From positions 1 through 37,620 of the forward strand of contig SLSW01000197.1 in assembly GCA_007130245.1 (NCBI GenBank): a DNA stretch of 37,620 nucleotides, read 5' to 3'. Positions 1 to 37,620 of this stretch are shown here, in pieces. How positions within the stretch are numbered: the stretch's first letter is position 1; each line of letters opens with the position of its first letter. The notes below the pieces were generated by a model that was not told the DNA's origin, made no database searches, and saw nothing but the letters and a program-made list of their open reading frames with translations. Source of the stretch: Micromonosporaceae bacterium. Its GTDB lineage: Bacteria; Actinomycetota; Actinomycetes; Mycobacteriales; Micromonosporaceae. Both the position numbers and the translations under genes were made by a program.

Positions 1-405
1 CGGTTCAACACCGCCATCGCCAAGCTGATCGAGCTGACCAACCGGGTCACCGCGATCTCCACGGCCGAGGCCGGCACCCCGCGGGCGGTGGTCGAGCCGC
101 TGGTGCTGATGGTCTCGCCGTTCGCGCCGCACCTGGCCGAGGAGCTGTGGCGGCGGCTGGGTCACGACGACAGCGTTGCCTACCAGCCCTTCCCGGAAGC
201 CGACCCGGCCTGGCTGGTGATTGAGCAGGTGACCTACCCGGTGCAGGTCAACGGCAAGGTGCGCGGCCGGGTCGAGGTGCCCGCCGACGCGGCTGAGGAT
301 GTGGTACGGGCGGCGGCGCTGGAGGCGGTCTCCGCCCACCTCGGCGGCGCCGAACCCCGCAAGGTGATCGTGGTGCCCGGCCGGATGGTCAGCGTAGTGA
401 TCTGA
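1..405 (+). CDS. leuS: Leucyl-tRNA synthetase, C-terminal end (partial)
   Basis: LeuRS charges tRNA-Leu with leucine in the cytoplasm. The frame is open from base 1, so the gene starts upstream of the window and only its last 134 residues are present. They hold the end of the anticodon-binding helical domain ([14 protein letters not shown], then [14 protein letters not shown]) and the small C-terminal domain with the family signature [17 protein letters not shown]. These are seen directly and are diagnostic of class Ia bacterial LeuRS. The stop TGA is at 403-405. The gene converges on the giant protease gene, with a strong hairpin at 643-691 between them. Nothing in the visible part looks damaged. 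Confidence 0.93.
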
Positions 406-642
406 CGTCTCTGTCGGCGCCACCCACCACCGGCATGCGGCGCCACCCGCCATCAGGGTGTCGCCGGGTGGTGGGATGCCTGTTAGGTGCCTCCTGTTCT
501 GCTGCCGTCAAAGTCAGCACGTCGACGCCGCTGCGGTATGTGTCAGCAGAGCAGGAGGCTGTCGACAGGGGCCGTCCACTCCGGCGGGACTGGTCGGTCC
601 GGCCCGGCTCGAACGGCAGGCGGCGGGATCGCACACGGCGAT

Positions 643-691
643 CCGCGGGCCCGGGGTGGACACGCCGCGCGTGCCCACCCCGGGCCCGCGG
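643..691. terminator. Bidirectional hairpin terminator between leuS and the giant protease gene
   Basis: A perfect 17-bp inverted repeat, CCGCGGGCCCGGGGTGG at 643-659 and its complement at 675-691, continues inward with one mismatch and four more pairs around a 5-base loop. It lies between convergent genes, and its right arm ends at the base before the protease stop codon (692-694). There is no T-run on either side, which is usual for high-GC actinobacterial hairpin terminators. The rest of the 406-642 gap shows no gene that I can support. Confidence 0.75.
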
Positions 692-3600
692 TCAGTCGAG
701 GCCGGGGCCGTCGATGACCAGCAGGTGGTCGCCGATCTGGAGTTCCGCGCTCACCGTGAACTCACCCGGAAGCAGTTCCTCCAGGTCCACGGTGCCCACG
801 TAGAAGCCGGTCGCCCAGACCATGTTCTCCCGGGCGACTTCCACGCCGTCGTCGTAGACCACCATCTCCGCGGAGTCCGCCGGCGCCGGCCGGTCAGGCG
901 CACCCTCCAGGCCCAACCGGACCACCCGGGCGTCGCCCTGCCCGATGACCTGCCAGGACGGCACCCACCGGGACACCGTCACCGGCACCGACGGCGCCGA
1001 CTCGCCGCGCAGGTTGGTCACCACCGCGGTCAGCTCGTTGTCACCGACCTCCAGCGGCACCTCCGCCGACCAGGTGCCGTCTGCCTCGACGCCTGACGTG
1101 GCCACCGGCTCGCCGTCGCGCAGCACCGTGACCTGCCACGGCCATTCGGCGGTGCCGCTGACGGTGATGGTGTCTTCGATCGTCGCCGGGGCGTCGGCGG
1201 CCATGGTGGGCGCCTGCGGCAGGTCGAGCTCGGCCTGCCGCGCCCAGTCGACCGCGTTGACCAGCAGCTGGCGGCCGTCGGCCGTCCAGCCCAGGCCGGG
1301 GCCGACCGCCTCGGTCACCGCGCTGGACGACAGCAGCACCTCGACACTGCCGGCGGTGCGCCAGTCGTACGCGACCGCCAGGCCGGTCGCCGGCTCAGCG
1401 CTGTCGCGGTCGACGTGCAGGTCGGCCAGTTCCCAGCCGCCGTGCACACCGGTGTACGCCTCGATGACGCTGTAGTAGCCGCCCTCGACGATCAGCGTCG
1501 CCGGGTCGTCACCCAGCTCGCCGAACAGCGGATGATCGGCGTCGAAGCCGGTCAGCTGCACCGACCCGTCGCCGTAGCCCTGCGCGCCGACCTGGACCCG
1601 GTCGCTGAACTGCTCCAGCAGCCGGATGCCGCCGCGGTCGACCGCCCAGGTGCCGGTGAACACCAGCGAGGCCTCGGCCTCGTCGGCGGCGCCGAGCACC
1701 GCGGTGAACACCTCCTCGTCCGGCGAGCCGCCGTTGACCACGATCACCTCGTACGAGCCGAGGTCGAGGTCGGCGGCCCAATCCAGCTCGCCGGCGGGCA
1801 CGTCCGCCTCGCGCAGGAAGCTGGTCATCGTGCCGTCGACGTCACCGAGCACGCCGACCACGATCGGCTGCAGGGTCACGTCCAGCGTGGCCGGCACCTC
1901 GGCGTCGATGGTGACGGTGGCGGTCGCCGACAGGTAGCCGTCGGCGGTGATGGTCACCTCGTAATCGCCCTCCAGCAGGTCGTCTGCGGTGTAGCCGCCG
2001 TCGTCGCCGGTGGTGGCCGTCCACTCCAGCAGGCCGTCTCCGGTCAGCGTGGCACCCGCCACCGGCTCGCCGGTGGTGGACGTGACCGTGCCGGACACCT
2101 CGCCGCGCGGCAGCGGCACCAGGTCCACATCCAGCGTCACCGTGCCCGACTCCGGCACGTCCACCGTCTCGGTGGTGGTCTCGAAGCCGAACGCGGACAC
2201 CTCGATGGTGTGTTCGCCCTGCGTCAGACCCAGGGAGTAGGTGCCGTCCGCGGCGGTCACCGCGGTGGAGCCAGCCTCCAGGGACCGGACCGTGGCACCC
2301 GCCAGCGGTTCCCCGTCACCGGTGACCACGCCGGCCAGCTCGGCCTGGGTGGCGTCGAGAGACCACGCCACCGCGTTGAGGTAGATCTGTCGAGCGTTGT
2401 CGGTCCAGCGACTGTCCGGCCACCCGTGCGTGACCGCGGCCAGGCTGCCCAGCAGCAGCTCCACGCTCGTGGCCGAGCTGAACTGGTAACCGACCGCGCC
2501 GCCCAGGTCCTCACCGGTGACCCGGTTGTGCACGTGCGCGATCGTCTCGCCGCCGTAACCCGAGAACGAACCCCACTGCTGGTTGTTGTTGCTCAGAGTG
2601 CTGGTGATCAGCTCGACCTGCTCGCCGACCGGGAAGCCGGCGAAGATCGGGTGGGCGGCGTGTGCGACGTAGTCGACACCGAAGTCGCCACTGACGAAGC
2701 CCCAGTCCACCTCGGCCGGGTCGCCACGGTACTCCGACAACCGGGGTATCGCGTGGGTGCTGCCGAACTGGCTCGGGTAGATCGCCGACACGCCGGCGTC
2801 CGCCGCGGCGTCCACCGCGGTCTGGAACGGGTCGACCTGAGAGCCGAAGATCGTGGCGTTGAAGATCACCAGCTCGTAGTCGTCGATCCCGTCGGCCAGC
2901 GCGGCCATCTGGGAGCGGGGCCACAGGTCCACCTCGTAGCCCTCGTTCTCCAGCATTGCCGCCAGCGACACCCCGTGCGTGCTGGAACCGGTGGTGTCGA
3001 CCACCGCGACCGGCGAGGTCGCCGGCAGCTGCACGTTGACCGGGGTGGTCTGGTCGGCGGTGACCGTCACCGGCACCTGTACCGCCCGGAACCCGTCGGC
3101 GGTCACCCGCATCGTCCAGTCGCCCTCGGGCACCATGTCGAGCGTGTAGTCGCCGCCGGCGCCGGTGCTGGTGGACAGCGGCGTGTCCAGCAGGCTCACC
3201 TGCGCGTCGGCCACTGCATCGCCGTCCGGCCCGGTGACGGTGCCCGCCAGCGTGCCCGCGGGCAGCGCCGTGAGCGTGAGCTGCTCGCTCACCGAGTCAC
3301 CGGAGTCCACCGTCACCTCAAAGGTCTGACCCTCGTGACCGAACGCGCTGACCGCCAGCGTCCACGTGCCCGGCTGCAACGGCACCAGGAAGGTGCCGTC
3401 GCCTTCCCGGCCGTGGTAGACGCGGCCGGTCTCGAGCACCTCCGCCTGGCTGGCGATGGTGCCACCGAGGTCACTGGTTACGGTGCCCAGCACCTCGGCG
3501 CCGATGCCCTGCGCGTCCAGCGCCCAGTCCAGCGCGTTGACGAAGACCCGTTCGGCCTCCGACGTCCAGTTCAGCGCGTCCGACTGCCGGGTCGACGGCG

Positions 3601-6600
3601 CACCCCAGGTGGTCACCGACATGGTCGACAGCAGCACGTCCACGGTGCCGGTGGTGCGCCCGCGGTAGGCGATGGTGGCGCCCACCTCGCCGTCGTCGCC
3701 GGTGGCCAGGTTCGCCACCGTGGTGCCACCGAACTCGTCGAAGAACGTGTAGCGGCCGTTGTTCGTCATCAGGTCGAACTCGTCCGGCAGCCCGGCGACG
3801 AGCGCGTGGTCGTCGACCACGTGCGCGGTGACCGCGCCGTCGTTGAAGCCCTGCCCGATGACGGCCGGGTCGTCGTGGTGTTCGTGGAGGAACTGGATGG
3901 CGCCACGGTTGTGCTGACCCATCCACAGCACCGGCACGCCGGTGCGGTTCACCTCCTCCTCGAACGCCTGCAGCTGCTCAGCGCTGACATCCAGGCCGAA
4001 GTCGGACACGTTGGCCACGATCAGGTCCATGTCACCGATGCGGTCCATCGAGTCGAACCCGATGTCCTCGGCCTGGTAACCCCAGTCGGCCAGGAACTCC
4101 TTGCCCCGGTCGCGGGAGTTGGTGAAGTCGGAGTCGTCGATGATGCCGACCTGCGGGGACACCCGCAGCGTGACGTCCCGCCCGGTGACCTCGTCCACGG
4201 TGACCTCGACCGCCGCGAGCTTGCGCACGTGCCCGTCGAACTCCACCTCCAGCTCGTAGCTGCCCGGCTCCACCAGATCGAAGGCGTACGAGCCGTCCGG
4301 GGCGGTGTGCGTCTGGTACGGGGTGCCGAGCAGGTCCACCCGGGCACCGTCCAGCGCCCCGTCCTCGGCGGAGCTGACCACGCCGGCGATTCCGCCGACG
4401 TCGCCGACCTCCAGTTCGACCGACGCGTCGGCGGTCTCGTCGGGGGCCACGGTGACGGTGCGCTGCCCGTCGACGTAGCCGAACGCCGAGTAGTGCAGCG
4501 TGTGCTCGCCCGCAGAGACCCCGATCTCGAACACGCCGTCGGAATCGGTGACCGCGGACCAGTTGCTACCGGCCACCTCGACCGTCGCCTGCGGGATCGG
4601 CTGCCCGGCGGGGTCGGTAACCGTCCCGACCAGGCCGCTGACCCCCGGCGCGGCGGCCCAGCGGACCGCGTTGAGGAAGATCCGCTGGCCCTGCGGAGTC
4701 CAGTTGCCCTCCGGGTTGTTGCGGAAGGTGGCGGCCAGGCCGCTGAGCAGCACATGCACGTTGTCCGGGGTACGGACGTCGTAGGCCATGCCCATGCCGG
4801 CCGGTGCGTCGTCACCTTCAGCCACGTCGGCCAGCGCGACGCCGCCGTACTCCGGCCAGTATCCCGCTTCCGAGGAACTGGTCAGGATCTGCACCGGCTC
4901 GTCGCCCACCCCCTCGAACAGCGGGTGGTCGACCAGGTTGTGCAGGTAGATCTCGTCGCCGCGGAACCCACCCAGCCGGCCGTAGTCGGGCGGGTCGCCG
5001 GTGTAGTTGACCAGCATGTCGAACCCACGGGTACGGAAGGACCACCCGTCGGTCGGGAAGATCACACTGACCCCGGCGGAGTCGAAGGCCGCCAGCGCGT
5101 CCAGGAACTCGTCCTGGCTGACGCTGGACGGGTGGTGCAGCACCACGACCTCCACCTCGTCGAGGTCGTCGACGACCTCCCACCCGGCCTGCTCGACCGG
5201 GATCGAGTGACTCTCCAGGAAGTTCGAGATCTGGCTGAGCCGGTCGCCGACCACGACCACGCCGGGCGCGCGCGCCAGCGCCACGTCCACTGTGGTGACC
5301 GCCCCGTCGGTGACCTCGACGCCGGTCACGGTGGCTGCCTCGTACCCGTCGGCGGCGACCTCGATGTCGTAGCTGCCGCCCGGCACGTCCTCGATCACGT
5401 ACCCGCCGTCGGCGCCGGTGGTGACCGGGGGCACCGAGGTGCCCGCTACGGTGACCGTCGCGCCCGTGATCGGCGAGCCGCTGCCGTCCTCGGTGACCTG
5501 ACCGGTGACGGTGCCCAGCTCGGCCTGCGGCAGCGACACGTCGTGCACGTGGATCTGGCCGGCGCCCACGTCCACCGTCAGCTCCACGGTCTGCGCGCCC
5601 ACGAACCGGTAGCGCAATGTGTGCTCACCGGGCGCCAGCAGCAGCTCGTAGCCGCCGTCGGCGTCGGCGACGGTGTGCGCGATCCCGTCGACCACCTCCA
5701 CGGTGGCCGCCAGCGGCGCGTCGGCGTGGTCGGTGACCTGGCCGGTGACCGTGCCGTACGCCGCCTGGGCGGCGTGGTCGACCGCGCCGGCGAGCAGGTC
5801 GGCTGCGGCCGGCTGCCAGTCTGACCACGGCGACGGTGCCAGCGCCGGCAGCAGCACGTGGTTGCTGTCCATGGTGCGCGGCTGGTAGCCGACACCGCTG
5901 CCGCGCTGGCCGTCCCGGTCGTTGCCGAGCACCGCGAGGGTGTGCCCGCTGTAGCCGGTGAACCACGCGTGCCAGCTGGTGGCCTCCAGCAGCGGCACCC
6001 GCGGCGTGTCCGGCAGCAGCGCGGTCACCGGGTGGTCGACCACGTTCTCCAGCCACACCTCGCCGCGGTTGGACAGCTCCGCCGGCGCCGCCGCCGGGTC
6101 CCCGGTGGCCTGCGACAGCGCCCGCACCGAGCCGTAGCTCGGTCCGCCGGTGTCGAGGAACACCAGGCTGGTGCCGGCCTCGTCGGCCTCGGTGACGATC
6201 TGGGCGAGCCGGTCCAGGTCCGCGTCGGCCCGGTCGGTGCCGGAGCCGGAGATCACCACCGCGCCGTAGTGGCCGAGCGTGCCGACGATGTCGTCGAACG
6301 ACACCGAGTCCACGCGCCACCCGCGGTCGGTCAGCGCCTGGCTGACCCGGCCCTCGAAGTCGGCCACCACCGCCACGTCGAACCGCTCCAGCGCGTAGTC
6401 GACCACGGTGGTCTCGCCGGCGACGATGGTGACGGTGTCCTCGGTGCGCGCGTAACCGTCGGCGTCCACCACCAGCTGGTAGGTGCCGGCGGCGACCTCG
6501 TCGAACCCGTACCCGCCGTCGTCGCCGGTGGTCGCCGGCTCCAGCGGGGTCGGCGACAGCGTCACCGTGGCGCCCGGCAGCGGCGCTCCGTTCTCGTCGC

Positions 6601-9600
6601 TGACGACGCCGGCCAGCGCGCCGGTGCCCACCGCGGCGAGTTCCACATCGAGTGTGCTCGCCTGGGCGACCAGGATCTGCACGGTGTGCGTCTGCGGCTC
6701 GAACCCGTACTGCGACACCTCGATGGTGTGCGCGCCCGGCGGCAGACCCGCCAGCTCGTACTCACCGGTGTCGGGGTCGGAGGTGACCTCCCGGTCGGCC
6801 TCGACTGCGCGCACCGTGGCCGCCACCGGCCCGTCGGGGCCGGTGACCACACCGCGCAGCTGGCCGGTGGGGTGGAACGCGTGCAGCCTGCCGGAGCCGT
6901 CGGCGGTCACCAGCCAGCCGTCGGCGTACGCGGGCGACGAGGTCAGGTTGGAGCTGACCGGCTGCTCCCACACCAGCTGCCCGGTGGCGGCGTCCAGCGC
7001 GAACACCCGCTGGTCGCCCTGCGACCCGGCGACCACGTACCCGTCGCCGCTGACCAGCACCGAGGCGCTGACCGCACCGCTGGTGGCCAGGCCGTAGTGC
7101 CACATCGGCTGCCCGGTGGCGCGGTCGTACGCGCCGATCACGCCCTGCCCGTGCGAGCCGGCGATGACCACGTCGCCGTGCACCGCCGGGGTGGTGCCCT
7201 GCCCGTCGCCGTGGGTGGGCGCCTCCCACTGCAGCTCACCCGTGGCGGCGTCGACCGCCAGCAGGCTGCCCTGCCAACCGGGAGCGAAGCCGCCCGGCGG
7301 CACCGAGGTGGTGGCGTACACCGCACCGCCGGCGATGGCCGGGGCGGCGACGAACTCGTCGTGCTCGCGGGTCAGCGTCCACAGCTGGTCGCCGGTGTCC
7401 GCGTCCAGCGCCACCAGGTGGCGTTCCCCGGCGCTGCTGGCGACCACCATCCCGTCGGCCACCGCCGGCCCGAAGAACACCCGCGTGCCGATGTCGGCCG
7501 ACCAGATGACCGAGCCGTCGGCGGCGTCGATGGCGAACAGGGTGTCGGAGCGGTCCGGGGTGAAGCCGGTGGCGGCGTAGACCACGCCGTCCTGCACCAC
7601 CGGCGCGGTGTAGATGGTGCGCCGCTGCGGTGTGTCCACCGTCCACACCAGTTCGCCGGTGGTCGCGTCCACCGCGTGGATGCCGCCGTCGAGGCCGCCG
7701 CCGGTGTAGACCAGGCCGTCGGCGACCGCCGGGGTGCCGCGCATGGCGTCGCCGCCGGCGAAGCTCCACAGCTGCTCGCCGCTGGTCAGGTCGTGGGCGA
7801 CCAGCCGACCGTTGTCGTGGTTGACGTACGCCGCGCCGTCGGCGATGACCGGCGAGGAGAACACGATCGAGCCGCCGGCCGGGGCGTCCCAGGCCGGTTC
7901 CAGGGTGGCCGCGGCCAGGCTGTCGCCGCTGCGACCCGTGCGCGCCGGGTTGTTCTGGTACTGCGCCCACCCTGGCGCGGAGACCTCGGCGGCCGGCGTG
8001 AGGTCGATGGTGATGTCGGTGGCGCCGTCGACAGCCAGTTCGATCACCTTCGGGGTGAAGCTGCCGGCGGACACGTGCAGGTCGTAGGTGCCCTCGGCGA
8101 CGGTCAGGGCGAACGCCCCGTCGCCGTCGGTGCGGGTGGCCGGCACCGGGGTGTCCGCCAGCGCCACCCGCGCGTCGGGCACCGGCCCGTCCGGGCCGCT
8201 CACCGTGCCGGACAGGGTCTGCTCGTCGGTGGCGGCCAGGGTCACGTCCAGGCTCACCAGGCCATCGACGCTCACCTCCACCTGGTGGGTCTGCGTGGCA
8301 TAGCCGTACGCGGAGAAGGTCACCTCATGCGTACCCTCGGTCAGCCGCAGCGCGTACGTGCCGGTGCCGGCGTCGGCGGTGGTGTGGCGCGCGGCGGTGC
8401 TCACGGAGGCCGCCACCGGAGCGCCGGCGGTGTCGGTGACGGTGCCGGCGACGGTGCCGCTGTGGGCGGCGTGGGTCACCGCGGCGTACGCGTCGACGAC
8501 CCCGGACCCGTACGCGTTGGGGAGTGCCGTCATGTGCGACGCGTCGCGGGCGCTGGTCTGCAGCGCTTCGCGTACCTCGTCGACGGTCAGGTCGGGGGAG
8601 GCCGACAGCAGCAGCGCGACCACGCCGGCCACGTGCGGTGAGGCCATCGACGTGCCGGAGATGGTGTGGTACCCGTCGTCGGACAGGTGCGTCGGCCAGG
8701 CCGAACGGATCTGGTAGCCGGGCGCGCTGACCTCCGGCTTGGTGTACTCGACGCCGTCCCACACCACCGGTCCGCGGCTGGAGAAGAAGGCGATCCGGTC
8801 CTCGATGTCGGTGGCGCCCACGCCGATCGCGTGCGGGAAGCTCGCCGGCGATCCCACGGTGCCCGTGCCCGGTCCGGCGTTGCCGTTGGCGAACACCGGC
8901 ACGATGCCGGCGGCCACCCAGGCGGCGACGGCGTCCCAGTACTCAGTGCGGTGGGTGGCGTTCGAACCCCACGAGTTGTTGACCACGTGCGGTGCCGCCG
9001 ACGGATCACCGCCGGGGGCGAGCATCCACTGGAACCCGGCCTGGACGACGCTGTCGGTGGTGGAACCGAAGTCGGTGAAGATCTTGGCGGCGATCCACTG
9101 CGCGTCCGGAGCCACGCCGGTGATCTCGCCGGGTGGTTGACCGACGATGCTGCCGGTCACGTGGGTGCCGTGGCCGTGGCCGTCACCGGGCTGCGGGTAG
9201 TTCTCCCCGGTGGGCACGAACCAGCTCGCGTCCGGATCGCCGTCGTTGCCGCGCCAGGTGTCGGCCAACGCCGGGTGGCCGCCGTCGACGCCGGTGTCCA
9301 TGACGCCGACGACCACACCGTCGCCGCGCACCCCGAGATCACCCCAGGTGTCCGGGGCGTTGACGTTCTCCAGGCTCCAGATCGGCAGCAGTGGCTCGTC
9401 GTCGGCCGGCACCGGCTCCTCGATCTCGAGGGTCTCGTCGACGGTCACGCTGGCCACGTCCGGGTGCGCCGCGAGCGCGTCCAGCGCCGTCTGGTCGACG
9501 GTGGCGGCGAACCCGTTGAAGATCCAGAACTCGACCACGTCGTCGACCCCACCGGTGTCCTGATGGCGGGCGAGCAGGTTGCGGACGCCGGCCTGGCTGG

Positions 9601-10207
9601 CGGCGGCGACCGACTGCAGGGCGTCGACCACCACCTGACCCCTCGCCTCGCGGGCGGCCTCGCGCGCGAGGCGTGCGGCGTGGGCGGGCCCACCCTGGCC
9701 CTGCAGCTCGCGGGCGACCGCGGCGGCGGCGGCGCGCGCGGCGGTGGCGGCCTGCTGCTCGACCTCGGCCATGTCGGCCTGCTCGTGCAGCCGGATCACC
9801 ACGGCGGCGCTGCCGTCCGCGTCGACGGCAGCGCGCACGTCATCGGATATGCCGGACGGCGACGTCGTGGTGCTCTCCGACGCGGGTCGCGCCGCGTCCG
9901 GGTCCGGACCGTCCGTGCCGGGCAGACTCGAATAGACGTCCATGACCTCGCCCGCCGACTCTCCGGCGGGTTCTCCGACCGGCGCCGGCCGTGTGGTCAG
10001 TGGCGTGGTCGCGGACGTCGCCGCGGTTGCCGGCGCGCCCGTGCCGAGGCCGGTCGCGGGGGACTCCACCGCGGAGGTCGGCGAGGGCGGGACAGACAAC
10101 GCGCCCGACCCGGACGGGGCGGACGCGAGAGCTGGCGGGGCGAGCCCCAGGACCAGGGCTACCGCGGAGGCGGCGGCGAGAGCGGAACGGGGAGTGAGCC
10201 TGAACAT
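692..10207 (-). CDS. Giant secreted S8 (subtilisin-like) serine protease with PQQ propeller and five CarboxypepD_reg/GATase-like modules
   Basis: A secreted multidomain subtilase of 3171 residues. I place the start at ATG 10207: GGAAGG lies 7 nt upstream, and translation opens with a classic signal peptide (MFRLTPRSALAAASAVALVL, ending near ALASA). The in-frame GTG at 10225 lacks such a site. Order: signal peptide; Ala/Arg-rich propeptide-like region to about 290; S8 catalytic domain with Asp304 (VMDTGV), His346 (HGTHVTG) and Ser520 (GTSMASPH); a pair of CarboxypepD_reg-like beta-sandwiches; a PQQ/BamB-type beta-propeller about 745-1110 with repeated DATTGELVW-like blades; five modules about 1112-2995, each two CarboxypepD_reg domains plus a flavodoxin-like GATase/ThuA-type domain ending NAVxWA; and Ig-like C-terminal domains. 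I see no cysteine and only about five lysines. No sorting signal or C-terminal membrane helix is seen, so release to the medium or wall is inferred. Substrate unknown. Confidence 0.9.
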   Translation of the reverse strand: MFRLTPRSALAAASAVALVLGLAPPALASAPSGSGALSVPPSPTSAVESPATGLGTGAPATAATSATTPLTTRPAPVGEPAGESAGEVMDVYSSLPGTDGPDPDAARPASESTTTSPSGISDDVRAAVDADGSAAVVIRLHEQADMAEVEQQAATAARAAAAAVARELQGQGGPAHAARLAREAAREARGQVVVDALQSVAAASQAGVRNLLARHQDTGGVDDVVEFWIFNGFAATVDQTALDALAAHPDVASVTVDETLEIEEPVPADDEPLLPIWSLENVNAPDTWGDLGVRGDGVVVGVMDTGVDGGHPALADTWRGNDGDPDASWFVPTGENYPQPGDGHGHGTHVTGSIVGQPPGEITGVAPDAQWIAAKIFTDFGSTTDSVVQAGFQWMLAPGGDPSAAPHVVNNSWGSNATHRTEYWDAVAAWVAAGIVPVFANGNAGPGTGTVGSPASFPHAIGVGATDIEDRIAFFSSRGPVVWDGVEYTKPEVSAPGYQIRSAWPTHLSDDGYHTISGTSMASPHVAGVVALLLSASPDLTVDEVREALQTSARDASHMTALPNAYGSGVVDAYAAVTHAAHSGTVAGTVTDTAGAPVAASVSTAARHTTADAGTGTYALRLTEGTHEVTFSAYGYATQTHQVEVSVDGLVSLDVTLAATDEQTLSGTVSGPDGPVPDARVALADTPVPATRTDGDGAFALTVAEGTYDLHVSAGSFTPKVIELAVDGATDITIDLTPAAEVSAPGWAQYQNNPARTGRSGDSLAAATLEPAWDAPAGGSIVFSSPVIADGAAYVNHDNGRLVAHDLTSGEQLWSFAGGDAMRGTPAVADGLVYTGGGLDGGIHAVDATTGELVWTVDTPQRRTIYTAPVVQDGVVYAATGFTPDRSDTLFAIDAADGSVIWSADIGTRVFFGPAVADGMVVASSAGERHLVALDADTGDQLWTLTREHDEFVAAPAIAGGAVYATTSVPPGGFAPGWQGSLLAVDAATGELQWEAPTHGDGQGTTPAVHGDVVIAGSHGQGVIGAYDRATGQPMWHYGLATSGAVSASVLVSGDGYVVAGSQGDQRVFALDAATGQLVWEQPVSSNLTSSPAYADGWLVTADGSGRLHAFHPTGQLRGVVTGPDGPVAATVRAVEADREVTSDPDTGEYELAGLPPGAHTIEVSQYGFEPQTHTVQILVAQASTLDVELAAVGTGALAGVVSDENGAPLPGATVTLSPTPLEPATTGDDGGYGFDEVAAGTYQLVVDADGYARTEDTVTIVAGETTVVDYALERFDVAVVADFEGRVSQALTDRGWRVDSVSFDDIVGTLGHYGAVVISGSGTDRADADLDRLAQIVTEADEAGTSLVFLDTGGPSYGSVRALSQATGDPAAAPAELSNRGEVWLENVVDHPVTALLPDTPRVPLLEATSWHAWFTGYSGHTLAVLGNDRDGQRGSGVGYQPRTMDSNHVLLPALAPSPWSDWQPAAADLLAGAVDHAAQAAYGTVTGQVTDHADAPLAATVEVVDGIAHTVADADGGYELLLAPGEHTLRYRFVGAQTVELTVDVGAGQIHVHDVSLPQAELGTVTGQVTEDGSGSPITGATVTVAGTSVPPVTTGADGGYVIEDVPGGSYDIEVAADGYEAATVTGVEVTDGAVTTVDVALARAPGVVVVGDRLSQISNFLESHSIPVEQAGWEVVDDLDEVEVVVLHHPSSVSQDEFLDALAAFDSAGVSVIFPTDGWSFRTRGFDMLVNYTGDPPDYGRLGGFRGDEIYLHNLVDHPLFEGVGDEPVQILTSSSEAGYWPEYGGVALADVAEGDDAPAGMGMAYDVRTPDNVHVLLSGLAATFRNNPEGNWTPQGQRIFLNAVRWAAAPGVSGLVGTVTDPAGQPIPQATVEVAGSNWSAVTDSDGVFEIGVSAGEHTLHYSAFGYVDGQRTVTVAPDETADASVELEVGDVGGIAGVVSSAEDGALDGARVDLLGTPYQTHTAPDGSYAFDLVEPGSYELEVEFDGHVRKLAAVEVTVDEVTGRDVTLRVSPQVGIIDDSDFTNSRDRGKEFLADWGYQAEDIGFDSMDRIGDMDLIVANVSDFGLDVSAEQLQAFEEEVNRTGVPVLWMGQHNRGAIQFLHEHHDDPAVIGQGFNDGAVTAHVVDDHALVAGLPDEFDLMTNNGRYTFFDEFGGTTVANLATGDDGEVGATIAYRGRTTGTVDVLLSTMSVTTWGAPSTRQSDALNWTSEAERVFVNALDWALDAQGIGAEVLGTVTSDLGGTIASQAEVLETGRVYHGREGDGTFLVPLQPGTWTLAVSAFGHEGQTFEVTVDSGDSVSEQLTLTALPAGTLAGTVTGPDGDAVADAQVSLLDTPLSTSTGAGGDYTLDMVPEGDWTMRVTADGFRAVQVPVTVTADQTTPVNVQLPATSPVAVVDTTGSSTHGVSLAAMLENEGYEVDLWPRSQMAALADGIDDYELVIFNATIFGSQVDPFQTAVDAAADAGVSAIYPSQFGSTHAIPRLSEYRGDPAEVDWGFVSGDFGVDYVAHAAHPIFAGFPVGEQVELITSTLSNNNQQWGSFSGYGGETIAHVHNRVTGEDLGGAVGYQFSSATSVELLLGSLAAVTHGWPDSRWTDNARQIYLNAVAWSLDATQAELAGVVTGDGEPLAGATVRSLEAGSTAVTAADGTYSLGLTQGEHTIEVSAFGFETTTETVDVPESGTVTLDVDLVPLPRGEVSGTVTSTTGEPVAGATLTGDGLLEWTATTGDDGGYTADDLLEGDYEVTITADGYLSATATVTIDAEVPATLDVTLQPIVVGVLGDVDGTMTSFLREADVPAGELDWAADLDLGSYEVIVVNGGSPDEEVFTAVLGAADEAEASLVFTGTWAVDRGGIRLLEQFSDRVQVGAQGYGDGSVQLTGFDADHPLFGELGDDPATLIVEGGYYSVIEAYTGVHGGWELADLHVDRDSAEPATGLAVAYDWRTAGSVEVLLSSSAVTEAVGPGLGWTADGRQLLVNAVDWARQAELDLPQAPTMAADAPATIEDTITVSGTAEWPWQVTVLRDGEPVATSGVEADGTWSAEVPLEVGDNELTAVVTNLRGESAPSVPVTVSRWVPSWQVIGQGDARVVRLGLEGAPDRPAPADSAEMVVYDDGVEVARENMVWATGFYVGTVDLEELLPGEFTVSAELQIGDHLLVIDGPGLD
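1220..6868 (-). repeat. Five tandem ~1.1-kb coding modules (2x CarboxypepD_reg + degenerate GATase/ThuA-like domain)
   Basis: Within the giant protease gene, five units follow each other at about 6868-5760, 5759-4640, 4639-3500, 3499-2345 and 2344-1220. Each has two domains of the form GTVTGxVTDxxGxPxxGAxV...TxxDGxYxL..L..GxYxxxVxAxGY, then a Rossmann-like domain. The Rossmann-like domains open at about residues 1275, 1647, 2018, 2398 and 2782 with hydrophobic strands such as FDVAVVADFEG, PGVVVVGD, PQVGIIDDSD, SPVAVVDTTG and IVVGVLGDVDG, and close with VxVLLS and (L/V)NAVxWA. The copies are strongly diverged at residue level, so the array is old. The GATase-like assignment is fold-level inference. 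Confidence 0.75.
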
Positions 10208-10331
10208 CGGGGGGCCTTCCGACACGCGACACTAAGGCCTCCCCAGACCTGGAAGAAATCCTAACGAGCCTCGCGGCCTTAGCATTAGGTCAAATGACTC
10301 AAACAATGGAATGCGAGGGTCGGCAACGGCG
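10208..10331 (-). promoter_or_regulatory. Lower-GC leader of the protease gene with inverted repeats
   Basis: The gap between the gatD stop and the protease start is clearly richer in A/T than its surroundings. It holds a 7-bp inverted repeat (TAAGGCC 10233-10239 with GGCCTTA 10275-10281), a second pair (CCTAA 10260-10264 with TTAGG 10285-10289) and, near 10289-10305, the near-direct repeat TCAAATGAC/TCAAACAAT. On the minus strand TTGACC and TAGGAT occur but lie 24 bp apart, too far for a standard promoter. A promoter and operator are likely here; the exact elements are not resolved. Confidence 0.35.
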
Positions 10332-11078
10332 TCAGGACCGCGGGACCGCGGCCAGGCGCTCGGCCCGCAGGCGTCCGGTCCAGGTCGCATCCAGTTCAGC
10401 AAGCTCCCCGGCGCCGGTCGCCCACCGCAGCAGCAGGTCGGCCAGGGCCGGGTTGCGCGCCAGCGCCGGGCCGTGGCAGTACGTGCCGAGCACGGTGCCC
10501 CGGTAGGCGCCCTCGGTGTGACCGTCGTTGCCTATGCCCGCGGTGACCCGCGCCAGCGGCCGCGCGTCGGACCCCACGTGGGTGCGGCCGCCGTGGTTCT
10601 CGAAGCCGGTCAGTGCCGGCAGCCCCAGCGCCGGGTCTACCTGACCGGCGAGCTCCCCGACCGCGCGCGTCTCGCCGCGGTCGGAGTGCACATCGAGCAG
10701 CGCGATCCCCGCGCACCGGTCTCCCTTGGCCACGAACGAGGTGCCCATGACCTGGTAACCGGCGCACACCGCAAAGATGACCGATCCCAGCTCCACCGCC
10801 CGACCGAGGGCTCCGTCGGCGGCCAGGCGCTTGGCCGCCAGGGTCTGCGGCCCGTCCTCGCCGCCGCCGATCAGGTAGATGTCAGCCTGCTCCGGGATCT
10901 TCTCGTCGGAACGCACCTCGAAGGCCTCCACCGCCACGCCGCGGGCCACCGCCCGGTGGGTGAGGATGAGCAGGTTGCCACGGTCGCCGTAGGTGGACAT
11001 CAGGTCGGGGTACAGCCACACCACCCGCAGCGCGGACTCGCTCGCGCGCGGCGGGGCCGGGGTCGACTCAGAGGACAC
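10332..11078 (-). CDS. gatD: Lipid II isoglutaminyl synthase (glutamine-hydrolysing) subunit GatD
   Basis: GatD is the glutaminase subunit of the MurT-GatD complex, which amidates the alpha-carboxyl of D-Glu in the lipid II stem peptide on the cytoplasmic face. It supplies ammonia to MurT. The 248-residue protein is a CobB/CobQ-like class I amidotransferase with nucleophile Cys105 (AVCAGYQ) and His202 (TYCHGPAL); the oxyanion-side glycine segment is IGGGEDGPQ near residue 70. Length fits the family. The GTG start lies inside the end of murT (11-bp overlap), so the two are translationally coupled, as expected for subunits needed in equal amounts. Nothing odd is seen. Confidence 0.93.
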   Translation of the reverse strand: MSSESTPAPPRASESALRVVWLYPDLMSTYGDRGNLLILTHRAVARGVAVEAFEVRSDEKIPEQADIYLIGGGEDGPQTLAAKRLAADGALGRAVELGSVIFAVCAGYQVMGTSFVAKGDRCAGIALLDVHSDRGETRAVGELAGQVDPALGLPALTGFENHGGRTHVGSDARPLARVTAGIGNDGHTEGAYRGTVLGTYCHGPALARNPALADLLLRWATGAGELAELDATWTGRLRAERLAAVPRS

Positions 11079-12282
11079 GGTCCAGCTCCGCTCGGATGTC
11101 CTGGAAAGCGGTGTAGTTGGCGATCACTTCCAGCCGCCCCGGCGGGACCGCGGCGACCGCGTCGGCGAAGGTGGTGTGGTGGGTGAACGGCACGTCGTTG
11201 ACCTGCAGCCGCACCGCCAGGTCGTAGGCGCGGTCGCCGGTTATCAGCACCGGCCGCCCACGCAGCGGTGAGAAGTCCACATCGAACAGCCAGGAGGTGT
11301 CCAGCCCGTCCGGGCCGCGGGCGTTGACCGCCAACAGGGTGGGCGCCTGCTCGGCCATGTCGAACGCCTCCAGCCAGCTGGCGGGGTTCTTGGCCAGCAG
11401 CAGCCGGATCAGCCGCCCGTCCCGCTCGACCTGGGCGTAGCGGCCAGCCACCGAGGCGACCTCACCAAGGTGGGGCACCGCGCTGGCGGGCCCGACCCCG
11501 AAGGCGGCCGCGACCGCCAGCGCGGTGGCGGCGTTGCCCACGTTGACCTGTCCGGGTAGCGCCAGTTTCACCTCGTGACGCGTGCCGTCCGGGGCGATCA
11601 CCTCGTGTTCGGTGGCGGTCCACTGTGGTTCGGGACGCTGCAGGTCGCATCCGGCGCAGCGCCAGTGCTCGCCGTCGCGCACGATGGCGGCCCCGCACTG
11701 GGGGCAGACCCAGGAGTCGTCGTGCCAGCGCTGACCGGCGCTGAACCAGCTCACCCGCTTGGTCGCGCCGGCGGCCCAGGCCACCATCGGATCGTCGGCG
11801 TTGGCCACCACCTCCACCTCCGGGTGGGTGGCCAGCGCGTCGCGCCACAGTTTGGCGATCATCGCCACCTCTTTGGCGCGGTCGAGCTGGTCGCGGGAGA
11901 GGTTCAGCAGCGCCACCACCGCCGCGCCGGTGGGGCCGAGCACGTGCGGCAGCCAGTGCTCGTCGACCTCCAGCACCGCGTAGCGGGCCTCGTGGTCGCG
12001 GGCCAGCGCGGACACGTGGCCGGTGGGCATGTTGGCGCCGAACGAGTTGGTGGCCACCGGTCCGAGCACCCCGAGCGCGGCGGCGGTCAGCCGGGTGGTG
12101 GTGGTCTTGCCGTTGGTGCCGCTGACCAGCGCGACTGTGCGTCCGGCCGACAGGCGGTCGAGCAGCTTGGGGTCGACCAGCAGGCCGATGCGCCCGCCGA
12201 TGACCGAGCCGTCGCCGCGCCCGGTGGCCCGCGACACCGCCGCCGCCGTCCGCGACAGCGCGCTGGCGATCCGGGCGCGCAC
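11068..12282 (-). CDS. murT: Lipid II isoglutaminyl synthase subunit MurT (Mur ligase family)
   Basis: MurT is the ATP-using Mur-ligase-like partner of GatD; together they convert the D-iGlu of lipid II to D-iGln. Visible features (numbered from GTG 12300) are the P-loop GTNGKTTTTR at 61-70, NSFGANMPTGH, EVDEHWLP at 111-118, LLNLSRDQLDR and the MurT-specific Cys4 zinc ribbon (Cys199, Cys202, Cys215, Cys218) inserted in the central domain. Two starts compete. GTG 12300 lies just downstream of a TACCCT box and could be leaderless. GTG 12282 has GAGGGGAAG about 7-9 nt upstream and gives an N-terminus (VRARIASALSRT) that begins closer to conserved sequence; I use the latter (404 residues). The gene reads directly into gatD. 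Confidence 0.92.
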   Translation of the reverse strand: MRARIASALSRTAAAVSRATGRGDGSVIGGRIGLLVDPKLLDRLSAGRTVALVSGTNGKTTTTRLTAAALGVLGPVATNSFGANMPTGHVSALARDHEARYAVLEVDEHWLPHVLGPTGAAVVALLNLSRDQLDRAKEVAMIAKLWRDALATHPEVEVVANADDPMVAWAAGATKRVSWFSAGQRWHDDSWVCPQCGAAIVRDGEHWRCAGCDLQRPEPQWTATEHEVIAPDGTRHEVKLALPGQVNVGNAATALAVAAAFGVGPASAVPHLGEVASVAGRYAQVERDGRLIRLLLAKNPASWLEAFDMAEQAPTLLAVNARGPDGLDTSWLFDVDFSPLRGRPVLITGDRAYDLAVRLQVNDVPFTHHTTFADAVAAVPPGRLEVIANYTAFQDIRAELDRVL

Positions 12283-12348
12283 CGGCAGCTTCCCCTCCAC
12301 GCACGCAGGGTACCGAAAGTGACAGATCCGGCGGGACGCGGTGGCCGG

Positions 12349-12407
12349 TCACTGCAGGCAGAACTCGTTACCCTCCGGGTCGAGCTGACGATGTGGTGAC
12401 CGTGCGC
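12349..12407 (-). pseudogene. Remnant of the 3' end of a VOC/glyoxalase-fold gene (duplicate of 13120-13169)
   Basis: Bases 12349-12397 match the last 50 bp of the intact VOC gene (13120-13169) with two substitutions and one deleted base, starting exactly at the stop codon. After a gap of 16 bp in the match, GACCGTGCGC (12398-12407) also corresponds to 13186-13195. In the original frame the end reads LDPEGNEFCLQ-stop, but the deleted base shifts the frame upstream of it. No start or body of a gene remains. It is therefore a broken gene fragment, and with the intact copy it brackets the toxin-antitoxin pair. Confidence 0.75.
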
Positions 12408-12433
12408 TGCTGAGGTCGGCCGTGGCTCCAGGC

Positions 12434-12781
12434 TCACCCCGGGTCGATGTCGAGGTAGCGGCGGACCGCTGCTCCCACGCGGTCGAGTTCTGGTGGTGCG
12501 AGGCGTCCCCGGCGGCGGCGGAGCCTGCCGCGGGGGGTGGTGTGCAGTCCGGTGGTGTTGACCCACGAGCGGTCGCGTCCGGTGAGCCCTGCTTCGGACG
12601 ACACCTCCACGTGCGTCGATGATGGCCCGGCGGTGCTGGTGATCTCGGCGACCGTCACCGCACCAAGCCGGGTGATCAGCGCGTTGGTGGTGAGCACGAC
12701 CGCCGGCCGGGTCCCCACCGGCGGCGGGAACTGCACCTCCCAGACCTCACCGCGCAGCGGTGTCACTGCCGGCGGTGTCAC
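12434..12781 (-). CDS. MazF/PemK-like endoribonuclease toxin
   Basis: A 115-residue protein of the MazF/PemK/CcdB-fold family, toxins that cleave mRNA in the cytoplasm until neutralised by a partner antitoxin. The family signature is at the N-terminus: RGEVWEVQFPPPVGTRPAVVL, followed by NALITRLGAVTVAEITST and a late LxxxRRGRLxxxxLxxVxxAVRRYLDI helix region. GTG 12781 overlaps the antitoxin stop (GTGA), so toxin translation depends on antitoxin translation, a usual arrangement. A second in-frame GTG lies five codons on. The C-terminal half is Arg-rich (GRLRRRRGRL). RNA cleavage specificity cannot be read from sequence. Toxin identity is well supported; activity is inferred. Confidence 0.85.
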   Translation of the reverse strand: MTPPAVTPLRGEVWEVQFPPPVGTRPAVVLTTNALITRLGAVTVAEITSTAGPSSTHVEVSSEAGLTGRDRSWVNTTGLHTTPRGRLRRRRGRLAPPELDRVGAAVRRYLDIDPG

Positions 12782-13047
12782 TTCCCGCTCTCACGGTCCG
12801 CGATCGTGGTCGCGGCGATCTGATCCCCGAGCGCGGTCACGTCGCTGACCGGAGCCGCCTCGCCCTGGTAGAAGTCATCGTAGTCCCGGGCGAGGGCGAG
12901 CTCCTGTGCTCGCCGGTGGAGAAGCCGCAGCCCTTCCCGCACTGCTGCGGACCGGTTGGGCAAACCCAGCACCGCGGCGTCTTCGTCCGCCTGCCGGGCG
13001 ACGCCAGCGGGGACTCGGGCCTGGACCAGCATCGTACGTTCTGTCAT
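12778..13047 (-). CDS. Ribbon-helix-helix antitoxin of the MazF-like toxin
   Basis: An 89-residue antitoxin read before, and overlapping, the toxin. The N-terminal part (MTERTMLVQARVPAGVARQA, then DEDAAVLGLPNRSAAVREGLRLLH) has the short beta-strand plus two helices of RHH DNA-binding proteins. The acidic/polar C-terminus (YDDFYQGEAAPVSDV...) is the likely toxin-binding tail. An upstream in-frame extension to 13116 exists, but it would start inside or above the promoter at 13055-13083. With a -10 box ending at 13055, transcription should begin at about 13048, immediately before ATG 13047, so a leaderless mRNA fits best. Autorepression through the palindrome at 13040-13064 is inferred from RHH family behaviour. 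Confidence 0.8.
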   Translation of the reverse strand: MTERTMLVQARVPAGVARQADEDAAVLGLPNRSAAVREGLRLLHRRAQELALARDYDDFYQGEAAPVSDVTALGDQIAATTIADRESGK

Positions 13048-13083
13048 ACAATCCATAGTACAGAAGATCGACGGGTCTGCCAA
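13040..13083 (-). promoter_or_regulatory. Toxin-antitoxin promoter with overlapping operator-like palindrome
   Basis: On the minus strand TTGGCA (13083-13078) and TACTAT (13060-13055) are separated by exactly 17 bp, close to the sigma-70/sigma-A consensus. The segment TCTGT...ACAGA at 13064-13040 is a 25-bp imperfect palindrome (7 of 12 symmetric pairs) covering the -10 box and the start codon, where an autorepressing RHH antitoxin would bind. The predicted transcription start is next to the ATG. Confidence 0.65.
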
Positions 13084-13119
13084 GATTGTGTTGCCGGCCA
13101 GGTGATTCCCGGCCACTGA

Positions 13120-13548
13120 TCACTGCAGGCAGAACTCGTTACCTTCCGGGTCGAGCATGACAATGTGGTAACCGTTCGGCTCATCGACCGTGCGCACCTC
13201 GGTGGCGCCGAGTCCGACCAGCCGCTGCGCCTCGCCGGCCACGTGGGCGCGCCGGGACTCCCGCGCCACTCCGCGGCCGGTGTTCACGTCCAGGTGCACC
13301 CGGTTCTTGACAGTCTTCGGCTCCGGCACCCGCTGGAAGAACAGCCGCGGCCCCCGCCCGTCCGGGTCGACCACCGCGCCGAAGTCGTTCCACCGCTCCG
13401 GCGGTATGTCGCGCTCGGTGGCCCACTGTTCCCACGAGTCGTACCCGGGTGGCGGTGGCTCGAGCTGATAGCCGAGCGCGGCGGCCCAGAACTCCGACAG
13501 CCGCTGTGGGTCGGCGCAGTCGATGGTCACCTGTACTCCGATCGCCAA
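13120..13548 (-). CDS. VOC-superfamily (glyoxalase/bleomycin-resistance fold) protein
   Basis: A single-domain VOC protein of 142 residues, substrate unknown. The superfamily includes glyoxalases, dioxygenases and antibiotic-binding proteins. Typical features are the N-terminal VTIDCADPQRLSEFWAAALGY strand-helix, VPEPKTVKNRVHLDV in the middle and the terminal MLDPEGNEFCLQ strand. I chose TTG 13548: GGAGG lies 8 nt upstream, and the protein then opens AIGVQVTIDC, as VOC proteins do. An open extension to 13779 reads through the 17-bp tandem repeats and methyltransferase DNA in the wrong frame, so it is not used. The last 50 bp recur as a broken copy at 12349-12397. Confidence 0.85.
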   Translation of the reverse strand: MAIGVQVTIDCADPQRLSEFWAAALGYQLEPPPPGYDSWEQWATERDIPPERWNDFGAVVDPDGRGPRLFFQRVPEPKTVKNRVHLDVNTGRGVARESRRAHVAGEAQRLVGLGATEVRTVDEPNGYHIVMLDPEGNEFCLQ

Positions 13549-13561
13549 CGCGATCACCTCC

Positions 13562-13942
13562 TCACCGCCGCAGGCTACGGGCGGGGTGCGACGCCCGGCG
13601 GGGTGCGACGCCCGGCGGGGTGCGACGCCCGGCAGTGCAGGTGGGCACGTCGGGATGCTTGGCGGCTGCCTGCGCCAGCATCGCCGCGGACTGGTCGATG
13701 CCGTAGACCCGGCGCCCGGCCGCGAGCAGGCGCGGCCAGTACTTGCCGGTGCCGCAGGCGGCGTCGAGCAGTTCGCCACCGGGCGGGGTCATCGCCACCA
13801 GCGCCGACACGCACTCCGCGTGGGTCGGGTCCACCTGCCCCCAGACCTGGTCGTACGTGGCGGGGTGCCGCTGGTCGTAGCGTGCCCGGCAGATCTCCCG
13901 GCGTCGGTCCAGGAACTCCCTGCGCGATAGTCTCGGGCGCAT
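13562..13942 (-). pseudogene. Class I SAM-dependent methyltransferase, truncated after motif I/II
   Basis: The N-terminal part of a Rossmann-fold methyltransferase is clear: MRPRLSRREFLDRRREICRA, YDQVWGQVDPTHAECVSAL, then motif I ELLDAACGTGKYW (about residues 57-69 from ATG 13942) and the acidic post-motif VYGIDQSAAMLAQAAAKHPD. Homology stops near 13636. The frame then runs through the tandem 17-bp repeats (GRRTPPGVAPRRASHPA) and stops at 13562, giving about 126 residues where this family usually has over 200. The substrate-binding half is missing, so it is probably non-functional. TTG 13978 is an alternative start. It reads toward the VOC gene, whose arrival may have removed the missing part. 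Confidence 0.7.
13581..13631. repeat. Three perfect tandem copies of a 17-bp unit
   Basis: GCGGGGTGCGACGCCCG occurs three times without change at 13581-13597, 13598-13614 and 13615-13631. The unit contains the short inverted pair GGGTGCGACGCCC. The array sits where methyltransferase homology ends and just upstream of the VOC gene. Since 17 is not a multiple of three, a coding role is unlikely. Confidence 0.9.
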
Positions 13943-13997
13943 CCGGTGATCACAGCAGCGGCGTTTCGACGGCCGCAACCCGTTAACCCGGGTCGCC

Positions 13998-14049
13998 GCG
14001 ATCTTGGTCGGCGGACGCCCCCAGCCGGGCGGTGGTCGACCAAGATCGC
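13998..14049. repeat. Inverted repeat with GATCTTG/CAAGATC ends (copy 1)
   Basis: GCGATCTTGGTCG at 13998-14010 and its exact complement CGACCAAGATCGC at 14037-14049 form a perfect 13-bp inverted repeat around 26 bases. It lies between divergently oriented genes (methyltransferase remnant and aminotransferase), so a terminator role is unlikely. Its ends match the repeats at 20003-20069 and 27774-27843. The remaining intergenic sequence at 13943-14085 shows nothing else that I can name. Confidence 0.65.
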
Positions 14050-14085
14050 AAAGAGAAGGTTCGCTACGGATGAGGTGGTGCGGAC

Positions 14086-15120
14086 GTGGAGCTGAGCGAG
14101 GCGCAGCGGTGGTGGCGGGCCGAGCCGGGTTACCTGAACACGGCCAGCTACGGCCTGCCGCCGGATCCGGCGTTCGAGGAGCTGCAGCGGGTGCTGGCCG
14201 ACTGGCGGGTCGGGCGGACCTCGTGGGAGGCGTGGCAGGAGGCCACCGACCGTTCCCGGGCGGCCTTCGCCCGGATCACCGGCGTACCTGTGGCCGACGT
14301 GGCCACCGGCGCCACCGTGTCCCAGCTGCTGGCGCCGGTGGCCGCGGCCCTTCCCGACGGCGCCCGGGTGGTGGCGCCGGACATCGAGTTCTCCTCCAAC
14401 CTGTTCCCGTGGCTGGCCCAGCACGTGCGCGGGGTGCGCACCCGCACCGCGCCGGCGGCCGACCTGGCCGACGCCATCGACGCCGGCACCGACCTGGTGG
14501 CGTTCAGCCTGGTGCAGTCGTCCGACGGCAGCGTCGCCCCGTACGAGAAGCTGGTCGCCGCGGCACGTGCCCACGACGCGACGGTGGTGGTCGACGCCAC
14601 CCAGGCCTGCGGCTGGCTGCCGTTCGACGCCGCCCTGGCCGACGTGGTGGTGGCCGGCGGCTACAAGTGGCTGATGTCGCCGCGCGGCTCGGCGTTCGCC
14701 TACCTGGCGCCGCGGGTGCGTGAACGCATGATCCCGCACGCCGCCGGCTGGGCCGCGGGGGAGGACCCGCACGCGTCCTACTACGGCCCCCCGCTGCGGT
14801 TGACCGCCGACGCGCGGCGCTTCGACATCTCGCCGGCCTGGTTCTCCTACATCGGCACCGCACCGGCCCTGGAGCTGATCGAGCGCATCGGCGTAGCTGC
14901 GATCCACGCGCACGATGTGGCGCTGGCAAACCGGTTTCTGGCCGGGCTGGGTCGCCCGCCGGGGGATTCGGCGATCGTGACGGTGGACGTGCCGGGAGCG
15001 GAGGAGAAGCTGGCGACCGCCGGGGTACGGGCGGCGGTGCGAGCCGGCCGGGTGCGTGCCTCATTCCACGTCTACAACACCGAGGCGGACGTGGACCTGG
15101 CGCTGTCGGCGCTGGGTTGA
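14086..15120 (+). CDS. PLP-dependent aminotransferase class V-fold protein (cysteine desulfurase/kynureninase-like)
   Basis: A cytoplasmic fold-type I PLP enzyme of 344 residues. The probable cofactor lysine is Lys194 (AGGYKWLMSPRG). Asp170 and Gln173 (VVVDATQACG) are the residues that contact the pyridine nitrogen and phenolate in this family, and SSNLFPW plus the YYGPPLR segment contribute to the substrate pocket. Class V members act as desulfurases, kynureninases or isopenicillin-epimerase-like enzymes. No catalytic cysteine loop of NifS/SufS type is evident, so I do not assign a reaction. GTG 14086 has GAGGTGG upstream. The gene stands alone and ends 22 bp from the stop of the convergent FAD oxidoreductase gene. 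Confidence 0.85.
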   Translation: MELSEAQRWWRAEPGYLNTASYGLPPDPAFEELQRVLADWRVGRTSWEAWQEATDRSRAAFARITGVPVADVATGATVSQLLAPVAAALPDGARVVAPDIEFSSNLFPWLAQHVRGVRTRTAPAADLADAIDAGTDLVAFSLVQSSDGSVAPYEKLVAAARAHDATVVVDATQACGWLPFDAALADVVVAGGYKWLMSPRGSAFAYLAPRVRERMIPHAAGWAAGEDPHASYYGPPLRLTADARRFDISPAWFSYIGTAPALELIERIGVAAIHAHDVALANRFLAGLGRPPGDSAIVTVDVPGAEEKLATAGVRAAVRAGRVRASFHVYNTEADVDLALSALG

Positions 15121-15142
15121 CCCGACGGGCGGCCGGCGTGGG

Positions 15143-16393
15143 TCAGCGGTCGCCGTGTAAGTGCCTGCGTACCGCGCGGGCGGCCCTGGTCCCGCTGGCC
15201 ATCGCGCCCTGGCTCGAGGGTGTGTCGCGGTGGTCGCCGGCCACGAAGAGCATCTCGCCGAGGTGGACCGGCCGGCGGAGCGGCCTGCCCGGCGGCATCG
15301 CCGGCAGCGCCTGGGCGACCTGCACGGTCCGCACCGGTTCCCATCCGCGCGAGGCCACTCCGTACAGGTCGGCCACCGCACGGCGTACGACCTCTTCGGG
15401 CGGGCCGGGCGCACCCACCACTGTGGTGGCGACCAGGGCCCGGCCGTCGGACGAGTACGCCTGCGCCGCTTCGGTCATGACGGTCGAGTTCGCCACCAGC
15501 CGGCCGGGTCGGCCGTCGAGCACCAGCGTCGGCTCGGCCAGCGGTGAGTCTTCGCAGGCGTGGTAGTACGTCGTCAGCGCGCGCATCGTCGGGGTGTGGG
15601 GCATGTCGAGCAGGGTCGCCGCCGTCGTGGGGTCGGCTGCCACCAGCACCGCCCGCGCCTGCACCGACCCGCCGTCGTGCTCCACCCGACCGGGTCGCAC
15701 CGTGCCGACGGTTGCGCCGGACCGGACCGTGCCGGCGGGCAGCCGCCTGGCCAGTTGCGCCGGGATGGCCGCCATGCCGCCCGACGGCACCCCTACCGTG
15801 CCGCGGACGAAGCTGCGCCAGACCAGGTCCACGAAGCGGCTCGAGGTTTCCAGGCGGTCATCGGCGAGCACGCCCGACAGGAACGGGCGCACGAACCGCT
15901 CCAGCACCGTCCCGGATACACCGCGGGCGATCAGCGCCCGCTCCGCCGGGCGGTCCGGCCAGCGCTTGACGTGTTTCGCGGGCAGGCCGCCCGTACGCGC
16001 CGACCACAACCCCAGTGCCGCGAGCTGGCCCCACGCCCGGGGCGGGAACGGCCCGGCCACGGGCGCCGCGGCCAGCGACGCGGGGCCGGCGCGCGATCCC
16101 GGGACGCGATGCAACCGGTTGCCGTGGCGGACGAGCGCGCCGGAGGTGAACGGCGCGAAACCGAGCGCGTCGAGGTCGAGCCGGCGCCGGACCTGTGGGT
16201 ACGCCGTATTGAGGACCTGAAAGCCGCGGTCGAGAGTGAAGCCGTGGGCGTGATCGGTGGCGACCCGCCCACCGACGCGGTGCGAGCGCTCCAGGACCAG
16301 GACCTCCAGTCCGGCGTCGGTCAGGTCGACCGCGGCGGTCAGGCCGGCCAATCCGGCGCCCACGATCACGACGTCGACCCGGTCAACCGACAC
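15143..16393 (-). CDS. FAD-dependent amine-oxidase/phytoene-desaturase-like oxidoreductase
   Basis: A 416-residue flavoprotein with the N-terminal dinucleotide-binding motif VVIVGAGLAGLTAAVDL, an acidic strand end LVLERSHRVGGR (the typical GG-doublet) and the C-terminal FAD motif MLFVAGDHRDTPSSQGAMASG. This is the architecture of protoporphyrinogen-oxidase/phytoene-desaturase/NAD(P)-binding amine oxidases; the substrate is not predictable. I use GTG 16393: a GGAAGGGGG ribosome site lies just upstream and the protein then begins SVDRVDVVIVGAG. The longer reading from 16450 adds a glycine-rich stretch without homology. It is divergent from the MFS exporter gene, and the palindromes at 16480-16540 could control both. 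Confidence 0.88.
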   Translation of the reverse strand: MSVDRVDVVIVGAGLAGLTAAVDLTDAGLEVLVLERSHRVGGRVATDHAHGFTLDRGFQVLNTAYPQVRRRLDLDALGFAPFTSGALVRHGNRLHRVPGSRAGPASLAAAPVAGPFPPRAWGQLAALGLWSARTGGLPAKHVKRWPDRPAERALIARGVSGTVLERFVRPFLSGVLADDRLETSSRFVDLVWRSFVRGTVGVPSGGMAAIPAQLARRLPAGTVRSGATVGTVRPGRVEHDGGSVQARAVLVAADPTTAATLLDMPHTPTMRALTTYYHACEDSPLAEPTLVLDGRPGRLVANSTVMTEAAQAYSSDGRALVATTVVGAPGPPEEVVRRAVADLYGVASRGWEPVRTVQVAQALPAMPPGRPLRRPVHLGEMLFVAGDHRDTPSSQGAMASGTRAARAVRRHLHGDR

Positions 16394-16479
16394 CCGGACC
16401 CCCTTCCCGGGTCCACCACCGGCCCGCCCGAGCCGGACCTCAGTGTCCATCGTGACACGGGGGTGAAGCCGGTCACATT

Positions 16480-16540
16480 ACGAAACGAGACCGTATCGTT
16501 TCGTCGTACCGTGCTCGTAAGCTGAGGTCCTACTTACGAG
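16480..16540. promoter_or_regulatory. Two palindromic operator candidates in front of the MFS exporter
   Basis: Palindrome 1 has ACGAAACGA (16480-16488) and TCGTTTCGT (16496-16504), perfect 9-bp arms with a 7-bp spacer. Palindrome 2 has CTCGTAAG (16514-16521) and CTTACGAG (16533-16540), perfect 8-bp arms. CCGTATCG also occurs twice (16491-16498 and 16547-16554). The size and symmetry fit TetR-family operators, and a TetR gene follows the exporter. On the minus strand TAATGT (16479-16474) could be the -10 box of the FAD gene, so one operator may cover both directions. Binding is inferred. Confidence 0.6.
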
Positions 16541-16574
16541 ACACGGCCGTATCGAAACCTGGCGGGGGGCGGGG

Positions 16575-18146
16575 TTGCGCGACGAACCGGACACCGGACA
16601 CCCGCGGCGGTGGCTGATCCTCGGCGCCATGGTGATCTGCCTGCTGGTGGTGGTGCTGGACAACACCATCCTCAACGTGGCGCTGCGGGTGCTCGCCGAC
16701 CCGGTTGCCGGCCTGGGTGCCACGCAGGTGCAGCTCGAGTGGTTCATCAACGCCTACACCCTGGTCTTCGCCGGGCTGCTGTTCACCTTCGGCGTGCTGG
16801 CCGACCGCTTCGGCCGCAAGCGGTTCCTGCTGCTGGGCCTGGCCCTGTTCGGCCTGGCGTCGCTGGCCGCGGCCTACTCGCAGGATCCCGGCCACCTGAT
16901 CGCCGCCCGCTTACTGAAGGCCGTGGGTGCCGCGGTGATCATGCCGGCGACGCTGTCGATCATCTCGGTCGTCTTCGACCCCCGCGAACGCGGCCGCGCC
17001 ATCGGGGTCTGGGCGGGTGCGGTCGGCGTCGGCGTGGCCATCGGCCCGATCACCGGCGGCCTGCTGCTGGAGCACTTCTGGTGGGGGTCGATCTTCCTGA
17101 TCAACCTGCCGGTGGTGCTGATCGGCCTGCTGGTGATCGCGGCGCTGGTGCCGGAGTCGCGCGACCCGGACCCGCGGCGGCTGGACCTGGTGGGCATGGC
17201 GCTGTCGGTGGTCGGTCTGGTCGCGCTCGTGTTCGGGATCATCGACGGTGGCGAACGCGGGTTCGACCGACCGGTGGCATGGGCGGCGATCGGGACCGGC
17301 GTGGCGGTGCTGGCGGCGTTCGTGGCATGGGAGCGCCGCACCCCGCACCCGTCCCTGGACGTGCGGCTGTTCCGCAACCCCCGGTTCTCCACCGCCGCCG
17401 GGGTCATGGCGCTGATCTTCTTCGCCGCCTTCGGTGTGTTCTTCTTCACCACCTTCTACCTGCAACTCGTGCTCGGCTACACCCCGTTGCAGGCCGGGGC
17501 GTTGCTGCTGCCGTTCGCCGTCGCGCAACTGATCTTCGCCCCGCGCAGTGCCGCCATGGTCAAGCGGTACGGTGCCAAGGCGGTCTGCGCGGTCGGGCTG
17601 GCGCTGACCGCGACCGGGCTGGCCGGCTGGACGGTGGTCGACGCCGACACACCGTTCTGGTTCGTCGGCGCGCTGTTCTTCATCCAGGGCGTGGGCATGG
17701 CCAACGTGATGCCCCCGGCGACGGAGTCCATCCTGTCGACGCTGCCCCGCGAGCGTGCCGGGGTCGGCTCCGCGGTGGCCAACACCGTGCGCCAGGTCGG
17801 TGGTGCGCTGGGCGTCGCGGTGCTCGGCGCGGTGGTGATGGGTGTCTACCGGGACCGGGTCGGCCCGGCGGTGTCGGTGCTGCCGGCGGCGGAGCGGCAC
17901 GACGCGGTCGAGTCGATCGCCGGCGCGCACGCCGTGGCCGAGCGGCTCGGCGAACCGGGCCTGATCCCCGCGGCCAACGAGGCGTTCCTGACCGCCCTGC
18001 ACACCACCGCCGGCGCGTCCGCGGCCGTGGCGGTGCTGTCGGTGCTGGTGGTGCTGCGCTGGCTGCCCGGCCGGCCCCGGCCGGAAACCGCTGACCCGAC
18101 CGCGCCTGCGGACGCGCGCGAGCCCGTGCGCGTCAAGGTCTCGTAG
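16575..18146 (+). CDS. MFS drug exporter, DHA2 (EmrB/QacA, 14-TM) family
   Basis: A proton-coupled multidrug exporter of the cytoplasmic membrane, 523 residues with about 14 hydrophobic helices. Visible motifs are VVLDNTILNVAL in TM1 (DHA2 motif D1), GVLADRFGRKRFLLLG in the TM2-3 loop (motif A) and the antiporter motif C region GVWAGAVGVGVAIGPITGG in TM5. The short N-terminus (RDEPDTGHPRRW) is cytoplasmic. The start is TTG 16575 after a G-rich stretch, so it is less certain than the frame. A TetR regulator gene begins 11 bp after the stop and probably shares the transcript. Substrates cannot be predicted. Confidence 0.92.
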   Translation: MRDEPDTGHPRRWLILGAMVICLLVVVLDNTILNVALRVLADPVAGLGATQVQLEWFINAYTLVFAGLLFTFGVLADRFGRKRFLLLGLALFGLASLAAAYSQDPGHLIAARLLKAVGAAVIMPATLSIISVVFDPRERGRAIGVWAGAVGVGVAIGPITGGLLLEHFWWGSIFLINLPVVLIGLLVIAALVPESRDPDPRRLDLVGMALSVVGLVALVFGIIDGGERGFDRPVAWAAIGTGVAVLAAFVAWERRTPHPSLDVRLFRNPRFSTAAGVMALIFFAAFGVFFFTTFYLQLVLGYTPLQAGALLLPFAVAQLIFAPRSAAMVKRYGAKAVCAVGLALTATGLAGWTVVDADTPFWFVGALFFIQGVGMANVMPPATESILSTLPRERAGVGSAVANTVRQVGGALGVAVLGAVVMGVYRDRVGPAVSVLPAAERHDAVESIAGAHAVAERLGEPGLIPAANEAFLTALHTTAGASAAVAVLSVLVVLRWLPGRPRPETADPTAPADAREPVRVKVS

Positions 18147-18157
18147 GCTGGTCGGCG

Positions 18158-18787
18158 ATGGTCCCCATCAGCGCCACCGCAGCCACCGGGCCGGTCGACG
18201 GAGCGACCGGCCGCAACCCGGGGCGGCCGCGCAGTGTCCAGGTGGACGAGGCGATCATCGAGGCGGTGCTGGACCTGCTGGCCGAGGGCAGCACGGTCGA
18301 GGCGCTGTCGATCGAGGCGGTGGCCGCGCGTGCCGGGGTGGGAAAGGCCACCATCTACCGCCGCTGGTCCGGCAAGGAGGCGTTGCTGGTCGACGCGGTG
18401 AGCAGCATCAAGGGTCCACTGCCGAGCCCACGCGGCGAGTCGGTGCGCGAGGACCTGATCCTGCTGCTGGGGCCGGGGCCGAGGAAACCCGACCAGCGGA
18501 TGACCCGCATCATGTCCTGCCTGGTGCCGGAGGTGCACACCAGCCCCGAGCGCTACCGGCTCTACCAGGGGCTGGTCGAACCCCGCCGGGAGGCGATCCG
18601 GGAGGTGCTGCGACGCGGCGTGCGCACCGGTGAGTTGCGCGCCGACACCGACATCGAGGCGGCGCTGGTGGTGCTCGCCGGGCCGATCCTGATCCAGAAG
18701 ATGCTGCGCTGGCACCCGGATCTCGACGATGCCGCCCTGCCCGAACGGGTCGTGGACACGGTGCTGGCCGGCCTCGCGTGTCGTTGA
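18158..18787 (+). CDS. TetR/AcrR-family transcriptional regulator
   Basis: A 209-residue dimeric repressor-type protein. The N-terminal helix-turn-helix reads ALSIEAVAARAGVGKATIYRRW, followed by SGKEALLVDAV, the canonical TetR DNA-binding signature (roughly residues 48-80). The C-terminal ligand-binding part (VPEVHTSPERYRLYQGLVEPRR and WHPDLDDAALPERVVDTVLAGL) resembles the common actinobacterial TetR_C subgroup. It begins 11 bp after the MFS stop, so it is probably cotranscribed and represses the exporter through the palindromes at 16480-16540. A drug or metabolite inducer is expected but unknown. Confidence 0.9.
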   Translation: MVPISATAATGPVDGATGRNPGRPRSVQVDEAIIEAVLDLLAEGSTVEALSIEAVAARAGVGKATIYRRWSGKEALLVDAVSSIKGPLPSPRGESVREDLILLLGPGPRKPDQRMTRIMSCLVPEVHTSPERYRLYQGLVEPRREAIREVLRRGVRTGELRADTDIEAALVVLAGPILIQKMLRWHPDLDDAALPERVVDTVLAGLACR

Positions 18788-18802
18788 CGTCGGGGCGTCG
18801 CG

Positions 18803-18830
18803 GGTACGCGTAGCCTCGTACACGCGTACC
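18803..18830. promoter_or_regulatory. Inverted repeat upstream of ruvC
   Basis: GGTACGCGT (18803-18811) and ACGCGTACC (18822-18830) are perfect 9-bp arms around 10 bases, ending 23 bp before the ruvC start. The TAGCCT at 18811-18816 could be a -10 box. The sequence is not the actinobacterial LexA box (TCGAAC-N4-GTTCGA). It may be an operator or the terminator hairpin of the tetR transcript. Confidence 0.4.
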
Positions 18831-18853
18831 GGTCACGGATGGGGAGGTCGCGC

Positions 18854-19399
18854 GTGCGGGTGCTGGGCGTGGACCCGGGGCTGACCCGGTGCGGTGTAGG
18901 CATCGTGGACGGACAGCCCGGCCGGCCGTGCGCGCTGGTGGAGGTGGAGGTGCTGCGCACCGACGCCGGCGCGGACTTCGCCCACCGGCTGCGGCAGCTG
19001 GACGAGCGGCTGGCCGACCTGATCGCCACGCACCGGCCGGACAGCGTGGCGGTGGAGCGGGTGTTCAGCCAGCACAACGTGCGCACCGTCATGGGCACCG
19101 CGCAGGCCGGGGCGGTGGCCGCGCTCGCGGCGGCGCGCGCCGGCGTGCCGGTGCAGCTCTACACTCCCAGCGAGGTCAAGGCGGCGGTCACCGGCTCGGG
19201 CCAGGCCGGCAAGGCGCAGGTGACAGCGATGGTGACCCGGTTGCTGAAGCTGCCGCAGCGACCCCGGCCGGCCGACGCGGCCGACGCGCTGGCACTGGCC
19301 ATCTGCCATGTGTGGCGCGGCGCCACCCGCGAGCGGCTTGCCGCGGCGGCACAGGCGGTACGGGCACCTGGGTCTACCGGGAACGGAGGACGCGGATGA
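18854..19399 (+). CDS. ruvC: Holliday junction resolvase RuvC
   Basis: RuvC is the dimeric endonuclease that cuts four-way junctions during recombination repair, guided by RuvAB. The 181-residue protein has all four metal-binding acids: Asp7 ([12 protein letters not shown]), Glu68 (VAVERVF), Asp141 and Asp144 ([13 protein letters not shown]). GTG 18854 is chosen because GGGGAGG lies 6 nt upstream and translation opens RVLGVDPG as in the family; ATG 18839 would add only GRSRV and overlaps that ribosome site. The stop overlaps the ruvA start (ATGA). In many actinobacteria yebC precedes ruvC; here a drug exporter and TetR gene are found instead. Confidence 0.95.
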
Positions 19400-20004
19400 T
19401 CGCGAGCGTACGGGGTGAGGTGATCTCGGTCGCCGGCGACGGCGCGGTGGTCGAGGTCGGCGGGGTGGGCCTGCGGGTGCACTGCGCCCCGGCGACCCTG
19501 GCCGAGCTGCGGGTGGGCCAACCGGCGCGGCTGGCCACCAGCATGGTGGTGCGCGAGGACTCGCTGACGCTGTACGGGTTCGCCGACGACGACGCCCGGG
19601 ACCTGTTCGAGCTGCTGCAGACCGCCAGCGGAGTGGGGCCGCGGCTGGCGCAGGCGGTGCTGGCCGTGCACAGTCCGGACGTGGTGCGCAAGGCCATCGC
19701 CAACGAGGAGATCTCGGTGCTCACCCAGGTGCCCGGCATCGGGCGTAAGGGCGCCGAGCGGCTGATGCTGGAGTTGCGTGACAAGATCGGTCCGGCGCCG
19801 GCAGTCGGTGGAGTGTCGGGTGCGTCCGTCGATGCCGGTTGGCGCGACCAGGTCCGGGCCGGACTGGTGGGGCTGGGCTGGACCGGCGCGCAGGCCGAGC
19901 AGGCGGTGGCCGCGGTGGCCGAGACCGTCGACGGTGAGCCGCCTCCGGTGCCGGTGCTGCTCAAGCAGGCGATCCGGCTGCTCGGCAACCCGCTTAATCG
20001 CTGA
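19396..20004 (+). CDS. ruvA: Holliday junction branch migration protein RuvA
   Basis: RuvA binds the Holliday junction as a tetramer and loads the RuvB motor. The 202-residue protein has the N-terminal OB-fold ([23 protein letters not shown]..), two helix-hairpin-helix motifs ([17 protein letters not shown] and [19 protein letters not shown], near residues 71-90 and 108-130) and the C-terminal RuvB-contacting domain ([19 protein letters not shown]). Length is normal. It overlaps the ruvC stop by 4 bp. Its stop codon lies within the left end of the GATCTTG inverted repeat (20003-20069) that separates it from ruvB. Confidence 0.95.
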
Positions 20005-20069
20005 TCTTGCAGTCGTGCCCCGAGTTTTGCGAGGTTTGTCCTGAATGTCGGGTGAAGAGGTGCAAGATC
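20003..20069. repeat. Inverted repeat with GATCTTGCA/TGCAAGATC ends (copy 2)
   Basis: GATCTTGCA (20003-20011) and TGCAAGATC (20061-20069) are perfect 9-bp arms, extended by a wobble and two more pairs. The 49-base interior is relatively AT-rich (GAGTTTTGCGAGGTTTG..). The left arm overlaps the ruvA stop codon and the right arm lies within the first codons of ruvB. Its ends match copies 1 and 3. Confidence 0.65.
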
Positions 20070-21145
20070 GGCGGGATCTGGCGCTGGTGTCGCCGTACGC
20101 CGTGCCGGAGGAACGCGACGCCGAGGCGAGCGTGCGGCCGAAGCGCCTGGCCGAGTTCGTCGCCCAGCACCGGGTGCGCGAGCAGCTGGAGCTGCTGCTG
20201 ACCTCGGCGCAGCAGCGCGGCGTGCCACCGGACCACATCCTGCTATCGGGAGCGCCCGGCCTCGGCAAGACCACGCTGGCCATGATCGTGGCCTCCGAGC
20301 TCGGCGCGGGGCTGCGGGTGACCAGCGGCCCGGCGATCGAGCGCGCCGGCGACCTGGCGGCGATCCTGACCAGCCTGGCCGCCGGCGACGTGCTGTTCAT
20401 CGACGAGATCCACCGCATCGCCCGCCCGGCCGAGGAGCTGCTCTACAGCGCGATGGAGGACTTCCGGGTCGACGTGGTGGTCGGCAAGGGCCCCGGCGCC
20501 ACCGCGATCCCGCTGGCCGTCGAGCCGTTCACGCTGGTCGGCGCCACCACCCGGGCGGGACTGCTGACCGGGCCGATGCGCGACCGGTTCGGCTTCGTGG
20601 GGCACCTCGACTTCTATCAGCCCGACGAGTTGGCGCAGTTGCTGGTCCGCTCGGCGTCGATCATGCGGGTGAGTGCCACCGACGACGGGCTGGCCGAGAT
20701 CGCCGGGCGTTCGCGCGGCACCCCGCGGGTGGCCAACCGGCTGCTGCGGCGCGTGCGCGACTACGCACAGGTGCGTGCCGACGGGGTGGTGACCCGGCAG
20801 CACGCGCGGGAGGCGCTGCGGGTCTACGACGTGGACGAGCGCGGGCTGGACCGGCTGGACCGGGCGGTGCTGTCGGCGCTGGTCGGCTCGTTCGGCGGCG
20901 GCCCGGTGGGGCTGTCCACGCTGGCGGTGGCGGTGGGGGAGCAGCCCGACACGGTCGAGGAGGTCTGCGAGCCGTACCTGGTGCGTGCCGGCCTGCTGGC
21001 GCGCACGCCCCGCGGCCGGGTGGCCACCGAGGCGGCCTGGCGGCACCTTGGACAAACCCCGCCGAGTGCTATCTTTGGGGCTGGCGCCGGGACGGCGCCG
21101 GACCTGTTCGGTTCGCAATTAGGTGAGGCGGGGCACACCGACTAG
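20045..21145 (+). CDS. ruvB: Holliday junction branch migration ATPase RuvB
   Basis: RuvB is the hexameric AAA+ motor that drives branch migration on RuvA-bound junctions. The 366-residue protein has Walker [10 protein letters not shown] (69-77), Walker B LFIDEIHR with DEIH at 120-123, sensor/arginine-finger region GATTRAG...RDRFG (about 168-183) and a C-terminal winged-helix domain. ATG 20045 has GAGG 10 nt upstream. The first residues (SGEEVQDRR) are encoded partly by the right arm of a palindromic repeat, so the extreme N-terminus may be a recent addition; conserved sequence starts near LVSPYA. The tail [10 protein letters not shown] is not conserved in the family as far as I know. Confidence 0.95.
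21048..21075 (+). promoter_or_regulatory. Possible yajC-secDF promoter inside the end of ruvB
   Basis: TTGGAC (21048-21053) and TATCTT (21070-21075) with a 16-bp spacer lie in an unusually AT-rich patch of ruvB. This is followed by a ~100-bp gap (21146-21247) without a gene before yajC. The -35 match is only partial, so this is a suggestion. Confidence 0.3.
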
Positions 21146-21247
21146 ACTCGCCGCGACCCGGGGTCATGCGATTCCGAGCTGAGTGAGAAGATCGCCTGCG
21201 GCGGCGTACCCCCTTGCGTCGCACTGGCTAACCGGAAGGTCGAAAAC

Positions 21248-21604
21248 GTGTTGCTGGCGCAAGAACTGGCGCAAGAAGATGCCGGCGGCGGGATGCTGCC
21301 CCTGTTGATGATCGTGGGGCTGTTCGCCATCTTCTACTTCCTGCTGATCCGCCCCCAGCAGAAGCGCAAGCGGGAAGCTTTGCAGATGCAGGCGGAACTG
21401 ACCGTCGGCGACCAGGTGGTGACCGTCGGCGGGCTGCACGGCACGATCGCGGAGATGGACGATCAGACGGTGGTCCTGGAAACGTCGGAAGGGATCTTCA
21501 GCCGCTACGAGCGCGCCGCCATCGGCCGGCGTATGGAGGAGATCAGCACCGAGACGGAGGCGGATCCGGGCAGCGACCCGATCCAGCACCGCGACAAGGA
21601 CTGA
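21248..21604 (+). CDS. yajC: Preprotein translocase accessory subunit YajC
   Basis: YajC is a small single-span membrane protein that associates with SecDF and the SecYEG channel. The 118-residue product has a short N-terminus (LLAQELAQEDAGGG), one hydrophobic helix at about 16-34 followed by the hallmark FYFLLIRPQQKRKRE, and a cytoplasmic domain with LTVGDQVVTVGGLHGTI. GTG 21248 has GGAAGG 8 nt upstream. It is the first gene of yajC-secD-secF, 6 bp before secD, which supports the assignment. Confidence 0.94.
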   Translation: MLLAQELAQEDAGGGMLPLLMIVGLFAIFYFLLIRPQQKRKREALQMQAELTVGDQVVTVGGLHGTIAEMDDQTVVLETSEGIFSRYERAAIGRRMEEISTETEADPGSDPIQHRDKD

Positions 21605-21610
21605 TAACCG

Positions 21611-23527
21611 GTGGCACAGACTCCCCCCTCAGCCGGCCACCCCGGGCGGCAGCTGCTGGTCCTCGGGCTGGCGTTCGCGTTCCTGTTCGGCATGATGTTC
21701 TTCGCCGGCACCGCCGGCATGAGCACCACCGAGCGGATAACCCCGAAGCTCGGTCTCGACCTGATCGGCGGCACCCGGGTCGTCATGCAGGCGGTCACGG
21801 TCGACGGGCAGGAACCCGAGCCCGACCAGCTCGAGCAGGCGCGCCAGATCATCGAGAGCCGCGTGAACGCGCTCGGTGTGGAAGAGGCGGAGGTCGTCAG
21901 CGAGGGCGGCGACCTGATCGTCATCTCGGTGGCGGGGGAGAGTGAAGACGCCCTGCGCTCCGTGGGCGACCCGGCGGAGCTGCGATTCCGCAAGGTGCTC
22001 GCCCGCACCGCCGCCGGGGTGAGCCCGCCGGAGCTGCCCGACGCCGAGGCCACGCCGGATCCGGACGCCAGTCCGGACCCGGAGGCGAGCCCAGCCCCGG
22101 AGACCAGCCCGCAGCCGGAGGCCACCCCGGCGCCGTCACCAGAGGCGGCCACCGAGGAGGAGACCGACATCGAGGCGCCGGAGGACCTGCGGGACCAGGT
22201 GATGCAGATCGTCGGCGAGGAGGCCATGCAGGCCGCGCTCGGGCTGACCGCCCCGGTCGACCCGGCCGAGGACCCGGAACTCGCGCAACTGCTGCAGCCG
22301 TTCGGCGAGCTGGACGGCCCGCAGGTGGCGGTGCTGCCGACCCGGGTGCAGTTCAACGTGCCCGACATCACCTGCGAGCAGCTCAACGCCCGTCCCGCCG
22401 GCTCGATCCAGGATCCGGATGAGCTGGTGGTGGCCTGCGACGCGCAAGGCTTCGGCTTCAAGAACCTGCTCGATCGGTCGACGGTGCTCGGCACCGCGGT
22501 CGACGACGCCAGCGCCGTCGTCGACACCAACGTCAACCAGTGGGTCGTCAGCCTCAGCTTCAACCGGGAGGGCCAGCGCAACTGGACCGACCTGACCCGG
22601 GAGGCCGTCCGGCCCGACGCCGGCGTCCCGCTGGAGCAGCAGCAGATCGCCGAGGACAACACCTACGCCGGCGAGCGGCCGATCCAGTGCGACCCGTTCA
22701 GCGCGCGTGGGCCGTCCGACGGCCACTGCCTGGTCGCGGTGGTGCTGGACAACCAGGTGGTCTCCGCGCCGGAGATCCGCAGTGTGATCGGCGGCGACGC
22801 GGAGATCCGCGGCGACTTCACCGCCGCCGAGGCCAGGGAGCTGGCCACCCAGCTGCGCTACGGTGCGCTGCCGCTGACGTTCGTGCCGCAGGAGGAGCAG
22901 ACGGTCACCCCGACGCTCGGCCTCGAGTACCTGCGCGCCGGCCTGATCGCCGCCGGCATCGGCGTGGTGCTGGTGATGGCGTACGTGTTCTTCTACTACC
23001 GTCTGCTCGGCCTGGTGATCTTCGGCAGCCTGATCGTCTCCTCACTGCTGACGTTCGCCGCCCTGGTGGTGCTGGGTCGCGGCATCGGCTACACCCTGAC
23101 GCTGGCCGGCATATCCGGGTTCATCGTCGCGGTAGGTATCGCCTCCGACTCGTTCATCATCTACTTCGAACGCCTCAAGGATGAGATCCGCAGCGGTCGC
23201 ACCGCCCGCAGCGCGGTGCCTCGTGCCTGGGTGCGGGCACGGCGCACCATCCTGACCGCCAACGCGGTCACCCTGATGGCGGCGATCGTGCTCTACCTGC
23301 TGTCGGCGGGACAGGTGCGCGGGTTCGCCTTCGCGCTCGGGCTCGCCACCATTCTCGACCTGCTGACCGTGTTCACGTTCCGCCATCCGATGATGGTCCT
23401 GCTGGCGCGCACCAGGGCGTTCCTGTCGCCGACGGTCAGTGGCCTGGGCAAGGCACTGGAACTGGACCGCAAGGCGGCGGGGACCACGCCTGCGGGGCCG
23501 GGCATGCCGCAGACGAAGGAGGCGTGA
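21611..23527 (+). CDS. secD: Protein translocase subunit SecD
   Basis: SecD with SecF uses the proton gradient to help release and fold proteins on the outer face of the membrane. The 638-residue protein has an N-terminal helix (about 15-33), the LGLDLIGGTRVVMQ motif (47-60), a large extracytoplasmic P1 region and five C-terminal helices (about 441-603) with GIASDSFIIYFERLKDE, the SecD/SecF D4-type motif. An odd feature is a low-complexity insert at about 140-185, rich in Pro, Glu, Asp, Ser and Thr (repeats like SPDPEASPAPETSP), interrupting the P1 region. GTG 21611 is used. The stop lies 3 bp before the secF start. Confidence 0.95.
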   Translation: MAQTPPSAGHPGRQLLVLGLAFAFLFGMMFFAGTAGMSTTERITPKLGLDLIGGTRVVMQAVTVDGQEPEPDQLEQARQIIESRVNALGVEEAEVVSEGGDLIVISVAGESEDALRSVGDPAELRFRKVLARTAAGVSPPELPDAEATPDPDASPDPEASPAPETSPQPEATPAPSPEAATEEETDIEAPEDLRDQVMQIVGEEAMQAALGLTAPVDPAEDPELAQLLQPFGELDGPQVAVLPTRVQFNVPDITCEQLNARPAGSIQDPDELVVACDAQGFGFKNLLDRSTVLGTAVDDASAVVDTNVNQWVVSLSFNREGQRNWTDLTREAVRPDAGVPLEQQQIAEDNTYAGERPIQCDPFSARGPSDGHCLVAVVLDNQVVSAPEIRSVIGGDAEIRGDFTAAEARELATQLRYGALPLTFVPQEEQTVTPTLGLEYLRAGLIAAGIGVVLVMAYVFFYYRLLGLVIFGSLIVSSLLTFAALVVLGRGIGYTLTLAGISGFIVAVGIASDSFIIYFERLKDEIRSGRTARSAVPRAWVRARRTILTANAVTLMAAIVLYLLSAGQVRGFAFALGLATILDLLTVFTFRHPMMVLLARTRAFLSPTVSGLGKALELDRKAAGTTPAGPGMPQTKEA

Positions 23528-23529
23528 CG

Positions 23530-24708
23530 ATGACCAGCCCGGTGCAGGACCAGACCCCGGAGCCGGAACAGCACAGGCACTCGTGGGCGGCACGCCTCTA
23601 CCTCGGCCAGGCCGGCATCAACATCATCGACTGGCGGCGTCGCTGGTTCATCGCCGCGGCGGTGCTCGTGCTGATCGCCATCGGCGGCATGGGATTCCGC
23701 GGGTTCGACTTCGGCATGGAGTTCACCGGCGGCAACGCGTTCGAGATCCCGGTCGAGGCGGCCGACTCACTGCAGCAGGCCGAGCAGGCGATCGACGACG
23801 CCGGCGCCTCAGTGGCCTCCGCCCAGGAGCTGGGCACCACCCACTACCTGATCCGCACCCACGAGCTGGAGGCGGACGAGACGCTTGCGGTCAAGGAACG
23901 CGCCGCGCAGATCCTCGACTTTCCGGCAGCGGAGATCAGCGACAGCCTCGTCAGCGCGGCCTGGGGCGGTCACATCACCGATCGGGCTCTGCTCGCGCTG
24001 GCGGTGTTCCTCGCCCTGGTGGTCACGTATCTGATCATCCGGTTCGAGGCACGGGCGGCGCTGGCCGCGGTCAGCGGCCTCGCGCTCGACATCACCTTTG
24101 TCGCCGGCATCTACGCCATCGTCGGCTTCGAGGTCACCCCCGCAACAGTGATCGGGTTCCTGACCATCATGGGCTTCGGCCTCTACGACACCGTGGTGGT
24201 CTTCGACAAGATCCACGAGAACACCAAGGGCATCACCGCCAGCAACACCGAGACCTATGCGGAGGGGGCGAACCTCGCCGTCAACCAGGTCATGATGCGT
24301 ACGATCAACACCTCGATCGTGTCGCTGCTGCCGGTGGGTGGGCTGCTGTTCATCGGCGCGGGACTGCTCGGCGCCGGCACCCTGAAGGACCTCGGCCTGG
24401 TGCTGTTCGTCGGCATCGCGGTGTCGTTCTACACCTCGCTGTTCTTCTCCTCGCCGCTGCTGGTGGAGCTCAAGTCGCGTGAGCCACGGTTCCGGGCCCA
24501 CACCCAGCGGGTGCTGGCCAAGCGCGCCGCGCTGGCCCACCGCGAGGCGCGCAAGGCCGGCAAGTCCGACACGGAGGAGCCGCCACCGCCGCCGGTGGTC
24601 AACCCGGAGCTGATCGAGCTCGCTGGCGCCGCCCCGAAGGTGGGTGCGCGCCCGACCCAGCCCAGACGCGGCGGCAAGAAGCGTTCCGGTGGTGCAAAGA
24701 AGCGATGA
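23530..24708 (+). CDS. secF: Protein translocase subunit SecF
   Basis: SecF is the partner of SecD in the Sec accessory complex. The 392-residue protein has a first helix at about 37-57, the motif FDFGMEFTGGNAFEI just after it, and C-terminal helices carrying GFGLYDTVVVFDKIHEN. I use ATG 23530, which has GGAGG 7 nt upstream; the in-frame GTG at 23524 would leave almost no spacing. The cytoplasmic tail is long and basic, with a proline run (EEPPPPPVVNPE) and ending RRGGKKRSGGAKKR, common in actinobacterial SecF. The stop overlaps the apt start (ATGA). Confidence 0.95.
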   Translation: MTSPVQDQTPEPEQHRHSWAARLYLGQAGINIIDWRRRWFIAAAVLVLIAIGGMGFRGFDFGMEFTGGNAFEIPVEAADSLQQAEQAIDDAGASVASAQELGTTHYLIRTHELEADETLAVKERAAQILDFPAAEISDSLVSAAWGGHITDRALLALAVFLALVVTYLIIRFEARAALAAVSGLALDITFVAGIYAIVGFEVTPATVIGFLTIMGFGLYDTVVVFDKIHENTKGITASNTETYAEGANLAVNQVMMRTINTSIVSLLPVGGLLFIGAGLLGAGTLKDLGLVLFVGIAVSFYTSLFFSSPLLVELKSREPRFRAHTQRVLAKRAALAHREARKAGKSDTEEPPPPPVVNPELIELAGAAPKVGARPTQPRRGGKKRSGGAKKR

Positions 24709-25250
24709 GTGAGGTCACCGGCGACAGCGGTCCCGAGCTGGCGGCCCTGGTCGCTGACCGGGTGCTCGACGTGCCCGGCTTCCCGCACGCCGGCATCGTG
24801 TTCAAGGACCTCAGCCCGCTGTTCGCCGACCCGGTGGCATTCCGCCGGGTGGTCGACGCGACGGTGCACGCCCACGACGGGTTCGATGTCGTTGTCGGCA
24901 TCGAGGCCCGTGGGTTCGTGCTGGCCGCCGCGGTGGCGTACGCGGCCGGCGTCGGCGTGGTGCCGGTGCGCAAGGCCGGAAAGCTGCCGCGGGACACCCA
25001 CGCGGCCAGCTATGCGCTGGAGTACGGCGAGGCCACCCTCGAGGTGCACCGGGACGCGTTCGCCGCCGGCCAGCGCGTGCTCGTGGTCGACGACGTGCTC
25101 GCTACCGGCGGCACCGCCCAGGCCGCGCTGCAACTGGTGGAGCAGGCCGGCGCCTCGCCGCTAGGGCTCACCGTGGTGGTCGAGCTGTCGTTCCTCGGCG
25201 GCCGGGCGCGGGTGGACGCCCACCCGGTGCACTCCCTGCTGATCGTGTAA
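24705..25250 (+). CDS. apt: Adenine phosphoribosyltransferase
   Basis: Apt converts adenine and PRPP to AMP in purine salvage. The 181-residue protein has the PRPP-binding loop VLVVDDVLATGGTA (125-138), the N-terminal PGFPHAGIVFKDLSPLF signature and GIEARGFVLAAAVA, all typical. The 4-bp overlap with secF places it in the same transcript. It sits between secDF and relA, the usual actinobacterial order. No anomaly is seen. Confidence 0.95.
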   Translation: MSEVTGDSGPELAALVADRVLDVPGFPHAGIVFKDLSPLFADPVAFRRVVDATVHAHDGFDVVVGIEARGFVLAAAVAYAAGVGVVPVRKAGKLPRDTHAASYALEYGEATLEVHRDAFAAGQRVLVVDDVLATGGTAQAALQLVEQAGASPLGLTVVVELSFLGGRARVDAHPVHSLLIV

Positions 25251-25351
25251 CCGATCGGAGTCGCGCAGCGTCGCCACCGACAGCCTCGCCACCACGGCAG
25301 GTACGATTGGCCATCTAGCAGCGAACCCGAGTGCAAAGCGAAGGAGCCGCG

Positions 25352-27754
25352 GTGTCGAGCGACGTCGCGCCCGGCGGCACGACCACCCCGGCGGAGACCG
25401 CCCCCGGCGCCGACAACGGAGCCCAGGGGTCGCCTTCGTCCGCCGCAACCGGTCCGGACATCAGGGATCAGAGTTCGCAGTCGAGTTTTAACCTCGCATC
25501 CGCGCCGACCGGGCGCCGGGTGCGCGCCCGGCTGGCCCGCTTCAACGCGCCGTGGCAGACCCCGGACGTCAGTGAGGTGTTGGAGCCGCTGATCGCCCAG
25601 CACCGGGTCAGTCACCCCAAGGGGGACGTGCGGCTGATCCAACGCGCCTTCGACACCGCCTCGCGATGGCACGCCGGGCAGCACCGCAAGTCCGGCGACC
25701 CGTACATCACCCACCCCTTGGCCGTGGCCACCATCCTGGCCAACCTCGGCATGGACACCATCACGCTGGCGGCGGCGCTGCTGCACGACACCATCGAGGA
25801 TACCGACTACACCCTCGAGCAGATCCGTGCGGACTTCGGGGAGGAGGTGGCGCTGCTGGTCGACGGCGTCACCAAACTGGACGCGGTCAAGCTGGGCGAC
25901 GCCGCCAAGGCCGAGACCATCCGCAAGATGGTCGTGGCGATGGCCAAGGACCCGCGGGTGCTGGTGATCAAGCTGGCCGACCGGCTGCACAACATGCGCA
26001 CCCTGACCTTCCTGCCCCGACCCAAGCAGGAGCAGAAGGCCAAGGAGACTCTGGAGATCCTCGCCCCGCTGGCGCACCGGCTGGGTCTGAACACCCTCAA
26101 GTGGGAGCTGGAGGATCTCGCCTTCGGCACCCTCTACCCGAAGCGGTTCCAGGAGATCAGCCGCCTGATCGCTGACCATCAGCCCCAGCGGGACACGCTG
26201 CTGCGCCAGGTCACCAAGAAGGTGCAGACGGAGCTGAAGGATGCCAAGGTCAAGGCCAAGGTGACCGGCCGACCGAAGCACCTGTACTCGATCTACCAGA
26301 AGATGATCGTACGGGGGCGCGACTTCAACGACATCTACGACCTGATCGGGCTGCGGATCCTGGTCGACACGGTGCGTGACTGTTACGCGGCGCTCGGGGT
26401 GATCCACGCGAACTGGCAGCCGGTGCCGGGCCGGTTCAAGGACTACATCGCGATGCCGAAGTTCAACATGTACCAGTCGCTGCATACCACGGTGATCGGT
26501 CCGTCGGGCAAGCCGGTGGAGATGCAGATCCGCACCGAGGCGATGGACCGCACCGCGGAGTACGGCATCGCGGCGCACTGGAAGTACAAGGAGACCAAGG
26601 ACGCCGCACTGGTCGGTCCACCGGCCCACATCGACAGCATGACCTGGCTGCGCCAGCTACTGGACTGGCAGCGCGAGGCCGCCGAGCCGGGGGAGTTCCT
26701 AGAGGCGCTGCGCTACGACCTGTCCAGCCAGGAGGTGTTCGTCTTCACCCCGAAGGGCGAGGTCATCCCGCTGCCGGCCGGGTCCACGCCGGTCGATTTC
26801 GCCTACGCGGTGCACACCGAGGTCGGGCACCGCTGCATCGGTGCGCGGGTCAACCAGAAGCTGGTGCCGCTGGAGTCCACACTGTCCAACGGTGACGTGA
26901 TCGAGATTTTCACGTCCAAGTCGGAGACGGCCGGACCCAGCCATGACTGGCTCGGGTTCGTCAAGAGCCCCCGCGCTCGCACCAAGATCCGCCAGTACTT
27001 CAACAAGGAGCGGCGGGAGGAGGCGATCGAGGCCGGCAAGGACGCGATCGCCAAGGCGATGCGCAAGCGCGGGCTGCCGCTGCAGCGGATGCTGACCACC
27101 GACTCACTGATGACGATCGCGCGCGAGTTGCACCTGGCCGACGTGACCGCGCTGTACGCCGCGGTGGGGGAGAACCAGTTCTCCGCCCAGTCGGTGGTGC
27201 AGAAGCTGGTGGCAGGCTACGGCGGCGAGGAGGGCGCGGCCGAGGACATCGCCGAGACGCACGTGCCCACCCGGGCGCCGCGCAGCCGCAGCACCACCCA
27301 CGATCCGGGGGTGGTCGTCACCGGGGTCAGCGACGTGTGGATCAAGCTGGCGCGGTGTTGCACCCCGGTGCCGGGCGACACAGTGTTCGGCTTCGTCACT
27401 CGCACCGGCGGGGTGAGCGTGCACCGCGACGACTGTGCCAACGCGGACGACCTGCGTATGCAGTCCGAGCGCATCGTCGAGGTCTCCTGGAAGCCGTCGA
27501 GCGCCTCCAGTTTCCTGGTGCAGATCCAGGTGGAGGCGCTGGACCGGCACAAGCTGCTGGCCGACATCACCCAGGCGCTGTCCGAGGAGCGGGTCAACAT
27601 CCTCAACGCCACCGTGGCCACCACCCGCGACCGGGTGGCGATCAGCCGGTTCAGCTTCGAGATGGCCGACCCCAAGCACCTGGGTCACCTGCTCGGCGCG
27701 GTCAAGAAGGTCGACGGCGTCTACGACGCCTACCGCGTCACCTCCGGCTCCTGA
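25352..27754 (+). CDS. relA: Bifunctional (p)ppGpp synthetase/hydrolase (RelA/SpoT family, Rel)
   Basis: Rel makes and degrades the alarmone (p)ppGpp in response to uncharged tRNA on the ribosome. The 800-residue protein has an HD hydrolase domain ([23 protein letters not shown] near 144), a synthetase domain from about 306 ([32 protein letters not shown] at about 361, EMQIRT), a TGS domain about 460-520, the RCCTPVPGD zinc-finger-like region near 668 and a C-terminal ACT domain. An intact HD motif and the RFKD synthetase motif mark a bifunctional long RSH. GTG 25352 has AAGGAG 5 nt upstream and is preferred to GTG 25331. A weak promoter candidate (TACGAT 25302-25307) lies in the apt-relA gap. 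Confidence 0.95.
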
Positions 27755-27773
27755 CAGCGCCACACCGTCCCGC

Positions 27774-27843
27774 CGATCTTGCACCTGTGCACGTCGTTTG
27801 GTCAACTTTGGACTAATTTATCCCGTGCACAACTGCAAGATCG
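27774..27843. terminator. Long inverted repeat between relA and cyclophilin genes (GATCTTG copy 3, bidirectional terminator candidate)
   Basis: CGATCTTGCACCTGTGCACG (27774-27793) pairs with CGTGCACAACTGCAAGATCG (27824-27843) at 18 of 20 positions around an AT-rich 30-base loop. It lies 19 bp from each of two convergent stop codons, so it can terminate both transcripts. Its outer GATCTTGCA/TGCAAGATC is identical to copy 2, so it also counts as a member of the repeat family. Confidence 0.65.
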
Positions 27844-27862
27844 ACGAGGGACAGGAGGGTGC

Positions 27863-28705
27863 TCAGGCGGGGTCGCTGACCCGCAGCGACTCGATGACCA
27901 CCTCGGTGGCAGGTGCGCCGTCGGGGACGGTCTCGCCGGCCTCGTCGACCGCGCCGTCGGCCGCCACGCTGTCGACGATGTCCAGCCCGTCGGTGACAGT
28001 CCCGACCACGGTGTAGTCCGGTGGCAGGTCACTGTCCTCGTACACGATGAAGAACTGGCTACCGGTCGTGGCCGGCTGCGGAGTCCTTGCCATCGCCAGC
28101 GTGCCGCGCGGATAGGTCGGCTGCTCCCCGGCCGGCAGGTTCTCCTCGGCGAACTTGTAGGTCGGCCCACCGCGACCGGTGCCGCTCGGGTCCCCGCACT
28201 GCAGCACGTAGATCCCTTCGGTCACCATCCGGTGGCACGTGGTGTCGTCGTAGAACTCCTGGCCGGCCAGGTGGGCGAAGCTGGCGTACGTGCACGGCGC
28301 CTGCTCGGCGTCCATCTCCACCTCGATGACCCCGTGGTTGGTGGTGATGGTCATGTCGGCAGGCCCGGTCGGCGGGTCACCGGCCTCCGGCGTCCCCACA
28401 TCGACCAGGTCCGGGTTGATGCTCGCATCCTCGGGCAGCCAGTCACACTCGCCGGGAGCAGCGGGGGTGTCGTCAGCGGGCTCTGGGGAGTCCGCCAGCG
28501 CCGGGGTGTCCGGGGGCGCGTCCTCACCGGTCAGCGCCGTGACCGCCCACACCACGCCGGCCACGACGAGCACGACCGCGCCGGCGGCACCGAGCATCGC
28601 CTGCCGCTGCCGGCGCCGGTGGGCGGCCTCCTGGCGCTCGGCCATCTCCCGGGCGAGCTTGGCGCGCGCCGCGGCGCGCTGCTGGCGCTCCCTGCTGGAC
28701 GTCAC
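27863..28705 (-). CDS. Membrane-anchored cyclophilin-type peptidyl-prolyl isomerase
   Basis: An extracytoplasmic PPIase expected to assist folding of exported proteins. The 280-residue protein has a basic cytoplasmic N-terminus (about 1-35), one membrane helix (36-58), an acidic Pro-rich linker and a cyclophilin domain from about 115. Conserved active-site positions remain: Arg159 (CHRMVTEG, equivalent to the FHR arginine), Gln169 (YVLQCGDPSGTGRGGP) and Gln217-Phe218-Phe219 (GSQFFIVYED). Four cysteines (87, 138, 157, 170) also occur in the next gene's product and probably form disulfides. GTG 28705 has GGAGG 5 nt upstream. It follows its paralogue by 37 bp on the same strand and converges with relA. 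Confidence 0.9.
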   Translation of the reverse strand: MTSSRERQQRAAARAKLAREMAERQEAAHRRRQRQAMLGAAGAVVLVVAGVVWAVTALTGEDAPPDTPALADSPEPADDTPAAPGECDWLPEDASINPDLVDVGTPEAGDPPTGPADMTITTNHGVIEVEMDAEQAPCTYASFAHLAGQEFYDDTTCHRMVTEGIYVLQCGDPSGTGRGGPTYKFAEENLPAGEQPTYPRGTLAMARTPQPATTGSQFFIVYEDSDLPPDYTVVGTVTDGLDIVDSVAADGAVDEAGETVPDGAPATEVVIESLRVSDPA

Positions 28706-28742
28706 GGTTGCCTCCTGCGGCTGGGGTCGGGGTGTCGTTCGC

Positions 28743-29540
28743 CTATTCGGTGACCGTCAGAGCCTGGATGGTGACCGGCTCGGCCGGCGCCGTCGACCCG
28801 TCGGCCGTTCCGGCGGCGCCGATCGCCTCGAGCGCATCGAGGCCGGTGGTCACCTCGCCGAGCACCGGCCAGAGCGGCTGCGGCGTATCGTAGTCCTCAA
28901 AGAAGATCAGAAACTTGCTGCTGTTGCGTCCGGCGTCGTCGGCCAGCGCCACGGTTCCGCGCGGATAGGCCACCGGGCCGTCGCCGTTGGTCGCCCCTTC
29001 CGGATCGGCGGCCGGCAGGTTCGAGCCGAAGAACGCGTACGTCGGGCCACCGATCCCGGTGCCGCTGGGGTCGCCGCAGGCCAGCGCCGCCCCCTCGGTC
29101 AGCTCGTGGCAGTCGGTGCCGTCGAAGAACCCCTGGGTCGCCAGGTGCTCCATGCTGGCCACCGCACACGGGTCGGCGCCCACGTCCAGGGACACCTCCA
29201 CGGTGCCCGTGGCGGCCGCGGCATCCAGGTCGATCGCCATGGTCCGCTGCCCCTCACCCGGCGGGTCGGTCGGCGGAGTGCCCGCCTCGAACCGCTCCGG
29301 CATGGCGGTGGCGTCCAGCGGCTGCCACAGGCACCGGTCCTGGCTGGCGGCCGGTTCCGGATCGGAGTCGAACCAGCCCACCAGCCATGCTGCGCCCGCC
29401 ACGATCAGACCCATGATCACGAACGCGCCGATACCCGCCTGGATCTGCCGCCGACGGCGTTGCTTCGTCGCCCGGCGCACCATCTGGCGCTCGTATCTGT
29501 CGCGCGCCAGCTTGCGCTGCCGACTCCTGGTCGTTGCCAC
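28743..29540 (-). CDS. Membrane-anchored cyclophilin-like protein with degenerate active site
   Basis: A 265-residue paralogue of the neighbouring isomerase with the same layout: Arg-rich cytoplasmic N-terminus (RRATKQRRRRQ), membrane helix about 35-56, cyclophilin-like domain outside. The GDPSGTGIGGPTY loop and four matching cysteines (70, 125, 144, 155) show kinship. The catalytic positions are altered, however: CHE with Glu146 where cyclophilins have Arg, ALACGD where Gln is expected, and Lys209-Phe-Leu (SSKFLIFFED) in place of QFF. It may bind prolyl peptides without catalysis or have another role; this is inference. GTG 29540 has GGAGG 8 nt upstream. It is divergent from the glyoxalase II-like gene. 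Confidence 0.85.
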   Translation of the reverse strand: MATTRSRQRKLARDRYERQMVRRATKQRRRRQIQAGIGAFVIMGLIVAGAAWLVGWFDSDPEPAASQDRCLWQPLDATAMPERFEAGTPPTDPPGEGQRTMAIDLDAAAATGTVEVSLDVGADPCAVASMEHLATQGFFDGTDCHELTEGAALACGDPSGTGIGGPTYAFFGSNLPAADPEGATNGDGPVAYPRGTVALADDAGRNSSKFLIFFEDYDTPQPLWPVLGEVTTGLDALEAIGAAGTADGSTAPAEPVTIQALTVTE

Positions 29541-29670
29541 CGTTTGGTCCTCCGTGCTCGCGGTGAGGTGCGCCCGAGCGAGTGTACGGGTACCGCCTGA
29601 GAATAGGGTGGACCAGGGCGGCTGTCAGGACCGAGGATGGCCGCGAAACGGACAGTTGGGGGTGTGCATC

Positions 29671-30384
29671 GTGCTGGTCGCCGGGTTTCCTGCCGACGCC
29701 TTCGGCACCAACTGCTACGTGCTGGCGCCCGGCGCCGGGGAGCAGTGCCTGATCGTCGACCCCGGGATCGGGGTCACCGACCAGCTGGAGGAGTTGCTGG
29801 CGACCCACCGGCTGCACCCGGCCGCGGTGCTGCTGACCCACGGCCACCTCGATCACACCTTCTCGGTGGCGCCCGTGTGTGGCGCTCGCGGGATCACCGC
29901 CTACATCCACCCGGACGACCGGGAGCTGCTCGCCGACCCCGCCAAGGGCCTGTCGGCGGACATGACCGCGCTGTTCGGCGGGCGGCTGCCCTACACCGAG
30001 CCGGACGATGTCGCGGAGCTGACCGACGGCACCACCCTGCGCCTGGCCGGGTTGGAGATCACCGTCGACCACGCACCCGGCCATACCGGCGGGTCGGTGC
30101 TGTTCCGGATGCCCGGCGAAGGCGCGCAGTGGGAGGCGGACGAGGTCTGCCTGTCCGGAGACGTGCTGTTCGCGGGTTCCATCGGGCGCACCGACCTGCC
30201 GGGCGGCAGCATGCCGGTGATGCTCGCCAGCCTGCGGGACAAGATCCTGCCGCTGGCCGACGACACGGTGGTGCTGCCCGGCCACGGACCCGCGACCACC
30301 ATCGGCCGCGAGCGCGCCGCCAACCCGTACCTGCGGCAGGTCAGCAGTGACGCGCCCGCGACCGGTCCGAGGCGAGGCTGGTAG
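29671..30384 (+). CDS. MBL-fold hydrolase, glyoxalase II-like
   Basis: A cytoplasmic metallo-beta-lactamase-fold hydrolase of 237 residues, likely acting on a thioester such as an S-acyl-mycothiol or related adduct (inferred from class). The dinuclear metal site is complete: His57, His59, Asp61, His62 (THGHLDHT), His138 (APGHTGGS), the Asp in LSGDVLFAGSIGRTD and the His in VLPGHGPATT. I use GTG 29671, preceded by GGGGG with 8-nt spacing and giving the family-like opening LVAGFPADAFGTNCYVLAP; GTG 29662 is possible. It stands 3 bp before hisS. This pairing with hisS downstream of relA is common in actinobacteria. TAGGGT at 29604-29609 may be its -10 box. Confidence 0.9.
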   Translation: MLVAGFPADAFGTNCYVLAPGAGEQCLIVDPGIGVTDQLEELLATHRLHPAAVLLTHGHLDHTFSVAPVCGARGITAYIHPDDRELLADPAKGLSADMTALFGGRLPYTEPDDVAELTDGTTLRLAGLEITVDHAPGHTGGSVLFRMPGEGAQWEADEVCLSGDVLFAGSIGRTDLPGGSMPVMLASLRDKILPLADDTVVLPGHGPATTIGRERAANPYLRQVSSDAPATGPRRGW

Positions 30385-30387
30385 GAG

Positions 30388-31719
30388 ATGACCACACCGA
30401 CCCCGCTGTCCGGCTTCCCGGAGTGGCTGCCCGGCCAGCGCATCATCGAGCAGCAGATCGTCGAGCGGATCCGGCGCACCTTCGAGCTGCACGGCTTCGC
30501 GCCGCTGGAGACCCGCGCGGTGGAGCCACTGGACCAGCTGCTGCGTCAGGGCGAGACCTCCAAGGAGGTGTACGTGCTGCGCCGGCTGCAGGCCGACGCC
30601 GAGGACCCCTCCGACGCCGGGCTGGGACTGCACTTCGACCTGACGGTGCCGTTCGCCCGATACGTGCTCGAGCACGCCGGCAAGCTGCAGTTCCCGTTCC
30701 GGCGCTACCAGATCCAGCCGGCCTGGCGCGGGGAGCGGCCGCAGGAGGGGCGCTACCGCGAGTTCACGCAAGCCGACATCGATGTGGTCGACCGGGACGA
30801 CTTGCCGCTGCACCACGACGTGGAGGTGGTGCTGGCCGCCGCCGACGCCCTGGCCGGCCTACCGGTGCCGCCGGTGCGGATCCGCACCAACAACCGGAAG
30901 GTGTGCGAGGGGTTCTACCGCGGTCTGGGAATCGACGACCCGGCCGCGGCGCTGCGGGCGGTGGACAAGCTGGACAAGGTCGGCCCGGATGGGGGGGTGA
31001 GGCTGCTGACTGAAACCGCCGGCGCCACCGAGGCGCAGGCCAAGGCGTGCCTGTCCCTGGGCGAGATCAACGCACCGGACGCTGCGTTCGTGGAGCGGGT
31101 GCGCGCGCTCGGGGTCAACGACCCGTTGCTCGACGAGGGACTGGCCGAGCTGACCGCGGTGGTCGAGGGGGTCGCCGCGCACGTGCCGGACGTGGTGGTG
31201 GCCGACCTCAGCATCGCCCGCGGACTGGACTACTACACCGGCACGGTGTTCGAGATCGCGTTGCCCGGCTTCGGCCTGGCCATCGGCGGCGGTGGGCGTT
31301 ACGACAACCTGGCCAGTGCCGGCACCGACCGCTACCCCGGGGTGGGCATCTCGATCGGCGTGACCCGACTGCTAGGGGTGTTGTTCGCCCGCGACGCGCT
31401 GACGGTGTCCCGGCCGGTGCCGACCTGCGTACTGGTGGCGGTGCCCGACGAGGCGTCCCGGCCGGGCTGCGACCGCGTCGCCACCGCGCTGCGGCGCCGC
31501 GGCATCGCCACCGAGGTCTCACCCAGCGCGGCTAAGTTCGGCAAGCAGATCCGGTACGCCGATCGGCGCGGCATCCCGTACGTCTGGTTCCCGGGTGCCG
31601 GCGACGCAGGCGACGAGGTCAAGGACATCCGCTCCGGTGACCAGATGGCGGCCGACGCGGCGACCTGGTCGCCGCCGGAGGCCGACCTGCACCCGGTGGT
31701 CGCGGGTAGCGGCGGATGA
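30388..31719 (+). CDS. hisS: Histidyl-tRNA synthetase
   Basis: HisRS charges tRNA-His in the cytoplasm. The 443-residue protein has class II motif 2 (RRYQIQPAWRGERP..GRYREFTQADID), the HisRS-specific ARGLDYYTGTVFE, motif 3 with GGGGRYDNL...GISIGVTRLLGVLF, and the C-terminal anticodon-binding domain (CVLVAVPDEA..). The motif-2 and HisA signatures are intact. It is the second gene of the glyoxalase II-hisS-peptidase operon, and its stop overlaps the next start by 4 bp (ATGA). No leader or T-box is seen in the 3-bp gap upstream. Confidence 0.94.
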   Translation: MTTPTPLSGFPEWLPGQRIIEQQIVERIRRTFELHGFAPLETRAVEPLDQLLRQGETSKEVYVLRRLQADAEDPSDAGLGLHFDLTVPFARYVLEHAGKLQFPFRRYQIQPAWRGERPQEGRYREFTQADIDVVDRDDLPLHHDVEVVLAAADALAGLPVPPVRIRTNNRKVCEGFYRGLGIDDPAAALRAVDKLDKVGPDGGVRLLTETAGATEAQAKACLSLGEINAPDAAFVERVRALGVNDPLLDEGLAELTAVVEGVAAHVPDVVVADLSIARGLDYYTGTVFEIALPGFGLAIGGGGRYDNLASAGTDRYPGVGISIGVTRLLGVLFARDALTVSRPVPTCVLVAVPDEASRPGCDRVATALRRRGIATEVSPSAAKFGKQIRYADRRGIPYVWFPGAGDAGDEVKDIRSGDQMAADAATWSPPEADLHPVVAGSGG

Positions 31720-33824
31720 GGCCACCGCCGGCCCGGGTGGAGGTGGTCCGGGACCGGTACGGCGAGACCGCGCTGGACGACCCGTACCGCTGGATGGAGG
31801 ACACCGGCAGCGAGGAGTTCTCCACCTGGCTGGCGGGGCAGGCGGCCTACGCGCGGGCGGTGCTGGACGGGACGCCCCACCGCGCAGCGCTGGGGCAGCG
31901 GGTCAGCGCGCTGTCCGGCGGAGCGACGCGGCGTCGCGGCTACGCCCGCGCGGGTGGCCGGCTGTTCTACCTGCACCAGCCGGCCGGCGCGGCCGTGCCG
32001 GTGCTGCGGGTGCGCGACGCCCCGGACCGGCCGGACCGGGTGCTGCTCGACTCGGCCACGTTCGGCGCCGATCCGCACCACGCGATCGACTGGTACGTCC
32101 CGTCGCCGGACGGGGCCACGGTGGCGGTCGGTGTCTCCGCGGGCGGGTCCGAGAACAGCACCATGCACCTGCTCGACACCGGCAGCGGCCGGGAGCGCGA
32201 CCACCCGGTCAGCCGGGTCTGGCTGCCGTTCGTCACCTGGCTGGACGACCGCACCGTCGCCTACCACCGCTACGAGGCTGGCGCGCCGGCATCCGGGCGG
32301 CCACCGTCCGCCTCGCGCCTGCACCGGCTCGGCGAGGACCTGGCGACCGACCCGGTGGTGTTCGCCCGCGGTCTGAATCCGCGGGTGGACCTGGCGTCGG
32401 CCGACCGCCCGCTGATCGCGGCCGCCGCCGGCGGGTGGGTGCTCGGGCTGGTGTCGCACGCGCTGCTCGGCCCGGACACCAGCGCGGGGCTGAGCGAATG
32501 CAGTTTGTACGTCGCTCCGGTCGACGGGCTGGCGGACCCGGCGGCGTGCCCGTGGGTGCGGCTCGCCGGCCCGGCGGACGAGGTGTCCGGGTTCGCCTGC
32601 GACGACGACACTCTCTACCTGCTGTGTCACGACGGCACCGGCCACGGGCGGGTGCTGGCGGTGCCGTGGTCCGATCCCGACCTGACCCGGGCCAGCGAGA
32701 TCGTGCCCGCATCGGAGCGGGTGGTGGAGGCGGTCGCCCGCGCCGGCGACGAGCTGCTGGTGCGCGACCTGGTGGCCGGCCGCTCCCGGCTACGCCGGGT
32801 GCGCCTCGCCGGGGGTCGTGCCGGTGTGCCGGAGGAGATCGCGCTGCCGGTCGACGGGACGGTCACCGAGTGGGTGCCCGGCGCCGACGGGGTGCTGCTG
32901 ATACTGGAGTCGTGGGCGGTGCCGCCGTCGCGCTACCGGTATGCAGCCGGCGCGGTGAGGCCGGCGGACGCCGAAGCGGACGGTGGCGGTGACGGACCCG
33001 ACGGCGCCGTGGTCAGTGACCTGCTCCGCGACGTGGTCGTCGAGTACGCTCAGGTGCCGGCGCGCGACGGCACCCTGGTGCCGGTGACCCTGGCGCGCCA
33101 CCGGGATGCGCCGCGCGACGGCGAACGCCCCGTGCTGCTGACCGCCTACGGCTCGTACGGCATCGCGCTGCGCCCGCAGTACCGGCCGGAGCTGCTGGCG
33201 TGGTACGAGCGCGGCGGGCTGTACGTGGTGGCGCACGTGCGCGGCGGCGGGGAGTACGGCCGGAAGTGGCGCGACGCCGGCCGTGGCCCGCACACCGAGC
33301 GCAAGATCACCGACTTCCTGGACACCGCCGCGCACCTGGTGACCGAGGGCTGGACCCGTCCCGGACGGCTGGTGGCCAGCGGCGGCAGCGCCGGCGCCAT
33401 CCCGGTCGCCGGGGCGATGGCGCGCCGGCCCGACCTGTGGGGTGCGGTGGTGCTGCACACGCCGGTGACCAACCCGGTGCGCGGCGAGGCCGGCGTGGCC
33501 GGATCGCTGGACGAGTTCGCGCCCGGCACCACCGCCGCCGGGCGGGACCAGCGGCTGGTCGCCGACGCGTACCTGCGGGTCGCCGACGCGACGCCGTACC
33601 CGGCGGTGCTGTTGACCTGCGGTCGCAACGACCCGCGCGTGGACGCGTGGCAGCCGGCGAAGCTGGCCGCGCGGCTGCAGGCCGCCTCCACCTCGGGGCG
33701 ACCGGTGCTGCTGCGGGTGGAGGCCGACGGCGGTCACGGCTTCGGCGCCACCCGGCAGCAGGAGGACGACCTGCTGGCCGACGAACTCGCGTTCGCGCTC
33801 GCCTGGACGACCACTGGTCATTAG
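31716..33824 (+). CDS. Prolyl oligopeptidase family (S9A) serine peptidase
   Basis: A cytoplasmic oligopeptidase of 702 residues. It begins with the family opening DDPYRWMED, has a seven-bladed propeller region (about 60-420) and an alpha/beta-hydrolase C-terminal domain with a full triad: Ser558 (SGGSAGA), Asp639 (GRNDPRV) and His674 (GGHGFG). Spacing matches prolyl oligopeptidase/oligopeptidase B. The nucleophile elbow GGSAGA lies between the GGSNGG of prolyl oligopeptidase and the GGSAGG of oligopeptidase B, so specificity for Pro or basic residues is uncertain. There is no signal peptide. The start overlaps hisS by 4 bp. The gene ends against a VapC remnant on the other strand. Confidence 0.9.
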   Translation: MRPPPARVEVVRDRYGETALDDPYRWMEDTGSEEFSTWLAGQAAYARAVLDGTPHRAALGQRVSALSGGATRRRGYARAGGRLFYLHQPAGAAVPVLRVRDAPDRPDRVLLDSATFGADPHHAIDWYVPSPDGATVAVGVSAGGSENSTMHLLDTGSGRERDHPVSRVWLPFVTWLDDRTVAYHRYEAGAPASGRPPSASRLHRLGEDLATDPVVFARGLNPRVDLASADRPLIAAAAGGWVLGLVSHALLGPDTSAGLSECSLYVAPVDGLADPAACPWVRLAGPADEVSGFACDDDTLYLLCHDGTGHGRVLAVPWSDPDLTRASEIVPASERVVEAVARAGDELLVRDLVAGRSRLRRVRLAGGRAGVPEEIALPVDGTVTEWVPGADGVLLILESWAVPPSRYRYAAGAVRPADAEADGGGDGPDGAVVSDLLRDVVVEYAQVPARDGTLVPVTLARHRDAPRDGERPVLLTAYGSYGIALRPQYRPELLAWYERGGLYVVAHVRGGGEYGRKWRDAGRGPHTERKITDFLDTAAHLVTEGWTRPGRLVASGGSAGAIPVAGAMARRPDLWGAVVLHTPVTNPVRGEAGVAGSLDEFAPGTTAAGRDQRLVADAYLRVADATPYPAVLLTCGRNDPRVDAWQPAKLAARLQAASTSGRPVLLRVEADGGHGFGATRQQEDDLLADELAFALAWTTTGH

Positions 33825-33925
33825 GGCGCTGCCAGGTCGGCGAGCACAGGGTAGTGGTATACGTTGCGTGTCCACAGTGCCGCATTGAGATGCTCGACGG
33901 TGGCGGCGATGAAGACGTCGATCAC
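33821..33925 (-). pseudogene. C-terminal remnant of a VapC-type PIN-domain toxin
   Basis: The gap between the peptidase and phosphoesterase genes, read on the minus strand, encodes VIDVFIAATVEHLNAALWTR then NVYHYPVLADLAAP-stop. This is the last third of a VapC PIN domain: the catalytic-Asp helix (D-xx-IAAT) and the strand LWTRNxxHYP. About 90 upstream residues and any VapB partner are missing; the frame starts at the phosphoesterase stop codon. It is therefore a fossil, not a gene. The match is by recognition of the motif; a profile search would settle it. Confidence 0.62.
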
Positions 33926-35448
33926 TTCAGCAGGAACTCGTCGAACAGCTGTGGCACCGGCTCCGGCGCCGCCGGGTCGAGGCGGTACGAGCGCACCGCC
34001 CCGGCGGTGGTGTCGAGCAGGCTGAACGCGGACACCTCGTCGCTGGAGTGGTAGGGCAGTGGCGCGCCGTCCGGACCGTGCACGGGGGCGAGGGTGGGAA
34101 CGATCGGCTCCAGCCCTCCGGCATTGCCGTGGACGGCGTAAGGCCCCAGGAAGCCGTCGCCCGGCCCTGGCACCATCCGGGCCGGGCCGCCCGGCAGGTA
34201 GGCGCCGAACGTGTTGCCCACGTTGGACGTCTCCAGGAAATGCACCCCGGCGTCATTGCGGAACCGGTTCCAGACATGGGTGTGCCCGTACAGCACCAGC
34301 TCCACCCGGTGCCGCGACAGCAACGGCTCCACATCGTGCAGCAACTGGTCGGCCGCCAGCGGGTACTCGTAGCGCACCGCGCTTACCGCGCCGGCCGGGT
34401 CCCGGTCGATCACCGGCACCGGGTCGGCAAACGGCGGCGCCGCGGTCCAACCGATGCTGTGCACCGGATGGTGCAGCATCACCACCCGGAACCGGGCCCG
34501 GCGAGCGGCCTCGCCCGACAGTTCGGCCGCCAACCACTCGTACTGCTCGCTGCCGCGGGCCACGGAGGCGAAGATGTGCTGCCCGTGCCCCCAGCGGTCG
34601 CCGTCGGCCAGGTCGGCGGTGGCCTCGGCGAACGTGCCGCGCACCGAGCCGTCCCAGGAGTACGGGCGGAACACCCGGGTGGCGAACAGCACGATCAGCC
34701 GCACCGGGCCGATGGTGGCGGCGTACCAGCGCGGTAGGCCGAAGATCTGCTCGTACGTGGTGGTGTCGACCGTGTCGGGTCGCACCCGTTCGAAGCGTTC
34801 CGCCAGCGTGTCGCCCACGTCGCCGGTGACCTCGTGGTTGCCCAGCGCCGGATACAGCGGCGCGTGCTGCAGCAGCGGCGCGCCCCGCCAGCGCCGGCCG
34901 GCCACGGTCACCGACCCGCGGCCCTGCATCGCCGGGAAGAACCCGCACCCGCCGCCGTGGTCGAACCACTCCGAGGCCCGGTCGGGATCGTTGACCAGAT
35001 CACCGGCGTGCAGCACCCCGCCCAACCGGTCGCCGGCCAGCTCGTACGCCGCCTGCAGGTTGGCAACGGTCAACGCGCGCAGCTGGTGGTCGCTGGTGAG
35101 CAGCAGCAGGTCGCCGGTGCCGGCCGGCGCCAGCGTGAACTGGGCCGAGTCGACGCGATGGCCGGCGTCGTCGACACTGGTGACCCGGTAGCCGACCCGC
35201 CGGCCCGCGTGCAGGCCGTCCACCACCGCCTCGTGCCGCCATACCTGCCGCGCAGTCAGCCGGTCAACGCGCATGCGTGGCGCGCAGCTGTCGCCGTCCT
35301 CGGCCACCCTGGTCAGGCGCCTGGTCCGCGCCGCGAACCGTCGGCCGTCGGCCAGCGCCACCTCGTGCGCCCGCCCCCGCCACTCGGTGAACCACGCCAC
35401 CCGTACGCTGGTCGGGGTCGCGCCGAGCAGAACCGGGTCGGTGAGCAC
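33922..35448 (-). CDS. Calcineurin-like metallophosphoesterase with N-terminal Fn3-like domain
   Basis: A 508-residue metallophosphoesterase, substrate unknown. The layout resembles purple acid phosphatases: an N-terminal beta-sandwich (about 1-110, with SVRVAWFTEW and the VDGLHAGRRVGYRVTS strand) and then the metal site: Asp120-His (TSDHQL), HAGDLVND at 147-154, GNHE at 203-206, MLHHPVH and YGHTHVWNR. There is no signal peptide, so it is probably cytoplasmic. The GTG 35448 start has no ribosome site, but the minus-strand TAGGGT (35461-35456) is placed for transcription to begin at or next to this codon, so a leaderless mRNA is likely. It is divergent from aspS. Confidence 0.87.
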   Translation of the reverse strand: MLTDPVLLGATPTSVRVAWFTEWRGRAHEVALADGRRFAARTRRLTRVAEDGDSCAPRMRVDRLTARQVWRHEAVVDGLHAGRRVGYRVTSVDDAGHRVDSAQFTLAPAGTGDLLLLTSDHQLRALTVANLQAAYELAGDRLGGVLHAGDLVNDPDRASEWFDHGGGCGFFPAMQGRGSVTVAGRRWRGAPLLQHAPLYPALGNHEVTGDVGDTLAERFERVRPDTVDTTTYEQIFGLPRWYAATIGPVRLIVLFATRVFRPYSWDGSVRGTFAEATADLADGDRWGHGQHIFASVARGSEQYEWLAAELSGEAARRARFRVVMLHHPVHSIGWTAAPPFADPVPVIDRDPAGAVSAVRYEYPLAADQLLHDVEPLLSRHRVELVLYGHTHVWNRFRNDAGVHFLETSNVGNTFGAYLPGGPARMVPGPGDGFLGPYAVHGNAGGLEPIVPTLAPVHGPDGAPLPYHSSDEVSAFSLLDTTAGAVRSYRLDPAAPEPVPQLFDEFLLK

Positions 35449-35454
35449 GCGCGG

Positions 35455-35461
35455 TACCCTA
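35455..35461. promoter_or_regulatory. Symmetrical -10 element serving divergent metallophosphoesterase and aspS genes
   Basis: TACCCTA reads TACCCT on the plus strand and TAGGGT on the minus strand, both TAnnnT -10 boxes. The minus-strand start would fall at about 35449, just before the phosphoesterase GTG; the plus-strand start would give a leader of about 53 nt to aspS. No good -35 box is visible on either side, as is common for actinobacterial promoters. Confidence 0.45.
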
Positions 35462-35519
35462 CCCGCTTGGGACCCCGGCCGGTTCGACGCCGGGGCAGTA
35501 ACGCAGCCAGGGAGGCTCC

Positions 35520-37310
35520 GTGATCCGTACCCATGAGGCCGGCGCGCTGCGCAGCTCGCACGCCGGCACGTCGGTGACCCTCGCCGGCTGGGTGGCCCGG
35601 CGGCGTGACCACGGCGGGGTGACCTTCATCGACCTGCGCGACGCCTCCGGCATCGTGCAGGTGGTGTTCCGGGAGTCGGCCGACGCGCACGCGCTGCGCA
35701 GCGAGTTCTGCCTACGGATCACCGGTCAGGTGCGGCGCCGGCCCGAGGGCAACGAGAACCCGGAGCTGCCCACCGGTGAGATCGAGGTGGTCGTCGACGA
35801 GCTCGAGGTGCTCTCGGCCAGCGACCCGTTGCCGCTGCCGATCGACGAGCACGTCGAGGCCGGCGATGACGTACGGCTGCGGCACCGCTACCTGGACCTG
35901 CGGCGCTCCGGTCCGGCGCGGGCACTGCGGATGCGCTCGCGGGCCAACCACATCGCGCGGCAGGTGCTGCACGCGCGCGAGTTCGTGGAGATCGAGACGC
36001 CGACGCTGACGCGCTCCACGCCGGAGGGTGCGCGCGACTTCCTGGTGCCGGTGCGGCTGCAGCCGGGCACCTGGTACGCGCTGCCGCAGTCACCGCAGCT
36101 GTTCAAGCAGCTGCTGATGGTGGCCGGCATGGAGCGGTACTACCAGATCGCGCGCTGCTACCGCGACGAGGACTTCCGCGCCGACCGCCAGCCGGAGTTC
36201 ACCCAGCTCGACATCGAGATGTCGTTCGTGGACTCCGAGGACGTGATCGCGCTGTCCGAGGAGATCATGGCGGCGCTGTGGCGGGAGCTGGCCGGCCACG
36301 AGATCGGCCTGCCGGTCCCGCGGTTGACGTGGCACGAGGCGATGGACCGGTACGGCACGGACAAGCCGGACCTGCGCTACGGGGTGGAGCTGACCGAGCT
36401 CACCGACTACCTGCGCGGCACCGACTTCCGGGTGTTCTCCGCGGCCATCATGGCCGGTGGCTACGTCGGTGCGGTGGTGATGCCCGGCGGCGCGTCGCAG
36501 ACCCGCAAGGAACTGGACGCCTGGCAGGACTGGGCCAAGGCCCGCGGCGCGCGCGGGCTGGCGTACGTGGTGCTGGATCCCGACAGCGGGCAGGCGCGCG
36601 GGCCGGTGGCGAAGAACCTGTCCGAGCCCCACCTGGCGGGCCTGGCGGACACGGTCGGCGCCAAGCCGGGTGACGCCGTCTTCTTCGCCGCCTCCGACGA
36701 CCGGCGGGGTGCGCAGGAACTGCTCGGCGCGGCGCGGGTGGAGATCGCCGACCGGTGTGCACTGGTCGACACCGACGCCTGGGCGTTCTGCTGGATCGTC
36801 GACGCGCCGATGTTCGAACCCGACGACGCGGGCGGCTGGACCCCGGTGCACCACCCGTTCACCGCCCCCACCGACGAGTGGATCGACCGGTTCGAGCAGG
36901 CACCCGGTGCGGCGCTGGCGTACGCCTACGACCTGGTCTGCAACGGCAACGAGATCGGCGGCGGCTCGGTGCGTATCCACCGCGCCGATGTGCAGCGGCG
37001 GGTGTTCGACCTGCTGGGCATCTCCCCGGCCGAGGCGGCCGAGAAGTTCGGCTTCCTGCTGGAGGCGTTCCGCTACGGCCCGCCACCGCACGGCGGCATC
37101 GCGTTCGGCTGGGACCGGATCTGCGCGCTGCTGGCCGGGGCCGACTCGATCCGTGAGGTCATCGCGTTCCCGAAGACCCGCGGCGGTCTCGATCCGCTGA
37201 CCGGGGCGCCGACCACGATCACCGCGCGGCAGCGTACAGAGGCCGGTGTGGACGCCAAGCCAGCGCCGCCGACGCACCCGAGGAGTGAGCGGGCTGCCGA
37301 CGGGGAATAG
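35520..37310 (+). CDS. aspS: Aspartyl-tRNA synthetase
   Basis: AspRS charges tRNA-Asp (and tRNA-Asn if non-discriminating). The 596-residue protein has the N-terminal OB-fold anticodon domain ([26 protein letters not shown]), class II motif 2 ([20 protein letters not shown]), the bacterial GAD insertion domain (about residues 290-420) and motif 3 ([16 protein letters not shown]). GTG 35520 has GGAGG just upstream. Length is normal. The tail after [12 protein letters not shown] is short and polar, usual in actinobacteria. The leader contains a GC-rich hairpin (35473-35495). Confidence 0.95.
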
Positions 37311-37352
37311 AGGTTGCCGTCCACATAAACCGACCCCCCGCGGAGGTAGTCC

Positions 37353-37511
37353 ATGTTCGCCATCGTCGCGGCCGTGCTGTTCGGCCTCGCCCTGTTGCTC
37401 GACCTGATCGGCGAGAGCATCGGTTTCATCACCTCGGGCACCCTGATGCTCGCCGGCCTGCTGTTCGTGGCCCTGCACCTGATGCCGGGTCGGGGCCGAG
37501 GGCGGCGCTGA
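37353..37511 (+). CDS. Small two-helix membrane protein of unknown function
   Basis: A 52-residue open frame with a strong ribosome site (GGAGG, 7 nt before the ATG), normal codon use for this genome and a clear terminator after it, so I regard it as real. It encodes two hydrophobic segments, MFAIVAAVLFGLALLLDLIG and FITSGTLMLAGLLFVALHLM, joined by ESIG, then a basic tail PGRGRGRR. Small membrane proteins like this are common in actinomycetes, but I know no function. It lies 42 bp after aspS, so it may be read from the same transcript. Confidence 0.75.
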   Translation: MFAIVAAVLFGLALLLDLIGESIGFITSGTLMLAGLLFVALHLMPGRGRGRR

Positions 37512-37524
37512 CCGCACACTCGCG

Positions 37525-37558
37525 GACACCGCTGAACGGTCATCCGTTCGGCGGTGTC
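37525..37558 (+). terminator. Hairpin terminator after the small membrane protein gene
   Basis: GACACCGCTGAACGG (37525-37539) pairs with CCGTTCGGCGGTGTC (37544-37558): 14 Watson-Crick pairs and one G-T wobble around a 4-base TCAT loop, 13 bp after the stop. It is followed by GGCGTTTGCGC without a T-run. The last 60 bases of the window show no gene start that I can support. Confidence 0.75.
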
Positions 37559-37620
37559 GGCGTTTGCGCGCCCCCGCTAGGCTGGCACGAGCTGGGCCGT
37601 GTTCCGGATGAGGTACTCAC

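Follow-up and report, generated by a model that had tools for sequence, protein, structure and literature searches.

From the analysis of a 37,620-nucleotide stretch of DNA from a Micromonosporaceae bacterium (the window), a model can be proposed for an unusually long gene, which encodes a real protein built from known domain types and containing a module family that is unnamed. This model proposes a Sec-secreted, propeptide-controlled subtilase in which a C-terminal arm of about 2600 residues serves as a recognition or tethering device, a proposal for which the case for and against seems to us about evenly balanced. Export would most likely proceed through Sec, and the I9 propeptide, judging by its family, would inhibit the protease and aid its folding until it is cleaved off to leave the active enzyme. 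In this arm, five ThuA-like modules and one BamB-like propeller of eight blades would sit on paired transthyretin-like CarboxypepD_reg (CPD) spacers; each module may bind a ligand of its own, or a separate site on a single polymeric or surface target, and so bring the protease to its substrate. The modules are most likely non-catalytic binding domains. The analysis shows the domains themselves, the fold of one module, the lack of Cys, a number and order of modules fixed in two families, and the exchange of one slot in shorter relatives; we infer secretion, activity, the binding, the ligands and the targeting of the protease.

The gene is an intact open reading frame of 3171 aa on the minus strand, from an ATG at 10207 to a stop at 692, and this start is supported by a GGAAGG read 7 nt before it. 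The same frame is open throughout from 10225 to 692, or 3177 codons when counted from a GTG at 10225, and the plus-strand translation of 692-10207 is interrupted by internal stops. Plus-strand, antisense frames of 1469 and 927 aa lie over the gene and are taken as high-GC artefacts. As the very high GC content gives rise to spurious long frames on both strands, open length alone proves little, and it is homology that proves the gene. The earlier note on this DNA had the coordinates and length right and left the strand unstated; the frameshift that it allowed might split the gene in the real genome is excluded by co-linear, full-length orthologs of 3102-3189 aa in other genomes. In composition, Cys is absent, Lys occurs just 5 times in 3077 residues, and 444 acidic stand against 111 basic residues; Lys numbers 3-6 in four orthologs and 29 in another (L077; comparison set L040-L043 and L077). 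The domain list of the earlier note, a predicted-secreted S8 protease with a BamB/PQQ-type propeller, 12 CarboxypepD_reg domains and five GATase-like domains, is supported by Pfam, AlphaFold and Foldseek, and the parts, from N- to C-terminus, are as follows.

9926..10207, minus strand: start ATG at 10207, putative signal peptide (MFRLTPRSALAAASAVALVLGLAPPALASA), then a linker of low complexity (Ala/Pro/Thr/Ser); read from sequence
9356..9925, minus strand: propeptide ending in Inhibitor_I9, of the kind that acts as intramolecular chaperone/inhibitor; Pfam PF05922, 27.6 bits (cut-off 21.2)
8501..9325, minus strand: Peptidase_S8 catalytic domain; Pfam PF00082, 193 bits against a cut-off of 21.8, E 9e-57
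7985..8455, minus strand: CPD domains 1-2; Pfam PF13620/PF13715, boundaries approximate
6875..7984, minus strand: eight-bladed BamB/PQQ-like beta-propeller; PQQ_2 E 1e-41, 8 AxDxxTG-type repeats, Foldseek
6383..6874, minus strand: CPD domains 3-4; Pfam
5753..6382, minus strand: module G1; aligned to G2-G5 and orthologs, position-specific clade with support 100
5270..5752, minus strand: CPD domains 5-6; Pfam
4643..5269, minus strand: module G2; alignment, clade support 90
4160..4642, minus strand: CPD domains 7-8; Pfam
3506..4159, minus strand: module G3, the one modelled; AlphaFold pLDDT 91.1 and pTM 0.90, 1t0b Z 18.7
3017..3505, minus strand: CPD domains 9-10; Pfam
2345..3016, minus strand: module G4; alignment, clade support 100
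1871..2344, minus strand: CPD domains 11-12; Pfam
1226..1870, minus strand: module G5; 62-71% identity to orthologs, clade support 100
692..1225, minus strand: Ig-like domain (Big_6/Glucodextran_B-like, slightly under the Pfam cut-off), a conserved C-terminal domain of about 100 aa, and the stop

The protease head carries the marks of an S8 enzyme, namely the Pfam domain, the Asp-His-Ser triad and the oxyanion Asn within the expected motifs, and the I9-type propeptide. The catalytic triad Asp304/His346/Ser520, which had been noted as intact, and the oxyanion Asn443 are all present (numbering from the ATG), and four orthologs have the same residues at all four positions. When domains are ranked by dN/dS, S8 is the most constrained; the ranking alone is informative, as synonymous sites are compressed by the very high GC content and the ratios themselves were therefore unused. 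Behind the head, 12 CPD stretches exceed the Pfam cut-off (E 1e-150) and are arranged in pairs. The eight AxDxxTG-type repeats, together with Foldseek matches to BamB and to the designed eight-blade Cake8 (TMt up to 0.87), identify the propeller as eight-bladed and BamB-like. It is akin to BamB/PQQ-type propellers in fold and repeat motif, but falls below the cut-off of the BamB NCBIfam equivalog (138.9 against 285.2 bits), lies within a predicted-secreted protease of a Gram-positive organism, and shows no sign of PQQ binding, with a score of 102.9 against the 480.05 cut-off of the PQQ-dependent dehydrogenase NCBIfam and, in a chain without Cys, no adjacent-Cys disulfide of the dehydrogenase PQQ site.

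The five modules, of about 210 aa each (residues 1282-1491, 1653-1861, 2023-2240, 2404-2627 and 2786-3000, numbered from the GTG), are mutually alignable, with 26-33% identity to G1. No credible Pfam or NCBIfam match was obtained for any of them, the Pfam ThuA profile being absent among the module matches up to E 5, and a search of the PDB with the module sequence profile gave nothing credible (best E 0.078). The AlphaFold model of module 3, with 20 modules from four proteins as input, matches class-I amidotransferases and ThuA-like proteins by Foldseek, with E down to 4.5e-8, and by VIA-align the ThuA-like protein 1t0b ranks first (2.9 A over 198 residues). The GATase-like fold proposed in the earlier note was thus correctly called, and the alignment suggests that G1, G2, G4 and G5 share the ThuA/GATase1-like fold of module 3. 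Further structural neighbours of module 3 are the glycan-related OST subunit, GH29/GH42 domains, Agd3 deacetylase and NDST1, a resemblance that alone shows no function, and the scaffold protein IFT52. With ThuA-like proteins (PDB 1t0b, 4jqs) and class-I glutamine amidotransferases the module has its fold in common; it differs from them in its identity of only about 14%, the missing Pfam match, the lack of a Cys nucleophile, and its setting in a predicted extracellular tandem array. There is no Cys in the whole chain, nor in five other complete orthologs, so the modules cannot be cysteine-nucleophile glutamine amidotransferases, the Cys nucleophile of the Cys-His-Glu triad being absent; this rules out the GATase mechanism, though not all ThuA-type hydrolase chemistry.

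Genes for a GatD-type amidotransferase and a MurT ligase lie directly upstream (10332-12348, minus strand), and their presence beside the protease gene in all three genomes of the genus indicates that the gene is stably inherited within it. That a genuine GATase gene adjoins pseudo-GATase modules is probably coincidence. Outside the genus, no conserved neighbourhood giving a functional hint was found; shared ABC-ATPase matches elsewhere were rejected as ordinary paralogs. Elsewhere in the window (1-402 and 21611-33824), the 3' end of leuS and secD-, relA/spoT-, hisS- and prolyl-oligopeptidase-like genes were recognised by eye in the translations.

Relatives were sought with the 981-aa S8-CPD-propeller-CPD part and with a module profile. 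Both other genomes of the genus hold full-length relatives, and orthologs of full length occur in Jiangella muralis (L041, 3109 aa) and Phytoactinopolyspora halophila (L042, 3142 aa). The latter two have a domain order identical to that of the window protein, five modules and no Cys, but most of their modules are only 37-49% identical to those of the window protein, and the Ig-like part near the C-terminus is missing from L042. Across the ortholog alignment all parts occur in the same order with few gaps, at identities of 72-79% for S8, 60-69% for the propeller and 37-73% for the modules; G5 is the module best conserved between Micromonosporaceae and Jiangellaceae. Five-module proteins were also found in one further Micromonosporaceae genus, whole in one genome (G502) and split 4+1 over two overlapping contig ends in another (G516); of the 22 Jiangellaceae genomes, 10 have them too (3102-3144 aa). 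The array is thus present in at least 15 genomes of two families, always with five modules. In an even phylum sample of 396 genomes, it was confined to the genome from which the window comes, with a single match in three others (two weak). The earlier note had named as fatal to its claim an architecture both widespread and already characterised; the first part holds to the extent of those genomes in two families but not in the phylum sample, where no other full-length match was seen, and as to the second, no publication describing the architecture was found in the open-access literature searched.

By maximum likelihood, 30 array modules from six proteins, analysed in one tree with five single modules, fall into a separate clade for each of G1 to G5 across the six proteins (support 90-100). 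Every module is thus more closely related to the one at its position in other species than to the adjacent ones in the same chain. The array was therefore complete before these lineages split, and its fixed number, with a clade for each position, fits five non-redundant roles and not a slippery repeat. Against taxonomy, the modules of L077, from the Micromonosporaceae genome G502, group with those of Jiangellaceae at all five positions, which suggests horizontal transfer of the 9.5-kb gene.

Micromonosporaceae are rich in S8 proteins that look secreted, are 1200-2100 aa long and have one or two CPD domains after S8. After the CPD pair, eight of the shorter S8-CPD relatives examined carry a single ThuA-like module, and others have unrelated sequences in the same slot; their C-termini carry Kelch repeats, malectin, PD40, FG-GAP or CWB2 repeats. 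A profile-profile test rejected the idea that a ThuA-like module is hidden in all S8-CPD relatives, as other relatives hold unrelated domains there. In L044, L046, L047, L049, L091 and L092, L093, one type of domain in this slot resembles, by eye, a nidogen-like domain (FWDDL...EWRN) and another a MAM-like jelly roll. Shorter actinomycete subtilases such as L045, L080, L082 and L098 have the S8-CPD-CPD core in common with the window protein, at about 40-50% identity over the core, but a single module in place of five, no propeller of BamB type, a C-terminus that is usually Kelch or other, and, in most, Cys. One single-module subtilase from another actinomycete family (L082:3109-8814) is very acidic, lacks Cys and has three CWB2 cell-wall-binding repeats. 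Up to three more single-module subtilases occur in genomes of the window's genus (G001:C3, C27, C72; G002:C1:3446974-3447588); the genome of the window itself, an incomplete one, yielded none. The constant S8-CPD core with a varying slot and C-terminus is most simply read as a protease head that is kept while its recognition parts are exchanged, and the window protein as the CPD-CPD-module unit expanded to five, plus the propeller. The description of the downstream part in the earlier note as a binding or scaffold arm fits both the exclusion of cysteine-nucleophile amidotransferase activity by the lack of Cys and the unrelated modules in this slot; what the note observed is thus confirmed, and its interpretation is supported in part.

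Other readings of the arm must be weighed against recognition or tethering. It is unlikely, in our judgement, that the arm has a chiefly structural role, as a scaffold or adhesin rod on the cell surface or outside the cell in which CPD and ThuA-like modules act as spacers and the protease processes its neighbours or itself. Twelve CPD spacers in regular pairs, the impossibility of GATase catalysis, and the CWB2 repeats of a distant single-module relative would all suit such a rod; however, domains acting only as spacers ought to differ in number and become homogenised, whereas the modules here are always five, ancient and diverged, and nothing in the sequence of the protein looks like an anchor, neither an LPXTG motif nor a hydrophobic C-terminal stretch being seen. 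An AlphaFold model of 1062 aa spanning several domains, made with the long protease-positioning rod of the earlier note in mind, reached a pTM of 0.43, at which the inter-domain geometry is not trustworthy.

We consider it quite improbable that the five modules are active ThuA-like enzymes of non-cysteine chemistry, for example in carbohydrate modification, which would give a protease with five additional hydrolase-like sites. The top structural match is indeed a ThuA-like protein, and H118 is conserved among the modules together with other polar positions; a His position (25 of 25) and Asp and Trp positions are among those conserved. However, the five modules have no residue in common at the nucleophile-elbow position, which is of D/Q/T/S type with differing neighbours, and many of the invariant residues, being Gly, Pro or Leu, are structural. 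Secreted subtilases are known to have C-terminal prosequences, and the arm could likewise be mostly a regulatory or stability appendage that is removed after secretion to leave S8 and the first CPD domains as the mature enzyme; this appears very improbable, as the arm is conserved between families, with 60% identity in the propeller and 60-66% in the last CPD pair and G5.

Returning to the recognition or tethering arm, a tentative extension, which we think somewhat unlikely as a whole, is that the five modules are ancient, non-redundant extracellular pseudo-amidotransferase/ThuA-like readers, each position with its own ligand or site, which together may form a multi-site address label directing one protease; they would belong to an unnamed domain family that occurs singly in other subtilases and was expanded once to five. 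The repertoire of secreted subtilases gains an unnamed, predicted-extracellular domain family of ThuA/GATase fold that neither Pfam nor NCBIfam models, together with an array fixed at five such units. For the secreted proteases of actinomycetes, a general rule is suggested by which a constant S8-CPD head is joined to a recognition arm that can be exchanged. Should the modules prove to be binding domains, ligands specific to each position could be tested for directly in hosts that grow in culture, Jiangella muralis among them.
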